From positions 62,001 to 126,000 of the forward strand of contig NZ_VAUA01000012.1 of the NCBI RefSeq assembly GCF_005771405.1: DNA of 64,000 nucleotides, in the 5' to 3' direction. Each line of letters opens with the position of its first letter. Position 1 is the stretch's first letter. The stretch is from Parasedimentitalea maritima. GTDB lineage: Bacteria > Pseudomonadota > Alphaproteobacteria > Rhodobacterales > Rhodobacteraceae. Both the position numbers and the translations under genes were made by a program. The notes beneath the pieces are model-generated. The model was given only the letters and a program-made list of their open reading frames with translations, had not been told where the DNA came from and ran no database searches. This document shows positions 1 to 64,000 of the stretch, in pieces.

Positions 1-87
1 GTCATCGCATTGTTTTCTGTCAAAAGTGTAGGTTTTTCGGGGTTTGGTTGGTGTTTATCTTTGTAATGGTGACATGCTCATTTATAA

Positions 88-99
88 CGATCTAAATCG
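88..99. promoter_or_regulatory. Possible LacI-type operator half-palindrome
   Basis: CGAT-ctaa-ATCG is a short inverted repeat about 32 bases upstream of the LacI-family gene. LacI-family operators are often palindromes centred on CG, so autoregulation is possible. The arms are only 4 bases long and could occur by chance. Confidence 0.2.
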
Positions 100-130
100 A
101 TGTGAGCTTTCCTGAAGTTGATGTGCAAAG

Positions 131-1177
131 ATGGCTGAAAATCTTGTTAAGTCGCGCCCCACCCAGCGTACAATCGCTGATAAGGTTGGGATGTCTGTTG
201 GAGCGGTGTCGCGAGCTTTGGCAAATGATCCAATGATGGCAAAAGACACTCGGGCTCTGGTTCAGAAGACTGCCAAAGAGCTTGGCTATTCACCTGATAG
301 AGCGGCGCAACGGCTGCGCACAGGGCGGACACATGTTATCAATTTGATATTGCCACCACATGAGGAAATTCTTGGATTTGGCACACAGTTGATCCGGGGT
401 ATCAGCACCCGCCTTGAAAGCACCAATTATCATCTTGTGGTGCTGCCTGATTTTGGCACTGAGCAGTCTGTTGAACATATTGAGCGGATCGTTCAGGACA
501 AACTCGCGGATGGTATCATTTTCTCGCGCACGATGCCTAACGACAGTCGAATTCGGTTTCTTTCGGAGGCGGAGTTTCCATTTGTAACACATGGTCGTTC
601 GGAATTGGCGACGCAGCATCCGTTTGTTGATTTTGACAATTTTGGATTTGGACAAAGCGCTGCAAAGATGTTGTTAGACCGTGGGTCAAAGCATTTGAGT
701 ATTTTGTTACCGCCAAAAGAGTTTACGTTTCACCATCACCTTCTGCATGGATTCATGTCTTGCGTGCACAAATCGGGTGTTGAATTCGAGATCATAAAGG
801 ATGTCACACTAGATAGTGGGGCAGACCAAATACATGCATGGTTCCAGACCAGATTCAACGCTCCGAATGCTCCGGATGGGTTGGTCCTTCCGGGAGATGT
901 ATCTGGTTTAGCTGCACTTGCGGCGATCCAGGATTTGGGTTTGATCCCAGGGCGAGATATCAACGTCGTCGTCAAGCACACGTCCAGGGTCTTCGACTTT
1001 GTTAGACCAAAGGTGGACAGCCTATATGAGGACCTGTCAGCAGCCGGTGAACACCTGACAGACTTCTTGCTAAAACGGATTTCTGGTGAACCCAATGCTG
1101 GCCTTCAGTTTATCCAACCTGTTCTGAGCACACAAACGGGCACGGCTGTACACGCCGAACCAAAATTGTGCACCTAA
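131..1177 (+). CDS. LacI-family transcriptional regulator
   Basis: 348 aa, the usual LacI/GalR length. Residues 13-30 (RTIADKVGMSVGAVSRAL) form the N-terminal helix-turn-helix, followed by a hinge with GYSPDRAAQRLR and a periplasmic-binding-protein-like effector domain to the C terminus. It should be a cytoplasmic repressor responding to a sugar. The next gene on the same strand, 27 bases downstream, is an AGE-family sugar epimerase, and a CUT1 sugar importer operon lies convergently beyond it, so control of one or both is likely. The effector is unknown. The first residues MAENLVKSRPTQ fit the normal distance from start to HTH. Confidence 0.9.
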   Translation: MAENLVKSRPTQRTIADKVGMSVGAVSRALANDPMMAKDTRALVQKTAKELGYSPDRAAQRLRTGRTHVINLILPPHEEILGFGTQLIRGISTRLESTNYHLVVLPDFGTEQSVEHIERIVQDKLADGIIFSRTMPNDSRIRFLSEAEFPFVTHGRSELATQHPFVDFDNFGFGQSAAKMLLDRGSKHLSILLPPKEFTFHHHLLHGFMSCVHKSGVEFEIIKDVTLDSGADQIHAWFQTRFNAPNAPDGLVLPGDVSGLAALAAIQDLGLIPGRDINVVVKHTSRVFDFVRPKVDSLYEDLSAAGEHLTDFLLKRISGEPNAGLQFIQPVLSTQTGTAVHAEPKLCT

Positions 1178-1204
1178 ACCTTCAGCTAACATGGTGAGAC
1201 TACT

Positions 1205-2458
1205 TTGAAAAATATATCCCATGACCACAACTCTAAGGCTGACCAGTATCGATTTGGAACAGCTGCACATCGTGCCTTTTTGATCGAAGATGCGCGACGG
1301 CAGTTTGATTTTTTTCAAGCCAGCGTTCGACCTGAAGGCGGATTTCACACGCTTGATTACAAAGGGTTGCCGCTGACAGATACAGTGCAGGAATTGCATA
1401 CGACCACTCGGTTGATCCATTCGTATGCATTGGGGAAGATTGCCGGGCATAAGGGATGTGAGGCGGTAATCGGCACGGGGATGGACTACCTTTGGAGCCA
1501 TCACCGGGATCGCGATCATGGTGGGTATCTTTGGGCGCTGGATGGGAATGAGATCCACGATGACCGTAAGCTTGCCTATGGGCATGCTTTTGTATTGTTG
1601 GCGGGTGCAAGTGCCAAAATGGCCGATCACCCCGATGCGGACCGATTGATTGATGATGTCACGACCATTCTTGAAACCCGCTTTTGGGAAGACAGCCATG
1701 GGCTTTTCTCTGATGAATGGAACCGTGATTGGTCACCGTTTTCGACCTATCGTGGATTGAATGCAAATATGCACAGTGTTGAGGCATTGTTGACAGCCTA
1801 TGAATCCACCGGCCGCGAACGCTATCTGGTTATGGCAGGACGGATCCTTGATTTTCTTGTATACCGGATAGGAGCAAATGAAGGGTGGCGACTACCGGAA
1901 CACTATACGCAAGATTGGAAAATCGATCGCACCTATAGTGGGAATCCGATGTTCCGTCCGGCCGGGACAACGCCTGGCCATTCCTTTGAACTGGCGCGGC
2001 TTTTGTTACAGCATTGGGATCTATCCGGGCGATCGAACGCTGATGTCATCGATACTGCGTGGTTACTTACCAAGCGCGCACTGTCGGATGCGTGGGTTCC
2101 AGAGACTGGCGGGTTTGTCTATACGCTTGATTTTGAGGGAGTGCCTGCGGTCACTTCACGGTACTGGTGGCCGGTGACCGAGGCAATTGGTGTTCTGGCC
2201 AGCTTTCTAAAGCTTGAGCCGACGGAAGAGCTACACCAGTGGTACAGTCGTTTGTGGAAGTTTGCCGATACGCATTTCATCGACCATCAGCACGGAGGTT
2301 GGTTTCCGGAAATTGATGCTCGAGGGGATCCAACAGCAATACAGTTCAACGGGAAACCTGACATTTATCACTCTGTGCAAGCCGCGCTTTTCCCGTTGCC
2401 TACAGGTGTTTCCAAGCCTGGCGTCGAATTGAAAGATGTTTTGACAACTCTCAAATGA
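1205..2458 (+). CDS. AGE-family sugar epimerase/isomerase
   Basis: 417 aa, the size of N-acylglucosamine 2-epimerase / mannose isomerase / YihS-type (alpha/alpha)6-barrel enzymes. Family landmarks are visible: PGHSFELARLL, YWWPVTEAIG, HGGWFPEID and a late YHS (in DIYHSVQAAL), which contribute the active-site histidines and aromatic residues. Known members interconvert C2 epimers or aldose-ketose pairs such as mannose and fructose; the substrate here cannot be read from sequence. The start is a TTG with GGTGAG about nine bases upstream, and no good ATG lies before the first helix. It is probably cotranscribed with the LacI-type gene and may process a sugar brought in by the neighbouring CUT1 importer. 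Confidence 0.85.
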   Translation: MKNISHDHNSKADQYRFGTAAHRAFLIEDARRQFDFFQASVRPEGGFHTLDYKGLPLTDTVQELHTTTRLIHSYALGKIAGHKGCEAVIGTGMDYLWSHHRDRDHGGYLWALDGNEIHDDRKLAYGHAFVLLAGASAKMADHPDADRLIDDVTTILETRFWEDSHGLFSDEWNRDWSPFSTYRGLNANMHSVEALLTAYESTGRERYLVMAGRILDFLVYRIGANEGWRLPEHYTQDWKIDRTYSGNPMFRPAGTTPGHSFELARLLLQHWDLSGRSNADVIDTAWLLTKRALSDAWVPETGGFVYTLDFEGVPAVTSRYWWPVTEAIGVLASFLKLEPTEELHQWYSRLWKFADTHFIDHQHGGWFPEIDARGDPTAIQFNGKPDIYHSVQAALFPLPTGVSKPGVELKDVLTTLK

Positions 2459-2477
2459 CGTAAGTCACTTATAAAAC

Positions 2478-2525
2478 GGGTTTTTTCTTGAAACCCATAC
2501 CCGGAGCGCAGGTCGTCCGGGTATG
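2478..2525. terminator. Convergent intergenic hairpins (bidirectional terminator candidate)
   Basis: Two inverted repeats sit between converging genes. GGGTTT (2478-2483) can pair with AAACCC (2491-2496), and CATACCCGG (2496-2504) pairs perfectly with CCGGGTATG (2517-2525). They share base 2496. Neither has a clean T-run downstream, so termination is likely by position rather than by a classic motif. Confidence 0.5.
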
Positions 2526-2540
2526 GTGAGGTGCACAAAG

Positions 2541-3620
2541 TTAGGCAGCCAGCGTGATGCGCTGGCCAAGGGACTGGCCATCCGCTGAAAAAATATGGGT
2601 GTTATGGAGCTGAAAACGCAGGCCGATTTTGTCACCAGGTTGGTTTGGGACATTGCCGTGGACCCTCACCATCAAAGGCCCAATACCATCGACCCGGACA
2701 AAGAGGTTTGTGTCAGACCCTAAATGTTCAACCACCTCCGATTCGGCGTCGAAATCTCCGGTCCCATATGGCAGAACGTCAATGTGCTCGGGACGAATTC
2801 CGAGCTCGGCTGCTGCGTTCAAGTCGAGCATGTCAGAAAGAGAAATTTTTGTTCCATTGGCCAGTGTCACACCATTTTTGGCAGGTGATACGGGGATGAT
2901 GTTCATTGTTGGAGATCCGATGAATTGGGCAACAAATCGGTTTGCAGGGCGTTCATAGAGTTCAAGGGGAGACCCGACCTGCTGAATGTTACCTCCTTCC
3001 AACACCACAATTCGATCTGCAAGGGTGAGGGCTTCTACCTGGTCGTGGGTGACATAGACCATTGTTGCGCCAAGTCTTTTGTGTAATCGCGCAATCTCCA
3101 ATCGCATTTCAACACGTAAAGAGGCGTCAAGGTTGGACAATGGCTCATCAAACAAAAAGGCGCGGGGATCTCGGATGATGGCGCGCCCCATGGCGACCCG
3201 TTGGCGTTGGCCACCAGACAGTTCCTTTGGGTAACGAGACAGCAGATTTTCGAGACCGAGAACTTTGGCAGCTTCTAGCACACGTTGCTTACGCTTGATC
3301 TTATCGTCGCCGCGGATTTCCATCGAAAATCCCATGTTCCGCTCCACATCCATATGCGGATAGAGCGCGTAGGACTGGAACACCATTGCAATGTCTCGGT
3401 CGCGCGGTCGCATGTCGTTCATACGAAGCCCGTCAATCAGAAATTCGCCGCCAGAAATCGGTTCAAGCCCTGCAATCATACGCAGAAGCGTTGATTTCCC
3501 ACAGCCCGAGGGCCCAACCAAAACGATGAATTCGCCGTCTTTTATGTCAAGATTGATGTCGCGCATGACCTCGGTCTGGCCATAGCGTTTCATCAGGTTT
3601 TTAATTTCCATACGGGCCAT
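2541..3620 (-). CDS. CUT1 sugar ABC importer, ATP-binding protein (MalK/UgpC type)
   Basis: 359 aa. Walker A GPSGCGKST, Q-loop VFQSYALYPHM, signature LSGGQRQRVAMGRAI and Walker B FLFDEPLSNLD are all present in the first 240 residues. A C-terminal TOBE/OB-type regulatory region follows, with GIRPEHIDV, as in MalK, UgpC and MsmK. It energises import by the two permeases encoded just upstream. The start is preceded by AGGAGG at good spacing. It is the last gene of the operon and lies 9 bases after the permease stop. Its exact sugar is unknown. Confidence 0.93.
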   Translation of the reverse strand: MARMEIKNLMKRYGQTEVMRDINLDIKDGEFIVLVGPSGCGKSTLLRMIAGLEPISGGEFLIDGLRMNDMRPRDRDIAMVFQSYALYPHMDVERNMGFSMEIRGDDKIKRKQRVLEAAKVLGLENLLSRYPKELSGGQRQRVAMGRAIIRDPRAFLFDEPLSNLDASLRVEMRLEIARLHKRLGATMVYVTHDQVEALTLADRIVVLEGGNIQQVGSPLELYERPANRFVAQFIGSPTMNIIPVSPAKNGVTLANGTKISLSDMLDLNAAAELGIRPEHIDVLPYGTGDFDAESEVVEHLGSDTNLFVRVDGIGPLMVRVHGNVPNQPGDKIGLRFQLHNTHIFSADGQSLGQRITLAA

Positions 3621-3629
3621 TTGGGCCTC

Positions 3630-4472
3630 CTATCCTTTAACCGCGCCAGAGGTGAGCCCCTGGACGAGGTAACGTTGGATGAAGATGAAGAAGAGACAGC
3701 TGGGGATCAGTGCCAGCACACCGGCGGCCATCATCTGCCCCCAATCAACTGAAAACTTGGACACAAATGTCAACAAGCCAACCGGGAATGTCATGGTGTC
3801 ATTCTTGCTGATTAACATCAGCGCAAACAGCAATTCAGACCAGGCTGCGGTAAAAACAAATCCTAAAGTAGCCCCCAGGCCTGGCAAAGTAAGCGGTATG
3901 ACAACTTTGCGCAAAGCCTGGAAACGGGTGCAGCCTTCCATCATAGCTGCTTCTTCCAAGTCCCTGGGAATGCCGTCAAAAAATGACTGCATCAGGAAGG
4001 TCGCAAAAGGGATATTGAACGCAGTGTAGACGATGATCAGACTGGACAGGGAATTCAGCAAACCAAATGAGGCGATGATTTTGTAGATTGGCGCAATGAT
4101 CATCAGGAGTGGGAACATTTGGGTAATCAACATCACGGCGATGATGATTTTCTTGCCACTGAAGTGAAACCTGGAGAACGCATATCCTGCACCGGCAGCA
4201 ATTACGGTTGTCACCGCTGCTGTCCCCAGTGAAACAATCAGGCTGTTGCCAAAATAGGAGAGGAAATCTGTTTTGAACAAGACTGAAGTGAAATTGCTGA
4301 ATGTAATTTCGCTGGGCGCTAAATTTGTGCCTTCGGTGAAGATGAGGCGATCTGGCGTCAGCGCTATTTTGAGCAACCAGTAGAGCGGGAACAGCGCAAA
4401 GGTTAGGTAGAACGTGATGGCAGCAGATTTGCCCATCATCAGCATTGGGTTTCGACGAGTGGTGTCAGACAT
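3630..4472 (-). CDS. CUT1 sugar ABC importer, inner-membrane permease (MalG type)
   Basis: 280 aa with about six membrane segments. The EAA motif that contacts the ATPase is visible as EEAAMMEGCTRFQALRKVVIPL. The N terminus starts in the cytoplasm with SDTTRRNP before the first hydrophobic stretch, and the C terminus ends LVQGLTSGAVKG, typical of the MalG/UgpE partner. It pairs with the permease encoded 9 bases upstream to form the channel. Confidence 0.92.
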   Translation of the reverse strand: MSDTTRRNPMLMMGKSAAITFYLTFALFPLYWLLKIALTPDRLIFTEGTNLAPSEITFSNFTSVLFKTDFLSYFGNSLIVSLGTAAVTTVIAAGAGYAFSRFHFSGKKIIIAVMLITQMFPLLMIIAPIYKIIASFGLLNSLSSLIIVYTAFNIPFATFLMQSFFDGIPRDLEEAAMMEGCTRFQALRKVVIPLTLPGLGATLGFVFTAAWSELLFALMLISKNDTMTFPVGLLTFVSKFSVDWGQMMAAGVLALIPSCLFFIFIQRYLVQGLTSGAVKG

Positions 4473-4481
4473 CGGCCGTAC

Positions 4482-5417
4482 TCAGACTTTGACAAGTTTC
4501 TGCCGAACAAACAGCAGAATGACCGCATAGATCAAAAGCAATCCAAGCAGTGCAACGGCGATGGCAGAGGCGTAGCCGAAATCGAGCTTTCGAAATGCGG
4601 TGGTGAAGATATAGGAGGACAGGATCTGGGTGGAATTTGCGGGCCCTCCACCGGTCATAACATAGATCATATCCGCAAAGTTCGCGATCCAGATCGTGCG
4701 CAGCATTACAGTGATCGCAATCATTGGAGCGAGAAACGGAAGGGTGATTTTGGTGAAGCACTGCCAGGCGGATGCGCCATCCATTTCGGCGGCCTCATAC
4801 AATTCACTGGGAATGGACTGCAGGGCTGCCAGCAATGTGATGGCAAAAAACGGAACCCCAAACCATACGTTTGCAGTGATCGGGCCCCAGATGGCGAGAT
4901 CTGGATCGCCCAAAATATTGTATGGCTCAGACAATAGCCCAAGATCATGCAGCCAATGGGGCAGGGGGCCGATGACTGGATTGAACAACCAGGCCCATGT
5001 GAGGGCGGATAAAAATGTGGGCACGGCCCAAGGCAGAAACACCAATGCCTGAAACAACCGTTTGCCGCGAAACTGGGTGTTGAGAAGCAAAGCCAGCCCC
5101 AGCCCAAGCAGGAACTGAAGGCTCAACGAACCGATGGTCCAGCGAAAGGTGTTCTCCAGTGCCAGCCAGAATTTGCGATCATCCCAGAGTGCTGCGTAGT
5201 TTTCCAAACCAACCCAGCCGGTATCAAACGGTTTGAGCAGTGCAATTGATTGAAACGAATAGGAAATGCCAACAATCAGTGGCACCAGCATGACCACGCC
5301 GATCAGGATCAGGGCTGGCGACAGGTAAAAGTAGGGTTCGACCATGTATCGCCAGTAGAATGAGCGCCGCGCCCGGGTTTCCCCGGACGTGACTGAAGTA
5401 TGGGTGTTGGCGATCAT
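4482..5417 (-). CDS. CUT1 sugar ABC importer, inner-membrane permease (MalF type)
   Basis: 311 aa from ATG at 5417. A GTG at 5432 would add five residues, but the ATG overlaps the stop of the binding-protein gene as ATGA, the coupling pattern used elsewhere in this window. The EAA loop is ELYEAAEMDGASAWQCFTKITLP. About six transmembrane helices are predicted, the first being YLSPALILIGVVMLV. It is a MalF/UgpA/LacF-type permease that forms a heterodimer with the product of the next gene. Confidence 0.9.
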   Translation of the reverse strand: MIANTHTSVTSGETRARRSFYWRYMVEPYFYLSPALILIGVVMLVPLIVGISYSFQSIALLKPFDTGWVGLENYAALWDDRKFWLALENTFRWTIGSLSLQFLLGLGLALLLNTQFRGKRLFQALVFLPWAVPTFLSALTWAWLFNPVIGPLPHWLHDLGLLSEPYNILGDPDLAIWGPITANVWFGVPFFAITLLAALQSIPSELYEAAEMDGASAWQCFTKITLPFLAPMIAITVMLRTIWIANFADMIYVMTGGGPANSTQILSSYIFTTAFRKLDFGYASAIAVALLGLLLIYAVILLFVRQKLVKV

Positions 5418-6676
5418 TGCGCCGCTTTCCACGCTGTGTATTCGTCAGTCAAAAATGCAGCCCATTCATCCGCAACATCCTGTGCGCTGCGTTGTCCCAA
5501 AAGAGCTTCTTGGCTGCTTTCCAACGCGATGGAATCTGCAAAGAAACCGAATTTTTCAAGATATGACGGCATGATAGTCGGCACATATTCGGCCCCATTG
5601 AGGGTTTTGAACCAACCAGCAAACTGATCTGTCTGGAAGTGAGGATCCTGATCAGCGCCTTCGTGGATTGGGATTACGCCGACACGTTTGGTCCAGGTGG
5701 AATTGGCATCGGGGCTGGAGAGATGTGCAACCAGGTTCCAGGAGTCTTCTTTGTGCTCAGATGAATCAAACACCGACCAGCCAACAAAACCAATAGTAGG
5801 GAAGGCTTTGCCCGAGGGACCAACCGGCATTGGGATAACAGCAAAATCCTCGGCTGGCATACGTTCAGCCACCGCGATCAGGGCATCTGGATCTTGATCT
5901 AAGAACGCACAGGTACCAGAGTAGAAGCCGGCAACAATTTCATTGAAGCCCCAATTGACTGAATCTTTTGGTGCATTCCCATTTTGATACATGTCGATCA
6001 GAAACTGAAAGCCCTTGACCGAGTCCGGTTCGTTGATGCGGGACTTACCGTCTTCAGTGAAGAAATCATTGGTGCCGTTCATCGCAGCCGCCATCATCAC
6101 CCATGCGTTCAGGCCTCCGCGGCCACCACGCAGACAATAACCAGATTTTCCATCCAGTTCCGACACTTTGGCCGATGCTGTCATGAATTCATCCATAGTG
6201 GCAGGGGGGCTTTCAACACCAGCTTCAGCGAGCAGTTTCTTATTGTAGAACATTGCCCGCAAATAGAACCCATAAGGCACCATATGGGCTTCGCCGCCGG
6301 CCAGACGTGCCATGGCCATGGTTTTGTCCGTTAGCGTACCGCCGTGCTCCCATGCTGAAATCTGGTCTTCCAGATTGGCCAGTTTGCCTGATCCGGCATA
6401 GAGCGCAAGCCAGCGATCAGGCATTTCGACCACATCCGGAATGTCTCCACCTGCGACCATTGTCGCCAATTTTTCAAACGCTTGTCCCCACGGAAGGGAG
6501 ATGATTTCAACTTCGACGCCTTCGTTGGCGGCTTCGTATTTATCTACCATTGCCTGCAAAACTTCGGTGCGTTCCGGGCTGGTGATCACTTCTACCAGTT
6601 TCAAGGTCGTGTCGGCATATGCTGCTGATCCAGACAGCACTGCAGCTAGGCCAAGGCCTTTAATCAGAGTCTTCAT
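5414..6676 (-). CDS. Extracellular sugar-binding protein (ABC solute-binding family 1)
   Basis: 420 aa. A Sec signal peptide (MKTLIKGLGLAAVLSGSAAYA, cleavage after AYA) is followed by a type-1 solute-binding fold with LPWGQAFEKLATMVAGGDIPDVVEMPD near residues 60-90. This is the periplasmic receptor that gives the CUT1 importer its specificity; families like this bind mono- or oligosaccharides or glycerol-3-phosphate. GGAGGAG just upstream of the ATG is a strong ribosome binding site, fitting the high dose needed for a binding protein. It lies 36 bases after the MetC-like gene, so it is probably in the same operon. Confidence 0.92.
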   Translation of the reverse strand: MKTLIKGLGLAAVLSGSAAYADTTLKLVEVITSPERTEVLQAMVDKYEAANEGVEVEIISLPWGQAFEKLATMVAGGDIPDVVEMPDRWLALYAGSGKLANLEDQISAWEHGGTLTDKTMAMARLAGGEAHMVPYGFYLRAMFYNKKLLAEAGVESPPATMDEFMTASAKVSELDGKSGYCLRGGRGGLNAWVMMAAAMNGTNDFFTEDGKSRINEPDSVKGFQFLIDMYQNGNAPKDSVNWGFNEIVAGFYSGTCAFLDQDPDALIAVAERMPAEDFAVIPMPVGPSGKAFPTIGFVGWSVFDSSEHKEDSWNLVAHLSSPDANSTWTKRVGVIPIHEGADQDPHFQTDQFAGWFKTLNGAEYVPTIMPSYLEKFGFFADSIALESSQEALLGQRSAQDVADEWAAFLTDEYTAWKAAQ

Positions 6677-6712
6677 GTTTTCTCCTCCAAGAAATGGCGG
6701 GTTAGTCCCGCT

Positions 6713-7876
6713 TCACAATGTTGCGTGTGAGAGGGCTGTTGTGATGTCAGCCCATAGGTCCTCTGGCTCCTCCAGCCCGAGGTTGAGGCGTACCAATGAC
6801 GGCGATACGCCAAACCGTTGCATTGAGTTTTTTTCGCCTTTTTGCGAAAGACCGACCTGCGCTGGCATTATCAAACTTTCAAAACCGCCCCAGCTAACGC
6901 CCAGCCGGAACAAAGACAGCGCATTTGAAAAACGCTTGATGTCGATGTTTGACGCGAATTCCACCGACATCAGGCCAGACCGCCCTTTTAAGCCGGGAAC
7001 GGAATTTGAGCTGGGAGAGTGAATTCTGGTGACACAGGACAGGCGTGACAACCGATCCACCATCAGATCCGCAGTGCGTTGATGCTGTTGGATTCGTGCA
7101 TCTAATGTTCGCAAACCACGTGTCAGCAAAAAGGCCTCAAACGGGGCCAGTTTGGCACCTAAAAGTGGCAGGGCAAGCTCTCGGACTTGGTCGATCATGT
7201 CTTGGCTTGCGACCACAACTCCAGCCACTGTATCGGAATGTCCCGAGATGTATTTTGAGGCAGAATGAAGGGTGATGTCGATGCCCAAAGCCAGAGGGTT
7301 TTGCAATATTGGGCTGGCCCAGGAATTGTCTATTACCGTTAGTGTACCATGACGCCGCGCATGTTCTGCAACCTTCAGCAAATTGGTGACTTCAAACACC
7401 GTTGAGGAAGGGCTTTCGAGGTAAGCCAGCCGCACACCGTCCAGCAAATTGGGGTCATTTTCAAATGCTGTGGGTGAGTGGTAGGATATTTCGACGCCGA
7501 ATGGACGCAATAGGCGTTCAAATAGGCGGTATGTGTCTGGGTAGACGTGTTCAATGCATGCAACCCTGTCACCCGGTTTGAGAAATGTCATTAGTGTGGA
7601 CGAAATAGCTGCCATGCCCGAGGCAAACCCCACAGCTGCCTCTCCCTTTTCAGCTTTTGCCATCAAACCTTCGAAGGCGGCGACAGTTGGATTTTGTACC
7701 CGCGTGTAGATCGGATCAGAACCATGTCCGGCCATACGGTGTTCGAAGGATTCATAGCTGTCGAAGGTAAAGAGAGAGCTTTGAACGATGGGTGGTGTCA
7801 CTGAGCCGCCGCTCTCTGCGTGCGCTTCTGCCAATATCGTCGCCAACGAGAGATTTGGATAGTCTGTGCCAGTCAT
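6713..7876 (-). CDS. MetC-like PLP-dependent transsulfuration-family enzyme
   Basis: 387 aa, full length for the Cys/Met metabolism PLP family (cystathionine beta- and gamma-lyases, methionine gamma-lyase, sulfhydrylases). YTR at 57-59 contacts the phosphate of the partner subunit, the PLP pyridine-binding Asp is D183 (VIDNSWASP) and the Schiff-base lysine is K208 (SASKYISGH). IDNSWASP is closest to cystathionine beta-lyase, but subfamily and substrate are not certain. The gene overlaps the GntR regulator by ATGA and precedes a sugar importer, which is odd for a methionine biosynthesis gene and suggests a catabolic role on an imported amino or thio compound. Confidence 0.85.
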   Translation of the reverse strand: MTGTDYPNLSLATILAEAHAESGGSVTPPIVQSSLFTFDSYESFEHRMAGHGSDPIYTRVQNPTVAAFEGLMAKAEKGEAAVGFASGMAAISSTLMTFLKPGDRVACIEHVYPDTYRLFERLLRPFGVEISYHSPTAFENDPNLLDGVRLAYLESPSSTVFEVTNLLKVAEHARRHGTLTVIDNSWASPILQNPLALGIDITLHSASKYISGHSDTVAGVVVASQDMIDQVRELALPLLGAKLAPFEAFLLTRGLRTLDARIQQHQRTADLMVDRLSRLSCVTRIHSPSSNSVPGLKGRSGLMSVEFASNIDIKRFSNALSLFRLGVSWGGFESLIMPAQVGLSQKGEKNSMQRFGVSPSLVRLNLGLEEPEDLWADITTALSHATL

Positions 7877-8625
7877 TTGCCCGCACCAATGATCTCGCGC
7901 ACTTCGGCTTCCACGATGTCCATGATTTGCGTTGTATAATTTACAGCGCTGATTTGATCACCAGAGGCGATTGCTTCGGCCATTGGCCGGTGCAAGACGA
8001 TGCTGTTTTGACCCAGATGAGGTTTGCCAAATGGAGCTTCATAGATGTCCTGAAAGGCCTTTTGTATTTGCGCAATTAGCTGGCCAAAAAGGGGGTTTCC
8101 GGTGGCTGCAAAAATCTCATTGTGAAATCGGTGATCGGCTGGGCGCCAGTCTTCTCCGGCTTCGTAGACAGCCATTAGCTCTGCCATGCGGGCGAGGATA
8201 ACTTTCCGTTGCTGATCGGTTGCTTCAACTGTGGCAAGGCGGACGGCCTCAATCTCTAGTGGGCGACGCACCGCGTGGGTTCGAAGCAGGCTTTCCGCCT
8301 CAAGTTTCATGGTCAGTGGCATATGGACAGAATGCGAAGCGATTTCTGCCGCGAGCCGGGTTCCTGCACCCTTATTGCGCACCACGATGCCCATTTTCTG
8401 CCAGGCATTCAGTGCCTCGCGAATTTTGGAGCGGCCAACCCCCAATCGCCGCGCCAATTCAACTTCGGGGGGCAGTTTGTCACCAACAGTAAGCTTGGCT
8501 GCCTCAATCAGTTCAACCAATGCGTCAAGCACATCCCGCCCAGCCACAAGAGGTTTGATGTGGTTTAACACCTTGCTTGCCTTCAGATCGTCTGAGGGGA
8601 GCGTTTTTCTTTCCGGTCTTAGCAC
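7873..8625 (-). CDS. GntR-family regulator, FadR/FCD subfamily
   Basis: 250 aa. An N-terminal winged helix-turn-helix (LPPEVELARRLGVGRSKIREALNAW, residues about 53-77) is followed by a helical FCD effector domain with the metal-ligand pattern seen in DHRFHNEIFAATGN. The first gene of the operon encoding the MetC-like enzyme and the CUT1 importer, which it probably represses. Two TGTCTGACA boxes 40-70 bases upstream match the GT-N3-AC core of FadR-type operators. The start is GTG; no nearby ATG fits the domain better. Confidence 0.9.
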   Translation of the reverse strand: MLRPERKTLPSDDLKASKVLNHIKPLVAGRDVLDALVELIEAAKLTVGDKLPPEVELARRLGVGRSKIREALNAWQKMGIVVRNKGAGTRLAAEIASHSVHMPLTMKLEAESLLRTHAVRRPLEIEAVRLATVEATDQQRKVILARMAELMAVYEAGEDWRPADHRFHNEIFAATGNPLFGQLIAQIQKAFQDIYEAPFGKPHLGQNSIVLHRPMAEAIASGDQISAVNYTTQIMDIVEAEVREIIGAGK

Positions 8626-8668
8626 TTTTGGTCTCGCGTTTGTAGTGACTCGTAATGGAATGTAACAA

Positions 8669-8698
8669 TGTCTGACAATGAGTCAACTATGTCTGACA
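8669..8698. promoter_or_regulatory. Paired GntR operator candidates (TGTCTGACA x2)
   Basis: The 9-base palindrome TGTC-T-GACA occurs at 8669-8677 and again at 8690-8698. The centres are 21 bases apart, two turns of the helix, so two dimers would bind the same face. The sites lie just upstream of the FCD-GntR gene and match that subfamily's GT-N3-AC operator core. Confidence 0.65.
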
Positions 8699-8751
8699 TT
8701 GTTGAGGGGTAAAGCTTAGCTGATGCGTCAAACATGAGAAACAAATGTACT

Positions 8752-8766
8752 AGTAGACTGTCTACT
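8752..8766. promoter_or_regulatory. 15-bp perfect palindrome AGTAGACTGTCTACT
   Basis: AGTAGAC-T-GTCTACT is a perfect inverted repeat in the gap between the GntR operon and the glycosyltransferase genes. It could be an operator for either side. It differs from the TGTCTGACA boxes nearby, so a second regulator is possible. Confidence 0.4.
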
Positions 8767-9022
8767 GCCCTCTTCATGCTGCATGGCCTTTGCAAAGTGA
8801 TGCAGGTGTGCAGCTTACGCTTGTCGCGGGTCCCGGCTTCGTTGACATTTTGACTGGAATGAGGGACTGTTTCGCCGAGTATCGAGCAAAACAGCCCAGG
8901 AATATAAGGGCGCAAATCGTCGGACAGGTTCTTCAACCAATTACGGGTGAATGGTTTGTTATTGCGACACAAAACCCCGTAGGCAGGTCGCGTTCTTTTG
9001 GTCCGATCCAGCTCGGGCAGGC

Positions 9023-10615
9023 ATGAGGCAGGCTAACGTGGCAACTCCAGGTTCTTCATCACAAGATTATACAATTGCAGCCCTTTGGATGGAGGGATCT
9101 CTAAGTTTTTTGGAACAACTGTGCCTCAAGTCCTTTGTCGACGCAGGGCATCAGGTGAAATTGTATCACTATGGACCATTGCAAAACGTACCGGATGGAA
9201 TTGAGCTGGCAAGTGCAGATGAAATTCTTCCGCGTACAGACTTTCTGACTCATCAACGTACCGGCAGCCCGGCTCTGCATTCAGATTTGTTTCGCTACAA
9301 GATGCTGGAAAAAAGCGAAAACACGATTTGGGCGGATACTGATGCCTATTGCATGAAGGCATTTAAAACATCCAACGGCCATTTCTACGGCTGGGAGTCA
9401 GATAAACACATCAATGGCGGCGTGTTGGGATTGCCAGCAGACAGCGAAACATTACGTGCACTGCTGGAATACACCGAGGATGAATTTGCGATACCTAGCT
9501 GGTATGGGGAAGAGTACGTCAGAGAGCTGGAGGAGGCACGTGACGCAGGCAATCCGGTTCATGCCAGCGAGCAGCCCTGGGGGGTATGGGGGCCACATGC
9601 GGTCACTCATTTCCTGCACCAGACAGGAGAGGCAAAATACGCATTGCCCCAAGAAGGATTGTACCCTTTTACTTTTAAAGACCGCCGTATGATGTTGAAA
9701 CGGAACTTTGATGTCGCACCCTATGTGACAGAAAACACGTATTCTATTCACTTGTATGGACGGCGTATGCGCGCCCGTTTAGTCGAAAAAGAAGGTGGTG
9801 CACCGAACAACAAAAGCCTGTTGGGCAAGCTGTTGATCAAACATGATATCGATCCTGCAAAGGCCCCGTTGCCTATGCCACGCGCGGCGCAGAAGCTTGC
9901 AGAAAACGGACCAATTCCAGCCTCGGACCGTATTGGTCGTGGGCAGAAAAACCTGACTGACTTGGCGGATCGGTTTGGGTCTGACAAGGGATCAACTAAA
10001 CATCGTTATACCGAACTGTATCAAATGTTGTTCCTGCCGTTTCGTGAGCGTGACATCAATTTCCTCGAAATGGGTTTGCTGATTGGCGGACCAGAACATG
10101 GTATCGACAAAGATCGTAAAACCGAGGACCTTCCGTCAATCCGTATGTGGCTGGAGTATTTCGCCAAAGCCAAAATTCACGGCTTGGACGTGTCAGATTT
10201 TTCCTGGTTTGAACATGAACGGTTCAAGTTCTTCCGCTGCGATATGGACTCACGCGCAAATATCGCTGAAGCGTCGGGCGCGATGCCGTCTATGGATATA
10301 GTGATTGACGATGCTTCACATGCCTCGCATCATCAACAGAACGCGTTTTTAGAGCTGTTTCCCCGGCTGAAATCAGGCGGGCTCTATGTGGTTGAAGATC
10401 TACGCTGGCAACCCAAGATGATGGAAAAATCCGGGATTACCAAAACGGCCGATATGTTCCAAGGATACCAGGTCGACGGTGTCTTTACCCATAACGATCC
10501 GGATGTGCAGGATCAATTCAATGCGTTGCGCAAAGACATTTCGGGGTGTTTTGTATTTCAGGCCGGGTTCAATAAGAAGAAGCGTGATCAAGTTGCGGTC
10601 ATCCATAAGCGATAA
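9023..10615 (+). CDS. Bifunctional glycosyltransferase (DXD) - SAM methyltransferase fusion
   Basis: 530 aa from ATG at 9023; an ATG at 8951 would add 24 unconserved-looking residues. The N-terminal half (about 15-250) resembles sugar-binding DXD (GT32-like) transferases, with D105 and D107 in IWADTDAYC and NGGVLGL after it. The C-terminal part (about 311-525) is a class I SAM methyltransferase of the CmcI/Methyltransf_24 kind: DRFGSDKGS, FLEMGLLIGG at 347-356 and IDDASHASHHQQNAF with GGLYVVEDLR. It probably adds a sugar and methylates a glycan for the cell surface. It heads a tight three-gene operon. The acceptor is unknown. Confidence 0.75.
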   Translation: MRQANVATPGSSSQDYTIAALWMEGSLSFLEQLCLKSFVDAGHQVKLYHYGPLQNVPDGIELASADEILPRTDFLTHQRTGSPALHSDLFRYKMLEKSENTIWADTDAYCMKAFKTSNGHFYGWESDKHINGGVLGLPADSETLRALLEYTEDEFAIPSWYGEEYVRELEEARDAGNPVHASEQPWGVWGPHAVTHFLHQTGEAKYALPQEGLYPFTFKDRRMMLKRNFDVAPYVTENTYSIHLYGRRMRARLVEKEGGAPNNKSLLGKLLIKHDIDPAKAPLPMPRAAQKLAENGPIPASDRIGRGQKNLTDLADRFGSDKGSTKHRYTELYQMLFLPFRERDINFLEMGLLIGGPEHGIDKDRKTEDLPSIRMWLEYFAKAKIHGLDVSDFSWFEHERFKFFRCDMDSRANIAEASGAMPSMDIVIDDASHASHHQQNAFLELFPRLKSGGLYVVEDLRWQPKMMEKSGITKTADMFQGYQVDGVFTHNDPDVQDQFNALRKDISGCFVFQAGFNKKKRDQVAVIHKR

Positions 10616-10620
10616 GCATC

Positions 10621-11526
10621 ATGCCGGACAATATTGATCAAAAGAAAGAAGAGCTTGGCGGGGTACCTTCTTGGTATCGCGAAATTTTTCCGAATGGACC
10701 TCGCGATGGGTTTTATCAAAAACTTGGCTTGCATTCGGCCGTGTACGTCGATCGGGGTGCGCACCAATTAGTGGTGTCGTTTGATAATCTGGCCGAAGCC
10801 GGTGGCAGGCGCTATGACCGGGAACCCTGGGCCGCTAAATTTTGCGCTGACAATGGCTGGAGTCATTTGGGTATTTTGGCGCAGCCTCCTTCGTGGTTTC
10901 GCGACAAGCCTTTGATCCACTTCCTGGAGCACCTACGCGACGCAGGCTTTTTTAAGCGCTTTGATCGGGTGACTTTTTGTGGCGCTTCTATGGGGGGATT
11001 TGGGGCGCTGACGTTTTGCGATCTGTCGCCGGGATCGACGGTCATAGCCTTTAGCCCCCAGTCAACGCTGGCGGCTGATCTGGTGCCTTGGGAAAAGCGG
11101 TTCGGAAAAGGGCGCAAGATGGATTGGACATTGCCCTATTCAGATGCTGCCAGCCAAACATCGCGCGCAGAACAAGTTTATGTAGTGTACGATCCTTTCT
11201 ATGAGGATGACGTCAAGCAGGTGTCGCGTCTGAACGGTGACAATATCGTCCACCTTCATAGTTTTGGTCTGGGTCACAAATCGGCTCTGGTTTTAAGGCG
11301 AATGGATCGACTGAAGCCGATTATGAAATTAGCCGTAACTGGTAAGCTGAGCCCGCATGAGTTCTATCAGCTCATTCGCAACCGCAAAGACATCTATATG
11401 TATCGTTTGCATATGGAGACTTACTTGCTGGCGCGGGGCAAGTCCGGATTGGTGGATATGCTGCGCACTGGGTTCAAACGACGACGCAAAGCGAGCCGAA
11501 ATGCGGCGAGTTCAGGGAGTGAGTAA
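10621..11526 (+). CDS. Alpha/beta-hydrolase-like protein of glycan operon
   Basis: 301 aa, no signal peptide. The nucleophile elbow CGASMGGFGAL puts a serine at S123. An acidic candidate follows in VYDPFYEDD and a histidine in GLGHKSA, giving a possible Ser-Asp-His triad. The N-terminal DGFYQKLGLHSAVYVDRGAHQLVVSFDN resembles proteins found with Rhodobacterales glycosyltransferases. It sits 5 bases after the glycosyltransferase-methyltransferase and its stop is immediately followed by the GTG of the next gene. It could be an acyl esterase or transferase acting on the glycan. No closer function can be claimed. Confidence 0.6.
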   Translation: MPDNIDQKKEELGGVPSWYREIFPNGPRDGFYQKLGLHSAVYVDRGAHQLVVSFDNLAEAGGRRYDREPWAAKFCADNGWSHLGILAQPPSWFRDKPLIHFLEHLRDAGFFKRFDRVTFCGASMGGFGALTFCDLSPGSTVIAFSPQSTLAADLVPWEKRFGKGRKMDWTLPYSDAASQTSRAEQVYVVYDPFYEDDVKQVSRLNGDNIVHLHSFGLGHKSALVLRRMDRLKPIMKLAVTGKLSPHEFYQLIRNRKDIYMYRLHMETYLLARGKSGLVDMLRTGFKRRRKASRNAASSGSE

Positions 11527-13821
11527 GTGACTGTCCTAAGACGCAATTTGGGGCGATCTCCTCAAATTGGAACTGTGCAGCCTGACACAAAAGATATGGT
11601 GTTGGACAATATCCACGTGGCGCCAGATTCTGATGGTAAACAGGTGACCCATTTGTTCTTGATGCCAGGTATTGCAGAGCAAGACATTGCTGTTGAGGGT
11701 CCCGGAGTAGAGCATGGATTTAGGAGTATCGGTGGGGCAGGGATTGTCACATTACAAAATACTACTAGCAGAAGTGATGTAGTAAGACTGGGCGCTGACA
11801 TTCTTGACTTGCCTGCGACCACTCCTGAGCTTGATCTGTTTTCCGGATTGAACTGTGCGATCAGTGAGCGCAACGGTGAAACTGCGCGCACTCTGTGTGA
11901 TTGGTTGCAGTGGCATCAGAGATGGCACGGGTTACAGGGTGCTGTGATTGTGGACCGTTCACTGCCGGATGAGGCGGACCACTTTGCTGTTGAACTGGAG
12001 CGGACAATTGCATTGACCGATGGGCTGGGTGATCAGCTGACCATTGTGGTGCTAGCGGCGGATAAGCCGTTGGGTAAACCGGATACTGGGCCGGAAATGC
12101 ACCCCATGAACGCACCGGATGCACCAGGTAAGGATCGCATGGAGGCTCCCGATCCCGATCCTTGGAATGCGCCGCTGGGAGTTCTGAATCTGTATGAACT
12201 TGTACGCCAAAGGTTTCTGTATAATGCGCGCGCCGTAATGAATATCGATGTCTATGACTTGATACCTGCACCCGCGGAGAATGCAGCAACAGTTTTTGAT
12301 AAGGCCGTGGCGGCCCCACAAGGCCTGGTGGTTCTAGCCGGAGAGCGGGTTTATCCATGGGCGTTGCGCAAGGGACGCAAGGCAAAATTTGGCGATCATA
12401 TTTGTAGCAAGTTTGATGGAACAAGGCGGCACGGGCGCTGGGTTATTGCTCCCGCTGTTGCCCCGAAAACAGTTGTCTGGCGTTTGGTTCGCGTAGTGGG
12501 AGCGGATCCTGCTGCAGAGGTTGTCCCCTTTTATCGCTGCATGTCGTTACGTTACCGGGCAGATGGCGAGGATGCGGGTAAGATCTCGAGGATCGTCCCC
12601 AAATCCAGCTTGATAGAAAATGATGAACTGTTGAAAATAGCAAAGTATTGGACGGGTAAGCCTGTTCGGATGCCAAAAGAAAAGACAGAGACGCAACAAC
12701 AAGTCAGTGACCGGGTGGCGATTGTCACCACGATGAAAAACGAGGGGCCATTTATTTTGGAATGGTTGGCCTATCACCGTGCAATCGGGGTCGATGATTT
12801 TTTAGTTTACACCAATGACTGCGATGACGGCACTGACACAATGTTGGCGATGTTGCAGGAGAAAGGGATTGTACAACATCGCGATAATCGCTTTCGCGAC
12901 ACCGGGTTGAAGCCTCAGCATGCGGCCCTGGCCTCGGCTGAAAAGGAGCCGTTGATCCAAAATGCGGGTTGGGCGATTTGTATGGATGTGGATGAATTCA
13001 TCACAGTTCACACTGGAGATGGGACTTTGAAGGCGCTGTTCGAGGCGGTGCCAGATGCCAACATGATCTCGTTGACCTGGCGGCTGTTTGGTAACGCTGA
13101 TGTTGAAGAATTCCGTGACGAGTTGATCACCGAACGGTTCACACATTGCGCGCCTTTGATGACCCGCAAACCGCATCAGGCCTGGGGGTTCAAAACTTTG
13201 TTCCGCAACATTGGGCTGTTCAAGAAATTGGGGGTACATCGCCCCAAAGGACTGAAGCCGCAATTGGTGGATCAGATTAACTGGGTCAATGGTTCCGGCG
13301 TCAACATGCCAAAAGAAGAATACCGAAATGCCTGGCGTTCAACTGTGCAGACGGTTGGATATAACCTGGTGACACTAAATCATTATGCTCTGCGGTCAGC
13401 TGAAAGCTTTCTGGTTAAACGGGACAGGGGCAGGGTGAACCATGTCGACCGGGATCAAGGCATGGCCTACTGGTTTCGGATGAACAACAATGCTGAGCAG
13501 GATCGCTCTATTTACCGTATGTTGCCGGCGCTGCAAGTTGAGATGGATCGATTGCTGGCAGACCCTGATATCGCGGCGGCCCACGTGTATTCAGTTGCGC
13601 GCCATCGCACCCGGATTGACGAGTTGAAGAAAGCCCCAAAATACAGTGATTTCTATGAAGAATTGACTGGTGAGCGGTTGCAGCGTTTGTCGCGTCTGCA
13701 TGCGCATTTTGGCAGTTCAGTGTTTCTGGCCGGGCCAGAGTGCATACCCGATACAGTATTGTCTGATGACATTGCATCAGACTATTTCTTTTCGGTTCCA
13801 AAGACCAAGACACAGCACTAG
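11527..13821 (+). CDS. Large glycosyltransferase with two GT-A-like domains
   Basis: 764 aa, GTG start directly after the preceding TAA. The C-terminal domain (about 395-640) is a GT2/GT92-type transferase: VAIVTTMKNEGPFILEWLAYHR, then DVDEF at 487-491 as the metal-binding motif. The N-terminal part seems to repeat this plan in weaker form, with CDWLQWHQRWHGLQGAVIVDR at about 124-144 and NIDVYDLIP at about 239-247 in the place of DVDEF. So it may be a tandem duplication, with one domain degenerate or of different specificity. It is probably cytoplasmic and acts with the two upstream genes on a surface polysaccharide. Confidence 0.75.
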   Translation: MTVLRRNLGRSPQIGTVQPDTKDMVLDNIHVAPDSDGKQVTHLFLMPGIAEQDIAVEGPGVEHGFRSIGGAGIVTLQNTTSRSDVVRLGADILDLPATTPELDLFSGLNCAISERNGETARTLCDWLQWHQRWHGLQGAVIVDRSLPDEADHFAVELERTIALTDGLGDQLTIVVLAADKPLGKPDTGPEMHPMNAPDAPGKDRMEAPDPDPWNAPLGVLNLYELVRQRFLYNARAVMNIDVYDLIPAPAENAATVFDKAVAAPQGLVVLAGERVYPWALRKGRKAKFGDHICSKFDGTRRHGRWVIAPAVAPKTVVWRLVRVVGADPAAEVVPFYRCMSLRYRADGEDAGKISRIVPKSSLIENDELLKIAKYWTGKPVRMPKEKTETQQQVSDRVAIVTTMKNEGPFILEWLAYHRAIGVDDFLVYTNDCDDGTDTMLAMLQEKGIVQHRDNRFRDTGLKPQHAALASAEKEPLIQNAGWAICMDVDEFITVHTGDGTLKALFEAVPDANMISLTWRLFGNADVEEFRDELITERFTHCAPLMTRKPHQAWGFKTLFRNIGLFKKLGVHRPKGLKPQLVDQINWVNGSGVNMPKEEYRNAWRSTVQTVGYNLVTLNHYALRSAESFLVKRDRGRVNHVDRDQGMAYWFRMNNNAEQDRSIYRMLPALQVEMDRLLADPDIAAAHVYSVARHRTRIDELKKAPKYSDFYEELTGERLQRLSRLHAHFGSSVFLAGPECIPDTVLSDDIASDYFFSVPKTKTQH

Positions 13822-13824
13822 TTT

Positions 13825-13855
13825 TACTGTCCGACCACAATGTGACCGGACAGTA
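13825..13855. terminator. Convergent hairpin after the glycan operon
   Basis: TACTGTCCG (13825-13833) pairs perfectly with CGGACAGTA (13847-13855) around a 13-base loop. It lies in the 42-base gap between the glycosyltransferase stop and the end of the peptide ABC operon on the other strand. T-runs are weak on both sides. Confidence 0.5.
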
Positions 13856-13863
13856 TTTGAGGG

Positions 13864-14619
13864 TTATGCTACCCGGTTGGCGGAGGCATGCAGGAGGGTT
13901 GCCGTATAGTCCTGAGTTGTTTTGCCTGCCCGCATATCAGCAACGTCGATGATCTCAACGATCTCGCCATTCTGCATGACTGCGACGCGTTCACACATAT
14001 GGGCCACCACAGCTAAATCGTGTGACACCATCAGGTAAGTGAGACCATGTTCAGACCGCAAGTCACTGAGCAGATTTAAGATCTCAGCCTGAACGGATAC
14101 ATCCAATGCCGAAGTTGGTTCATCCAAAAGCAGGATATCAGGCTCGGGTGCGAGTGCACGGGCAATGGCCACCCGTTGACGCTGTCCGCCAGATAGCTGG
14201 TGTGGATAGCGAAAGCGGAACGCTGGCCCTAACCCTACATCCAACAACAGTTTGTTGATCCGATTATTTATGTCATCAAACCCGTGTAGATGCAGGGTTT
14301 CAGTGAGCACCTGATCAACCGAATGGCGCGGATGCAGTGAAGCGTAGGGATCTTGAAAAACCATCTGCACGGTCTTGTAGAATGCCCTGTCGCGTTTGTG
14401 TGTCAGATCAGCGCCTTCGATGGCCATGTGGCCATCCCATTGTGGGGCTAAGCCAGTGATCGCTTTCAGGATAGTGGATTTTCCTGACCCACTTTCCCCA
14501 ACGAGACCAAAACTGGCGCCTTGCTCTACCGACAGACTGGCATTTTTCACTGCCTGAAACAGGTCGTGATGCTCGCCAAAGTAGACGCTCAGTTTTTCGA
14601 TGGAAATTGCAGTACTCAT
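13864..14619 (-). CDS. Dipeptide/oligopeptide ABC importer, second ATPase (DppF type)
   Basis: 251 aa from ATG at 14619, which overlaps the upstream stop as ATGA; an earlier ATG at 14652 would fall inside that gene. Walker A GESGSGKST, signature LSGGQRQRVAIARAL and Walker B ILLLDEPTSALD are intact. It is shorter than many DppF/OppF proteins (about 320 aa) and ends soon after the core, with little of the usual C-terminal extension that can carry an iron-sulfur cluster. It forms the ATPase pair with the preceding gene product. Confidence 0.9.
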   Translation of the reverse strand: MSTAISIEKLSVYFGEHHDLFQAVKNASLSVEQGASFGLVGESGSGKSTILKAITGLAPQWDGHMAIEGADLTHKRDRAFYKTVQMVFQDPYASLHPRHSVDQVLTETLHLHGFDDINNRINKLLLDVGLGPAFRFRYPHQLSGGQRQRVAIARALAPEPDILLLDEPTSALDVSVQAEILNLLSDLRSEHGLTYLMVSHDLAVVAHMCERVAVMQNGEIVEIIDVADMRAGKTTQDYTATLLHASANRVA

Positions 14620-15473
14620 GCGCGTCCCTCCACGCTGGGGGCGTCTCGCCATGCCGGATCGCGGGTTAGGACCTGCAACCGATCGCTTGGTTCATCAAAC
14701 TTTGGCAGGCTGCCCAGCAACCCTTTGGTATAAGGATGTTGCGCCTCATGTAGTTTGTCGGCGTCACAGACTTCGACAATGCGACCAGAATACATGATGA
14801 GCACCCGGTCGCAGAACTGTGAAACCAGGTTCAGGTCATGGCTGATAAAGAGCAGACCCATGCCACGATCTTTGACCAGTTTGTCCATGATCGACAGAAC
14901 CTGGCCCTGAACTGAAACATCTAGTGCTGAGGTGGGTTCGTCCGCAATCAGGATTTCCGGATTAGGGATCAGCATCATGGCAATCATGATGCGCTGTCCC
15001 ATACCGCCGGACATTTCATGCGGATAGGCTTTCATCACCCGTTTGGGGTCACGGATTGCTACCGCTTCCAGCATCTCTACCGATTTTTTGTAAGCTTCGG
15101 ATTTGCTGGCTTTGGCATGCAACCGATAGGCCTCGATGATTTGATCCCCCACGGTCATAACGGGGTTCAGTGAGAATTTAGGATCCTGCATCACCATCGA
15201 GATTTTCTCGCCTCGGATCGCACGCATATCCTTTTCAGATTTATCCAACAGGTTTTCACCGTGCAGGCTGATATGGCCTGCCTCGACGATACCTGGATTG
15301 CGGATCAGGCGAAGGATGGCGCGGCCGGTCAGGGATTTACCTGACCCACTTTCCCCAACAATTCCCAGTCGTTCACGTCCCAGCGAGAAGGAGACCCCGC
15401 GTACGGCATCAAAAATGCCGTTGCGGGTCGGGAATTTCACCCAGAGGTTATCTACGTCTAGAAGAGTGCTCAT
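14616..15473 (-). CDS. Dipeptide/oligopeptide ABC importer, first ATPase (DppD type)
   Basis: 285 aa. Walker A GESGSGKSL, a Q-loop in VMQDPKFSLNPVMTVGDQI, signature MSGGMGQRIMIAMML and Walker B ILIADEPTSALD are visible. MSGGMGQR in place of LSGGQ is common in the DppD half. The start overlaps the permease stop as ATGA. The C-terminal region carries HPYTKGLLGSLP, the oligopeptide-transporter tail motif that precedes the cysteine cluster in longer relatives. Together with the DppF-type protein it powers peptide uptake. Confidence 0.92.
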   Translation of the reverse strand: MSTLLDVDNLWVKFPTRNGIFDAVRGVSFSLGRERLGIVGESGSGKSLTGRAILRLIRNPGIVEAGHISLHGENLLDKSEKDMRAIRGEKISMVMQDPKFSLNPVMTVGDQIIEAYRLHAKASKSEAYKKSVEMLEAVAIRDPKRVMKAYPHEMSGGMGQRIMIAMMLIPNPEILIADEPTSALDVSVQGQVLSIMDKLVKDRGMGLLFISHDLNLVSQFCDRVLIMYSGRIVEVCDADKLHEAQHPYTKGLLGSLPKFDEPSDRLQVLTRDPAWRDAPSVEGRA

Positions 15474-16387
15474 GATGCGCTGTCCTTTGGATCTAGCACG
15501 TCACGCAGACCATCACCCAGGAGGTTGAAGGCCAAAGAGACGGCAAAAATGGCAAGACCAGGCATGGTGGCAATCCACCAGTGATCCAGAATGAACCGGC
15601 GCCCTTCTGAAATCATCGCACCCCATTCAGGCGAAGGTGGTTGGGCACCAAGGCCGAGGAAACCCAGACCCGCAGCGGCCAGAATGATGCCCGCCATATC
15701 AAGCGTAACCCGGACGATCAGCGAGCTGATACACAGAGGCCAGATATGTTTGGTGATGATCCGCATCGGACCGGCACCCTGCAGGCGAATGGCGCTGATG
15801 TAATCCGATGAGCGGATCGTCAACGTCTCGGCGCGCGCCATACGGGCATAGGGAGGCCAGGCGGTCAGTGAAATCGCCAGAACAGCGTTTTCGATACCGG
15901 CACCCAAAGCGGCAACAAAGGCCAGAGCCAGAACCAGGCGAGGGAAGGCAAGGAAGATGTCGGTGATACGCATCAAGACGATATCAGTCCATCCACCAGC
16001 ATACCCGGAGACTGTGCCGACCAAGAGGCCTGCAACAGGTGCAATCATCGCAACCAGCGCAACGATATACAGGGTAATCCGGGATCCGTAGATCATGCGG
16101 CTAAGAATGTCGCGTCCTAGTGAATCCGTTCCCAGAATATGACCCTCGGTGCCCAGAGGTTGCAAACGATTGGCAAGGTTCTGAACAAAGGGATCATGCG
16201 GTGCCAGCAAAGGCGCAAACACTGCAGATCCTACCAGAACAACCAGAATGGCCAGACCAATCATAGCCATGTGGTTTGAACGCAGCGATAACCAACCCTT
16301 GTACAGGGCGGCAAAGCGGGCTTGACGGCGCGAGGTTGGTGTGTCGGTCAGCAACCATTGGCGCAGAGTAAGTGATTGGCTGCTCAT
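15470..16387 (-). CDS. Peptide ABC importer permease (DppC type)
   Basis: 305 aa from ATG at 16387, overlapping the DppB stop as ATGA. Starting at the farther ATG (16537) would add 50 residues with no family character. The N terminus has the charged LSLRSNHMAMIGLAI entry to the first helix, HILGTDSLGRDILSRMIYGSR is the DppC hallmark, and the loop near LGLGAQPPSPEWGAMISEGR is also typical. About six membrane helices. It pairs with the DppB-type subunit. Confidence 0.93.
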   Translation of the reverse strand: MSSQSLTLRQWLLTDTPTSRRQARFAALYKGWLSLRSNHMAMIGLAILVVLVGSAVFAPLLAPHDPFVQNLANRLQPLGTEGHILGTDSLGRDILSRMIYGSRITLYIVALVAMIAPVAGLLVGTVSGYAGGWTDIVLMRITDIFLAFPRLVLALAFVAALGAGIENAVLAISLTAWPPYARMARAETLTIRSSDYISAIRLQGAGPMRIITKHIWPLCISSLIVRVTLDMAGIILAAAGLGFLGLGAQPPSPEWGAMISEGRRFILDHWWIATMPGLAIFAVSLAFNLLGDGLRDVLDPKDSAS

Positions 16388-17442
16388 TTGGACCTCGGGT
16401 CGAAGATTTTGTAAAGAAGGTCGGAGAAGATATTCAGGCAGATGAAGATCAACCCGACTACCACGGTCGCACCCAGCACAGCGTTCATGTCCGCAGACAA
16501 CAGTGCAGTTGTCAGATAGTTCCCGATACCAGGCCAAGAAAAGATGATCTCGGTCAGCACTGAGCCTTCCAACAGATTAGCGTAGCTTAACGCGATTACC
16601 GTAATCAGCTGGACCCGAATATTGCGGAATGCATGGCGCCATACTACGGCCCATTCGCTCATACCTTTGACCCGGGCGGTGGTGACGTATTCTGCTGAAA
16701 GCTGCTCTAACATAAACGACCGTGTCATTCGGCTGATATAGGCAAGGCTATAGTAACCCAGCAAAGAGGCAGGCAGGATGATATGGGAAAAGGCGTCGCG
16801 GAAGGCCCCCCAATCACGTGCAAGAGCGGAATCCACTAGGATCATGCCTGTCACGGACGGGATCATGTCTTCGTAGAAAATACCTTGACGACCGGGTCCT
16901 CCAACCCATCCCAGCACACCATAAAACAGCAATAGTCCCATAAGGCCCAGCCAGAAAATGGGCATGGAATATCCAACAAGAGCCACCACGCGGGCAATTT
17001 GGTCAATCCAGCTGCCACGGCGCACGGCAGCGATCACACCAAGTGGGACACCCAGAACGATACCAATGGTAATTCCAATTGTGGCCAGTTCCATTGTAGC
17101 GGGGAACACACGTCCGATGTCGTCAGAGACGGGTCTTGCCGTCAACAACGACATGCCAAAATCGCCGTGGAGGACATCCCAAACGTAGTAAGAAAACTGT
17201 ACGATGAGCGGCTTATCGAGCCCAAGCTCAAGATATGCCGCGTGATATTGTTCCTGCGTGGCGCGTTCGCCTACAACAGCCAGAACCGGTTCGATAGGCA
17301 TAACCCGACCAATGAAGAAGGTGACAAACAACAGGCCAAGCATTGTGACCGAGATTGACGCAAGGGTGACGAGCGTGCCCTTGAGCCAAGAAGGAAGAGG
17401 CAGCCGGGGCTGCCTCTTCGGATTATAGTGCGTTGACGACAT
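16384..17442 (-). CDS. Peptide ABC importer permease (DppB type)
   Basis: 352 aa with about six membrane spans and the DppB features DFGMSLLTARPVSDDI, MSEWAVVWRHAFRN and the closing FSWPGIGNYLTTALLSADMNAVLG. Its ATG follows the binding-protein stop with no gap. Codons 8-17 form a strong perfect hairpin (listed separately) that may limit expression of the permease and ATPase genes relative to the binding protein. It is the first permease of the dpp-like operon. Confidence 0.93.
   Translation of the reverse strand: MSSTHYNPKRQPRLPLPSWLKGTLVTLASISVTMLGLLFVTFFIGRVMPIEPVLAVVGERATQEQYHAAYLELGLDKPLIVQFSYYVWDVLHGDFGMSLLTARPVSDDIGRVFPATMELATIGITIGIVLGVPLGVIAAVRRGSWIDQIARVVALVGYSMPIFWLGLMGLLLFYGVLGWVGGPGRQGIFYEDMIPSVTGMILVDSALARDWGAFRDAFSHIILPASLLGYYSLAYISRMTRSFMLEQLSAEYVTTARVKGMSEWAVVWRHAFRNIRVQLITVIALSYANLLEGSVLTEIIFSWPGIGNYLTTALLSADMNAVLGATVVVGLIFICLNIFSDLLYKIFDPRSK
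17394..17419 (-). other. Perfect 12-bp hairpin inside start of dppB-like gene
   Basis: GAAGAGGCAGCC (17394-17405) and GGCTGCCTCTTC (17408-17419) are perfect reverse complements with a 2-base gap (4-base loop in practice). On the minus strand it lies 24 bases into the permease reading frame, right after the binding-protein gene. A stem in this place could protect the upstream message from 3' decay and reduce readthrough or translation of the permease. The following bases are only mildly T-rich, so a full terminator is unlikely. Confidence 0.6.
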
Positions 17443-19038
17443 TTACTTGGTCACGGTCCAATATGAAACCGCAGTAATCGCGCCACCGAGGTTCAGACCC
17501 TCGACATCTTCGTTGATGCCTGCTGGCTCAATCTTCTGGAACATCACAGCAAAAGGAGAGGTATCGCGGAATGTTGCCTGGATTTCATGATACATCGTTT
17601 CACGCTTGCTGCGGTCGCCTTCGACCACGGCGGCGGCAGACATGCCAGTCAGCTTGCCAGTATCCCAGCTGTTACGCCATGCCAGCAAACCAGTCGCCTG
17701 AGCTTCGTCCGAATTGTCGGGGTTGTAAGCAAAGGTGCCAGCGTTTGTGTGGGGATCAGGATAGTCCGGGCCCCAAGCACCAAGGTAAATGTCCAGTTCA
17801 CGGGCGCGGTACTTGGACAGAACCTGTTTACCAGTCCCAACTTCCAGGTTCAGCGTGATGCCAGCCTGCGCAAAGGTGTTTTGCAGCGACTGACCGATTT
17901 CCAGACGTTCCTGAGCTTCGCGTACACCAACAGTCAGTTCCAGACCGTCAACACCAGCTTCGGCCAATAGAGCCTTTGCCTTTTCAACATCCATTGAGAA
18001 CGGGTTCTCGTCGACGGCACCAAGATAGGTGCGCGGCAGGAAGTTCTGGTGAGTAACATATGCGCCCTTGAGGAAGCTGTTCTGCATGCCTTCATAGTCG
18101 ATCAAGTACTTCAGTGCCTGACGGACTTCGGGCTTGGACAGCTCCGGGTGCTTCTGGTTCATCGAGATATACATCAGACGACCGCGCATCTCTTCGAGCA
18201 CTTCGACGCCTTCTGCGTTGCGAACACCTTCAACATCTGATGGGTTCAGATCGCGAGCCACGTCAATGTCGCCGCGTTCCAGCATCAGACGCTGGGTAGC
18301 ACTTTCCTGAACGTGACGAACGATCACGCGCTGCATGGCTGGCGCACCAAGATAGAAGTCAGGGTTAGCAGTCAGAGTGACGCTTTCCTTGGCTTTCCAG
18401 CTGGCAAGGCTATAGGCGCCGGAACCAGCTGAGTTGGTTTTCAGCCACTCATTGCCAAGATCGCCATCAACTTCGTTGGCCATAACGGTCAACTCATCAA
18501 CAACACCACCGATAGTTGCTGTTAGGCAGTTCAGAACAAAAGATGTCGCGTATTCTTTGTCTGTGGTGATCGACACTGTGTTGCCGCTGACAGTGATGGT
18601 TTCGTCCATGTTCTCAGGAGTGAAGCCAAACTGTGTCAGGATGAAGGATGGTGTTTTGTTCAGTGCGACAACGCGCTTGAACGAAAAAGCCACATCTTCG
18701 GCGCGAACTGGATTGCCCGAATGGAACTTGACGCCTTCTCGCATGGTGAAGGTGATGGTTTTGCCATCTTCTGAGACAGTCCAGCTCTCGGCCAAATCAG
18801 GCTGGTAACCAGCGTCTAAGTTGTTGGGGTCAAAGTTGACCAGTTTGCCGTAGATGTTGCGCAGCACGTCTGAGCCAGCAAATTCAAAGCTTTGTGCTGG
18901 ATCCAGAGTTGTGATGTCGTCTATGCGATTGGCAATGACCAGCATGTTCGCTGGTGTTTCTGCCATAACTGGCAGGGCAACGCCGCCCAAGGCAAAGCCA
19001 AGTGCAGCTGTCCCCATTAATTTTGTAAAAGCATTCAT
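17443..19038 (-). CDS. Periplasmic peptide-binding protein (ABC solute-binding family 5)
   Basis: 531 aa, the DppA/OppA size. The signal peptide (MNAFTKLMGTAALGFALGGVALPVMA) is followed by the family 5 start DITTLDPAQSFEFAGSDVLRNIYGKLVNFDP. AESWTVSEDGKTITFTMREGVKFHSG is the core family motif. It captures peptides in the periplasm for the DppBCDF-type importer encoded immediately downstream. AAGGGAG precedes the ATG. The dipeptidase gene 46 bases upstream suggests that di- or short peptides are the cargo, though family 5 proteins also bind other solutes. Confidence 0.93.
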   Translation of the reverse strand: MNAFTKLMGTAALGFALGGVALPVMAETPANMLVIANRIDDITTLDPAQSFEFAGSDVLRNIYGKLVNFDPNNLDAGYQPDLAESWTVSEDGKTITFTMREGVKFHSGNPVRAEDVAFSFKRVVALNKTPSFILTQFGFTPENMDETITVSGNTVSITTDKEYATSFVLNCLTATIGGVVDELTVMANEVDGDLGNEWLKTNSAGSGAYSLASWKAKESVTLTANPDFYLGAPAMQRVIVRHVQESATQRLMLERGDIDVARDLNPSDVEGVRNAEGVEVLEEMRGRLMYISMNQKHPELSKPEVRQALKYLIDYEGMQNSFLKGAYVTHQNFLPRTYLGAVDENPFSMDVEKAKALLAEAGVDGLELTVGVREAQERLEIGQSLQNTFAQAGITLNLEVGTGKQVLSKYRARELDIYLGAWGPDYPDPHTNAGTFAYNPDNSDEAQATGLLAWRNSWDTGKLTGMSAAAVVEGDRSKRETMYHEIQATFRDTSPFAVMFQKIEPAGINEDVEGLNLGGAITAVSYWTVTK

Positions 19039-19084
19039 GATATTACTCCCTTTTGTTTATTAGCAGATAAGACCCTGTGTATTT

Positions 19085-20134
19085 TTACATCCAGGTCAGG
19101 TCGAGGACGCGCAGCCAATTCTCATGGCAAAGCTTCCTGATAAGTGCGGCGTCATAACCGCGGTCAACCATAGCGGTGCGCAGGTTTGGCAATCCAGCGA
19201 TGGTTTTGATTTCAATTGGCACAGCGGCACCATCAAAGTCGGACCCAAGTCCAACCCGTTCTTCGCCAAGCTGTGCAATAAGATAGTCAAGGTGATCCAA
19301 CATGGTTGTGATGGGGGTATCTTCATCCATTCGACCATCGGAACGCAAGAAGGCAACCGCAAAATTTAAACCAACCATTCCGTCACTTTCGCGAATGGCG
19401 TGCAACTGACGCTCAGTCAGGTTCCTGCTGTGCGTACTAAGTGTATGGGCATTCGAGTGGGTGGCGACCAGCGGTTTAGTGCTGTGCTTCGCAACATCCC
19501 AAAACCCAGCGTCGTTCAGGTGAGACAGATCAACCATGATGCCTAGGTCGTTGCATTTATTGACTAAACGAATGCCGTCGCTGGTCAGTCCTTCGCCGGT
19601 ATCCGGCGTGCTAGGAAAGCGGAAGGGAACACCATGACCAAAAATGGTTGGGCGGCTCCACACTGGGCCAAGAGACCGCAAACCTGCCTGATAAAGCACT
19701 TCCAACGTGTGAAAATCTGGATCAATGGCTTCGGCGCCTTCCATGTGCATTACAGCAGCCATTTTGCCTTCGGCCATTGCGTCTTTGATGTCTTGCGTAC
19801 ATCGGCAGACTTTTAGTGCACCATCACGTTCCAGATTGAATAGAACTGATGCCTGTGACAGAGCCACCTTGATGGCATCGCCCCATTCAACTTGAGGGGG
19901 CAGCGGTAAGTCATAGCTACTTGCCATCATCTCGTCGTGACTGTCGGACAGAGCTGCTGCACCGGGGATGTAGATCGCAAAGAACCCGCCCGCAAAACCA
20001 CCGGTACGAGCTTTGTCTAGATCGATTTGCTTACCACCTGATCCCTGGAAGCCATCTTTGCCCGGGCTGATATCGCGTTGGTGGAGGCGTAGAAGAACAT
20101 CATTGTGCCCGTCGAAAATCAGCGGTTCGTGCAT
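19085..20134 (-). CDS. Membrane-dipeptidase-family zinc peptidase (M19)
   Basis: 349 aa from ATG at 20134, supported by AAAGGAC seven bases upstream; an ATG at 20170 would add 12 residues. The metal-binding HND in FDGHNDVLLRLHQRD near the start, a glutamate in VMHMEGAEAID, and histidines in VDLSHLNDAGFWDV and THSNAHTLSTHSRN match the renal dipeptidase binuclear zinc site. GLGSDFDGA near the C terminus is also diagnostic. No signal peptide is seen, so it is likely cytoplasmic. It probably hydrolyses dipeptides taken up by the importer encoded downstream in the same operon. Confidence 0.92.
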   Translation of the reverse strand: MHEPLIFDGHNDVLLRLHQRDISPGKDGFQGSGGKQIDLDKARTGGFAGGFFAIYIPGAAALSDSHDEMMASSYDLPLPPQVEWGDAIKVALSQASVLFNLERDGALKVCRCTQDIKDAMAEGKMAAVMHMEGAEAIDPDFHTLEVLYQAGLRSLGPVWSRPTIFGHGVPFRFPSTPDTGEGLTSDGIRLVNKCNDLGIMVDLSHLNDAGFWDVAKHSTKPLVATHSNAHTLSTHSRNLTERQLHAIRESDGMVGLNFAVAFLRSDGRMDEDTPITTMLDHLDYLIAQLGEERVGLGSDFDGAAVPIEIKTIAGLPNLRTAMVDRGYDAALIRKLCHENWLRVLDLTWM

Positions 20135-20196
20135 GAATAGTCCTTTGGAGTGAATCGTCGTAAGTGGCACCTTGCAGCATTATTCAATGAGTTCAT

Positions 20197-20211
20197 AGGT
20201 CTAGCGGACCT
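20197..20211. promoter_or_regulatory. Inverted repeat upstream of dipeptidase operon
   Basis: AGGTC-tagcg-GACCT lies about 63 bases upstream of the dipeptidase start, in the 149-base gap that separates it from the aldolase gene. It may be an operator for a separate promoter driving the peptide operon. The arms are short and no regulator gene is adjacent. Confidence 0.3.
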
Positions 20212-20283
20212 TTGAGTGACAAATGGACTTCTCATATTGCTAAGTATGCCGCCTAAATTGATGAAAGTAAGAGGTATTTTTAT

Positions 20284-20946
20284 TTACGCGTCTTTCAGCC
20301 CGTAGTTGCTGAACGCAGCGAGAACATCCTCGATTTCAGAATTGCTTAGAATGTGTGGCTCACCAATGCTCAGGCTTGCGACATATCCTTTGGCGAGTGT
20401 TTCAAGCTCAACCATCCGCCACATGGCGCGCTCCAGAGTGTCACCAACAACGACGGAACCGTGGTTGGCCATTAGGCAGCCGTGCCGGTCTTGCATCGCC
20501 TTATCCAAGTTGTCCGAGAGTGCTGCGCTGCCGAAAATTGCATAGTCGGCCAGTCGTACTGAATTGCCACCAAAAGCGGCAACCATATAGTGACAGGCAG
20601 GGATTTCGCGGCGGTTCATGGCCAGAGCGCTGCAATAGACTGGATGGGCGTGCGCCACGGCATGACTGTCAGGTTTGGAAAGCAGCAGCGATTGATGAAA
20701 CCGCCATTCGGTAGAAGGTTTCAACTGTCCAGGATCTGGCGTGTCGCTCGTAAGCGGCATCGAAACAATCATTTCGGGGGTCAGTTGATCATATGCGACC
20801 CCAGACGGGGTGATCAGCATCTTGTTACCCGCTCGAACAGAAATATTGCCTGATGTGCCCTGATTGATACCCAGAGTGTTCATCGAAAGACAGGCATCGA
20901 TCACTGCTTGACGAATTTCAGTGCAGTCAGAATAGGGGGATTTCAA
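20284..20946 (-). CDS. Class II aldolase (FucA-like), proposed 5-(methylthio)ribulose-1-P aldolase
   Basis: 220 aa. Zinc ligands H99 and H101 (HAHPV) and H162 (NHGSVVVG) and the catalytic E80 (STEW) are all present at spacing identical to E. coli L-fuculose-1-phosphate aldolase, offset by seven residues. GTSGNISVR (30-38) and TPSGVAYDQL bind phosphate in this family. MtnB-type dehydratases share the fold, but the FucA-like spacing and the lack of other methionine-salvage genes point to an aldolase. With MtnK- and MtnA-type genes it would split the ketose-1-phosphate into DHAP and an aldehyde. The start is TTG, overlapping the regulator stop as TTGA. Confidence 0.8.
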   Translation of the reverse strand: MKSPYSDCTEIRQAVIDACLSMNTLGINQGTSGNISVRAGNKMLITPSGVAYDQLTPEMIVSMPLTSDTPDPGQLKPSTEWRFHQSLLLSKPDSHAVAHAHPVYCSALAMNRREIPACHYMVAAFGGNSVRLADYAIFGSAALSDNLDKAMQDRHGCLMANHGSVVVGDTLERAMWRMVELETLAKGYVASLSIGEPHILSNSEIEDVLAAFSNYGLKDA

Positions 20947-21929
20947 GTTGTTGTCTCCAGCATGGCAGCAGCGGTATCGGTGCAGGTTGCGATATGGGTG
21001 GCATAGCCACCTTTAATGGCTGCCAGCATCGGCATAATTCGATCGGGCCCAGTACCAACCATCAAAGACAAATCTTTGTTGCGCATCTGATCCAACGAAA
21101 CTCCGATCATCCTGTCTTCGATAGATATCGGCAGGGCTGCGCCGCCCTGATCGACAATGCGGCCGCAGATTACAGCGCTAGCCCCTTTGGTGACCTGATC
21201 GCGCATTGAGGCCGCACTGATGATACCTGCTTGCACCACATGGCTGTCCTCACGGCAAGTGCCGGCAGCAAATATCGTTTTATTACAGCTTTCTACGGCC
21301 TGAAGTTGTTCTGCCACCACGGGTTCAGCACGGAGTTGGTTAGCAAGGTTCTTATTTGTCAGCAATAATGGGACATGAAGGTTGATGCAATGCGCGCCAA
21401 ACCGTCGCGCCAGCGTTGCAGAGCAGGTCTCTGCGGCAAATCCAAGGGCCGCAGGGCGCGATCCGACCAGCTGCACCACGGTTAAGTCATCCATGACTGT
21501 GTGAGGTGCGGCCTCGGCCACGCGATAAACAGTTTCGCCCCAGGCAACACCTAATCGATCACCGGGTTCCAGCAATGTTGGCAACCAATCCGCAGTGCCG
21601 CGCGCGACACGCTCCAACGTGCCGCGATCTGTCAATTCGGAGGGCACCACCAATGCATCCTTGAGGCCGAATTTTGCAACCATATCGCGCGCCAATTTCT
21701 GGTGCCGGAAAATATCGGGATCAATTGTAATCCGAACATATTCGCGCCGACGTGCCTCTTGCAGGTAATTCACCACAGACGCCCGGGAGATGTTCAAACG
21801 CTTGGCGATATCGTTTTGGTTCAGGCCTTCTATATAGTAACACCAGGTTGCTTCCAGAATTGCATCGTCTTGGCGGTCAGATCGGGAGGAACTAGCCATA
21901 ACGGTGGATTTGCCTTTGGGTGGGGCCAT
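20943..21929 (-). CDS. SorC-family sugar-responsive regulator
   Basis: 328 aa from ATG at 21929; a TTG at 21935 would overlap the MtnA stop by three bases. The N-terminal helix-turn-helix is LNQNDIAKRLNISRASVVNYLQEARR, followed by the SorC sugar-phosphate-binding domain (GVAWGETVYRVAEAAPH, VVQLVGSRPA). Such proteins (SorC, DeoR of Bacillus, CggR, LsrR) respond to phosphorylated sugars. Its place inside the kinase-isomerase-aldolase operon suggests the effector is a (methylthio)ribose phosphate intermediate. The 17-base palindrome at 24353-24369 is the obvious candidate operator. Confidence 0.85.
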   Translation of the reverse strand: MAPPKGKSTVMASSSRSDRQDDAILEATWCYYIEGLNQNDIAKRLNISRASVVNYLQEARRREYVRITIDPDIFRHQKLARDMVAKFGLKDALVVPSELTDRGTLERVARGTADWLPTLLEPGDRLGVAWGETVYRVAEAAPHTVMDDLTVVQLVGSRPAALGFAAETCSATLARRFGAHCINLHVPLLLTNKNLANQLRAEPVVAEQLQAVESCNKTIFAAGTCREDSHVVQAGIISAASMRDQVTKGASAVICGRIVDQGGAALPISIEDRMIGVSLDQMRNKDLSLMVGTGPDRIMPMLAAIKGGYATHIATCTDTAAAMLETTT

Positions 21930-21931
21930 GA

Positions 21932-23038
21932 TCAAGCCGCGTCAGCTTCGGCGCGATCTGGGAACATCGCGGCCAGGCCTTGGGTGCTCGCCTCGCAGAC
22001 TCCGCGCTCAGTGATTAAACCTGTGACCAAACGATTAGGTGTGACGTCAAAGGCTGGATTGCCACCTGCGGTACCGTCTGGGGTTACCTGAACTGTCCCA
22101 ATGCGGCCGTCCACCAACCGGCCCTGTACATGAGTGATTTCTTCCTGACCACGTTCCTCGATCGGAATTTCGGCAACACCGTCATCAACGGTCCAGTCGA
22201 TGGTAGATGAGGGCAGGGCGACATAAAACGGTACATTGTTATCTCGCGCTGCAAGCGCTTTGAGGTAGGTTCCAATTTTATTGCAGACATCGCCGCGCCG
22301 GGTGGTGCGATCCGTGCCAGTAATGACCATATCTACTTGACCATGTTGCATTAGGTGGCCGCCAGCATTGTCGGTAATGTACTGATGGTCAATACCGTGA
22401 CAGCCCAGTTCCCATGAGGTCAGAGCACCTTGATTGCGCGGACGGGTTTCATCCACCCAGACATGGATCGGAAGACCTGCGTCATGTGCGTGGTACATGG
22501 GGCTGGTGGCCGTGCCCCAGTCAACAGTTGCGAGCCAGCCTGCATTGCAATGTGTCAACAGGCGAACCGGTTCGCCTTCTGGTTTCCTAGCCGCAATTTC
22601 TCTAATGATTTCTAGCCCATGCACGCCGATCATGCGGTTGATTTCGACATCTTCATCTGCCATTTCATGGGCCAGAGCCAGTGCTGCAGAAGCGCGTGCT
22701 TCAGTGGGTATTGGACGCAGTAGATCCCGGCAGCGGTTCAACGCCCAGCGCAGGTTGATCGCAGTGGGGCGAGTTGCATTAAAATATTCCCAAGCTTTGT
22801 CCATTGCACTGTCTGACGGGTCCAGCCGCATTGCCAGTGCCATGGCATAGGCTGCTGTGGCGCCGATGAGCGGAGCGCCTCGCACGCGCATTTCAATAAT
22901 AGCGTCGGCAAATTCAGTTAGGGTATCGATCTGCTGAACGCGAAAGTCATGTGGCAGCCAACGCTGGTCGATAATCTGCAATGCGTTCTTGTCTGTGTCC
23001 CACCAAAGCGAGCGGTAGTGAGTTCCATTTACTTTCAC
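21932..23038 (-). CDS. mtnA: S-methyl-5-thioribose-1-phosphate isomerase (MtnA family)
   Basis: 368 aa. It carries the aldose-ketose isomerase signatures of MtnA: MRVRGAPLIGATAAYA, catalytic C164 (THCNAG), D243 (GTDRTTRRGD) and NKIGTY. VWVDETRPRNQG is also typical. It converts the aldose-1-phosphate to the ketose-1-phosphate; family members also accept 5-deoxyribose-1-phosphate. The start is GTG, overlapping the kinase stop as GTGA. It lies between the MtnK-type kinase and the SorC-type regulator. Confidence 0.92.
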   Translation of the reverse strand: MKVNGTHYRSLWWDTDKNALQIIDQRWLPHDFRVQQIDTLTEFADAIIEMRVRGAPLIGATAAYAMALAMRLDPSDSAMDKAWEYFNATRPTAINLRWALNRCRDLLRPIPTEARASAALALAHEMADEDVEINRMIGVHGLEIIREIAARKPEGEPVRLLTHCNAGWLATVDWGTATSPMYHAHDAGLPIHVWVDETRPRNQGALTSWELGCHGIDHQYITDNAGGHLMQHGQVDMVITGTDRTTRRGDVCNKIGTYLKALAARDNNVPFYVALPSSTIDWTVDDGVAEIPIEERGQEEITHVQGRLVDGRIGTVQVTPDGTAGGNPAFDVTPNRLVTGLITERGVCEASTQGLAAMFPDRAEADAA

Positions 23039-24297
23039 AGGAAATCCCCCTTGTTGTATTGGCGTGCCAGGGCAACTAGGGTTCCGGCGTCCAAAATTTG
23101 ATCTGATGTAAGAATAAGTTCTCGGCCCATCATAAGGTTACGGGCTTCTAGCGACGCCCGAAATGCGCTGTCTTTGATTTCTTCAAAATCTGCGTTGTGG
23201 GCCAATGATAGTGTCCTGCGATGCATTTCAATGCCACAATAACCCATGGCTTCGGTGCGGAGGTGGTTTAACAGCGACTGTAGTGCGGCTTGCGAGGAAT
23301 GTCCCTGATCCTCAAACAATGTCGCCGGATATAGCATACCGGTTCGTTCATTGTTCCAAAGTGTGGTGAATTCGTCTTCAAACGTGACAAGGCTCTCACT
23401 GATTATGGCCAGTATCCATTCCTGATACTCATCGAGTGTATCCTCACTGCGATGGCCGGGTTGGCTGAAGTAGGCCATTAGGAAGTTCGCAATCAGCATT
23501 CCGAGATCAAAGCTCATTGGACCGTACTGTGCAAACTCCGGGTCGATCACCATGCTGTCGGTTGCCGTAGACATCACCGAACCGCTGTGCAGGTCGCCGT
23601 GCACCATGGTTTCAGTGTTAGAGGCAAAACTCATGAATAACTCTTGGACCCGCGTCTTTAATTCGACATCTTGCCGCAATTCGTTGACCACATCATCCAA
23701 TTCAGGGGTGTGATGATTTCGTTCCGCGTTGAAATACGGATCAGCAAATACCAGAGCCTCGGTAATTGCTGGTATTTCAATATTGCCTGCAAACAGGCTG
23801 ACGTCAGTCTTCTTATCACTACTTTTCATGGAAAGCTCTGATCCACGAAAGGCTGTGCGGGCGCAAAATGTTCCAAGGAAAGTCGCCAGACCCTGAACTC
23901 TTTCACCTGCGATCAATTTGTGCCGCAATATCGTATGGGGCGATAGAAACTCCATCACGATCAACGCCTGGTCATTATCAAAGTGATATATCTCGGGCAC
24001 GGTACCGGGATTGCGTGCAGCCTGACGAACAAGTGCTTCATGTTCATAGTAGGCGCGATACAGCGGCAGCGGCCAGCTGTCACCAACCAGGCGAACATAG
24101 GGCAGGGCCTGCTTTACAATAGCACTGCCTTTGCTGCCCTCGACGATGAACACTAGGTTGAGATTGCCGTCACCGACCTCCTGAATCTTCCAGTCCTTGG
24201 TTTCTGTCCCGACCCGGCTGGTGAGAGAGGTCAATTCGCCCAGGCGGGTACTCAATGTGTCTGACGTCAAAGCTTTATACGCTGTCGTTTGAAGCAT
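23035..24297 (-). CDS. mtnK: S-methyl-5-thioribose kinase (MtnK family)
   Basis: 420 aa, the length of MTR kinases. VGDGNLNLVF (41-50) is the nucleotide loop, K62 the ATP lysine, HGDLHSGS (233-240) the catalytic loop and DPEFAQYGP (252-260) the metal-binding motif; the last two are hallmarks of MtnK rather than other choline/aminoglycoside kinases. It phosphorylates free 5-methylthioribose, or a similar 5-deoxypentose, at C1. GGGAGGA precedes the ATG. It is first in the operon and divergent from the importer genes. A free-sugar kinase is what an import route would need, unlike MtnP-based salvage. Confidence 0.93.
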   Translation of the reverse strand: MLQTTAYKALTSDTLSTRLGELTSLTSRVGTETKDWKIQEVGDGNLNLVFIVEGSKGSAIVKQALPYVRLVGDSWPLPLYRAYYEHEALVRQAARNPGTVPEIYHFDNDQALIVMEFLSPHTILRHKLIAGERVQGLATFLGTFCARTAFRGSELSMKSSDKKTDVSLFAGNIEIPAITEALVFADPYFNAERNHHTPELDDVVNELRQDVELKTRVQELFMSFASNTETMVHGDLHSGSVMSTATDSMVIDPEFAQYGPMSFDLGMLIANFLMAYFSQPGHRSEDTLDEYQEWILAIISESLVTFEDEFTTLWNNERTGMLYPATLFEDQGHSSQAALQSLLNHLRTEAMGYCGIEMHRRTLSLAHNADFEEIKDSAFRASLEARNLMMGRELILTSDQILDAGTLVALARQYNKGDFL

Positions 24298-24352
24298 GTG
24301 CTGGGTCTTCCTCCCTTTGGCTTAGATCGGAAATCGCACAAACTTCTACATA

Positions 24353-24369
24353 TGTCAAATCGTTTGACA
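24353..24369. promoter_or_regulatory. 17-bp palindrome in divergent mtn/importer promoter region
   Basis: TGTCAAATCGTTTGACA is a perfect inverted repeat (7+3+7) in the 135-base gap between mtnK and the ABC ATPase gene. Each arm contains TTGACA reading outward, so a -35 box for either direction would lie inside the site. No strong -10 is seen at 17 bases. It is the likely operator of the SorC-family protein of the locus. Confidence 0.65.
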
Positions 24370-24432
24370 ATGTTTGATATCGAGGTTAGGAACAGGTAAG
24401 GAGCGCCTTCATCGTGGCGTGTTGGGGGATGT

Positions 24433-25947
24433 ATGAGCCAAACAATTTGCGAAGTGCGTGGCGTCGAGAAGTCCTTTGGCAGCAATCGTGTTCTGCGTGG
24501 AATTGACCTCTCTATGTGTGCGGGGGAAGTCACCGTCCTTATGGGGGCAAACGGTGCCGGCAAGTCGACGCTTGTCAAAGTGCTTTGTGGTGTTCATTCA
24601 GCGGATGAAGGGGAGCTGGTTTTGGCTGGAAACCCTTACACGCCAGTGGATGCAGCAGATGCAATTTCCCAAGGGGTTGTAACTGTTCACCAATCTATCG
24701 ATGACGGGGTTATTCCTGACTTGGATGTCGCCACTAATCTGATGTTGGATAAGCTGACTGCACCAGGCGCTGGACTGTTTGTGAATGACCGCAAACTCCG
24801 GGCTGAAGCGCGAAAAGTCGCAGAGGCCATGGGGCTGACGATGAATGTGCGCCAATTGGTATCTGAGCTGGATGTGGCTGACCGTCAGATGATTGCCATC
24901 GCGCGCGCACTCGCGCGTTCTCCCAAATTGTTGATCCTTGATGAACCTACGTCTTCTCTTTCAGCAACAGAAGCCGAGCGGTTATTTGCGTTGATCGATC
25001 GACTTAGGTCAGCCGGTGTGGCGATCTTATATATTTCTCACCGGATGTCTGATATCAGGCGCATTGCTGACCGAATTGTATCAATGCGTGATGGTAGTAT
25101 TTCGGGTTTGTTTGATACTCAACCGTTGGATTATGAGGGGGCGGTTACATCCATGTTGGGTCACGCTATGACGGATGTGGATATCACCCCGGAGACCAAC
25201 AGCGCACCTATTTTGTGTTTAAAGGCCATCAAGCTCCGTGAAGACAGTCCTCCAATTGATCTGGTTGCCAATGATGGTGAAGTGATCGCGGTGACTGGCT
25301 TGCTTGGTAGCGGCAAAAGCCAATTGGCTGAGGTCATATTTGGATTGTCGCGGCCCATTGCAGGGAAAATGAAGTTGGATGGCGGTAGCTATCAGCCCGC
25401 CAATGCAAAGTCCGCCGTGAGTGCCGGCGTTTTCATGTCGCCCAAAGATCGCGCAAGTAATGCGGTTATCCCTGATTTTGACATTGCGAATAATATGACG
25501 CTGCCATTCCTGGGGAGCTTTAGCCGTTACTATAAGCTGTCGGATCGAAAGCAGCGGCGCGCGTCCGAAGAGATGATCGGAAACATTGGCATCGTATGCC
25601 AATCCAATCGTGACGGGATTGGCACCCTGTCTGGAGGAAACCAACAGAAGGTGATGATTGCGAGATGGCTGCTAAAGCCCGGTCGGGTCTTGTTACTTGA
25701 TGAGCCGTTTCAGGGAGTGGACATTGGCGCTCGGCGGGACATTGGTCGCCATATTCGAGCCACCGCCAAGGGGCGTGCAACAATTGTATTTGTCGCTGAG
25801 ATCGACGAGGCGCTTGAAATAGCCGATCGGATAATTGTGCTGAACGAGGCCGCAATAGCCGGCGAACACATCAACCAAAACATAGACTTGGCAAAACTGG
25901 TGGCAGAGGTCTCTGGCCCGTCGCTCAGCCCAGCCTTAGCAGGATAA
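24433..25947 (+). CDS. Ribose-type (CUT2) ABC importer ATPase, two domains
   Basis: 504 aa with duplicated ABC domains as in RbsA/XylG. The first has GANGAGKST, the degenerate signature SELDVADRQMIAIARAL and LLILDEPTSSLS; the second has GLLGSGKSQ in place of a canonical P-loop, LSGGNQQKVMIARWL and VLLLDEPFQGVD. The atypical second P-loop is common in this subfamily. It powers the permease encoded 13 bases downstream. Because it diverges from mtnK and shares its control region, its sugar is probably 5-methylthioribose or 5-deoxyribose. Confidence 0.92.
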   Translation: MSQTICEVRGVEKSFGSNRVLRGIDLSMCAGEVTVLMGANGAGKSTLVKVLCGVHSADEGELVLAGNPYTPVDAADAISQGVVTVHQSIDDGVIPDLDVATNLMLDKLTAPGAGLFVNDRKLRAEARKVAEAMGLTMNVRQLVSELDVADRQMIAIARALARSPKLLILDEPTSSLSATEAERLFALIDRLRSAGVAILYISHRMSDIRRIADRIVSMRDGSISGLFDTQPLDYEGAVTSMLGHAMTDVDITPETNSAPILCLKAIKLREDSPPIDLVANDGEVIAVTGLLGSGKSQLAEVIFGLSRPIAGKMKLDGGSYQPANAKSAVSAGVFMSPKDRASNAVIPDFDIANNMTLPFLGSFSRYYKLSDRKQRRASEEMIGNIGIVCQSNRDGIGTLSGGNQQKVMIARWLLKPGRVLLLDEPFQGVDIGARRDIGRHIRATAKGRATIVFVAEIDEALEIADRIIVLNEAAIAGEHINQNIDLAKLVAEVSGPSLSPALAG

Positions 25948-25960
25948 GTCGGCGAAAATC

Positions 25961-26977
25961 ATGAACAACGAACGTATTTTAAATTTGGCAATCCGCTATG
26001 GTTTTTTGGTTCTGCTAGCCGGTATTGTTATGTACTTCAGCCTTGCGGCAGAAGGGTTCGCCAGCCCTCGATCGGCCGTTTTTGTGCTGCAATCGGTGGC
26101 TATCACCGGCATTCTGGCACTTGGGGTGACCAGCACACTTGTGGTCGATGGTTTTGACCTTTCCATTGGATCTGTTGCGACCTCATCTTTGATGCTGTCT
26201 GCGTATTCTATGGTTATTCTGGAATATTCCGCGTTTGTAACAGTTTTGCTTTGCCTGACAATGGGCGCCCTAGTTGGGTTGGTAAACGGGTTGCTGATCG
26301 TCAAAATGCGGGTGCCGGATTTGTTGGCAACATTGGGTATGATGTTTCTGCTGATTGGATTGCAGCGCATTCCTACTCAAGGGAACTCGATTGCGACCGG
26401 TATGCGCTTGCCCGATGGGAGCATTGCAGAGGGAACCTTTGCAGCTGAATTTCTTTGGATTGGCCGTCACCGGTTTGATATGTTTATAGAAAAGCTCTTT
26501 CCGATGCCCGTAGTGGTGTTCCTACTGGTGGCTGTTGCGGTTTGGCTTTTCCTTGGTTTCACGCGCCACGGTCGACTTATGTACGCGATCGGCTCAAACC
26601 AACGCGCCGCTGAACTGGTGGGGACCAACGTCAGCCGCTACAAAGTCCTAGCTTACATGATCTCCGGTGTTCTGGCCTCGGTCGGGGGGATCTTATTGGC
26701 AGCACGCCTTGGGCGCGGAGATATTGCCTCAGGTAACAATCTGCTGCTGGATAGTGTGGCGGCGGCACTGATCGGGTTTGCAGTGCTGGGAGCCGCTCGT
26801 CCTAACGCATTTGGCACCGCAATTGGTGCGCTGTTTGTTGGCATCTTGTTGCAAGGGCTAACAATGATGAACGCCCCTTACTACACACAGGATTTTGTGA
26901 AGGGAGCGGTGCTGGTCGCAGCGCTTGTTTTCACATTCTACCTGTCGTCCCGCAGATCCTCTGCTGGTCGGCATTGA
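25961..26977 (+). CDS. Ribose-type ABC importer permease (RbsC type)
   Basis: 338 aa with about nine to ten hydrophobic segments. VVDGFDLSIGSVATSSLM is the RbsC-family motif (usually G-x-DLS-x-GS), and NGLLIVKMRVPDLLATLGMMFLLIGLQRI fits the following helices; the late GDIASGNNLLLDSVAAALIG resembles the RbsC substrate-path loop. It forms the homodimeric channel for the importer. It lies between the ATPase and the binding-protein genes. Confidence 0.92.
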   Translation: MNNERILNLAIRYGFLVLLAGIVMYFSLAAEGFASPRSAVFVLQSVAITGILALGVTSTLVVDGFDLSIGSVATSSLMLSAYSMVILEYSAFVTVLLCLTMGALVGLVNGLLIVKMRVPDLLATLGMMFLLIGLQRIPTQGNSIATGMRLPDGSIAEGTFAAEFLWIGRHRFDMFIEKLFPMPVVVFLLVAVAVWLFLGFTRHGRLMYAIGSNQRAAELVGTNVSRYKVLAYMISGVLASVGGILLAARLGRGDIASGNNLLLDSVAAALIGFAVLGAARPNAFGTAIGALFVGILLQGLTMMNAPYYTQDFVKGAVLVAALVFTFYLSSRRSSAGRH

Positions 26978-27005
26978 ATATCGTTATTTCATGGGAGGAA
27001 TACAC

Positions 27006-28052
27006 ATGTTTCTGAGACGTCAGATGTTGAAACTCACGGGCGCTGCGGCGCTGACCTTGGGAATGGGCGGGGCGGCGCTGGCTGGTGATATGCCTGCACC
27101 CTTCGATAAGGCTGGTGAGGTGAAAATTGCCCTTGTCCGCTATCTGTCTACGGGTGACTTTTTCCAATCCTACCTGTCTGGAGTTGAGACCCAAGCGGAA
27201 GCACTGGGTGTCGATCTAAGGGTATTTGATAGTCGCCAGGATGCGGCCTTGCAGGCTGACATGGTGGATCAGGCGATTGCGCTTGGGGTTGACGGGATCA
27301 TCATTCAGCATGGACTGACTGAGTCAATGAAGGACGCAGCCCAACGCGCTGTCGAAGCAGGCATTAAGGTTGTCGCTTTTGATGTGAATGTCGAAAACAC
27401 CGCTATTCCGCAGGTCGAGCAATCGGACTATATGCTGGGTAAACTGGCGCTTGAGCAGGCAGTGGTTGACAATGGCGACAACTTCACCGCCGGCTATGTC
27501 TACGTTCCAGGTATTGCACCGCTGGACCGTCGTGACGTGGCTTGGGAGGATATCAAAGCGGCCAACCCAGGCATCAAGCAAGCCGCAATGTTTGGGACTT
27601 TGGATAATCCAATTGCAAACTCGGTTGCCAACCAGGCGCGGTCTGTCTTGCAGGCCAATCCAAATATCAATGTGATCTTTGCGCCCTATGATGAATTTGC
27701 CAAGGGTGTAAAAATCGCCGTGGACGAGGCTGGATTGACTTCAGACATCAAGATCTATTCGGCGGATGTGTCGACAGCTGATATCTCGGCAATGCGCGAG
27801 CCGGGGTCTGCCTGGGCAGCAACTGTTGCCACTAACCCAGCTGTTGTTGGTGAAGTTTCAGTCCGGACTTTGGCGCTGATGTTGGCCGGTGAAACGCCTG
27901 ATGCACAGGTTATTGTGCCACCAACCTTGATCACTCAGGATTTCCTGAATGCCGAAGACATCAAGAACATGGGGGATCTCGGTTCGAAAATGCCGCAGTT
28001 CGCCCACGCTGATGTTTCGATGGCTGACTGGATGCCTTTGCCGAAGCGCTAA
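27006..28052 (+). CDS. Periplasmic sugar-binding protein of ribose type (RbsB-like)
   Basis: 348 aa from ATG at 27006, preceded by GGAGGAA; an upstream start at 26925 would overlap the permease and lack a signal peptide. The signal MFLRRQMLKLTGAAALTLGMGGAALA may use Sec or Tat. The mature part is a type-1 periplasmic binding fold (VDGIIIQHGLTESMKDAA, IKVVAFDVNVENTAIPQV, ADVSTADISAMREPG). It delivers the substrate to the importer. A terminator follows the gene directly. The binding site cannot be read from sequence; 5-methylthioribose or 5-deoxyribose is inferred from the divergent operon. Confidence 0.9.
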   Translation: MFLRRQMLKLTGAAALTLGMGGAALAGDMPAPFDKAGEVKIALVRYLSTGDFFQSYLSGVETQAEALGVDLRVFDSRQDAALQADMVDQAIALGVDGIIIQHGLTESMKDAAQRAVEAGIKVVAFDVNVENTAIPQVEQSDYMLGKLALEQAVVDNGDNFTAGYVYVPGIAPLDRRDVAWEDIKAANPGIKQAAMFGTLDNPIANSVANQARSVLQANPNINVIFAPYDEFAKGVKIAVDEAGLTSDIKIYSADVSTADISAMREPGSAWAATVATNPAVVGEVSVRTLALMLAGETPDAQVIVPPTLITQDFLNAEDIKNMGDLGSKMPQFAHADVSMADWMPLPKR

Positions 28053-28075
28053 TTCTGCCAAATATCGACTAATTG

Positions 28076-28110
28076 ATCCCGGTGCGTGGTTTCGCACCGG
28101 GATTTTTGTT
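28076..28110 (+). terminator. Rho-independent terminator after importer operon
   Basis: ATCCCGGTGCG and CGCACCGGGAT form a perfect 11-base-pair stem with a 6-base loop, followed by TTTTGTTT. It closes the CUT2 importer operon. Confidence 0.9.
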
Positions 28111-28297
28111 TCTGGACCTCCGGAATTGCGGCCCTACGGCCAGATCCAGAAGATCAGCGAACTTATGCCAAATGTTCTAGGATTCTTGCAGTTGGCTGTA
28201 CGCTTGATACACATGGGTGAATTGAACCTAAATTACATTAGGGATTCCTTTGCCACGGCAGGCAGTTGCCCGCCGGATGCACCCGAAAGGCGCAAGA

Positions 28298-29461
28298 ATG
28301 ACCCGTATCAAACAAACACAACCAGCACTGCGTTCCGTGACACGCCGGATTTTGGCGGTGAGTACCGCAATAGCCCTTTGCACTGCACCAATGGCCATCG
28401 CACAAGAGACAGCTCCAGCACCAAAGGTGTCGGTGATGGCGGCGGTGACTAAGCCCATCCGCAACTCGGAATCCTTCATTGGCCGCGGCGAAGCCAAAGA
28501 TAAGGTGGATGTAATTGCACGCGTGAGTGGGTATCTTGAAGAAGTGTTGGTCGAAGACGGCGCTGAAGTGCAGGCTGGTGATCTGCTGTTTCGTATTGAG
28601 CGAAGTGCCTATGAGGCTACGTTGGAAGCCCGACGCGCCGATTTAGACAAGGCCGAAGCCAATCTACAGCTGGCGTCAGTTGATCTTGCCCGAAAACAGG
28701 AACTTTTCACGCGTGGTGCGGTTCCCGAAGCAGAGCGAGATACCGCTTTGGCAAATGAAAAAGTAAGTGAAGCACAGGTTCGAGCAGCCAAGGCAGCTAT
28801 TCAACAGGCGGAGCTTGACCTGAGTTATACCGAAGTGTTTGCGCCTTTTGCTGGTCGTGTAGGCCGGGTTGCTGTCAGTGTTGGCGATGTGGTCGGTCCA
28901 ACCAGCAAGCCGCTGGTAAATGTTGTGCGCGAAGCCCCGATCTATGTGTCTTTTGCTTTGAACGAAAAACAGTTCGTCAGCATTCTGCAAAAGATAGAAG
29001 GCGCAGAAGTTACGGAAGAACAAGAACGAGAACTGTTCGAAGTATTTGTAATCCTTCCCAATGGTACCGAGCTGGAAAAACGTGGTAAGTTTGCATTTGC
29101 TGACAACCGAATTGATCCAAACACAGGTGCAATCACTCTGCGAGCTGAGTTTGAGAATACCAGCCGTTTGATTGTTGATGGATCGTTTCTTACGGTTGGG
29201 TTGGAGGCGCAGAAAGCTGAGGACCGGATTGTCATCAGCCAGGCCGCGATGCAGCGCGATCAACAAGGACCATTTGTACTGGTAGTAGATGACCAGCAGT
29301 TGGTTGAACAGCGGTACATCGAAACTGGGGATGTTGTGGGAACCGGTATTATTGTGCTGGATGGGCTTGAAGCGGGTGAAACCGTCGTAGTGGAAGGCCT
29401 GCAACGTATACGCCCCGGCGCCAAGGTCGATCCGGTTCTGGCCAATCAGGCCGGAGAATAA
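28298..29461 (+). CDS. RND efflux periplasmic adaptor (membrane fusion protein)
   Basis: 387 aa from ATG at 28298 (AAAGG upstream); an ATG at 28250 would add 16 residues before the signal sequence. A signal peptide ending in APMAIAQ is followed by a lipoyl-like half (VDVIARVSGYLEEVLVEDGAEVQAGDLLFRI), a helical hairpin about residues 85-140, the second lipoyl half (APFAGRVGRVAVSVGDVV) and a beta-barrel domain. No N-terminal lipobox cysteine is evident. It links the RND pump encoded three bases downstream to an outer-membrane channel. Confidence 0.92.
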   Translation: MTRIKQTQPALRSVTRRILAVSTAIALCTAPMAIAQETAPAPKVSVMAAVTKPIRNSESFIGRGEAKDKVDVIARVSGYLEEVLVEDGAEVQAGDLLFRIERSAYEATLEARRADLDKAEANLQLASVDLARKQELFTRGAVPEAERDTALANEKVSEAQVRAAKAAIQQAELDLSYTEVFAPFAGRVGRVAVSVGDVVGPTSKPLVNVVREAPIYVSFALNEKQFVSILQKIEGAEVTEEQERELFEVFVILPNGTELEKRGKFAFADNRIDPNTGAITLRAEFENTSRLIVDGSFLTVGLEAQKAEDRIVISQAAMQRDQQGPFVLVVDDQQLVEQRYIETGDVVGTGIIVLDGLEAGETVVVEGLQRIRPGAKVDPVLANQAGE

Positions 29462-29464
29462 GCC

Positions 29465-32400
29465 ATGCTTTCATCCGTATTTATTTCGCGACCTAAGTTT
29501 GCGATCGTAATTTCTCTGGTTCTGACCATTATGGGGGCAATTGGGTACCTAGCTCTACCAGTCGCCCAGTTTCCCGATATTACACCGCCCGTGGTCAGCG
29601 TGAGCGCCAACTACACTGGCGCCAACGCAGAAACAGTTGAGAAAAGTGTTGCCGCACCAATTGAAGCGCAGGTGAACGGTGTGGATGACATGATCTATAT
29701 GTCGTCCAGTTCTTCTGACACTGGCAGCTATTCCCTTTCTGTTACTTTTGAAGTGGGAACTGATCCCGACATTGCTTCGGTCAACGTTCAAAACCGAGTA
29801 GCTCAGGCGATGTCTGGCCTACCGGCTGAAGTCACATCGTCCGGCGTGGTGACGCAAAAAAGTTCCACCAATATGCTATTGGTGGCAACGCTGACCTCGC
29901 CCAATGATACCTATGATGATGTTTTCTTGTCTAACTATGCAGCCATCAACATCAAGGACGCGCTCAGCCGGGTCCAGGGCGTTGGTAAAGCTGACATTCT
30001 AAACAACCTGAGCTATGCTATGCGGATCTGGATGGATCCGAACAAAATGGCTGGGCTGAGCATCACACCCGGTGATTTGATCAATGCGGTACGAGAGCAA
30101 AACCTCGAAGTTTCTGCAGGGCAAATTGGTGCGCCACCGGTTCCCGGAGATCAAACATTCCAGTACACCATCAAATCCAAAGGCCGTCTGACAACGATTG
30201 AAGAGTTTGGTGATATTGTTATCCGTACCGGTGAGGCAGGCAGCACCGTACGTGTGCGCGACGTGGCCACCGTGGAACTGGGAGCCGAATATTACAGTGT
30301 TTCAGGCTATTATGAAGGTAACAAAGCAACAATTCTGGCTGTCTATCAGGCGCCAGGAGCCAACGCACTTGCCGTATCAGAGAATGTGTTGTCGGAACTG
30401 GACCGCTTGTCAGCGTCTTTTCCAGACGACGTCGTTTATTCAGTACCGTTCAACACAACTGACTTCGTTGAACAATCTCTAAACGATGTGGTGTCGACAC
30501 TAATTCTTGCCTTTGTACTCGTAGTTTCAGTGGTTTTTGTCTTCCTTGGCTCATGGCGTGCAACAATTGTGCCAGCGGTCGCAATCCCTGTATCCCTGAT
30601 CGGCACATTTGCATTCTTGCTGCTGCTGGGGATGTCACTGAACACAATTTCGCTGTTTGCTTTGGTTCTTGCCATTGGCATCGTGGTTGATGACGCCATC
30701 ATCGTAGTGGAAAACGTAGAACGCATTATCGCCGAGGAAGGGCTGAGCCCCGCTGATGCAACCCGTAAGGCCATGGGGCAAATCACCGGACCCGTGATTG
30801 CGACCACATTGGTCTTGTTGGCGGTGTTTGTTCCAGTGACGTTTATGCCCGGTATCACTGGCCGACTGTTTTCTCAGTTTGCTGTGACCATTTCGGTGGC
30901 GGTTGTGATTTCGTCGATCAACGCTCTGACGCTGTCGCCTGCACTTTGCGCACTGGTTCTTAAGGCGCGTTCTGGTCCTCCGACGGGACTACTGGCCAAG
31001 TTTGAAAACGTGATTGATGTTATGCGCAATGGTTATCTTGGCATTGTTGGTCGTCTACTACGGTGGCCGTTCTTGGCGGTGGCAATCGTCATAGCAATGT
31101 ATGCCGGCACGGGAACACTTTTTGGCGTCACCTCCAAGGGTTTCTTGCCAGCCGAGGACAATGGCTACCTGTTTGTTGATGTACAGCTGCCAGATGCTGC
31201 GGCATTGGGTCGTACTGAAGTGGTAACCAAGCGGGTCAACGAACAGATAGAGCAAATCTCAGGGGTGAATAACACCATTCTGGTCAATGGCTTTAGCCTG
31301 CTCAATGGCTCTGGTGCAAACGGGGCTATGATCATTGTTAACCTTGATCCCTGGGATGAGCGTGAAGCGGATGAATTGCAGCCCAATGCTATCTTGGGTC
31401 AGATTTATGGCATTGCAAATGGTGAGGCTGCTGCCAGCATCGTTGCCTTTAACCCACCACCGATTTCAGGTCTAGGTATGTCAGCTGGGGTCGAGATGGA
31501 AGTTCAACAAACTGCGGGTGGTACGCCTCAGGATTTGGCTGCGGCAGTTGGGTCCTTGGTATATGCCGCCAATCAGCGTGCTGAAATCGGTCAGTCATAT
31601 ACCACTTTCCGGGCCAACGTACCGCAGGTGTTTGTTGATCTGGACCGCGAAAAAGCCAAAACTCTGGACGTGCCAATCTCAGAAGTGTTCCAGACTATGC
31701 AGGCACACCTGGGGTCATTCTATGTGAATGATTTCAACCTGTTTGGCCGGGTCTACCGGGTTATGGTGCAGGCTGATGGCTCTTACCGAGACAAGATCGA
31801 AGATATCGGCAATCTCTATGTCCGGTCTCAGGCTGGGAATATGGTTCCGTTGTCCACGCTGATGGATGTCGAAAACATCCTCGGTCCAGTCATGTTGAAG
31901 CGTCACAATATGTTCCGGTCGGCCACTGTCACCGCGGTACCTGCGGCGGGCCTGTCAACTGGGGATGCTATCCGGGTTATGCAGGAAGAAGCTGCGACAG
32001 CACTGCCTCCAGGCTACGCTTTTGAATGGACTGGAACCGCCCAGCAGCAGCAATCCTCATCCGGGTTTGTGATTGTGATCATCTTTATGGCTGTCTTGTT
32101 CACCTATTTGTTCTTGGTGGCCCAATATGAAAGCTGGACGATGCCGGTGGCAATTCTGTTGTCGGTGGTTGTGGCCATGTTTGGTGCGGTTTCCGCGGTG
32201 TCCTTAACTGGCAGCGACATCAACCTTTATACACAGATCGGTATGATCATGCTGATTGGTATGGCGGCTAAAAACGGTATTCTAATCGTCGAATTTGCGA
32301 TGGAGCGTCGAGCAGACGGCCTGTCGATTAAGGATGCTGCTTATGAGGCTGGACGTCAGCGATTTCGGGCTGTGATGATGACCGCCTTTTCATTCCTGCT

Positions 32401-32593
32401 GGGCGTTGTTCCGCTGTTGATTGCATCGGGCGCAGGGGCAGCCAGCCAAAAGGCAATTGGCGTTGCAGTGTTTGGCGGCATGCTGATGGCAACAGCCGTG
32501 GGTGTCATCGTAATCCCAGTGCTCTATGCCTTTATGCAGGGGCTGCGAGAACGTGTGAAGGGCACAGGAAGTAAAACGACATCAGTCGGTTAA
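29465..32593 (+). CDS. RND multidrug efflux transporter (AcrB/HAE1 type)
   Basis: 1042 aa, standard HAE1 length, 12 transmembrane helices and two large periplasmic loops. The N-terminal [15 protein letters not shown] and the early [29 protein letters not shown] are family hallmarks. The two proton-relay aspartates are in [17 protein letters not shown] (TM4), and the TM10 lysine lies in [15 protein letters not shown]. It is likely a proton-driven exporter of drugs or other amphiphiles. It pairs with the adaptor upstream. No outer-membrane factor is encoded nearby, so it probably shares a TolC-type channel. No dedicated regulator is adjacent. Confidence 0.93.
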
Positions 32594-32609
32594 CTGTAAT
32601 TTATCACAA

Positions 32610-32645
32610 AGGCCCGCCGGTTTTGTACCGGCGGGCCTAATTTTT
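32610..32645 (+). terminator. Rho-independent terminator after RND operon
   Basis: AGGCCCGCCGGT pairs with ACCGGCGGGCCT as a perfect 12-base-pair stem around TTTGT, followed by AATTTTTTT-like T-rich bases. A strong terminator for the efflux operon. Confidence 0.92.
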
Positions 32646-32679
32646 ATCCATCTTCATCTAGCTAGAAATATCCCGGGGC

Positions 32680-32696
32680 TTGGGGCAGGGCCCCAA
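32680..32696. repeat. GC-rich inverted repeat, REP-like
   Basis: TTGGGGC-AGG-GCCCCAA is a perfect 7-base-pair stem just downstream of the MoaD-like gene on the minus strand, next to CCCGGGG. GC-rich hairpins of this sort occur often in Rhodobacterales intergenic regions. It may help end the molybdenum-hydroxylase operon, but lacks a T-run. Confidence 0.4.
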
Positions 32697-32698
32697 TT

Positions 32699-32944
32699 CT
32701 ATCCGCCCTTCAAACGTTGCATCAGAAAGATTTCATTCTCCGGTGATACTGGTTCGGTCAGGCTGGTGGCGATGATGCGTCCGTCAATCGCAATCGATAC
32801 TCCTGCTTCAATTACCGGTTCCAGCTCAGGATAGCTCAAGCTCAGAGCGGCCAATAGCTGGCCAGTGGTGGAGGCTTCAACCTCCACACACTCTAACCCT
32901 CCGGTGAGCGTTCGCAGACCGGACCAAAGATGGACCTTTACCAT
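32699..32944 (-). CDS. MoaD/ThiS-family small protein ending in Gly-Gly
   Basis: 81 aa with the ubiquitin-like plan of MoaD/ThiS: a first strand VKVHLWSGLRTLTGG, IAIDGRIIATSLTEPVSPENEIFLMQRLKGG at the end. The terminal diglycine is the site of adenylation and thiocarboxylation in sulfur carriers. It starts next to the stop of the molybdenum hydroxylase large-subunit gene and is the last gene in that operon. It could supply sulfur for molybdopterin or for the terminal sulfido ligand of the enzyme. The role is inferred from family and place. Confidence 0.7.
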   Translation of the reverse strand: MVKVHLWSGLRTLTGGLECVEVEASTTGQLLAALSLSYPELEPVIEAGVSIAIDGRIIATSLTEPVSPENEIFLMQRLKGG

Positions 32945-35188
32945 TTAACCCTTGTCTTTCAGGGCGCGCAAAATGCGAGGAGGTGACATCGGCAAGTGAC
33001 GCAAGCGGACACCAGCAGCAGCGGATACCGCATTCGCAATGGCCGCAAGAGGTGGCACAATCCCGGTCTCGCCAACCCCACGAACACCGTAAGGATGGCC
33101 GGGGTTTGGTACTTCGACGATCACTGTGTCAATCATTGGCAGATCCGAGGCGACCGGAACGCGATAATCCAGGAAAATCGAGTTCTGCAACCGACCGTCT
33201 TCACCGTAGATGTACTCCTCATTCAGCGCCCATCCGATGCCTTGCGCAGCGCCGCCTTGAAATTGGCCCTCTACATATGACGGATGGATAGCCTTGCCTG
33301 CATCCTGAATGACGGTATAGCGCACCACCGCTGTCTTGCCTGTTTCTGGATCCACTTCGGCGTCTACGATATGGGTGCCGAATGAAACGCCTGCTCCTTC
33401 AGGTGTTGCTTCGAAATGACCTGAGATTGGCCCTCCGGTGCGGCCCATGCTTTTGGTGATCTTTGCCAGTGGCATCGGATCAAAATTACCAGCATTTGCG
33501 CCTGACGGCTTGGCACAGCCGTCTTCCCAATAAACAGCATCCTCAGGGATGCCCCATTTAGCGGCGGCACGTTTACACAGTTTTCCAACAGCATCTTTGG
33601 CCGCTTTGATTGTGGCTAAACCCGATGCATAGGTTACTCGACTGCCGTGGGAGACATCATTGTAACCAAGTGTCGCTGTATCTGCGATGGTGACCCGGAT
33701 GTTTTCGTAAGGGATGCCCAGTTCTTCAGCAGCCATCAGCGCCATTGAGGCACGAGAGCCGCCAATGTCCGGCGTACCGACCGATATCTGGCAAGTACCA
33801 TCTTCAGAAAGGGCAAGAGAAACAGAGGTTTCACCGCCGTGATTAAACCAGAATCCGCAAGAAATTCCGCGTCCCTGTCCTGGTTCTAGTGGTGCTGAGT
33901 AATGCGGGTGTGCCTTGGCTGCCTCAAGGGTCTCAACAAGTCCGATGCGCTCGAACTTAGGTCCATAAGATGCTTTTGTGCCCTCGCGTGAGGCATTCTT
34001 CAAACGAACGTCGATTGGATCCAGATCCAATTGGCTGCAGAGCTCGTCAATGACTGATTCAACGGCAAATGAAGCCATTGGAGCCCCCGGGGCCCGGTAG
34101 GCAGCCTGCTTTGGGCGATTGGAAATCACGTCATAGCCAACCTGGTGGACGTTAGCCAGTGCATAAGGCGCAAAGGCACACATGGCTGAGAACTCCATCG
34201 GCGCGCCGGGGAATGCTCCTCCTTGGAGGCGGAAGATACCCTGAGCGGCGGTAATGGTGCCATCTTTCTTCATGCCAATTTTGATGTCCATCGAAGTGGA
34301 CGAGGTTGGGCCAGTTGCGCGAAACACTTCGGAGCGGGTCATAACGATTTTGACCGGCCGATTTGCTTTGCGAGACAGCGCCAAAGCGACAGGTTCAATA
34401 AATACGGTGGTTTTACCACCAAACCCACCGCCGATTTCGGATGCTGTGACCCGCAATTGCGACGTGTCAATGCCAACCAATGCAGCACAGGTTTTCTGCG
34501 CAATCCAATGACCCTGCGTTGTGCACCACAATTCGCCTTTACCGTCGCCGCCAAGGGAGGCCAAACAGGCGTGTGGTTCGATATAGCCTTGGTGAGTGGC
34601 TTCAGTTTTAAAGCTGTCTTCGATGACAAGATCAGCTTCGGCAAAGCCTGCATCAATGTCGCCGTGGCCGCTGTCGTGATAACGCACGACATTGGGATGG
34701 TGCCCTGCAGGCACTGATGCATCTGCATAGCTGTCGTTTAGTACCGGGGCATTCTCTGCCATAGCCGCATCAACATCGGTCACATGTGGTAGAACTTCAT
34801 ACTCAACTTCGACCAGTTTGACTGCATCGCGGGCAATCAGCTGCGAGCTTGCTGCAACTGCGGCCACTGCATGGCCATCATACAGTGCTTTTTCGCCGGC
34901 CATGACGTTTTCAAGTACAAAGCCAAATTCCCCCTGTAGCCCGTCAACAAAATCAGCACGGGTTACAACGGCTTTGACGCCTTCCAGCGCCTCGGCCTTG
35001 GATGTGTCAATTCGAATGATACGAGCATGCGCGTGAGGGCTGCGAACGACGGCCCCATGCAACATGCCAGGGGCATAGGCATCTGCACCAAATCGTGCGC
35101 GCCCAGTGACCTTGTCCAAACCATCTGGGCGGTCAGGGGAGGTGCCAACAAACTTGAAACCTGAGGGTTTTTGATCGTCCAGAGCCAT
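32945..35188 (-). CDS. Molybdenum hydroxylase large subunit (xanthine dehydrogenase family)
   Basis: 747 aa. An N-terminal a/b hammerhead domain (LDKVTGRARFGADAYAPGMLHGAVVRSPHAHARI) precedes two molybdopterin-binding domains. GGGFGGKTT, AYRAPGAP and the C-terminal GVGETGIVPPLAAIANAV, which holds the catalytic glutamate, are all there. The loop reads AYRAPGAP, not the cysteine-containing loop of form I CO dehydrogenase, so it is not a CO oxidiser. It hydroxylates an unknown N-heterocycle, aldehyde or CoA thioester. Its ATG overlaps the iron-sulfur gene's stop as TAATG. Confidence 0.9.
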   Translation of the reverse strand: MALDDQKPSGFKFVGTSPDRPDGLDKVTGRARFGADAYAPGMLHGAVVRSPHAHARIIRIDTSKAEALEGVKAVVTRADFVDGLQGEFGFVLENVMAGEKALYDGHAVAAVAASSQLIARDAVKLVEVEYEVLPHVTDVDAAMAENAPVLNDSYADASVPAGHHPNVVRYHDSGHGDIDAGFAEADLVIEDSFKTEATHQGYIEPHACLASLGGDGKGELWCTTQGHWIAQKTCAALVGIDTSQLRVTASEIGGGFGGKTTVFIEPVALALSRKANRPVKIVMTRSEVFRATGPTSSTSMDIKIGMKKDGTITAAQGIFRLQGGAFPGAPMEFSAMCAFAPYALANVHQVGYDVISNRPKQAAYRAPGAPMASFAVESVIDELCSQLDLDPIDVRLKNASREGTKASYGPKFERIGLVETLEAAKAHPHYSAPLEPGQGRGISCGFWFNHGGETSVSLALSEDGTCQISVGTPDIGGSRASMALMAAEELGIPYENIRVTIADTATLGYNDVSHGSRVTYASGLATIKAAKDAVGKLCKRAAAKWGIPEDAVYWEDGCAKPSGANAGNFDPMPLAKITKSMGRTGGPISGHFEATPEGAGVSFGTHIVDAEVDPETGKTAVVRYTVIQDAGKAIHPSYVEGQFQGGAAQGIGWALNEEYIYGEDGRLQNSIFLDYRVPVASDLPMIDTVIVEVPNPGHPYGVRGVGETGIVPPLAAIANAVSAAAGVRLRHLPMSPPRILRALKDKG

Positions 35189-35667
35189 TAAGAAGCCTCC
35201 CGCATGTCTGCTGCCGTATCCATCACGGCGCGAATGATTTTGTCATAACCTGTGCAGCGGCACAGGTTGCCTGCGAGCCAATAGCGAACTTCGGTCTCAG
35301 TTGGGTCTGGGTTTTTCTCTAGCAGAGATTTTGCAGCGACCAGAATGCCCGGCGTGCAAATTCCGCATTGCAGGGCTGCATATTCAATGAACTTATGCTG
35401 CAAAGGGTGCAGTTCTTCGCCTTTTGCAATGCCTTCAACAGTCGCAATTTTCTTGCCTTCTGCCTCAGCGCCCAAAACCAGGCAAGAGCAGACCAAACGT
35501 CCATCTACAGTGACCGAACAGGCTCCGCAGTCGCCCGTTCCGCAGCCTTCTTTGGCACCAGTCAGGTTCAGGCGATCACGGAGAACGTCCAGTAGTGTTT
35601 CACGCGGGTCACACAGGAACTCGACATTGTCGTCATTGACAGTGGTTGTAACGTGAATTTTCTTCAT
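35188..35667 (-). CDS. Molybdenum hydroxylase iron-sulfur subunit
   Basis: 159 aa, the usual small-subunit size. The plant-ferredoxin type cluster is bound by KEGCGTGDCGACSV and the later cysteine of LVCSC; the second 2Fe-2S cluster by QCGICTPGI and NLCRCTGYDKI. It moves electrons from the molybdenum centre to the FAD subunit. Its ATG overlaps the FAD-subunit gene stop as ATGA, so the three subunits are translationally coupled. Confidence 0.95.
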   Translation of the reverse strand: MKKIHVTTTVNDDNVEFLCDPRETLLDVLRDRLNLTGAKEGCGTGDCGACSVTVDGRLVCSCLVLGAEAEGKKIATVEGIAKGEELHPLQHKFIEYAALQCGICTPGILVAAKSLLEKNPDPTETEVRYWLAGNLCRCTGYDKIIRAVMDTAADMREAS

Positions 35668-36533
35668 GTGTTTTCTCCTTGAGCGCGCGCATAGGCTATT
35701 TTGGCGGTGCGCTTTGCCAGCACGCCGGCGACATGAGTTCGGAACTCGACGGTCCCACGCTTGTCAGAAATTGGGTTGCAGGCTGCTGAAGCGGCTGAGG
35801 CCAATCGGTCGAGGGCCTTATCATCCAATGAACTGCCAATAAGAGCGTTGGCTGCATCTTCTACCAGCAATACGGTTGGAGCGACCGCACCAAGTGCAAC
35901 CCGTGCGGCGGTGACAGTACCCTCTGTGTCCAGAGACAAGTTTACAGCACATCCGACTACAGCAATATCCATCTCTGTTCGGGGAATGAAACGCAAATAG
36001 GCGTCGCCTGCGTTTGTACCACGTGCAGGAACATGAACGGCTGACACAACTTCACCTTTTGCGAGAGAGGTGCGTCCAGGGGCAACTGGAACATCAACCG
36101 CCGCGATACGACGGTTGCCGGTTGGGCCAGTTACTGACAGTTCTACACCAGCAGCGACCATTGCAGGTACGGAATCAGCAGCGGGTGACCCATTACACAG
36201 GTTTCCTACCAATGTGGCGCGTCCTTGGACCTGAGTTGAACCGATCAGGTCCATGGCTTCGACCAATCCAGGCCAATCCTGACCAAGTTGAACATGCTCT
36301 CGCATCTCGGCTCCGGGGACAGCAATCCCTATGGTCCAGCTTCCATCTGGGGCTTGGGATATATCGCCAACACCTGGAATGGATTTAATGTCTATCAGGG
36401 TGTCGGGTGTAACGATGTCGGCGCGCAATTGCACCAATACATCGGTCCCACCAGCCAAGAAGCGGGTTTCACCAGTCGCTTGATTGGCTAAGGCGGCAGC
36501 CTCGTTGAAGCTAGTTGGGCGGTGGTATTGCAT
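35664..36533 (-). CDS. Molybdenum hydroxylase FAD-binding subunit
   Basis: 289 aa. FLAGGTDVLVQLR and TLVGNLCNGSPAADSVPA are the two FAD-binding motifs of CoxM/XdhA-type subunits, with a CO dehydrogenase flavoprotein C-terminal domain after about residue 175. It passes electrons to the final acceptor. First gene of the operon; GGAGCCTCC precedes the ATG and an 18-base palindrome lies 22 bases upstream. Confidence 0.94.
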   Translation of the reverse strand: MQYHRPTSFNEAAALANQATGETRFLAGGTDVLVQLRADIVTPDTLIDIKSIPGVGDISQAPDGSWTIGIAVPGAEMREHVQLGQDWPGLVEAMDLIGSTQVQGRATLVGNLCNGSPAADSVPAMVAAGVELSVTGPTGNRRIAAVDVPVAPGRTSLAKGEVVSAVHVPARGTNAGDAYLRFIPRTEMDIAVVGCAVNLSLDTEGTVTAARVALGAVAPTVLLVEDAANALIGSSLDDKALDRLASAASAACNPISDKRGTVEFRTHVAGVLAKRTAKIAYARAQGENT

Positions 36534-36554
36534 GGAGGCTCCTCGACTCTGTTT

Positions 36555-36572
36555 TGGAAAAAGGATTTTCCA
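36555..36572. promoter_or_regulatory. 18-bp palindrome upstream of molybdenum hydroxylase operon
   Basis: TGGAAAA-agga-TTTTCCA is a perfect inverted repeat 22 bases upstream of the FAD-subunit start, in the 5' leader or promoter. It could be an operator, but no regulator gene is adjacent. Confidence 0.4.
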
Positions 36573-36657
36573 GAGCGGGAGATTAGGCGCCTGTTTCGCG
36601 AAGGTCCATCGGTACTACGACATTTCGGCTAATTTCTGCGACAACGGGAAAGGTGAT

Positions 36658-36948
36658 TTAACGCGCGCGCATACCACGTTCATAGGCCGCAGTTAAAATT
36701 AGATCCCATTTACGTGGGGTTGAGCGAAATTCCGGTTCAACATCAAACATAAGTGGTGATCGCGGGCCATGAGGTTCAGATCGGGCAGCCACTGACACGC
36801 AGCGTTCCAGTGACCAAAAACTATCGACTGATGGATTGTCTGAAATTAACTGGCTTAACAATGTCACTAAATGTCTCCCAAAAAAATCTTGTGTAAACTG
36901 ACCAGAAATAATTTTCGAGTGCATAGCGGGTTTTTTACGATTTGTCAT
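36658..36948 (-). CDS. Unassigned small reading frame
   Basis: 96 aa from the internal ATG at 36948; the same frame continues upstream to 37143 (161 aa). I recognise no family. The C-terminal stretch FDVEPEFRSTPRKWDLILTAAYERGMRAR looks protein-like (amphipathic and charged), while the upstream part does not. There is no clear ribosome binding site. It could be a real small protein, a gene remnant or chance. It lies head to head with the TRAP operon and in line with the molybdenum hydroxylase operon, but the 124-base gap to the latter holds a palindrome. Confidence 0.3.
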   Translation of the reverse strand: MTNRKKPAMHSKIISGQFTQDFFGRHLVTLLSQLISDNPSVDSFWSLERCVSVAARSEPHGPRSPLMFDVEPEFRSTPRKWDLILTAAYERGMRAR

Positions 36949-37283
36949 GCTTGAAGTTGCCGTAGGGTCAATTTTGACAATTCCTGAGATCTGTTTGTTG
37001 GTCGTGGCCAGCGAAAGGGCAATTCGACGGTGAGTTGTTTTGTCAGGGACGGGGAAAGTTTCGCTGCGGTTGTCAAATACGCGATTTTCACCTGTCAGAG
37101 GGGTGCGACAATAATGTGCACTCTTGACTTGAACTTGGGGCAATGAAACCTTTCGACAGGATCGGGGATAAAGCTAAAAACAGGCCTACCAAGCCTTTCA
37201 AACGTCTTAAATGGGGTCACCTTTAAGAACGTGAATTGGCCGTCTTCCGATCTGTACATAATACAAGTGGGAGAGACTTGATC

Positions 37284-38249
37284 ATGAAAAACACAAAAAT
37301 GACCATCGGCGCCTTGCTGGCAGCTGCTGTTATGGCACCTGCAGCTATGGCTGAAGAGTTCATCACGATTGGCACCGGTGGCGTAACCGGCGTTTACTAT
37401 CCAACAGGTGGCGCGATCTGTCGTCTGGTCAACAAAGGCCGTAAAGAGCACGGCATTCGCTGCTCGGTCGAATCAACCGGTGGTTCAGTCTACAACATCA
37501 ACACCATCCGCGAAGGCGAGCTGGAGTTTGGTGTTGCGCAATCAGACTGGCAGCACCATGCGTTCCACGGCACATCCAAGTTTTCTGACGCTGGTGCGTT
37601 TGAAGGTCTGCGCGCTGTGTTTTCGGTTCACCCTGAGCCCTTTACAGTTGTTGCACGTGCAGATGCAGGCATCACCAACTTTGATGACCTCAAAGGTAAG
37701 CGCGTAAACATTGGCAACCCAGGTTCCGGTCAGCGCGGCACAATGGAAGTGCTGCTGGAAGCCAAAGGCTGGGGCATGGATGCCTTTGCTCTGGCAACCG
37801 AGCTGAAGGCTGCTGAGCAGTCTGCGGCGCTGTGCGATAACCAGATTGATGCGATGGTTTACACCGTTGGTCACCCTTCGGGCTCCATTCAGGAAGCCAC
37901 AACAGCCTGTGATTCCGTTCTGGTTACTGTTGACGGTGACTCCGTGTCTGGCCTGATCGACGACAACGCGTTCTACCGGACAGCTACCATTCCTGGTGGC
38001 ATGTATCGCGGGTCGGATGCTGATACTATGACATTTGGTGTTGGCGCAACTTTCGTGACTTCGGATAAGGTTTCGGAAGAAGCCGTGTATACCGTGGTTA
38101 AGTCGGTGTTTGAAAACATCGATGCCTTCCGCAAGCTGCACCCAGCTTTCGCCAACCTTCAGCCTGAAGAAATGGCAACTGCAGGTCTGTCCGCTCCGCT
38201 GCACGCTGGCGCTGCCAAGTACTACAAAGAGCAAGGTTGGATCGAATAG
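37284..38249 (+). CDS. TAXI-family TRAP transporter solute-binding protein
   Basis: 321 aa from ATG at 37284, preceded by GGGAGAG; an upstream start at 37236 lacks these features. The signal peptide ends PAAMA, and the mature N terminus EEFITIGTGGVTGVYYPTGGAICR is the classic TAXI signature. ESTGGSVYNINTIREGELEFGVAQSDW follows as in the family. It binds a substrate in the periplasm for the fused TRAP permease downstream. TAXI ligands are mostly unknown; glutamate and 2-oxo acids have been proposed for some members. A hairpin with a T-run follows the gene. Confidence 0.93.
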   Translation: MKNTKMTIGALLAAAVMAPAAMAEEFITIGTGGVTGVYYPTGGAICRLVNKGRKEHGIRCSVESTGGSVYNINTIREGELEFGVAQSDWQHHAFHGTSKFSDAGAFEGLRAVFSVHPEPFTVVARADAGITNFDDLKGKRVNIGNPGSGQRGTMEVLLEAKGWGMDAFALATELKAAEQSAALCDNQIDAMVYTVGHPSGSIQEATTACDSVLVTVDGDSVSGLIDDNAFYRTATIPGGMYRGSDADTMTFGVGATFVTSDKVSEEAVYTVVKSVFENIDAFRKLHPAFANLQPEEMATAGLSAPLHAGAAKYYKEQGWIE

Positions 38250-38268
38250 TCCTACTTATCTAATACGG

Positions 38269-38294
38269 CGGGGCGCTTTTAGCGCCCCGTTTTA
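38269..38294 (+). terminator. Terminator or attenuator between TRAP genes
   Basis: CGGGGCGCT and AGCGCCCCG form a perfect 9-base-pair stem around TTT, followed by TTTTA. It lies between the binding-protein and permease genes on the same strand. Partial termination would keep the binding protein in excess over the permease. Confidence 0.8.
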
Positions 38295-38363
38295 CGCTTG
38301 GGGCAGCCCAAACGTCAAAAATTAAGGCCGCGTATAAGACGACGGCCATAGGGGAGATTATCC

Positions 38364-40973
38364 ATGACATCTAATGTTCATGAAAATCGGCCGCTTACCG
38401 AAGAAGAATTGCAAGATCTGGTATCGTCCTCGGACGCCGGCGCACGAAACCCACCAGGGTCAATCGGGCTATTTCTGGCAATTGTTGCGGTAATTTGGTC
38501 GGTGTTTCAGGTCATTCTGGCCTCACCACTTTCGAATGTTCTGCTTCCAGGCAGCGTGGTGAATAACTCGCGGCAGATCCACCTGGCTTTTGCCATGTTT
38601 CTTGCCTTCACAGCTTACCCGATGCTTAAGACCAGCCCGCGGAACTATGTTCCGGTTCAAGATTGGATCATGGCAGTAGGCGGGGCGTTCATCGCTTTGT
38701 ATGGTTATATCTTTTACCAAAAAGTGGTGAATTCTGGTGGTTTGGCAGATGATGTCGACAAATGGTTTGCACTGGCTGGCCTCGTTCTTCTTTTTGAAGC
38801 CGCCCGTCGAGCGTTAGGCCCGGCGATGGCAATCATTGCGGTGATTTTCCTCGGCTATGTGTTCTTTGGATCCTCTGATGTTCTGCCTGACGTTATTCGG
38901 TGGAAAGGCGCTAGCCTGAAAAAGGCAATGAGCCATATGTGGATTACCTCGGAAGGGGTGTTTGGCATTGCTCTGGGTGTTTCTACAAAATTCGTCTTCC
39001 TGTTTGTGTTGTTCGGCGCGCTGCTGAGCAAAGCTGGCGCTGGCAATTACTTTATCAAGATGGCCTTTGGTGCCCTTGGACACCTACGCGGTGGCCCAGC
39101 CAAAGCGGCGGTCGTTGGCTCCGCGGCAACTGGCCTGATCTCGGGTTCGTCCATCGCTAACGTTGTGACCACCGGTACGTTTACCATCCCGCTGATGAAG
39201 CGCGTGGGCTTTTCCAGAGAGCAAGCTGGTGCAGTTGAGGTTGCTTCGTCCGTCAATGGACAGATCATGCCACCTGTTATGGGGGCAGCAGCCTTCTTGA
39301 TGGTTGAATATGTCGGCATTTCATATGTCGAAGTGATCACTCATGCCTTCCTGCCAGCAACGATCTCTTACATTGCACTTGTCTATATCGTGCATTTGGA
39401 GGCGGTTAAGCGCAACATGCCAACCCTGGGCAACCGGGTGATTTCAATGGGACGAACCATTGGCGGCATGGCACTGTTCTTTGCCGGTTTTGCTGGGCTG
39501 TGTTATGGTGTTCAATACCCGGTTAAGCTCGTTGCCTATCTGATGCCTAGTGTTTCAAACATTGTGATGTCAGCAATTGTAGCGGCGACTTATGTTGCTC
39601 TGTTGTGGGTTGCTTCCGGTGTCGAAGATCTGGTGCCGGATGATCCAAACGCCAAGGTTGTTGAACTGCCGGTTGTGTCTGAGATCTACAAAGCTGGTTT
39701 GCATTACCTGCTGCCAATCATCGTGTTGGTCTATTTTCTTATGATTGAACAAAAATCTCCGGGTCTGTCCGCGTTTTGGGCAACGGCGCTGCTGTTCATC
39801 ATCTTGCTCACACAAAAACCAATCAAATCCATGTTTCGCGGTGAAAGCGAAACGGCCAATGCCTTTAAAGAGGGATTGGTGGATCTGTGGGACGGCTTGA
39901 TCGAAGGCGCGCGCAACATGATCGGCATCGCTTTGGCCACTGCTACGGCCGGTGTCATCGTTGGCACTGTGACCCTGACAGGTATTGGTCAGGTGATGGC
40001 TGATCTGGTTGAGTTCCTATCGGGCGGCAACCTGATCCTGATGCTGGTTCTGGTTGGCCTATTGTCTCTGGTTTTGGGCATGGGATTGCCGACAACGGCA
40101 AACTACATCGTTGTTAGCTCTCTTATGGCTGGTGTCGTTGTAGAACTGGGCGCTCAATCGGGGCTTGTTGTTCCACTAATCGCTGTGCACCTGTTTGTGT
40201 TTTACTTTGGCATTATGGCGGACGTGACGCCGCCGGTGGGACTGGCCAGTTTTGCGGCTGCTGCTGTATCTGGTGGGGACGCTATCAAGACCGGGTTCAT
40301 TGCATTCTTCTACAGCTTGCGCACGGTGGCACTTCCGTTTGTGTTCATCTTTAACACGGACCTGCTGTTGATTGATGTCACTCTTGTCCAGGGTATAATC
40401 GTAGCGATTTCGGCGACGATTGCCATTCTTGTGTTCACCGCTGGTACTATGGGCCACTTTATCACCAAATCCCGTATCTACGAAAGCGTAGCATTGGTGC
40501 TGATTGCTTTTGTGCTGTTCAGGCCTGACTTCTTTATGAACCGGCTGATGCCCGCCCATAGTGACGTCGCACCAACTGAGTTGGTGCAGGCCTTGACTGC
40601 TGCGGAAGTCGGATCTGAGCTTCGTATTACCGTACAAGGTCCGGATTTCGACACATCCAAAGTGAAATCTACCACCTTGGTCATGGTGATAGAAGGAGAG
40701 GGCGATGGGCAATCCCGAGCTGATGCCTATGGGTTCATGCTGCTTGCAGAAGATGGGTTGATGAAGTTAGACGAGCCAATGTTTGGCACGCCGGTTTCAA
40801 CCAAGATCGAGAGCTTTGATTTCTATGGTGACGAGCCCGTTCAAATCACCGCAGTTCAAGCGCCTGCAGATCAATTGCCTAAAGAACTGGTGTTCTTGCC
40901 GGCGCTACTGCTGTTGGCACTGGTGGCCATGCTGCAGCGTGGGCGGGCTAGTAAAGAAGGAGTGCCGGCATGA
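38364..40973 (+). CDS. TRAP transporter fused 4TM/12TM permease
   Basis: 869 aa with many membrane segments. The small DctQ-like part is at the N terminus and the DctM-like part follows, with GSAATGLISGSSIANVVTTG and VNGQIMPPVMGAAAFLM, typical of TAXI-linked fused permeases. After about residue 690 a soluble domain with GSELRITVQGPDF resembles the DUF3394 extension of this family, and a final hydrophobic stretch closes it. It uses a sodium or proton gradient to take up the ligand of the upstream TAXI protein. GGGGAG precedes the ATG. Confidence 0.92.
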   Translation: MTSNVHENRPLTEEELQDLVSSSDAGARNPPGSIGLFLAIVAVIWSVFQVILASPLSNVLLPGSVVNNSRQIHLAFAMFLAFTAYPMLKTSPRNYVPVQDWIMAVGGAFIALYGYIFYQKVVNSGGLADDVDKWFALAGLVLLFEAARRALGPAMAIIAVIFLGYVFFGSSDVLPDVIRWKGASLKKAMSHMWITSEGVFGIALGVSTKFVFLFVLFGALLSKAGAGNYFIKMAFGALGHLRGGPAKAAVVGSAATGLISGSSIANVVTTGTFTIPLMKRVGFSREQAGAVEVASSVNGQIMPPVMGAAAFLMVEYVGISYVEVITHAFLPATISYIALVYIVHLEAVKRNMPTLGNRVISMGRTIGGMALFFAGFAGLCYGVQYPVKLVAYLMPSVSNIVMSAIVAATYVALLWVASGVEDLVPDDPNAKVVELPVVSEIYKAGLHYLLPIIVLVYFLMIEQKSPGLSAFWATALLFIILLTQKPIKSMFRGESETANAFKEGLVDLWDGLIEGARNMIGIALATATAGVIVGTVTLTGIGQVMADLVEFLSGGNLILMLVLVGLLSLVLGMGLPTTANYIVVSSLMAGVVVELGAQSGLVVPLIAVHLFVFYFGIMADVTPPVGLASFAAAAVSGGDAIKTGFIAFFYSLRTVALPFVFIFNTDLLLIDVTLVQGIIVAISATIAILVFTAGTMGHFITKSRIYESVALVLIAFVLFRPDFFMNRLMPAHSDVAPTELVQALTAAEVGSELRITVQGPDFDTSKVKSTTLVMVIEGEGDGQSRADAYGFMLLAEDGLMKLDEPMFGTPVSTKIESFDFYGDEPVQITAVQAPADQLPKELVFLPALLLLALVAMLQRGRASKEGVPA

Positions 40974-41401
40974 GCAAGTCTATCTTATGCGCTGTTGATC
41001 TTGGTAATGCTGAGACTGACAATAGGGTCCTTGTTCAGGCGGCTAAGCTGGCTGAACAGGACGGTGCGCAGCTTGATGTGGTGACGGTTTTGCCCGATTT
41101 TGGCGAAAGCTGGGTGTCGGGTTTCTTTGAAGAACATCACCACGAGAAAGCGGTCAAGGAAACCTCCATACTACTGCGTGAGGTTTGTGAGCAAGCCGTC
41201 GGGGCTGAGCGTAACGCAAAGATCCGTCACTTGGTTGCCACAGGGACTGCCTATCAGGAAATCTTGAAAACCGCAAAGACGGCCAAGTCTGACCTGATTG
41301 TGATTGGAGCACATAAGCCAGATCTGCAGGACTATCTGTTGGGGCCAAATGCTGCCAGAGTGGTCCGCCATTCAAGCTGTTCAGTTTTTGTTGTACGTTA
41401 A
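40970..41401 (+). CDS. Universal stress protein (UspA family)
   Basis: 143 aa. The start ILCAVDLGNAETDNRVLVQAAKLAEQ and the C-terminal nucleotide-binding pattern IGAHKPDLQDYLLGPNAARVVRHSSCSVFVVR match ATP-binding UspA proteins. The start overlaps the permease stop as ATGA. A Usp coupled to a TRAP transporter is known from the ectoine system, where TeaD moderates transport, so a regulatory role on this transporter is likely. Confidence 0.9.
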   Translation: MSKSILCAVDLGNAETDNRVLVQAAKLAEQDGAQLDVVTVLPDFGESWVSGFFEEHHHEKAVKETSILLREVCEQAVGAERNAKIRHLVATGTAYQEILKTAKTAKSDLIVIGAHKPDLQDYLLGPNAARVVRHSSCSVFVVR

Positions 41402-41406
41402 ACTAA

Positions 41407-41432
41407 ATAGGGGCGCCTTAGGGCGCCCCTAT
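41407..41432. terminator. Convergent terminator hairpin
   Basis: ATAGGGGCGCC pairs perfectly with GGCGCCCCTAT (11 bp) around TTAG. It lies between the convergent Usp gene and the lipocalin-like gene, and contains that gene's stop codon. It can act on both strands, though the T-runs are short. Confidence 0.75.
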
Positions 41433-42481
41433 TCATATCCAGTCATTTCCAGGTATCCGCGGCCAGTGTGGCTGCCTGAGATGGTGACAGGCCCTTCCCA
41501 ATAAGGAAAGGATGTTCCCATCCAGCTTTGTTCGTTAACAGCTTGAATCACAACAGATAGCTCTTGCGTCGGAAGAGTGATTTTCCATTCTGTTGGGATG
41601 CTCCTTCTAGAAACGTCACTATGTTTCAGCGCGAGCGCCTGAAAGTCGCCGGGCTGCAGAGCTGTTATCGTTCCATCCGCTGATATCCAACTGCCTGAGG
41701 TAAAGTCAGCGCTGGCTCCCCGCAGAACAAACCCCATCAGCTTATCGCCGCTATCAAAACTCAGAGAGAACCAATCCCACCCACTTTGATCTTCGGCTAG
41801 GGGTTGGCTTGACCATTCTCGATCCAGCCAGCCTTGTCCGGTAACTGCTACAGGACCATTGGGCAGGATCAACGTACCTGTGATCTGGTAGTGGGGTTGT
41901 GAGTAGTAATAGCTGGCTTGGCCTCCAGCGGATTTGACAGAGTAACCGTTATCGCCATGCAGAACCAACTGTTGACCCTGTGTTGACATGTCGAGGTCAT
42001 AAGCAAAGTCAGCCCCACTGGCTTTCAGGTCCAGGTGTTGAAGGGCTGGCCTTACACCGGTCATCTCCCAATTATCGATCCAGGCCATAAAGGGTTCGGC
42101 TGTAACGCCAGCTTGACCGATGCCACCACGAGCCAATCGTTCAGCAAAGAACTGATGTGTTGGCGTGGTTAGTCCGGCGTGACCCATCCACAATTGTGGG
42201 CTGCTCCATCCATCCTCTGATCCGGGTCTTAGTGCACTACGAAACAGCGTCCACTGGACCCCGTAATCCAGACCATCATCTCCTTTAAGGTTGGCAGTTA
42301 AGTACCACCATTCTATGCGAAAGTTAGGATGTGATCCATGGTCTTCGGGGAAAGACAAAACCGCTCCCCGCTGAGGGATAGCGAAGCCTTTTGCATTGGT
42401 CCCGAGCCCCGCAAATCCCTGTGTAGAAGCAGTGACTGGTAAGCATAGGAAGAGTGCCGTCAAAAAGAACTTAGCGTTCAT
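41429..42481 (-). CDS. CrtC/AttH-like lipocalin-domain exported protein
   Basis: 350 aa from ATG at 42481, which overlaps the permease gene's last codons by 11 bases; an earlier in-frame ATG gives no signal peptide. The signal is MNAKFFLTALFLCLPVTASTQG. FPEDHGSHPNFRIEWWYLTANLKG is the hallmark of the AttH/CrtC (hydroxyneurosporene hydratase-like) family. WLDREWSSQPL and WDWFSLSFDSGDKLM are also typical. In related loci the protein is encoded with an FtsX-type permease and a LolD-like ATPase, as here. It is probably an exported lipid- or lipophile-binding partner; a carotenoid role is unlikely with no crt genes nearby. Confidence 0.85.
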   Translation of the reverse strand: MNAKFFLTALFLCLPVTASTQGFAGLGTNAKGFAIPQRGAVLSFPEDHGSHPNFRIEWWYLTANLKGDDGLDYGVQWTLFRSALRPGSEDGWSSPQLWMGHAGLTTPTHQFFAERLARGGIGQAGVTAEPFMAWIDNWEMTGVRPALQHLDLKASGADFAYDLDMSTQGQQLVLHGDNGYSVKSAGGQASYYYSQPHYQITGTLILPNGPVAVTGQGWLDREWSSQPLAEDQSGWDWFSLSFDSGDKLMGFVLRGASADFTSGSWISADGTITALQPGDFQALALKHSDVSRRSIPTEWKITLPTQELSVVIQAVNEQSWMGTSFPYWEGPVTISGSHTGRGYLEMTGYE

Positions 42482-44882
42482 GAGCAAACACCTTGAGTAG
42501 GTCAGACGGCTTGATGAGCGCGAGTTTTCGGGCAGGGATCGCGGCAGCGATAGCCGCTGCAACCAAAGCCAGTAAAAGAAGACGCAGCCAGTCTAGTGGG
42601 AATAGGTACATTGGCAGTTTCCAGCCAAAAGCCTCGACATTAATTATCGATAGAAGCACCCAGGCCAGCAACAACCCAAGAGGCAGGGCAAGAATGGCGG
42701 TTAGCGCGGCCAGTGCAAGACTTCGCCACAACTCCAGCCATGCAAGCTGGCGTCGCGTGATCCCCAATGCCCAAATTGGTGCTAGTTGTGGCAAACGCAT
42801 ATTCCACAGTGTCAATAAGCTGGTCAGGATAGCAAATCCCGCGACCCCCAATGTGAGCAGGTTCAATGCGCCAGTTACTACAAACGTACGGTCAAAAACA
42901 GCAAGCGAACGGGCTTTTAGGTCGTTTTGATCAACCAACGTTATACCTTCGAAGTCAGCCTCTTGCTGGACTTCCTTAATTAGGTTTTGAACGCTTGATG
43001 GCGGTAGCCGCAAGCCAAACCGAAGGTTTGGAACGTTGTCAGCATGCAGCAGTAGTACTGGTAGAGTAACGATCGCTTGCTCGTGCGGGTTGCCATAGTC
43101 AGAGTAGACACCAACCACGGTCATTTTCCAACTGGATGTAAGGTTCAGATCATCGCCCGGCCATAGATTACGACGACGGGCCAACTGTTCATTGATTATC
43201 ACGGCTGTGCCATTTGAAACCCGGTCCCAAGCCCCGTCTTGAGCCTGCAGCATTGGCCACTTTTCTCTGTAAGTGGGGTCGTCTAGTACACCATAAATAC
43301 GTAACTTTGTTTCGTGGAAGGGCACTTCACTCCAGCGAATTGGCAAAACTGTAACATCGCGACCGACCAGCCAAAGGACGAATTTCTGCGCTTGTTCTTC
43401 GTCTTTTGCAGTTACGTACAGCTCTGCAGATAATCGCTGATCCATCCAGCCAAGGAAAGTGAGGCGAAAGCTGGAAACCATTGTTCCTACACCAATGTTT
43501 GTAGCGAGGGCCAATAAGAGAGCCATCAAAGCAAGTGAGATCCCCGGCAGTTGTGCACGCATATCGGCCCAGATCCATTCACCGAGTGCACTACGTGCAT
43601 TGCGTAGGCCAAGTGTCAAAACCCACGATAGCAGCAATGGCAACATCAAAGCTGTCCCCAACATCACCCCTGCGAGCAGGGCGAATCCTGCAATCAATCC
43701 ATCAAAAACCAACATTGAAGCTGTTCCAGAGGCGATTAGGCCAAGGCCTAAAACTGCTATGCCGTATTGTTGGTTACTCGCAGCCTGAGCCCTAGCTTGA
43801 AGTCCAGGTGCGGCTAACAGGGGCATTTTGTAGATATTTGTGATGGCCTGAGTGCTTGCAATCAGCGTACCAACCACGGCCATAGCAATACCAGATATAA
43901 GCCAGCCAGGCCGTAGGTTCAGGCTGCCCTCCACTGTGGCGCCGTATAGGCCAGAAAGCGTTGCACTGACGTCGGGCAATAGGGCGGCTGCGATCAAATA
44001 TCCGAGTACGAGACCAGCGGACCCAGCAACAATTGCGATCAACAAAAGTTCACTAAGAAGTAGGACAGTCAACAAGTGCAACGGAACGCCCATTGCTCGT
44101 AACGTCCGAAACAGTCCGCGACGCTGTTCGATACCCAAACCAACCGAACCGTGCACAATGAAAAGACCAACTGCAAAAGACAACAAGCCAAACGCGGTAA
44201 GATTCAGGTGAAAACTATCAGTCAGTCGCGAGATCTGACCCGCATCGTATGACTGAAGCTGCAATTCAGGAGCCAGATCTTCTAACGGATGCAAACCTAA
44301 TGGTTGCTCGGGTAAAATTATCAATCTCGTGATCTGACCTGGCCGCTGCAATAGGCGTTCGACCAAGCTAATGTCGCCTAGCACAACATCAATCGGAATT
44401 TGGTCAGACTGGACGATTGGCGGTAAATCAACTTGAACAGTCAACTGTTTCAACGTTTTGGGGTTAAGAAATAGCTGTCCTTGTGAGTTAAGTGCATCAA
44501 GAGAATAGGACGACCCGGAAGTTGAATTTTTGGCGATATTTGAAAAGGTTGGGTGGCTAAGTAGATCCACCCCAATAAGTCTAAGAGAGCCGGTATTCTG
44601 CGGCCAGTGTCCTTCGAGTACCGGAGACAGCCTCCAGCCTGAACGACGCAACTCTACGTAACGCGAAAGAGGAATAAATCCGGCTTTAGGGACGAGTGTT
44701 TCATTTTGCCTTGCCCCCATTTTGGAGGTCGCAAGGTCATAACTGGCTTTTGCCTCTCCATTAATCGCCTGGACCGCTGACCACAGTCCGGTGGCCAATG
44801 CGAGCCCTGTGAGTAATGTTATCAGCTGCAAACGATGACGCCACCAATGCGAGAGTAATGCTCCTAAGGCTGCTCGTTTCAT
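42471..44882 (-). CDS. ABC transporter permease, FtsX/MacB type
   Basis: 803 aa with a helix near the N terminus, a periplasmic domain (about residues 50-215) and two blocks of three to four membrane helices with FtsX domains around 230-350 and 670-800. VGLGIEQRRGLFRTLRAMG and LPQLAPIWALGITRRQLAWLELW are the cytoplasmic loops that match this family. The layout with a duplicated permease core is that of the AttF/AttG or YbbP group of exporters. It should work with the ATPase upstream and the lipocalin-domain protein downstream. Substrate unknown. Confidence 0.85.
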   Translation of the reverse strand: MKRAALGALLSHWWRHRLQLITLLTGLALATGLWSAVQAINGEAKASYDLATSKMGARQNETLVPKAGFIPLSRYVELRRSGWRLSPVLEGHWPQNTGSLRLIGVDLLSHPTFSNIAKNSTSGSSYSLDALNSQGQLFLNPKTLKQLTVQVDLPPIVQSDQIPIDVVLGDISLVERLLQRPGQITRLIILPEQPLGLHPLEDLAPELQLQSYDAGQISRLTDSFHLNLTAFGLLSFAVGLFIVHGSVGLGIEQRRGLFRTLRAMGVPLHLLTVLLLSELLLIAIVAGSAGLVLGYLIAAALLPDVSATLSGLYGATVEGSLNLRPGWLISGIAMAVVGTLIASTQAITNIYKMPLLAAPGLQARAQAASNQQYGIAVLGLGLIASGTASMLVFDGLIAGFALLAGVMLGTALMLPLLLSWVLTLGLRNARSALGEWIWADMRAQLPGISLALMALLLALATNIGVGTMVSSFRLTFLGWMDQRLSAELYVTAKDEEQAQKFVLWLVGRDVTVLPIRWSEVPFHETKLRIYGVLDDPTYREKWPMLQAQDGAWDRVSNGTAVIINEQLARRRNLWPGDDLNLTSSWKMTVVGVYSDYGNPHEQAIVTLPVLLLHADNVPNLRFGLRLPPSSVQNLIKEVQQEADFEGITLVDQNDLKARSLAVFDRTFVVTGALNLLTLGVAGFAILTSLLTLWNMRLPQLAPIWALGITRRQLAWLELWRSLALAALTAILALPLGLLLAWVLLSIINVEAFGWKLPMYLFPLDWLRLLLLALVAAAIAAAIPARKLALIKPSDLLKVFAHER

Positions 44883-45547
44883 GCAATTTTTCCAGCACTA
44901 AGATGTACCCTTCGGTCCAGCTGATTTGCTACCTGTACCGAATGGGTCACTAAGAACAGGGCTGCCCCGCTTTCACGGACAAGTTTAAGCATCAAATCCA
45001 TCACCGCGGAGCTTGCTATTTCGTCCAAATTGCCGGTTGGTTCGTCCGCCAAAAGCAACTTTGGCCGTACAGCTAATGCACGTCCAATGGCCACTCTTTG
45101 CTGCTGTCCACCGGATAACTGCTCAGGGTAGCGATCGCCTAGCTCCGTCAAACCTAACCGACTAGTTAATGATGTAATCCAGGTCAGATCGACACGGTTG
45201 GCCAACCGGGCATGAAGGGAAATATTTTGCGCCACGTTCAACGAGGGTACGAGATTGAATTGTTGAAAAACTAAGGAAACCGTATTGCGTCTCAATTCTG
45301 ATCGGGCACTGTCATTCAGATTGGTCAGGCTGGTGCCATCGATCTCTATTTCACCACTGTCGTAGTAGTCCAGTGCTCCAACTAAGTGCAGAAGGGTGCT
45401 TTTGCCGGAACCACTTTCACCAGTTAACGCGATGCTTTCTCCGGCCTGTAAGTCGAGCGAGACATCACGTAAAACTGCGCGTGACTCGCCTAGGCCTGCG
45501 TAACATTTGCTCACATTACGTATCTGAAGCAGTGTGTTATCGGTCAT
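44879..45547 (-). CDS. ABC transporter ATPase, LolD/MacB-like
   Basis: 222 aa from ATG at 45547, the size of LolD-type ATPases; a longer frame to 45787 has no family character. Walker A GESGSGKST, Q-loop LVFQQFNLVPSLNV, signature LSGGQQQRVAIGRAL and Walker B LLLADEPTGNLD are intact. The gene overlaps the permease start by four bases. It energises the FtsX-type permease. The alternative start at 45562 is possible. Confidence 0.9.
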   Translation of the reverse strand: MTDNTLLQIRNVSKCYAGLGESRAVLRDVSLDLQAGESIALTGESGSGKSTLLHLVGALDYYDSGEIEIDGTSLTNLNDSARSELRRNTVSLVFQQFNLVPSLNVAQNISLHARLANRVDLTWITSLTSRLGLTELGDRYPEQLSGGQQQRVAIGRALAVRPKLLLADEPTGNLDEIASSAVMDLMLKLVRESGAALFLVTHSVQVANQLDRRVHLSAGKIA

Positions 45548-45717
45548 TTCCCAATCCACCATATGGCTGCGATCCGTTGGTGTAACAGAATACCTGTTGA
45601 AGGAGAGTGTCCAGCACCAAGAGGGATGGCGGATTGCCGCGTGGTTTGGAGAACTGAATTGACGTTGCCCAAGCTCGAGGAGACAACAGGGCATCTTTGA
45701 GCGAAGGTGAACATCAC

Positions 45718-46038
45718 ATGAGTAAATTTGGCTGGTTCGTGGGACCTGCTTGTATCGTATTTGCGCTCGCAGCGCCGGCACGTGCAAATTTGATGAAAGA
45801 TGTCTGCGCTAAACGTGCGGAGAACTACAGTGGCTACAAGCCTCGTGGGCTGACCATCGGAGACCACCGTGGGCGATTGAGATTATCCGGGTCAGTTTCG
45901 ATTGGGGTTTCTACATCAACTGGCGGTAACACCGATACAAAGCCTTCCAATAGTAGTGAAAGTGCAGAAGACCGTAAACAGGATGCAAAGGTAGATCTTT
46001 ACTGGAGAGTGTTTGACGATTGCATGAAGGCGCAATAA
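45718..46038 (+). CDS. Small exported protein of unknown function
   Basis: 106 aa from ATG at 45718 with AAGGTG upstream. The first 28 residues (MSKFGWFVGPACIVFALAAPARA) form a signal peptide. The mature part holds two cysteines (VCAKRA near the start and DDCMKAQ at the end) that could form a disulfide, and a polar Ser/Thr-rich middle (VSTSTGGNTDTKPSNSSES). I recognise no family. It diverges from the ABC operon and precedes the channel-like gene by 70 bases, so the two may be expressed together. Confidence 0.65.
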   Translation: MSKFGWFVGPACIVFALAAPARANLMKDVCAKRAENYSGYKPRGLTIGDHRGRLRLSGSVSIGVSTSTGGNTDTKPSNSSESAEDRKQDAKVDLYWRVFDDCMKAQ

Positions 46039-46108
46039 TCCAATATAGTGGCCCAGAAAAAAAGACAGGCTGACTGCTATTACGTAGTTGGAACCAAAGG
46101 GATACAAG

Positions 46109-46555
46109 ATGTCGCTTCTACAGCAGTTACTTTGGGGCAGTCTGGTTCTGATACTATGTTTGATTTTGGAAACCGCCATTTTGCTGAGGTGTGCCAACAC
46201 CCTGCGAAACATGTCCAGTCGGTTGGGTAAGTTGTTTATGCCATGGCATACAACGGTTCTGATATCGGTGGCCCTGTCATACATCCTATTTGCGCACACG
46301 TTGCAGGTATGGATTTGGTCGTCTGGCTTTGTTCTCTCAGGGGCGTTGCCAGATTGGAATACAGCGATTTATTTCTCGTTGGTGACTTACACAACTGTTG
46401 GGTATGGCGACGTTGTTGTGGGGCCTGATTTGCGCATTTTTGCTGCTTTTGGAGCTGTAACAGGATTGCTGGGGTTTGGTATTAGTACTGCTTTTCTGGT
46501 AGGGGCGATGGGGAAAGTTTTCGTTTTTTCCCATGAGGATAGCAATAGTAATTAA
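46109..46555 (+). CDS. Two-helix potassium-channel-like protein
   Basis: 148 aa from ATG at 46109, with AAGGGA upstream. The filter TTVGYGD in YFSLVTYTTVGYGDVV is that of K+-selective channels, with a pore helix before it and a membrane segment after it (AFGAVTGLLGFGISTAFLVGAMG). The N-terminal part has two more hydrophobic stretches, LLWGSLVLILCLILE and VLISVALSYILFAHTL. It has no RCK domain. Its stop codon overlaps that of the convergent cardiolipin synthase gene. Potassium conduction is inferred from the filter only. Confidence 0.85.
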   Translation: MSLLQQLLWGSLVLILCLILETAILLRCANTLRNMSSRLGKLFMPWHTTVLISVALSYILFAHTLQVWIWSSGFVLSGALPDWNTAIYFSLVTYTTVGYGDVVVGPDLRIFAAFGAVTGLLGFGISTAFLVGAMGKVFVFSHEDSNSN

Positions 46556-47970
46556 AGTACTGGCGAAAACAATCTTGCAACGGGAGCTCCAATCCGGATC
46601 AAGAATTTTTGCTGATCCAGAGTTTGCGTAAGCTCAACCGAATGCAAGAAGTCCTGCTCAAGCATTGTCTCCACCTTTTGTGCAGCTCCGTTGTCGAAGA
46701 AAAATACCATAGCTTCAAAGTTTAAGCGAAACGATCGATTGTCCAGGTTGGTTGTACCTATACCAGCAATACTATCGTCAACCAGAATGGCTTTTTGGTG
46801 CATGAAACCATGGCTGTAACGTAGAATCTTAACTCCCGCACGACGAAGGTCGTCGAAGTAGGAATAGGCAGCTAGCCAAGGGGCATAGTGGTCGATACTG
46901 TTCGGTAAAAGGATCCTCACGTCTATACCCTGTAAGGCTGCGTGCTTCAGTGCGGCAACAACATCTAAATCTGGAACAAAATAGGGCGAGGCAAGCCAGA
47001 CTCGTCTTCGGGCTGCTGAAATCGCTGAGAAAAACATCATAGACCCAGTTTCGGTTGTATTGTCCCCTGGACCGGTTGCGATGATGAGTGCGGAAAGATC
47101 TTGGCTTGCATGTTTAGCGTCCCAAGTTAGCAAATCCAACAGTGGCTCTTCTGTTAGCCAATGCCAGTCTTCGGCAAAGACCAGCTGCAACTGCAGGACT
47201 ACTGGACCTGTCAAGCGGACATGGGTATCTCGCCAGTGACCAATCTTAACATTTTTCCCCAGGTATTCATCACCTACATTCAGACCTCCAATAAATCCGA
47301 TCTGCCCATCTGCGATCACAGTCTTGCGATGGTTGCGGAAATTTAACAGAAAGCGGTGTTTTGGTCCGCGTCTGGTTGTTGGATCCACGAGGTTTACTCC
47401 CGCAGCCCCTAACGCAGCAAAATAGCTCCGGGGCAGCGCATGGCTGCCCACTGCGTCTGTTATGAACCAGACAGCCACTCCACGGTGGGCTGCTGCAATC
47501 ATATGGTCTCGTAATTGTTTACCCAAGTCATCGTCACGGACGATATAGAATTGTACCAATACATATTCCTGCGCGGTGTCCATGGCTTGAAAAATAGAGT
47601 CAAACACCTCCGGTCCGTCAATCAGCAACTCAAATCCATTCCCTCGGCATATCGGCAGCCCGGCAACGGCTTGGAACGGGGCAGGGTTGATCGTTAGTTT
47701 TTCGGGAAATGCGATGTGGTCCTCCGGGAAACTTTTAATTTTGCGTACTACCCGTTCAGATTGCAGTCTCGTCGCGCGATAGTTTTTGAAACGATGATGG
47801 CCGAAGAACATATAGGCGGGCAAAGCGACAATGGGCAGGGCCAGCAAGAAAACGACCCATCCCATAGCGCCTTGTGGTGTTCTGGCGGTGCGAGCTGCAC
47901 TTAGGGCAGATATGCCTGCTGCGGTCCACATGACTAGCACGATGAGTGAGCTAAGAGTTACCGATAACAT
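46552..47970 (-). CDS. cls: Cardiolipin synthase (phospholipase D family)
   Basis: 472 aa, typical for bacterial Cls. Two N-terminal membrane helices are followed by a pair of PLD motifs, H214-x-K216-x4-D221 (HRKTVIAD) and H391-x-K393-x4-D398 (HQKAILVD), each followed by the usual GG or GTTN run. It condenses two phosphatidylglycerols, or a related pair, to cardiolipin in the inner membrane. Its stop codon shares TTAA with the convergent channel-like gene. Confidence 0.93.
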   Translation of the reverse strand: MLSVTLSSLIVLVMWTAAGISALSAARTARTPQGAMGWVVFLLALPIVALPAYMFFGHHRFKNYRATRLQSERVVRKIKSFPEDHIAFPEKLTINPAPFQAVAGLPICRGNGFELLIDGPEVFDSIFQAMDTAQEYVLVQFYIVRDDDLGKQLRDHMIAAAHRGVAVWFITDAVGSHALPRSYFAALGAAGVNLVDPTTRRGPKHRFLLNFRNHRKTVIADGQIGFIGGLNVGDEYLGKNVKIGHWRDTHVRLTGPVVLQLQLVFAEDWHWLTEEPLLDLLTWDAKHASQDLSALIIATGPGDNTTETGSMMFFSAISAARRRVWLASPYFVPDLDVVAALKHAALQGIDVRILLPNSIDHYAPWLAAYSYFDDLRRAGVKILRYSHGFMHQKAILVDDSIAGIGTTNLDNRSFRLNFEAMVFFFDNGAAQKVETMLEQDFLHSVELTQTLDQQKFLIRIGAPVARLFSPVL

Positions 47971-48307
47971 AAGTTCTGTCCCTACTAGATTTTTTTGGTT
48001 ACAGCCACACTTGTGGCCATCTGGGGCTGATCTTGTTTCAATAGATTTTTAACGGGCTACATCTTGACCGCGTCATCGGGTATCTACTCCTTAGAAGGTT
48101 TCCATCTAGCGTTACAATGAGTTGCATATGTTCATAAAGCTCCAGACCTAGCACTTTGATCAATAGCGATTTCAACCACACCAGAGTTTCGATGGGATAC
48201 TTTACAAAGTTGTTGCATACCTGTTGCGCGTAAGACCTAATTGCCGAAAGGGCTAAGCTGCAACCAAGAGCACTTGTCCCCGAATTTCTAACGATGAGAC
48301 AGGCCCA
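47971..48307. other. Divergent intergenic region, 337 bases
   Basis: The gap lies between the divergent cls and yihY-like genes and should hold both promoters. Apart from the palindrome at 48004-48017 I see no gene, RNA or repeat. A minus-strand frame across it has no signs of being real. Confidence 0.5.
48004..48017. promoter_or_regulatory. Inverted repeat upstream of cls
   Basis: GCCACA-ct-TGTGGC is a perfect 14-base palindrome 34 bases upstream of the cardiolipin synthase start. It could be an operator; no regulator is known. Confidence 0.25.
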
Positions 48308-49213
48308 ATGCCGCTGACCTTTGTTCAAGCCTTGCCACCCGCGCTAGTGGCTGCAGCTAAGCGTTTCAACCGAAAACAAGGTTGGGTGCTTAGCAGCCAT
48401 ATCGCAATGTCGATGATGTTGGCCTTGTTCCCATTTGTCCTTTTCACCGTTGCGCTAGCAGGCGCAATTGCCGGAGCGTTGTCACAGGATGTGCAACTGG
48501 ATGATATGCTGGATCTGTTGTTTGGCGCATGGCCACAAGCCGTTGCTGAGCCGATTGTAAGGGAATTGTACGCTGTGCTGGCAGCATCTAATTCGAAGCT
48601 GATGACTTTGGGCGGAGTGCTGGCCTTGTATTTTGCCTCAAATGGCGTTGATGCGGTAAGATTGGCCATGGTTCAAGCATATCGCGATAGCGATTCAAGG
48701 CCATTCTGGAAAAGCAGATTGTTATGCTTGATGTTTGTCATCCTCGGTGGTGCCGGAATTATGGCAGTAGCTTTTTTCGAATTCCTTTTACCGTTGTTTG
48801 TGTTGAATTTGGCCGAGTACTTCCCCCAACTATCTATCTCTCAGGGATGGGAGACTGGGGTGAATGGGCTGTTGGTGGCACTTATACCCTTGATTGCGGT
48901 GTTAGGTTGTCATGTTTGGTTGCCTGGACACCTACACAGTCTTGTACAGATACTGCCTGGCGCAGCATTGACAGTGCTATTGTGGTGGGTCGCCAGTTGG
49001 GGGTTTTCGGTATATGTCGGAGGTTTCGCCAGGTATTCAGCGACTTATGCTGGCTTAGCTGGTGCGATGGCCGCTCTGATGTTTCTTTATTTGAATGCAG
49101 CGATATTGATCTTTGGCGCTGAATTTAACGGCGCCTTGATCCGCACTTTTGATGAAGAAGACCAAGACGTGAACTCAAGCAAGGATCTGGATGCTAGTAG
49201 CCTTGATGATTGA
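48308..49213 (+). CDS. YihY/BrkB-family inner-membrane protein
   Basis: 301 aa with about six membrane helices. MSMMLALFPFVLFTVALAG, LALYFASNGVDAVRLAMVQAY and the late YAGLAGAMAALMFLYLNAAILIFGAEFNG are the hallmark segments of the YihY/BrkB family (once annotated ribonuclease BN). The true activity of the family is not settled. The C terminus is acidic (FDEEDQDVNSSKD). Confidence 0.9.
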   Translation: MPLTFVQALPPALVAAAKRFNRKQGWVLSSHIAMSMMLALFPFVLFTVALAGAIAGALSQDVQLDDMLDLLFGAWPQAVAEPIVRELYAVLAASNSKLMTLGGVLALYFASNGVDAVRLAMVQAYRDSDSRPFWKSRLLCLMFVILGGAGIMAVAFFEFLLPLFVLNLAEYFPQLSISQGWETGVNGLLVALIPLIAVLGCHVWLPGHLHSLVQILPGAALTVLLWWVASWGFSVYVGGFARYSATYAGLAGAMAALMFLYLNAAILIFGAEFNGALIRTFDEEDQDVNSSKDLDASSLDD

Positions 49214-49380
49214 TGGGGCATGAACAAAAGCCGCTATGCAATCGATGATTTTCTCGATCGCAACTATGGCACTTGACGAAAAGTGGCCAAATTGCCTTAT
49301 TTCGGCCATTTGCCCGGCTTAGTTGTTAGCTAGCCATTAACCATAGCATGGATCATTTGGTGACCGGTTAGAGGGTTTCG

Positions 49381-49569
49381 ATGACAAAATTGGGTAAAAA
49401 AATTCGCCACTCGCAACTGTTTGAAATGCTGCGTCAAAAAAATGCGTCAGACCAGGTCAATCGACGCCTTCAAGTCTCTCGCCGCAGTGACGGCGAGGGT
49501 AAAGATACACTGATGCTACGCACTATGGCTGAGCGTTCGCTAATTGTACCGTCAAACGGGCGTGTTTAG
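49381..49569 (+). CDS. Small basic protein, unassigned
   Basis: 62 aa, rich in Lys and Arg (LGKKIRHSQLFEMLRQKN, VNRRLQVSRRSDGE). GAGGG stands eight bases before the ATG, a fair ribosome binding site. No family is recognised. It stands alone between the yihY-like gene and the convergent rlmE. It may be a small conserved protein or chance. Confidence 0.4.
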   Translation: MTKLGKKIRHSQLFEMLRQKNASDQVNRRLQVSRRSDGEGKDTLMLRTMAERSLIVPSNGRV

Positions 49570-49589
49570 GGGATTTGGCTTGATTAACG

Positions 49590-50306
49590 TCAACCTCTAA
49601 AGCCCATTGCAACAACGAATTTCTCTGAACTGTCCGAGCGAGACGCAGGTGGTTTCATGTTCATCACTTTCGTGAATTTTTGCTTTAGAAGTTTCTGAAG
49701 TTCACCTTCGGCACCGCCGGCAAGAACTTTGGCGACAAAAGTACCGCCTTCTTCAAGAACATCGAATGAGAAATAGGCTGCAGCTTCGCAAAGAGATATG
49801 ATCCTTAAGTGGTCAGTCTGTTTGTGACCGCAACTGGCCGCAGCCATATCTGACATCACTACATCAGCCTTACTACCGAGCCATTCTTTAACCTGAATGT
49901 CAGCACCATCATCCATAAAGTCGAGCTGATACAACTCTGCACCGGCCAAACTCTCCATTTCCTGAAGATCGACGCCCAAAATTGTGCCGACTGCCTTCCC
50001 CTTTTTTTCACCCAGAGCATTGATGCGTTTGACCGCAACCTGACACCAACCTCCAGGCGCACACCCAAGATCGACTACACGCGCGCCAGGGACTAGAAAG
50101 CGATATTTATCATCGACTTCCATGATTTTGTAGGCTGCACGCCCGCGGTAGCCCTCGAGCTTGGCGCGCTTAACATATGGGTCATTCAACTGTCGCTGCA
50201 GCCAGCGGCTCGAACTCAGTGTGCGGCCGCGTGCTGTTTTGACCTTTACCTTGAGGTCGCGTTGACCGCGTCCAGAGGTATTCTTGCCAGTTGGTGTTTT
50301 AGCCAT
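49590..50306 (-). CDS. rlmE: 23S rRNA 2'-O-ribose U2552 methyltransferase (RlmE/FtsJ)
   Basis: 238 aa from ATG at 50306; an upstream start at 50354 is less likely. [13 protein letters not shown], the SAM motif [14 protein letters not shown] and [17 protein letters not shown] are those of RlmE, and the K-D-K-E tetrad is consistent with RAAYK, MSDMA, FVAKV and SSEKF. It methylates U2552 of the ribosomal A-loop. A basic N-terminal extension of about 30 residues is common in alphaproteobacteria. Confidence 0.95.
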
Positions 50307-50405
50307 CACATAGATCCGTTTCATTCCGCCAGTCGGTTCAGAACTTGAAACCATCAGCGTGTTACATGCCGATTTAGGGTAACATGAGCCAAAGGAAAAG
50401 GGGCA

Positions 50406-51068
50406 TTAACCCTGCAGCTGCTCCAGCGCCGCCGTCATCAGGGCCATGAACTCGAATTCCTTGCCTTTCGTGTGAACCTTGAATTCGCATTCTTCAGCAG
50501 CAAATTTTTCAAATGTGATCTTCCCATCGGTCAAAGCCACCATCGCATCGTACGAAGTTTTTTGCTCCAGGTCAGGGTTCGTCGCAGCTTGATAAGTCAA
50601 TTCTGCTTGACCAGAATTGGCGATGAGTAAAAAATTTTCTCCATCAACCAATATGGACACTTCTAAGCGAGTATTTGAAGTGACCGCGCGCTGACAGGCG
50701 GTTCCTAAGGTTGCTGCAAGTGTTCGTAGATTACCAGGGCGGGAGACCTCACCTTGCAGCGGAAACTGCCTTCCAAACTGCGCAAGCTCAAACAATAGGC
50801 TGCTTGTGCGCATTCCGGTTTGAGTAAGTTGATACAGAACTGCACCATGTTTTTCTTGAGTCTTTTCGATCAGGTCATCGCTTGTCATTTTGGTCAGGCG
50901 GTCGGTCAATAGGTTCGCAGCAATTCCAGTTAACCCCTTTTGTAGTTCTGTAAACCGTCCTGGGCCAGCGTGGAGGTCGCGTAAAATTAGTAAAGTCCAT
51001 CGATCGCCAACGCGGTCCAGTGCGCGGGCAATTGGGCAACCTAATTTATAAGTCCGAGTTTTTGCCAC
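50406..51068 (-). CDS. HxlR-family regulator with C-terminal SCP2-like domain
   Basis: 220 aa, GTG start. The N-terminal winged helix CPIARALDRVGDRWTLLILRDL and the wing LTGIAANLLTDRLTKM are typical of HxlR. Residues after about 115 resemble the SCP2-like sterol/lipid-binding fold seen in some long HxlR proteins, which suggests a lipophilic effector. Inverted repeats with the half-site GCTTTA/TAAAGC lie 23-60 bases upstream. It sits between rlmE and the Ppx/GppA gene, which are usually next to each other in this group. Confidence 0.85.
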   Translation of the reverse strand: MAKTRTYKLGCPIARALDRVGDRWTLLILRDLHAGPGRFTELQKGLTGIAANLLTDRLTKMTSDDLIEKTQEKHGAVLYQLTQTGMRTSSLLFELAQFGRQFPLQGEVSRPGNLRTLAATLGTACQRAVTSNTRLEVSILVDGENFLLIANSGQAELTYQAATNPDLEQKTSYDAMVALTDGKITFEKFAAEECEFKVHTKGKEFEFMALMTAALEQLQG

Positions 51069-51090
51069 TTAGCATCCCTCAAAACTGTCT

Positions 51091-51128
51091 GCTTTAAAAA
51101 CTAAAGCGTGTGGTTCGGTTTTTAAAGC
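51091..51128. promoter_or_regulatory. Nested inverted repeats upstream of HxlR gene
   Basis: GCTTTAAAAAC (51091-51101) pairs perfectly with GTTTTTAAAGC (51118-51128), and within it GCTTTA-aaaac-TAAAGC (51091-51107) is a second palindrome. Three related half-sites in 38 bases, beginning 23 bases upstream of the GTG, suggest an operator for the HxlR protein. Confidence 0.55.
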
Positions 51129-51265
51129 AAAATGCTGGAAAAGTCGCCACTCTTGTACTTTGTTGTTGTGGGCTTGGAGGTTAGTATCCTTGTTTTCAAA
51201 GGTTTTAGGGAGTGAGTGGGCCAAGTGTTTGAAGAGGCTTATGCAGAAATGGGGAGGGCGGACCG

Positions 51266-51379
51266 ATGATATTTGGAATGCTGAATAAGAAAAATGCGAG
51301 GCAAAGAGCTTGTAAACAAAGCTATTTGGCCGCACCTAATGAGTCGTTTGTCTCACAGCAATCGACCGCATGTATTTGA
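51266..51379 (+). CDS. Possible very small reading frame
   Basis: 37 aa (MIFGMLNKKNARQRACKQ at the start) with GGAGGG ending nine bases before the ATG, which is a good ribosome binding site. It lies on the plus strand between two minus-strand genes. No family is recognised. The good Shine-Dalgarno is the only support. Confidence 0.2.
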   Translation: MIFGMLNKKNARQRACKQSYLAAPNESFVSQQSTACI

Positions 51380-51440
51380 CTTATACGCGAAATTTGCCGG
51401 AATGTGGAGCCAACATCTACGCTTTCGAAGTGTTGAATTC

Positions 51441-52553
51441 CTAAAACGGACCATCGTCCAAAACACCTGCCGCGCTCATCTGGGCATAAAGCAAACCTTC
51501 GCGTAAGCCGCGGTCCGCAACAGACAACCGATCAGTTGGCCAGCAACGCAACAAGGCTTGCAGGATGGCTGAACCAGACATGATCAGGGCCTGTCTGTCT
51601 TCGCCAATGCGTGGATCTTGGCGCCGCCCCATGGGTCCAAGGTCCAGGTACCCACGGATAACTTTGTCAATCTGATCACTGGTCATCCGCAATCCGTCTA
51701 CCTTGGTGCGGTCGTATCGTTTTAGCCCGAGATGTGAGGCTGCAACAGTAGTAACTGTACCGGACGTTCCAACAATTTGAAATCCTGCCCGAGCTTGCAC
51801 ATCCTTATAGGGGGCGAAATCAGCCAGATTTTCTTCAAAAAACCAACTCATCAACGCAAAGCGAGCGCCGTCGTCTTCGACATCGTTAAACTGATCGCGC
51901 AGAGTGGCCACACCTAAAGGAACCGAGATCCAGTCAACAACTTTGGCCGCAGGAAACAGGCTGTCGGTTGTCCGGAACCCATTGTGAAGGCGCATAATGG
52001 CGGCAGACCGGTCGCGACGAGGAACCGATGAAATGTCAATCCACACCAATTCGGTCGACCCGCCGCCGATATCAACCACCAACAATTGTTCCGTTTGGGT
52101 CGAAACCAGTGGCGCACAGGAAATAACAGCCAGTCGCGCCTCTTCTTCGGGCTGAATGATTTCCAATGTCAGCCCGGTCTCGCGCCGAACCTGACGAATG
52201 AACTCTCGAGAGTTTTTAGCCCGGCGGCAGGCTTCAGTGGCAACCAGCCGCATGTGGGTGACGCGGTTTCGTTTCAGTTTTTGTTGGCAGATGCGCAGCG
52301 CCTGAACGGTACGCGCCATTGAAGACCGTGACAATCGTCCGGTCCGCTCCAACCCGGCGCCGAGCTGCACCGATTTGGAGAAACTGTCCACTACATGAAA
52401 GCCGCTGCCCTTGGGTTGGGCAATCAGCATCCGGCAGCTATTTGTACCCAGATCCAACGCTGCATACAGCGCATCAGGATTGGGTCGGGCTGGCACAGGT
52501 GGCTCTACCGCCTTGGGGAACGCGCCCGCACCATTAGAACGCTTGGGCGCCAT
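51441..52553 (-). CDS. Ppx/GppA exopolyphosphatase-family protein
   Basis: 370 aa. ALDLGTNSCRMLIAQP is the N-terminal phosphate-1 motif of the ASKHA fold, VVDIGGGSTELVW the second motif, and GTSGTVTTVAA the third. It lacks the long C-terminal HD-like domain of E. coli Ppx, as usual for alphaproteobacterial single-domain members. It hydrolyses polyphosphate or pppGpp; which one cannot be told. In this bacterial group it is typically adjacent to rlmE; here an HxlR gene lies between. Confidence 0.92.
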   Translation of the reverse strand: MAPKRSNGAGAFPKAVEPPVPARPNPDALYAALDLGTNSCRMLIAQPKGSGFHVVDSFSKSVQLGAGLERTGRLSRSSMARTVQALRICQQKLKRNRVTHMRLVATEACRRAKNSREFIRQVRRETGLTLEIIQPEEEARLAVISCAPLVSTQTEQLLVVDIGGGSTELVWIDISSVPRRDRSAAIMRLHNGFRTTDSLFPAAKVVDWISVPLGVATLRDQFNDVEDDGARFALMSWFFEENLADFAPYKDVQARAGFQIVGTSGTVTTVAASHLGLKRYDRTKVDGLRMTSDQIDKVIRGYLDLGPMGRRQDPRIGEDRQALIMSGSAILQALLRCWPTDRLSVADRGLREGLLYAQMSAAGVLDDGPF

Positions 52554-52767
52554 GAGTCACGCCCTCCGATTATCGTGTTACATCCGACAATAGGTGCGCA
52601 GGCTGGCACACGCAAGACGCTGTGACGCTCTGTCTGACATCTGCTTGAATTCGCTCCCGTCAAATTCATAAACCAGATGAAAATTATGAGGGTGCAGGGT
52701 TGTAGCCTTCAATGAAGCAAAATTGTAATTTCCTGATATTGAAAACGTCGCTCAGAACCCCCGGTTT

Positions 52768-52780
52768 GTCGAAATTCGAC
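52768..52780. promoter_or_regulatory. Palindrome in 5' region of metF-type operon
   Basis: GTCGAA-A-TTCGAC is a perfect 13-base palindrome 63 bases upstream of the first gene of the MetF cluster. It may be an operator; I could not identify a riboswitch in this 289-base gap. Confidence 0.3.
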
Positions 52781-52842
52781 CTACGCGCATCCCATAGGCG
52801 CACTAAACCAAAGGTATCAGAGCTATCTGGAAGGAAGCAGCA

Positions 52843-53139
52843 ATGCCTGAGGTCACCATCGTTTACTGGCGCGATATTCCGGCGCAGGTTATTGTCGGAA
52901 AGGGTCGTCGTGGCTCTAAGCGCCAATTGGAGGAACGGTTCGAGCAAGCGATCGACCGTGCAGCCATGAGGGTGAACGCAAAAGACGCCGATGCCTACCT
53001 GGCAGAATGGCGCAAAGCGGCATCCTATACTGTTGAAGGTGACGCTGCCGAAATTGTTGTTTCCGAGGCCGAACGGCTCGAAGCTGAATATGATCAGGAT
53101 CTTCTTAAGACACTGATTCAGAATGACGGATGGGCCTAG
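52843..53139 (+). CDS. Small virulence-factor-domain protein
   Basis: 98 aa. The sequence EVTIVYWRDIPAQVIVGKGRRGSKRQLEERFEQAIDRAAM matches the so-called virulence factor domain (PF13769-like) found in alphaproteobacteria next to MetF and corrinoid methyltransferase genes. The domain has no known biochemical function. AAGGAAG precedes the ATG. It is first in the three-gene cluster, with 26 bases to the next start. Confidence 0.75.
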   Translation: MPEVTIVYWRDIPAQVIVGKGRRGSKRQLEERFEQAIDRAAMRVNAKDADAYLAEWRKAASYTVEGDAAEIVVSEAERLEAEYDQDLLKTLIQNDGWA

Positions 53140-53165
53140 GCTCGACACGACTATGGGAGGCCGTG

Positions 53166-54092
53166 ATGGCTTTGTTGAACTTTAAAAAACGTGACGCCGC
53201 TGGTGTTCAGCCCGTCAACCCTCAGGTTGAAGCATTCTTGCAGGGATATTCGATTGAGGTGATGCCGCGCACCGCATCTAAGATCGAGGATTTTCGAGAC
53301 CTGTTGCCCGAAGACACCCGAGTCTATGTTGCCCATATCGAAGGCACCCCAATTGTAGATATGGTTGCGACAGCCAAGAAATTGAATGATCAGGGTTTCC
53401 CTGTGATGCCTCATTTTCCGGCCCGTATCATTCAAGATCATGCGATGCTTGCTGACTGGATCGCACGGTACCAGGGTGAGGCAGACGTCAAACAAGCTCT
53501 GTTGCTTGCCGGTGGCGTCAAAGATCCACATGGAAATTTTGAAAGCTCGTTGCAATTGCTGGAAACTGGGCTGTTCGATAAGGCCGGATTTAGCAGCTTG
53601 CATGTCGCGGGTCACCCAGAGGGAAATCGGGATATCGATCCCGATGGATCTGACAAGAACGTTGTCGAAGCTCTTAAATGGAAACAGAAATTCTCTGAAC
53701 GTACCGACGCAAAAATGGCGCTTGCAACGCAGTTTGCATTTGAAGCCGATCCAATAATTGAATGGGCTGATGCGTTGAGCGATGCAGGCATTGATATTCC
53801 TATCCACATTGGTATTGCTGGACCGGCCAAGCTTCAGACGTTGATTAAATTTGCCATTGCCTGTGGTGTCGGACCTTCGTTGAAGGTACTCCAGAAACGT
53901 GCAATGGATGTAACCAAGTTGCTGCTGCCATATGAACCAACTGATGTGATTACTAAGTTGGCGGCGCACAAAGCTGCAAACCCAGATTTCAACATCACCA
54001 ATGTGCATTTCTTCCCGTTGGGCGGGATCAAAACCAATGCCAATTGGGCGATCAACAATGGCGGCGCTTCGGCGAAGCCGGTCAACTCCTAA
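53166..54092 (+). CDS. Methylenetetrahydrofolate reductase-like protein
   Basis: 308 aa from ATG at 53166, preceded by GGGAGG. It has the (beta/alpha)8 layout of MetF: PRTASKIEDFRDLLPEDTRVYVAHIEGT at the N-terminal strand, MPHFPARII and LLLAGGVKDPHG, then GVASRLHVAGHPEGN-like text (SLHVAGHPEGNRDI) and DAGIDIPIHIGIAGP. It should reduce 5,10-methylene-THF to 5-methyl-THF with FAD, though it is divergent from E. coli MetF and the name is a family assignment. It is next to a methyl-THF:corrinoid methyltransferase, so the product probably goes to that enzyme. Confidence 0.8.
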   Translation: MALLNFKKRDAAGVQPVNPQVEAFLQGYSIEVMPRTASKIEDFRDLLPEDTRVYVAHIEGTPIVDMVATAKKLNDQGFPVMPHFPARIIQDHAMLADWIARYQGEADVKQALLLAGGVKDPHGNFESSLQLLETGLFDKAGFSSLHVAGHPEGNRDIDPDGSDKNVVEALKWKQKFSERTDAKMALATQFAFEADPIIEWADALSDAGIDIPIHIGIAGPAKLQTLIKFAIACGVGPSLKVLQKRAMDVTKLLLPYEPTDVITKLAAHKAANPDFNITNVHFFPLGGIKTNANWAINNGGASAKPVNS

Positions 54093-54101
54093 GGATCAAT
54101 A

Positions 54102-55154
54102 ATGACCCGTACCGTCGTAGAATCAAAAACAAAAACCGCAACGCTGGGCTTTGATGAGCCGTTCTGCGTCATTGGTGAACGTATCAACCCCACGGGGCGA
54201 AAAAAATTGGCGGCCGAGTTGGAAGCGGGGGATTTTTCAACTGTTGAGAAAGACGCTTTGGCACAGGTTTTGGCCGGTGCTAACATTCTGGATATCAACG
54301 CTGGCGTTGTCTACAACTCGAACCCAAACCCAAACGAGACTGAGCCACCGCTTATGGCTAAGATCGTTAATATGGTTCAGGGTTTGGTCGATATACCATT
54401 GTGTATTGATAGTTCCGTTCCAGGTGCGCTTGAGGCTGGACTTGCAGCTGCTGAGGGGCGACCACTTCTTAACTCAGTCACCGGTGAAGAAGATCGGTTG
54501 GAATTGGTGCTACCACTTGTCAAAAAATACAATGTTCCTGTGGTGGCAATCTCTAACGATGATACAGGTATTTCCGAAGATCCCGACGTTCGTTTTGCAG
54601 TAGCCAAAAAGATCGTCGAACGTGCCGCTGACTTTGGTATCCCAGCACATGACATCGTCGTTGACCCATTGGTTATGCCGATTGGCGCAATGGGAACCGC
54701 TGGCCTGCAGGTATTTGCATTGGTGCGTCGACTACGTGAAGAGCTCGGCGTAAATACCACATGTGGCGCATCAAACATCTCGTTTGGTCTGCCTAATCGG
54801 CATGGTATCAACAATGCCTTTTTGCCGATGGCCATGGGGGCGGGCATGACCAGTGCCATTATGAACCCTGTTGCCTTGCCTGCTACACAGAAGAAGATTG
54901 CTGAGAAAAAGGCAATTGTAGAAGCTGCTGGCATCATCCTACCTGAAGGCATGGAGGACGAAGCTTTTGTTACCATGTTTGGCCTTGGGTCGACCAAAGC
55001 ACGTTCAGGAAGCGAAATGGAGGCGATACGTGCTGCCAACTTCCTGACCAACAATGATCCACATGGCGGAGAGTGGATCAGGTCTAACAAAGCTCCAGAA
55101 GCCGAAGGCGAGGGGCGTGGCCGTCGAGGCGGTGGTCGTCGCCGTCGAGGGTAA
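54102..55154 (+). CDS. Methyltetrahydrofolate:corrinoid methyltransferase
   Basis: 350 aa, single pterin-binding (DHPS-like) TIM barrel. VIGERINPTGRKKL, LDINAGV, PLCIDSS, LNSVTGE and CGASNISFGLPNR are the pterin-binding motifs shared with MetH and MtgA-type methyltransferases. It moves the methyl group between THF and a corrinoid protein. No homocysteine- or B12-binding domain is present, so it needs partners encoded elsewhere. It ends in an unusual Gly/Arg-rich tail (GRGRRGGGRRRRG). A terminator follows. Confidence 0.88.
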   Translation: MTRTVVESKTKTATLGFDEPFCVIGERINPTGRKKLAAELEAGDFSTVEKDALAQVLAGANILDINAGVVYNSNPNPNETEPPLMAKIVNMVQGLVDIPLCIDSSVPGALEAGLAAAEGRPLLNSVTGEEDRLELVLPLVKKYNVPVVAISNDDTGISEDPDVRFAVAKKIVERAADFGIPAHDIVVDPLVMPIGAMGTAGLQVFALVRRLREELGVNTTCGASNISFGLPNRHGINNAFLPMAMGAGMTSAIMNPVALPATQKKIAEKKAIVEAAGIILPEGMEDEAFVTMFGLGSTKARSGSEMEAIRAANFLTNNDPHGGEWIRSNKAPEAEGEGRGRRGGGRRRRG

Positions 55155-55177
55155 CATGGGAATGCAAACATGAATTT

Positions 55178-55206
55178 GGCCGGTCATACCTCTGACCGGC
55201 CTTTTT
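55178..55206 (+). terminator. Rho-independent terminator after metF-type cluster
   Basis: GGCCGGTCA and TGACCGGCC form a perfect 9-base-pair stem with a 6-base loop, followed by TTTTT. Confidence 0.92.
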
Positions 55207-55344
55207 ATTGTCAATCTGGGTGAGTTGGTTTGGAGGCTCGGTGTTATTCGCTTTACTCATACTTTCACGATTTTATTTCATTGGATTTTCCGCTTAAGTT
55301 GACCGATACGCAGTAGCGGAGTTGACCTGAATTGAGGATTTCAA

Positions 55345-57534
55345 ATGGATCGCGCTCAGATTGTTGACGGTAATTTTCGCCACCGGGTGGGGGTAAATGA
55401 TTTACCGGAAGGTCATGCACCATCGGCCTCTCTGACAGCCTCTGAGGCAGTCGCTATTTACCGCGCGCAATGTGTTAGTCGGGCGCTGGACTTAACCAGT
55501 CGTCAAATGCAGAAAAACGGGCAGGGGTTCTATACGATTGGATCTAGCGGCCATGAAGGAATGGCGGCGGTGGCCCATGCCTTGCGCCCCAGCGATATGG
55601 CGTTTCTTCATTATCGCGATGCCGCGTTTCAGATCGCCCGCGCGGGGCAGGTTCCCGGTCAAACCATCGCCTGGGATATGTTGCTATCTTTTGCCTGTTC
55701 CAGCGATGACCCCACATCAGGTGGGCGTCACAAGGTGTTGGGTTCAAAAGACCTTATGATCCCGCCGCAAACATCAACCATTGCCAGCCACCTTCCCAAG
55801 GCCTTGGGCACAGCATACTCAATTGGGGCTGCACGTCGTCATCCTCCCGAACATCAGAAACTGCCGGACGATTCAATTGTTATGTGCTCTTTCGGTGATG
55901 CATCTGCCAACCATTCTACTGCTCAAGGTGCCATCAATACAGCTGGCTGGACGTCGGTACAGTCAGTGCCGCTGCCACTGCTATTTGTCTGTGAAGATAA
56001 TGGGATTGGGATATCCACCAAAACGCCGATGGGCTGGATAGAGTCTTCTATGGCCCACCGTCCAGGTATCAAATACTTCAAGGCGAACGGCCTTGATTTA
56101 TTTGAAACACATAGCGTCGTGGCCGAAGCTGCTGAATATGTACGTTGTCACCGTAAACCCGCCTTTTTACATCTTAGAACCGTTCGGCTCTATGGTCACG
56201 CGGGCGCAGATGTGCCGACAACATATCTTAGCAAAGCTGAAGTGGAGGCGGATGAAGCCAATGACCCTCTTTTGCATTCGGTCCGTTTGTTGCGAGATAC
56301 CAACTCGTTATCGCCACAACTTGCACTAAATATTTATCAGGAAACGCTTGCGCGTGTAGAGCGCATTGCAGCAGAAGTTGTCGAGCGACCACATTTGAAA
56401 ACAGCTTCGGAGGTGGCGCGTAGTTTAGTCCCACCAGTACGCTCTTGCAAAACAACTAACGGGCCAAGTGATGACATGCGCGCGGCAGCCTTTGGCAGCG
56501 ATTTGAAAGCACTTGCTGATCCGCAGCCAATGAGCCGATTGATCAATTGGGCGCTTACCGATCTCATGTTGGAGCACCCTGACGTGGTGATGATGGGGGA
56601 AGACGTTGGCCGTAAGGGTGGTGTATATGGGGTCACACAGAAACTGCACAACAGGTTTGGCCCGGATCGCGTTATCGATACGCTTTTGGATGAGCAATCC
56701 ATTCTTGGGTTAGCCATAGGAATGGGACACAATGGTTTTGTTCCAATCCCGGAAATCCAATTTTTGGCATATCTTCACAATGCTGAAGACCAAATCCGGG
56801 GCGAAGCAGCTACTTTACCGTTTTTCTCGGACGGTCAGTTTACAAATCCTATGGTGCTTCGGATTGCTGGACTGGGCTATCAGAAGGGCTTTGGCGGCCA
56901 TTTTCACAACGACAATTCGCTAGCAGTTCTTCGTGATATTCCGGGTGTAATTATTGCTTGTCCGTCTGATGGGGCCGAGGCGGCGATGATGTTGAGGGAA
57001 TGCGTTCGGCTGGCACGACAAGAACAACGGGTCGTGGTGTTCGTAGAACCGATCGCACTTTATCCGATGCGTGATCTGCATTCGGCCAAAGATGGGGGGT
57101 GGATGCAAACCTATCCTCCAGTTGGCCAAAGTATTGTGTTGGGAGAGGTCGGTATTCATGGCGACGGCCATGATCTGGCTATCGTCACATACGGAAATGG
57201 GCGGTACCTGTCGACCCAAGCACGGGTGGAGTTGGAGGCTAAGGGATACAACGTTCGTATAATTGATATGCGATGGCTCGCGCCTTTACCTGCTGAGGCG
57301 CTTTTGGCAGCCACAAAAGGGTGTAAACGCGTTCTGATCGTCGATGAATGCCGCAGTACAGGCAGCCAATCTGAGGCACTGATGACATTGTTTTCAGAAC
57401 ATACGGAGATAGAAACGGCCCGCCATGTTGCCGGTGATTGCTTCATTGCCACGGGGCCGGCCTATGCCGCCAGTCTGCCGTCAAAAGAAAGCATTACCAA
57501 TGCGGCCCTTGATTTACTCGGAGATGTACGATGA
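55345..57534 (+). CDS. 2-oxo acid dehydrogenase E1, fused alpha and beta subunits
   Basis: 729 aa. The first part (about 1-350) is an E1 alpha with the thiamine-diphosphate motif starting GD at 184-185 and ending near N219 (LLFVCEDNG). The second part (about 385-729) is an E1 beta: MGEDVGRKGGVYGVT, LLDEQSILGLAIGMGHNG and VLRIAGLGYQKG. It is closest to branched-chain E1. It decarboxylates a 2-oxo acid and would normally pass the acyl group to a lipoyl E2, but no E2 or E3 gene is in this window. Its stop overlaps the next start as ATGA, so it is coupled to a FabD-like acyltransferase. Confidence 0.88.
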   Translation: MDRAQIVDGNFRHRVGVNDLPEGHAPSASLTASEAVAIYRAQCVSRALDLTSRQMQKNGQGFYTIGSSGHEGMAAVAHALRPSDMAFLHYRDAAFQIARAGQVPGQTIAWDMLLSFACSSDDPTSGGRHKVLGSKDLMIPPQTSTIASHLPKALGTAYSIGAARRHPPEHQKLPDDSIVMCSFGDASANHSTAQGAINTAGWTSVQSVPLPLLFVCEDNGIGISTKTPMGWIESSMAHRPGIKYFKANGLDLFETHSVVAEAAEYVRCHRKPAFLHLRTVRLYGHAGADVPTTYLSKAEVEADEANDPLLHSVRLLRDTNSLSPQLALNIYQETLARVERIAAEVVERPHLKTASEVARSLVPPVRSCKTTNGPSDDMRAAAFGSDLKALADPQPMSRLINWALTDLMLEHPDVVMMGEDVGRKGGVYGVTQKLHNRFGPDRVIDTLLDEQSILGLAIGMGHNGFVPIPEIQFLAYLHNAEDQIRGEAATLPFFSDGQFTNPMVLRIAGLGYQKGFGGHFHNDNSLAVLRDIPGVIIACPSDGAEAAMMLRECVRLARQEQRVVVFVEPIALYPMRDLHSAKDGGWMQTYPPVGQSIVLGEVGIHGDGHDLAIVTYGNGRYLSTQARVELEAKGYNVRIIDMRWLAPLPAEALLAATKGCKRVLIVDECRSTGSQSEALMTLFSEHTEIETARHVAGDCFIATGPAYAASLPSKESITNAALDLLGDVR

Positions 57535-58580
57535 CACGTACCGCAGTTCTAATTTGCCCTGGACGTGGTACATATAACAAAACTGAGCTGGGCTATCTTA
57601 ATCGCTATCACGCTGATAAGGCTGAATTGCTTTCGGGTTTTGACCAATTGCGAGGCCTTGGAGGACAGGATCCGGTCATCGAACTTGATCGTGCTGCCAA
57701 ATTTTCAATGGCTAAATATTCACGAGGTGATGTCGCTTCGCCGTTGATCTATGCAAGCGCTGTTGCGGATGCACAATCTTTATCGGACGATATTGAAGTT
57801 GTGGCAGTTACTGGCAACTCAATGGGGTGGTACATCGCGCTCGCCGTTGCCGGTGCGCTTGCTTCAAACGATGGATTTCATGTGGTGAATACCATGGGCA
57901 CGCTGATGCAACAGCACCTTATTGGTGGTCAGTTGGTTTATCCATTTGTGGACGAAAATTGGTTGCCTAAACCACATCTGAAGGATGAGCTACTAGCACT
58001 AATAGCAAGAATTAATGGAGAAAATGGACAGACCCTTTCGCTGTCAATTGATTTGGGGGGTATGTTGGTTTTGGCCGGTAATGAGGCGGGATTGCAAGGT
58101 TTTGAGCAGGCTGTACCTGTCCTGCAGGAGCGGTTTCCAATGCGGCTGCCAAACCATGCAGCGTTTCATACCCATCTACAGACCCCCGTTGCAGAATTGG
58201 GTCGTCAACTACTGCCAGAAAGCTTGTTTTGTCAGCCTAATGTTGCGTTGATCGATGGACGTGGCCAAACATGGTGGCCAGGGGCCTGTGATACCCAAGT
58301 TTTATGGGACTACACTTTGGGACAACAAGTTGTGCAGCCCTACAATTTCACCCTTGCAGTTCAGGCTGCTGCCCAGGAGTTTGCTCCCGATCTCTTCATT
58401 GTCACAGGACCGGGCACGACTCTCGGCGGCGCTGTTGCGCAATCTTTGGTCTTGGGGGGATGGCAGAACATGGCGTCAAAACATGATTTCAAATCACGTC
58501 AGGCCGACAGGTCGACGTTAATATCAATGGGAGATCCGGAGCAACGTAATTGGGTGACATCTTGTGATAACATTGAGTGA
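57531..58580 (+). CDS. FabD-like acyltransferase (ACP S-malonyltransferase family)
   Basis: 349 aa. The nucleophile motif is GNSMGW with S97, and the catalytic histidine is H213 in AAFHTHL, both placed as in malonyl-CoA:ACP transacylases. GHSxG is replaced by GNSMG, and an early GRGTYNKTELG replaces the usual GQGSQ. So the acyl group it moves may not be malonyl. It overlaps the E1 gene by ATGA. The pair may load an acyl group made by a 2-oxo acid dehydrogenase onto a carrier; this is inference. Confidence 0.75.
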   Translation: MTRTAVLICPGRGTYNKTELGYLNRYHADKAELLSGFDQLRGLGGQDPVIELDRAAKFSMAKYSRGDVASPLIYASAVADAQSLSDDIEVVAVTGNSMGWYIALAVAGALASNDGFHVVNTMGTLMQQHLIGGQLVYPFVDENWLPKPHLKDELLALIARINGENGQTLSLSIDLGGMLVLAGNEAGLQGFEQAVPVLQERFPMRLPNHAAFHTHLQTPVAELGRQLLPESLFCQPNVALIDGRGQTWWPGACDTQVLWDYTLGQQVVQPYNFTLAVQAAAQEFAPDLFIVTGPGTTLGGAVAQSLVLGGWQNMASKHDFKSRQADRSTLISMGDPEQRNWVTSCDNIE

Positions 58581-58910
58581 TGCGATATCATATCAGTCAT
58601 ACATTGGTATTCTGAATCCGCACGGAGTTAGCTGGCAACAGCTCTCCTGTACGCCAAACTATAAACGCATCGCCTGGTAAGCTCTTGCATGTCGCTTCAA
58701 TTTCGCCGTGGAAAAAAGTTGCGCGACGTCCTTGTTCTAGAGCTCTCGCCATAGTCCGATTCTGCCAAAACGAGTTGACGTGAGTATTGAGCACTTTGTC
58801 AGCTACTCGCTAGCTGCCTGCGCCAAAGTGAACAAGGTTACAGAGGTAGAGCGTTGGCTTTGTTACGTTAGAGCTCTCTACGCACCAATATTTCAAAACT
58901 TGAGGTGAAT
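58581..58910. other. 330-base gap before DUF3307 gene
   Basis: No gene is supported here. A 65-residue minus-strand frame has a weak likeness to the end of a hotdog thioesterase and may be a gene remnant (see rejected items). No RNA or repeat seen. Confidence 0.4.
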
Positions 58911-59225
58911 ATGGAAGTTCTGGCGCTGTTGATCTTTGCTCATGCGATGGCAGACTATCCTTTGCAAGGTGACTTTCTTGCTCGTGCAAAAAACCACACA
59001 GCCCCGATATGTGGCGTTCCATGGTACCATGCATTAGCTGCTCACTGTACAATTCACGCAGGGTTTGTCGGCATCATCACAGGTTCACTTGCGTTAGGGA
59101 TTGCAGAATTCTTCATCCATGCAGCTACAGACTATGCCAAGTGTTCTGGACGGATTTCCTACAACACTGATCAAGCCATACATGTTGGTTGCAAGATATG
59201 TTGGGCTGTTCTGGTTGTCGCTTAA
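58911..59225 (+). CDS. DUF3307-domain membrane protein
   Basis: 104 aa from ATG at 58911, with GAGG five bases upstream. FAHAMADYPLQGDFLARAKN is the DUF3307 signature, and HAATDYAKCSGRI plus DQAIHVGCKICWA match the rest of the domain. It has several hydrophobic stretches and no known function. The family is common in phages and plasmids. It lies about 90 bases from the 3' end of tRNA-Arg, a frequent integration point, but no integrase is present. Confidence 0.75.
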   Translation: MEVLALLIFAHAMADYPLQGDFLARAKNHTAPICGVPWYHALAAHCTIHAGFVGIITGSLALGIAEFFIHAATDYAKCSGRISYNTDQAIHVGCKICWAVLVVA

Positions 59226-59315
59226 ACTTGAAGCTGTCGTCAGTTCGATCGATCTGGCCAATACGTCAGAATCTACAAATCAAGAACTTCTGGATTATTT
59301 GAGAGTTGAAAGAAA

Positions 59316-59392
<77 letters not shown>

Positions 59393-59506
59393 TTATTTCA
59401 ACGGCGGTATAGCTGCGGAAGGTAGCAGCCGCAATGGCTAATTGTGGGTCGACGCCTATCAAACGCACCATTGATAGAAGTTACAGAAGCTCAGCAAACT
59501 AAATGC

Positions 59507-59535
59507 AAAAAACCCGCAAACCTTGCGCTTGCGGG
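59507..59535 (-). terminator. Rho-independent terminator after DUF882 gene
   Basis: On the minus strand CCCGCAA and TTGCGGG form a 7-base-pair stem around 9 bases, followed by six T. It lies 28 bases after the DUF882 stop. Confidence 0.85.
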
Positions 59536-59563
59536 GTGGGCGCATGGCCGAAACATTTATGGC

Positions 59564-60133
59564 TTAGCCATTCCAGCTGCGGACATTGCCGCAATCCATA
59601 TGGACGAAATTGGAGCGGCGGTATTTACCGACTCCGCCAGCCTTACAAGCCTGAGCGGCCTGTGCCATTTGGTGGACTGAACGTGAAGCAAGCCGCAAGT
59701 CTGCAGCTTCGCCACGCATATGTAATGAGTTCTTAGCAACACCACGAGACCGGCGACGCAACATAGCGTTGGTCTGCGGGCTGCGATAACCCGAAAGCAT
59801 CATGTAGGGTTCGTTTACATCAAGGAGGTTGTGCGATGCGGCCATAATATCAATTGTGCGGGGATCAATTTCTTTGACCAGATCGTTTCGCCAATCCCGC
59901 ATGAAGTGGTTGATCTCTTTCATTGAATCTTTGATGTACTTGCCATCGATCCAATAGATCATGTCGATCCGCTCGCCTGTTCGGCCTGAATACATTCGAA
60001 TTCGCCGAATGTCGCCTGCACCGCGCAGAAAACCTGCTGCCTTTGAGAAAGTTGGAGTTGCAACAAGAGTGGTTGCCGCAAAAGCACCCAGCAAGCTGCG
60101 TCGGGTGATACCCGAAGAATTGGTTTCTACCAT
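59564..60133 (-). CDS. DUF882 (YcbK-like, M15 peptidase fold) exported protein
   Basis: 189 aa from ATG at 60133; a longer frame to 60298 has no family features. The N terminus TRRSLLGAFAATTL is a twin-arginine-type signal, as in E. coli YcbK. LSGYRSPQTNAMLRRRSRGVAKNSLHMRGEAADLR and NFVHMDCGNVRSW carry the histidine and aspartate residues of a D-Ala-D-Ala carboxypeptidase-like zinc site. Its divergent neighbour is an L,D-transpeptidase, matching the ycbB-ycbK pairing. It likely acts on peptidoglycan. Confidence 0.9.
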   Translation of the reverse strand: MVETNSSGITRRSLLGAFAATTLVATPTFSKAAGFLRGAGDIRRIRMYSGRTGERIDMIYWIDGKYIKDSMKEINHFMRDWRNDLVKEIDPRTIDIMAASHNLLDVNEPYMMLSGYRSPQTNAMLRRRSRGVAKNSLHMRGEAADLRLASRSVHQMAQAAQACKAGGVGKYRRSNFVHMDCGNVRSWNG

Positions 60134-60491
60134 AGTTACTGCGCCGTCCCGTACGCTATTCCTGCCTGCACTCGATGTTACGAGCGCTGTTTTCATCCAT
60201 CCCCGGATGTAACATGTATGCCATAGGTCGATTCGTGTGCCAAGAAAGGATTGTCGCAACTTGTATCTATCTAGGATTTTCGGCGAATTTTTGCGCAAAT
60301 TATGATGTTAACCAGACTTTTTTCCCCTTCATTCAACTTCTAGGGTTCTACGTTGAGACCACACTGCATCAGATAGGAATTCCAATCTAAAATGATGCAA
60401 ATGTGAATGGACTTCTCCCCCTAGTATTTACCAAAGTTTCATATAGGCAGTGCCTTTAATCGATCTGTGAGCTGTTCAAGGACTTTATAAT

Positions 60492-62117
60492 ATGATGTGT
60501 ATTCCCCGCGCTGAACTGGCGGCTAAACTAAAAGCAGGTGCTTTTGCTCTGGTCCTTGGTGGGCTGGCTGCGGGGACTGGTGTCGCACCTGCGTATGCGC
60601 AGGTTACCGCGTTCAAACAAGCAATTGCCGAGGCTGCTTCGGTCGACGATGCCGTGGCAGCGTTTTACCGTGAGAACAATTATCAGCCGATTTGGACCGG
60701 GGCCGACACAGAGGGCCAAGCACGTCGCGCAGCATTGCTAGAAGCACTTGGTAATGTGTCAGTACATGGCTTGCCAGACCGTTCTGTCGAAGTTGCCCGT
60801 CTGACTGAACAGATGAAAAATGCTCGAACGACTCGCGACGTTGGACTGGTCGAGGTCGCATTAAGCCGTGCACTGGTGGACTATGCTCGCGACGTTCAAA
60901 CGGGACTTCTAGTCCCATCGCAGATTGACGATGGGATGGTGCGCGAAAAGCCGAGTGTTGACGGGACAACATATTTGGTCGGCATGCGGGATGAGCAGCC
61001 GATGTCCTTTATTCGCTCTCTTACACCTGCTTCGCCTCAGTACCGTGCTTTAATGAAAGAAAAACTGCGCCTCGAAGCTTTGCTACAGCAGGGCGGCTGG
61101 GGGCCCACTGTTCTAAACCGCAAACTGGAACCAGGCCAAAGCGGCGCGGATGTTGTTGCTCTTCGCGACAGGTTGATTGTCATGGGGTATCTGCAACGTA
61201 GTGCTACCCGAGACTACGATTTGGCGATGGAAAGTGCTGTTCAGCAATTTCAGTCAGATCATGGGTTGGAAGTTGACGGTGTCGCAGGAAAAGGCACGGT
61301 AGCGGAAATCAACAAATCCGTTCTGACCCGTTTGAAATCTGTGATTGTCGCGATGGAGCGTGAACGTTGGTTGCCGACTGACCGGGGTGAACGCCATGTC
61401 CTAGTCAACCAAACGGACTTTACGGCCAAAATTATTGACCACGGCAACGTCACATTTGAAACCCGTTCGGTGATTGGAAAGAACCAAGGTGATCGCCGCT
61501 CCCCTGAATTCTCTGATGTAATGGAGCATATGGTGATTAACCCGAGCTGGTATGTGCCGCGCTCGATTGTAACCAAAGAGTACCTTCCTCAGCTCAAACA
61601 GAACCCAAATGCAGCTGGCCACATGGAAATCACTGACAGCCGAGGTCGTAGAGTTGACCGCAGTGCGGTAGACTTTACGCAGTTTACTACAAGAAGCTTC
61701 CCTTTTGCGATGCGTCAGCCACCGAGCAGTCGAAATGCGTTGGGGCTGGTCAAATTCATGTTTCCGAACAAGTACAATATTTATCTGCATGACACTCCGG
61801 CTAAAAACCTGTTCTCGCGTGAAGTACGCGCCTATTCACATGGCTGTATCCGCTTGCAGCAACCCTTTGATTTTGCTTATGCATTGCTTGCACGTCAAAC
61901 CGAAGACCCCAAGGCGTTTTTCCATCGCGTTCTGAACAGCGGTAAAGAGACAAAAGTGGAGCTTGATAAAAAGGTTCCTGTTCACATCATTTACCGGACT
62001 GCAGTTGTGTCGGCTAAAGGTCGGGCTGAATACCGCCGTGATGTTTATGGTCGTGATGCAAAAGTTTGGAATGCGCTTGAACGGGCAGGGGTGGTGTTAA
62101 GCGGCGTTCAGGGGTAA
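60492..62117 (+). CDS. L,D-transpeptidase (YcbB/LdtD-like)
   Basis: 541 aa. A signal peptide ends about APAYAQ. An N-terminal domain with YQPIWTG and a scaffold domain follow, then a peptidoglycan-binding repeat (about 213-278, VEVDGVAGKGTV) and the YkuD catalytic domain with H433 and the motif SHGCIRL holding H450 and C452. MVINPSWYVPRSIV is the typical YcbB lid. It makes 3-3 cross-links in the cell wall. The divergent DUF882 gene supports the role. LpxD begins 39 bases downstream. Confidence 0.93.
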   Translation: MMCIPRAELAAKLKAGAFALVLGGLAAGTGVAPAYAQVTAFKQAIAEAASVDDAVAAFYRENNYQPIWTGADTEGQARRAALLEALGNVSVHGLPDRSVEVARLTEQMKNARTTRDVGLVEVALSRALVDYARDVQTGLLVPSQIDDGMVREKPSVDGTTYLVGMRDEQPMSFIRSLTPASPQYRALMKEKLRLEALLQQGGWGPTVLNRKLEPGQSGADVVALRDRLIVMGYLQRSATRDYDLAMESAVQQFQSDHGLEVDGVAGKGTVAEINKSVLTRLKSVIVAMERERWLPTDRGERHVLVNQTDFTAKIIDHGNVTFETRSVIGKNQGDRRSPEFSDVMEHMVINPSWYVPRSIVTKEYLPQLKQNPNAAGHMEITDSRGRRVDRSAVDFTQFTTRSFPFAMRQPPSSRNALGLVKFMFPNKYNIYLHDTPAKNLFSREVRAYSHGCIRLQQPFDFAYALLARQTEDPKAFFHRVLNSGKETKVELDKKVPVHIIYRTAVVSAKGRAEYRRDVYGRDAKVWNALERAGVVLSGVQG

Positions 62118-62156
62118 TCCTCAGGCCCAATACCAAATCGCCGGGAAGGGCCTGAA

Positions 62157-63230
62157 ATGTATACCATTCGCCAGATAGCAGAGGCACTGGGCTCAGAAGC
62201 ACAGGGCGATCTGGATTTGATGATCTCCGGTGCTGCCGAGCCTAAGGATGCGGGGCCAAAAGACCTTGCGATGGCCATGTCTCCTAAATATGGTGACGCA
62301 CTGGGGCAAGGATCAGCATTGGCGGCGCTTCTTTGGCCTGAAGCAGATTGGCAGTCGATGGGGCTCCGTGCAGCGATTTTTGCCCCTCGTCCACGTATGG
62401 CAATGGCAGGAGTGACTGCGACACTGGACCTGGGGCAGGGTTTTGGCGGCGGCATTCATCCAACCGCTGTTGTTGATCCCGCTGCGATCTTGGCCAGTGA
62501 TGTGAGTGTTGGGCCGTTATCCATTATCAGCGCAGGCGCTAAGATCGGCGCCGGAACTGTGATCGGCCCACATTGCTTTGTCGGGGTTGATGTGGTGATC
62601 GGCGAGGCTGGTTTCCTGCGCGAAATGGTGTCAATTGGCGCGAGAGCGACGATCGGAGATCGGTTTATCGCACAACCCGGCGCCCGTGTTGGTAGTGACG
62701 GATTTTCGTTTGTGACACCTGAAACCTCAGCGGTTGAAAATGTTCGGAAATCATTGGCGGATCAAGGGGATGCCGAGGCGCAAACTTGGTTGAGAATACA
62801 TTCGTTAGGTGCGGTATCTATCGGTGATAATGTTGAAATTGGAGCCAATTGCACAATTGATAATGGAACCATTCGCAATACTGTTATCGGGAATGGTAGC
62901 AAGCTCGACAACCAAGTTCACATCGGTCACAACACTCGTGTCGGAAAGGACTGCCTGATCTGTGGCCAAACTGGAGTGTCGGGGTCGGTGGATATTGGAG
63001 ACAATGTGGTGCTAGCGGGACAATGCGGTGTGAACGACAATATCTTTATAGGCAATGGAGTTGTAGCTGGCGGCGGGACCAAAATCATCTCAAATGTCCC
63101 AGCTGGGCGGGTGATAATGGGGTATCCGGCTGTTAAAATGGACACGCATACCGAAATGTATAAGTCGCAGCGACGGTTACCACGCATTATGCGCGACATT
63201 GATGCGCTGAAAAAGGCTGTTTTCAAATAG
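62157..63230 (+). CDS. lpxD: UDP-3-O-(3-hydroxyacyl)glucosamine N-acyltransferase (LpxD)
   Basis: 357 aa. The N-terminal uridine-binding domain (SGAAEPKDAGPKDLAMAMSPKY) is followed by a left-handed parallel beta-helix of hexapeptide repeats (about 98-330). The catalytic histidine is H258 in HIGHNTRVG. It adds the second primary acyl chain in lipid A synthesis. The usual neighbours bamA, fabZ and lpxA are not seen; instead an acyl carrier protein and a ketosynthase follow, which suggests a special acyl supply or a second LpxD. Confidence 0.92.
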   Translation: MYTIRQIAEALGSEAQGDLDLMISGAAEPKDAGPKDLAMAMSPKYGDALGQGSALAALLWPEADWQSMGLRAAIFAPRPRMAMAGVTATLDLGQGFGGGIHPTAVVDPAAILASDVSVGPLSIISAGAKIGAGTVIGPHCFVGVDVVIGEAGFLREMVSIGARATIGDRFIAQPGARVGSDGFSFVTPETSAVENVRKSLADQGDAEAQTWLRIHSLGAVSIGDNVEIGANCTIDNGTIRNTVIGNGSKLDNQVHIGHNTRVGKDCLICGQTGVSGSVDIGDNVVLAGQCGVNDNIFIGNGVVAGGGTKIISNVPAGRVIMGYPAVKMDTHTEMYKSQRRLPRIMRDIDALKKAVFK

Positions 63231-63278
63231 CAGGCAAGCGGCTAGTTCATCATTACCGCAATCGATCAGAGAACAGAT

Positions 63279-63533
63279 ATGAGCATACAGAAAAAGGTTT
63301 TTGCCATCATCGCCGAACAAGCGGTTCTAGAACCCTCTGATGTCTCGCTCATCAGCACGTTGGAGGAACTTGGAATTGATAGTATGGGGGTGGTAGAATG
63401 CATCTTCGCTATCGAAGAAGAGTTTGACATTACCGTACCGTTTAATGCCAATGAACCCGCGAAAAGCGACTTCGATATTACAAATGTTGGTTCTATCGTT
63501 GCAGGCATTGAAAAGCTGATTTCTAAGAAATAA
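63279..63533 (+). CDS. Acyl carrier protein
   Basis: 84 aa. The phosphopantetheine attachment site is S35 in LGIDSMGVVE, with the acidic recognition helix IFAIEEEFDI after it. It differs from the housekeeping ACP (DSLDTVEL) and looks more like specialised ACPs such as AcpXL of rhizobia. It lies between lpxD and a ketosynthase, so it may carry an unusual acyl chain for the lipid A or another envelope lipid. Confidence 0.88.
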   Translation: MSIQKKVFAIIAEQAVLEPSDVSLISTLEELGIDSMGVVECIFAIEEEFDITVPFNANEPAKSDFDITNVGSIVAGIEKLISKK

Positions 63534-63561
63534 CAACGACCTGTGAGCAGAGACTATTTCC

Positions 63562-64000
63562 ATGAAACGCGTTGTCATCACTGGGGCTGGTACGATAAAT
63601 GCACTAGGGCATTCGGTTCCAGCTACGCTGAAAGCGATGAGCGAGGGCCTGTGCGGCATTGGTGCGCTTGAGTTTCGTGACGTCGATCGTTTGATGATTA
63701 AGATCGGCGGTCAGGTACGCGGTTTTGAAACAGAGGGCCGGTTCAATCGGCAGCAGATGAGCCTTTATGACCGGTTCACGCAATTCACCCTAATTGCTGC
63801 CAGTGAGGCGGTGGAGCAGTCTGGCCTTGAATTTACCGGTGAGCTCGCCGCCAAATCCGGTGTTGTGCTGGGCACTGCTGGCGGCGGTGTTTCGACTTGG
63901 GATGATAACTACCGTTCAGTCTATGAAGATGGAAAGAACCGGGTACATCCTTTTGTTGTGCCAAAGCTAATGAACAATGCCGCCGCCAGCCATGTTTCAA
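63562..64000 (+). CDS. Beta-ketoacyl-ACP synthase, partial (cut by window end)
   Basis: The first 146 residues are present. KRVVITGAGTINALGHSVP is the N terminus of FabF-type condensing enzymes, and SGVVLGTAGGGVSTWDDNY matches the family at the usual place. The catalytic Cys-His-His residues lie beyond the window. It starts 28 bases after the acyl carrier protein gene and would elongate the chain carried by it. Confidence 0.88.
   Translation, partial: MKRVVITGAGTINALGHSVPATLKAMSEGLCGIGALEFRDVDRLMIKIGGQVRGFETEGRFNRQQMSLYDRFTQFTLIAASEAVEQSGLEFTGELAAKSGVVLGTAGGGVSTWDDNYRSVYEDGKNRVHPFVVPKLMNNAAASHVS

Follow-up and report, generated by a model that had tools for sequence, protein, structure and literature searches.

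A divergent importer and mtnK-mtnA-regulator-aldolase locus of Parasedimentitalea maritima, a probable route for uptake and DHAP-shunt breakdown of external 5-substituted ribose

5-Methylthioribose and 5-deoxyribose are waste sugars that arise from a common cell cofactor. In published systems the DHAP shunt is described as a means of salvaging sulfur or of detoxifying by-products that the cell itself makes from SAM, and the shunt of E. coli is reported to allow growth on scavenged 5'-deoxynucleosides (PMC10986504). A locus of P. maritima that joins shunt genes to an ABC importer raises the question of which sugar is taken up there, and what becomes of it. The window, that is, the whole stretch of 64,000 nucleotides analysed here (contig NZ_VAUA01000012.1), holds at 20284-28110 an mtnK-mtnA-regulator-aldolase operon and, divergent from it, a CUT2 importer operon (Table 1). 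As open reading frames, the minus-strand gene set occupies 20284-24297(-) and the importer set 24433-28052(+). All three minus-strand junctions (aldolase/regulator, regulator/MtnA and MtnA/MtnK) are 4-base overlaps, and the gap at 24298-24432 is exactly 135 bases long, so that the start/stop couplings and the shared region described in an earlier sequence-only reading are both borne out. The mechanical frame of the binding protein opens at TTG 26925; ATG 27006 was chosen as its likely start.

Table 1. Features of the locus in window coordinates.
Feature	Position	Strand	Basis or remark
FucA-type class II aldolase	20284-20946	-	PF00596; proposed 5-methylthioribulose-1-P / 5-deoxyribulose-1-P aldolase
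SorC-type sugar-binding transcriptional regulator, MtnR-like	20943-21935	-	PF04198
MtnA, 5-methylthioribose-1-phosphate isomerase	21932-23038	-	TIGR00512
MtnK, 5-methylthioribose kinase	23035-24297	-	TIGR01767
Shared divergent promoter region	24298-24432	.	135 bases, mtnK to ATPase gene
Proposed operator TGTCAA-N5-TTGACA	24353-24369	.	dyad; window copy TGTCAAATCGTTTGACA
CUT2-type sugar ABC transporter ATPase, two ABC domains	24433-25947	+	two ABC_tran stretches
CUT2-type permease	25961-26977	+	PF02653 (BPD_transp_2)
Periplasmic solute-binding protein	27006-28052	+	PF13407 (Peripla_BP_4); proposed 5-methylthioribose / 5-deoxyribose binder

It is very likely, judging from sequence, that the locus provides substrate-induced uptake and DHAP-shunt breakdown of 5-substituted ribose from outside the cell. 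Of the candidate sugars 5-methylthioribose is the most likely, and 5-deoxyribose is probably used as well. This reading, which agrees with the earlier one, is based on a kinase and an isomerase over their cut-offs, a FucA-type aldolase, a genome search that did not find the later salvage genes, a binding protein resembling 4RY8 and the linkage of importer and mtnK in 74/74 uncut loci. MtnK scores 464 bits against TIGR01767 (cut-off 275), has 2pyw and the MTR kinase 2olc as its best-matching solved chains and is 41% identical to E. coli MtnK; MtnA scores 421 bits against TIGR00512 (cut-off 279) and is 60% identical to the E. coli DHAP-shunt MtnA. The motifs and residues named beforehand were all located: in MtnK, HGDLHSGS spans residues 233-240 and DPEFAQYGP residues 252-260, and MtnA has C164 and D243.

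The aldolase had been described as class II (FucA-type), which its PF00596 match and top-scoring model support: it reaches 208 bits with the FucA-type model (cut-off 264) and 58 bits with the MtnB model (cut-off 137), and it stays below the cut-off of all NCBIfam models among the matches listed, FucA included. Its residues E80, H99, H101, H162 and Y120 align with FucA E73, H92, H94, H155 and Y113, which we take to have catalytic roles. By bit score it is closer to E. coli FucA (187) than to 6btd (110), presumably the B. thuringiensis 5-deoxyribose-salvage aldolase. By these comparisons the cluster aldolase is a FucA-type class II enzyme and not MtnB; being no nearer E. coli Ald2 (41% identity) than FucA (44%), it does not have its substrate fixed by sequence alone.

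Within the importer, the permease matches PF02653 with 134 bits, and sugar-importer ATPase models are at the top for the ATPase, although the best 25 of its 192 matches are all below cut-off. For the binding protein, 4RY8 (Thermotoga lettingae TLET_1677) comes first among solved chains by sequence (E 5.8e-64, 220 bits), followed by a chain at 137 bits and by ribose binders at about 65 bits or lower; with the predicted fold, Foldseek gives 4RY8 E 3e-28 versus about 5e-17 for ribose binders. The homology covers nearly the whole mature length, with 37% identity in the fold alignment. The title of 4RY8 calls it a 5-methylthioribose transporter binding protein, naming the transporter and not a bound ligand; we assume that the structure contains bound 5-methylthioribose. 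Among solved structures, the window protein is thus nearest, by sequence and predicted fold, to the methylthioribose binder 4RY8, and we propose it as a candidate binder of 5-methylthioribose or 5-deoxyribose. A literature search for the phrase "methylthioribose transporter" found no paper.

The linkage search suggested with the sequence-only reading covered the best 80 of 410 relatives, a sample biased to close ones in which 6 of the 80 loci are cut by a contig end. The importer is divergent from mtnK in all 74 uncut loci, which excludes a chance arrangement. Elsewhere in the class, however, of 15 genomes whose MtnK passes the cut-off only four have a relative of the binding protein next to it, which counts against the reading. 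In this best-80 sample, the ABC importer is fixed beside kinase and isomerase in marine Alphaproteobacteria and some Granulosicoccaceae. A dedicated importer so placed hints at trade in the free sugar itself as a nutrient, and the importer-mtnK-mtnA linkage could serve as a gene marker for such trade. The parent compound, dissolved methylthioadenosine (MTA), is reported from the Sargasso Sea, and Ruegeria pomeroyi is reported to release it as an exometabolite (PMC8957919).

Import also fits the remainder of the P. maritima genome. Its three PF01048 proteins are an MTA phosphorylase (521 bits), DeoD and an AMP nucleosidase; no nucleosidase for MTA is among them (PF01048 being broader than TIGR01705), and the MTA nucleosidase model NF004079 found nothing over cut-off in this genome. 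The cell's own MTA would go directly to MTR-1-P through the phosphorylase, so that MtnK needs free sugar from elsewhere, and a kinase with no evident internal substrate is consistent with import. The wider claim that close relatives have no nucleosidase and that the kinase always needs import was rejected. In a survey of 42 related genomes (41 in one search, which lacked L090), NF004079 was over cut-off in three, all distant, and MTA phosphorylase in 26 (25 of 38 in the close family). The TIGR01705 MTA/SAH nucleosidase, however, occurred in all five genomes checked out of the 13 close-family genomes that lack MTA phosphorylase. The argument therefore fails for some relatives, and it rests on the window's own genome.

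From sequence we infer the ligand, catalysis, operator binding, effector and repression at the locus as follows. The binding protein would capture the external sugar and the CUT2 importer would bring it in with ATP. MtnK would phosphorylate the imported 5-substituted ribose at C1, and MtnA would convert the sugar 1-phosphate to the ribulose 1-phosphate, serving also the MTR-1-P that MTA phosphorylase supplies in this genome; the FucA-type aldolase would then yield DHAP and an aldehyde, either 2-(methylthio)acetaldehyde or acetaldehyde. Encoded within the catabolic operon, the SorC-type regulator probably represses both operons by binding the dyad at 24353-24369, a repression probably lifted once a pathway sugar phosphate appears. 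The route had been called complete. Genes for the importer, MtnK, MtnA, the aldolase and the regulator are indeed present, but that word is too strong, since the locus has no evident gene for disposal of the aldehyde and MtnA is shared with MTR-1-P made by MTA phosphorylase.

Three other readings of the locus have to be weighed. The true import substrate could be 5-deoxyribose or another 5-deoxypentose, with methylthioribose incidental and carbon scavenged as in the E. coli DHAP shunt. We regard this as a possibility to be taken seriously, though on balance improbable: B. thuringiensis enzymes of this type are reported to act on 5-deoxyribose (PMC6079011), the E. coli gene set to support growth on it (PMC10986504), and the locus has no evident gene for salvage of the methylthio group, but the nearest solved binding protein bears the methylthioribose title and the kinase and isomerase exceed methylthioribose cut-offs, even if those models may be unable to tell the two activities apart. 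Both the CUT2 and the FucA-type families act on a wide range of sugars. An operon for ribose, fucose or another pentose or deoxysugar with borrowed mtn-like genes would accord with that breadth, with the 44% identity of the aldolase to E. coli FucA and with the FucU-like mutarotase genes of some relatives; it is nevertheless very unlikely, given that MtnK and MtnA pass strict cut-offs, that fucose or ribose isomerase and kinase were not seen at the locus and that the binding protein is far nearer 4RY8 than ribose binders. Most improbable of all is that the locus encodes the first steps of complete methionine salvage, with the genes for the later steps elsewhere in the genome. MtnK, MtnA and MTA phosphorylase are all present, but in searches of the whole genome, which is listed as 100% complete, MtnD (ARD) and the RuBisCO fold, including RuBisCO-like MtnW, had no match, MtnC reached 27 bits (cut-off 128), and neither of the two class II aldolases was over the MtnB cut-off, the second being of PRK07490 type with 42 bits. 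Canonical salvage, comprising MtnB, MtnC or MtnW, and MtnD, was thus rejected for this genome, and the later genes noted as missing at the locus were not found elsewhere in the genome by these searches.

Control of import and breakdown by the SorC-type regulator faces a rival of its own, which concerns the dyad in the divergent gap. The regulator had been placed in the operon, as its PF04198 match at 20943-21935(-) (164 bits) supports; its best NCBIfam model, TransRegDeoRBac (Bacillus DeoR repressor; 173 bits), is below cut-off, and it shares 30% identity with E. coli YjhU/MtnR across 311 residues. In the window dyad the seven outermost bases on either side are symmetric. In 73 related loci with a gap at the same position (113-214 bases measured by match ends), the N5 form with at most one mismatch occurred in 41, versus 0.04 expected from shuffles, and N5 or N6 in 61, the N6 form having been spotted post hoc on inspecting gaps missed by N5. 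Across 1.45 Mb of locus DNA there were 68 matches, 62 inside the divergent gap and one more in the corresponding gap of a locus truncated by a contig end; on this DNA, 12 permuted dyads matched 0-22 times. The half-site TTGACA coincides with the sigma-70 -35 consensus, so that a pair of divergent -35 boxes could account for part of the dyad. That the dyad is only these and not an operator is unlikely, because the half-site distance is kept at 5 or 6 bases in those 61 loci and dyad matches also lie directly before transketolase genes in three related loci, with 8 of 27 RuBisCO-like/transketolase cassettes having a copy with up to two mismatches (0.43 expected). The dyad is probably an operator bound by the SorC-type regulator, and it may combine operator and -35 roles.

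The spacing follows locus type: N5 was found in 34 of 46 loci of the main class and N6 in none, whereas loci with the regulator on the plus strand had N6 in 17/17 and N5 in 0/17. On the regulator tree (69 rows, sites accepted with up to two mismatches) the label changes five times, four of them forced by well-supported branches, against about 18 in shuffles; the spacing is clustered but not unique, and was dropped as a one-clade marker. An exact dyad occurs twice in the P. maritima genome, at 24353-24369 and at C3:214369, and no clear promoter setting was found on inspection of the latter. No genome-wide regulon is claimed, because with up to one mismatch a backwards control matched as often (18 against 16 per strand).

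Much of this has precedents. The DHAP shunt, E. coli MtnR of the same regulator family and a predicted methylthioribose ABC importer are already known, and the importer and regulator side is better described than the earlier reading supposed, with mtrACB (PMC3228920), mtnXYZ (PMC4239095), the 5-deoxyribose clusters (PMC6079011) and MtnR (PMC12632272) in print. The window has the marks of the kinase-form shunt (MtnK, MtnA and a cluster class II aldolase other than MtnB) and shares these three enzyme steps with E. coli, where mtnK-mtnA-ald2 is reported to give growth on MTA, 5dAdo and 5dR and, in the available part of that source, later salvage genes are likewise missing (PMC10986504). E. coli Nissle has just one sugar transporter gene, of the GRP family, and a regulator gene in converging orientation, whereas the window has a divergent ABC importer and a regulator inside the operon. 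A 2025 study reported that YjhU, renamed MtnR, represses the shunt operon of E. coli, with a suggested semi-palindrome CAAAT-N9-ATTTG (PMC12632272) that differs from TGTCAA-N5-TTGACA; the window, too, has a homologous SorC-type regulator beside shunt genes. B. thuringiensis drdK-drdI-drdA is a similar cluster of kinase, isomerase and class II aldolase, and sugar transporter genes are included in four published 5-deoxyribose clusters (PMC6079011). The importer and regulator were not studied there, as far as the available part of that paper goes, and the window aldolase is nearer E. coli FucA.

Probable MTR ABC transporters adjoin mtnK-mtnA as mtrACB (PMC3228920) and mtnXYZ (PMC4239095), three-subunit importers as in the window, which combines this linkage with 4RY8 as nearest solved binder. 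These gammaproteobacterial systems are reported to belong to full methionine salvage under MetJ (PMC3228920, PMC4239095), whereas the partners of the window importer are an aldolase and a SorC-type regulator. In R. palustris and R. rubrum, entry is by MTA phosphorylase, the MtnA product is split between the Ald2 aldolase and a RuBisCO-like isomerase, and a cupin methylsulfurylase takes part (PMC5893883). Relatives of the window differ in having importer, MtnK and split transketolase, and the window's genome in that no RuBisCO-like protein was found. The importer-plus-regulator arrangement is a new detail on known chemistry, as are the conserved N5/N6 dyad in the divergent gap and the swapped end-enzymes among relatives.

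The tails of related loci vary between a FucA-type aldolase and an aldolase-dehydrogenase fusion, and some, Neptunicoccus (L071) among them, add a RuBisCO-like protein and a split transketolase. It is tempting, if rather doubtful, to see here a modular marine 5-methylthioribose regulon with a fixed head and exchangeable tails, and with a RuBisCO-like/transketolase route in many relatives. Its head would be importer, MtnK, MtnA, usually the SorC-type regulator, and the TGTCAA-N5/6-TTGACA operator; the tail in many relatives would be the RuBisCO-like protein and two-piece transketolase, sometimes with an operator-like site in front. Like R. palustris RLP1, the RuBisCO-like protein might convert methylthioribulose-1-P to 1-methylthio-xylulose-5-P, from which the split transketolase might release glyceraldehyde-3-P and a methylthio two-carbon unit. 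Literature searches found no paper joining RuBisCO-like protein, methylthioribose and transketolase, and no mention of "split transketolase" among the papers listed. The exchangeable tails point to this branch as a candidate; if true, it would be an undescribed, oxygen-independent route recovering carbon and possibly methanethiol.

Neither type of aldolase was nearby in 13 of 65 related loci, or in 14 once the spurious "fusion aldolase" of L119, whose match is only partial (28%) and lies at the outer edge of that locus, is left uncounted. In six of the 13 (L063, L073, L080, L082, L083 and L084) no substitute aldolase was found among the scanned neighbours, which were transporter proteins, a Rieske oxygenase, an alcohol dehydrogenase or proteins of no family. 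In some related loci an aldolase occurs together with a RuBisCO-like protein, the latter nearest to one of R. palustris. FucU-like mutarotase genes are present in some related loci as well.

Profile searches place the kinase and the isomerase of the locus above the curated cut-offs for 5-methylthioribose (MTR) kinase and MTR-1-P isomerase, respectively, and the FucA-type aldolase far under the MtnB cut-off. Family searches also assign the regulator to the SorC-type sugar-binding proteins and identify the plus-strand genes as a CUT2 importer in three parts. The genes, overlaps and 135-base divergent gap described in the sequence-only reading were all recovered where it put them; its span likewise holds these genes, although it ends slightly too far, as the last gene stops at 28052. 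Judging from these families, it is very probable that a sugar would be taken up by the CUT2 importer, phosphorylated, isomerised and then cleaved by an aldol reaction into DHAP and an aldehyde.

The genome (4.85 Mb, stated to be 100% complete) contains a single match each to MtnK and MtnA. Profile searches of the whole genome gave no match to MtnD and 27 bits for MtnC against a cut-off of 128, and no RuBisCO-fold or RuBisCO-like protein was found in it. Apart from the locus aldolase, the genome has a single class II aldolase, which belongs to a different type. The three PF01048 proteins are an MTA phosphorylase, DeoD and an AMP nucleosidase; therefore, internal MTA should yield MTR-1-P directly, and the kinase substrate, free methylthioribose or deoxyribose, has no evident internal source. 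This favours import and is the best genomic argument for it, valid for this genome as covered by the PF01048 search. Among relatives, MTA phosphorylase and a nucleosidase of another family, TIGR01705, seem to replace each other as the entry enzyme, because the latter is present in all five tested of the 13 relatives without MTA phosphorylase.

Among solved structures, the sequence of the binding protein is closest to 4RY8 (220 bits), followed by the Yersinia protein 5ULB (137 bits) and ribose-type binders (about 65 bits or less). Comparison of its predicted fold (mean pLDDT 86.8) gave the same ranking, with E values of 3e-28 for 4RY8, 3e-23 for 5ULB and about 5e-17 or weaker for the rest. The 4RY8 entry is titled "5-methylthioribose transporter solute binding protein TLET_1677 from Thermotoga lettingae", and we take the crystal to contain the ligand. 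Methylthioribose is somewhat favoured over deoxyribose as the main ligand. The leader (27006-27090) has a twin-arginine-like start (FLRRQMLK), both arginines being majority residues in a 36-row alignment, and the protein is possibly exported folded via Tat.

A binding-protein scan of a species-genome collection gave 410 relatives, of which the best 80, close relatives of 79% identity or more, were analysed. Six of these loci end at a contig end before mtnK; mtnK and the importer are divergent in all 74 others, which come from Granulosicoccaceae as well as from many Alphaproteobacteria, among them Roseibium, Hoeflea and Paracoccaceae. The linkage is looser among more distant genomes. Across 385 genomes from the class, MtnK exceeds its cut-off in 16, counting this one, and a binding-protein relative (48-71% identity) adjoins mtnK in four of the other 15: two loci (L038, L039) each form one co-directional operon mtnK-importer-mtnA-aldolase, and two (L043, L049) are divergent. 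The remaining 11 have none within the 15.7-19.9 kb fetched, some of it cut by contig ends.

The regulator would likely act at a dyad in the divergent gap. TGTCAA-N5-TTGACA, with at most one mismatch, occurs in 41 of 73 related gaps against 0.04 from first-order shuffles, these and the following counts coming from loci related by descent and thus not being independent. Most N5 misses have six bases between the halves; together with this N6 class, recognised post hoc, the dyad is found in 61 of 73 gaps. Its spacing goes with the position of the regulator gene: wherever the regulator is encoded on the plus strand (17 loci) the spacing is N6 and never N5, and the main position class has N5 in 34 of 46 loci and N6 in none, with four to five changes of spacing on the regulator tree. 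In 1.45 Mb of locus DNA there are 68 matches, 62 inside the mtnK-importer gap and a 63rd in the same gap of a cut locus (L124). Three of the other five sit 23-65 bases before a transketolase match. Allowing two mismatches, the dyad stands ahead of the transketolase cassette in eight of 27 loci (0.43 expected) and is absent in 19; these sites suggest that part of the cassettes may be tied to the same regulator. The only other exact copy in the genome (C3:214369-214385; piece L135) apparently falls inside a coding region, with an efflux-type gene close by, as read by eye.

Coordinates of the candidate operator and of genes in related loci (L, fetched DNA pieces)
Feature	Location	Setting
Candidate operator TGTCAAATCGTTTGACA	24353-24369	divergent gap of window
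Split transketolase + RuBisCO-like protein	L054:11637-14755	close after binding-protein gene
Split transketolase + RuBisCO-like protein	L064:11581-14704	close after binding-protein gene
Split transketolase + RuBisCO-like protein	L071:11314-14392	close after binding-protein gene
Epimerase-like gene + LsrF-like thiolase	L102:11176-12803	after importer, at transketolase-cassette place of other loci
Epimerase-like gene + LsrF-like thiolase	L093:10152-11779	after importer, at transketolase-cassette place of other loci
Epimerase-like gene + LsrF-like thiolase	L109:11148-12771	after importer, at transketolase-cassette place of other loci
TIGR01705-type MTA/SAH nucleosidase	L150:405-1016	relative without MTA phosphorylase
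TIGR01705-type MTA/SAH nucleosidase	L151:387-1019	relative without MTA phosphorylase
TIGR01705-type MTA/SAH nucleosidase	L152:457-1122	relative without MTA phosphorylase
TIGR01705-type MTA/SAH nucleosidase	L153:430-1029	relative without MTA phosphorylase
TIGR01705-type MTA/SAH nucleosidase	L154:482-1114	relative without MTA phosphorylase

Beyond mtnA the loci carry exchangeable tails. Where MtnA is present and the sequence extends 3.5 kb or more past it (65 loci), 26 have a FucA-type aldolase, 26 match an aldolase/short-chain dehydrogenase fusion (the L119 match being spurious), 13 have neither and none has both. The fusion (NCBIfam PRK08324.1-6; 1029 bits in L054 against a cut-off of 639) would join cleavage to oxidation or reduction of the aldehyde, a step for which no gene is evident at the window locus. 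Past the binding-protein gene, 5 kb or more is available in 62 loci; 24 of them encode a RuBisCO-like protein there, 21 of these also the two genes of a split transketolase; nine have a FucU-type mutarotase and three an LsrF-like thiolase. The three-gene set is present in 26 of the 80 loci overall, namely the three in the table and 23 more, some with the mutarotase, and it is possible that this cassette constitutes a new route from methylthioribulose-1-P. The structure closest to the RuBisCO-like protein is 3QFW from R. palustris, which, since rlp2 has a separate entry (2QYG), is probably RLP1, the methylthioribulose-1-P isomerase, going by the structure entries and PMC5893883.

The locus is a known system in new form, because related systems have been published: the E. 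coli shunt operon and its repressor YjhU/MtnR (PMC12632272), MTR ABC transporters predicted alongside mtnK-mtnA (PMC3228920, PMC4239095), of which PMC3228920 describes its own as not yet characterised, and the 5-deoxyribose route, with transporter genes in four clusters (PMC6079011; field reviewed in PMC6302742). The E. coli Nissle shunt comprises mtnK-mtnA-aldolase-GRP transporter with yjhU adjoining, and identities to it are 41% for mtnK, 60% for mtnA, 41% for the aldolase and 30% for the regulator.

The near relative Zongyanglinia huanghaiensis (L052) shares this block, its proteins being 95-100% identical. Beyond the aldolase, 16384-20170 carries peptide-type ABC transporter genes and a gene for an M19 dipeptidase in the same orientation; they are probably a separate unit, since of the 80 loci just one, the near-identical L052, gave a match to the dipeptidase. 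After the importer, and on its strand, 28250-32593 appears, as read by eye, to encode a membrane-fusion protein together with an efflux pump of RND type.
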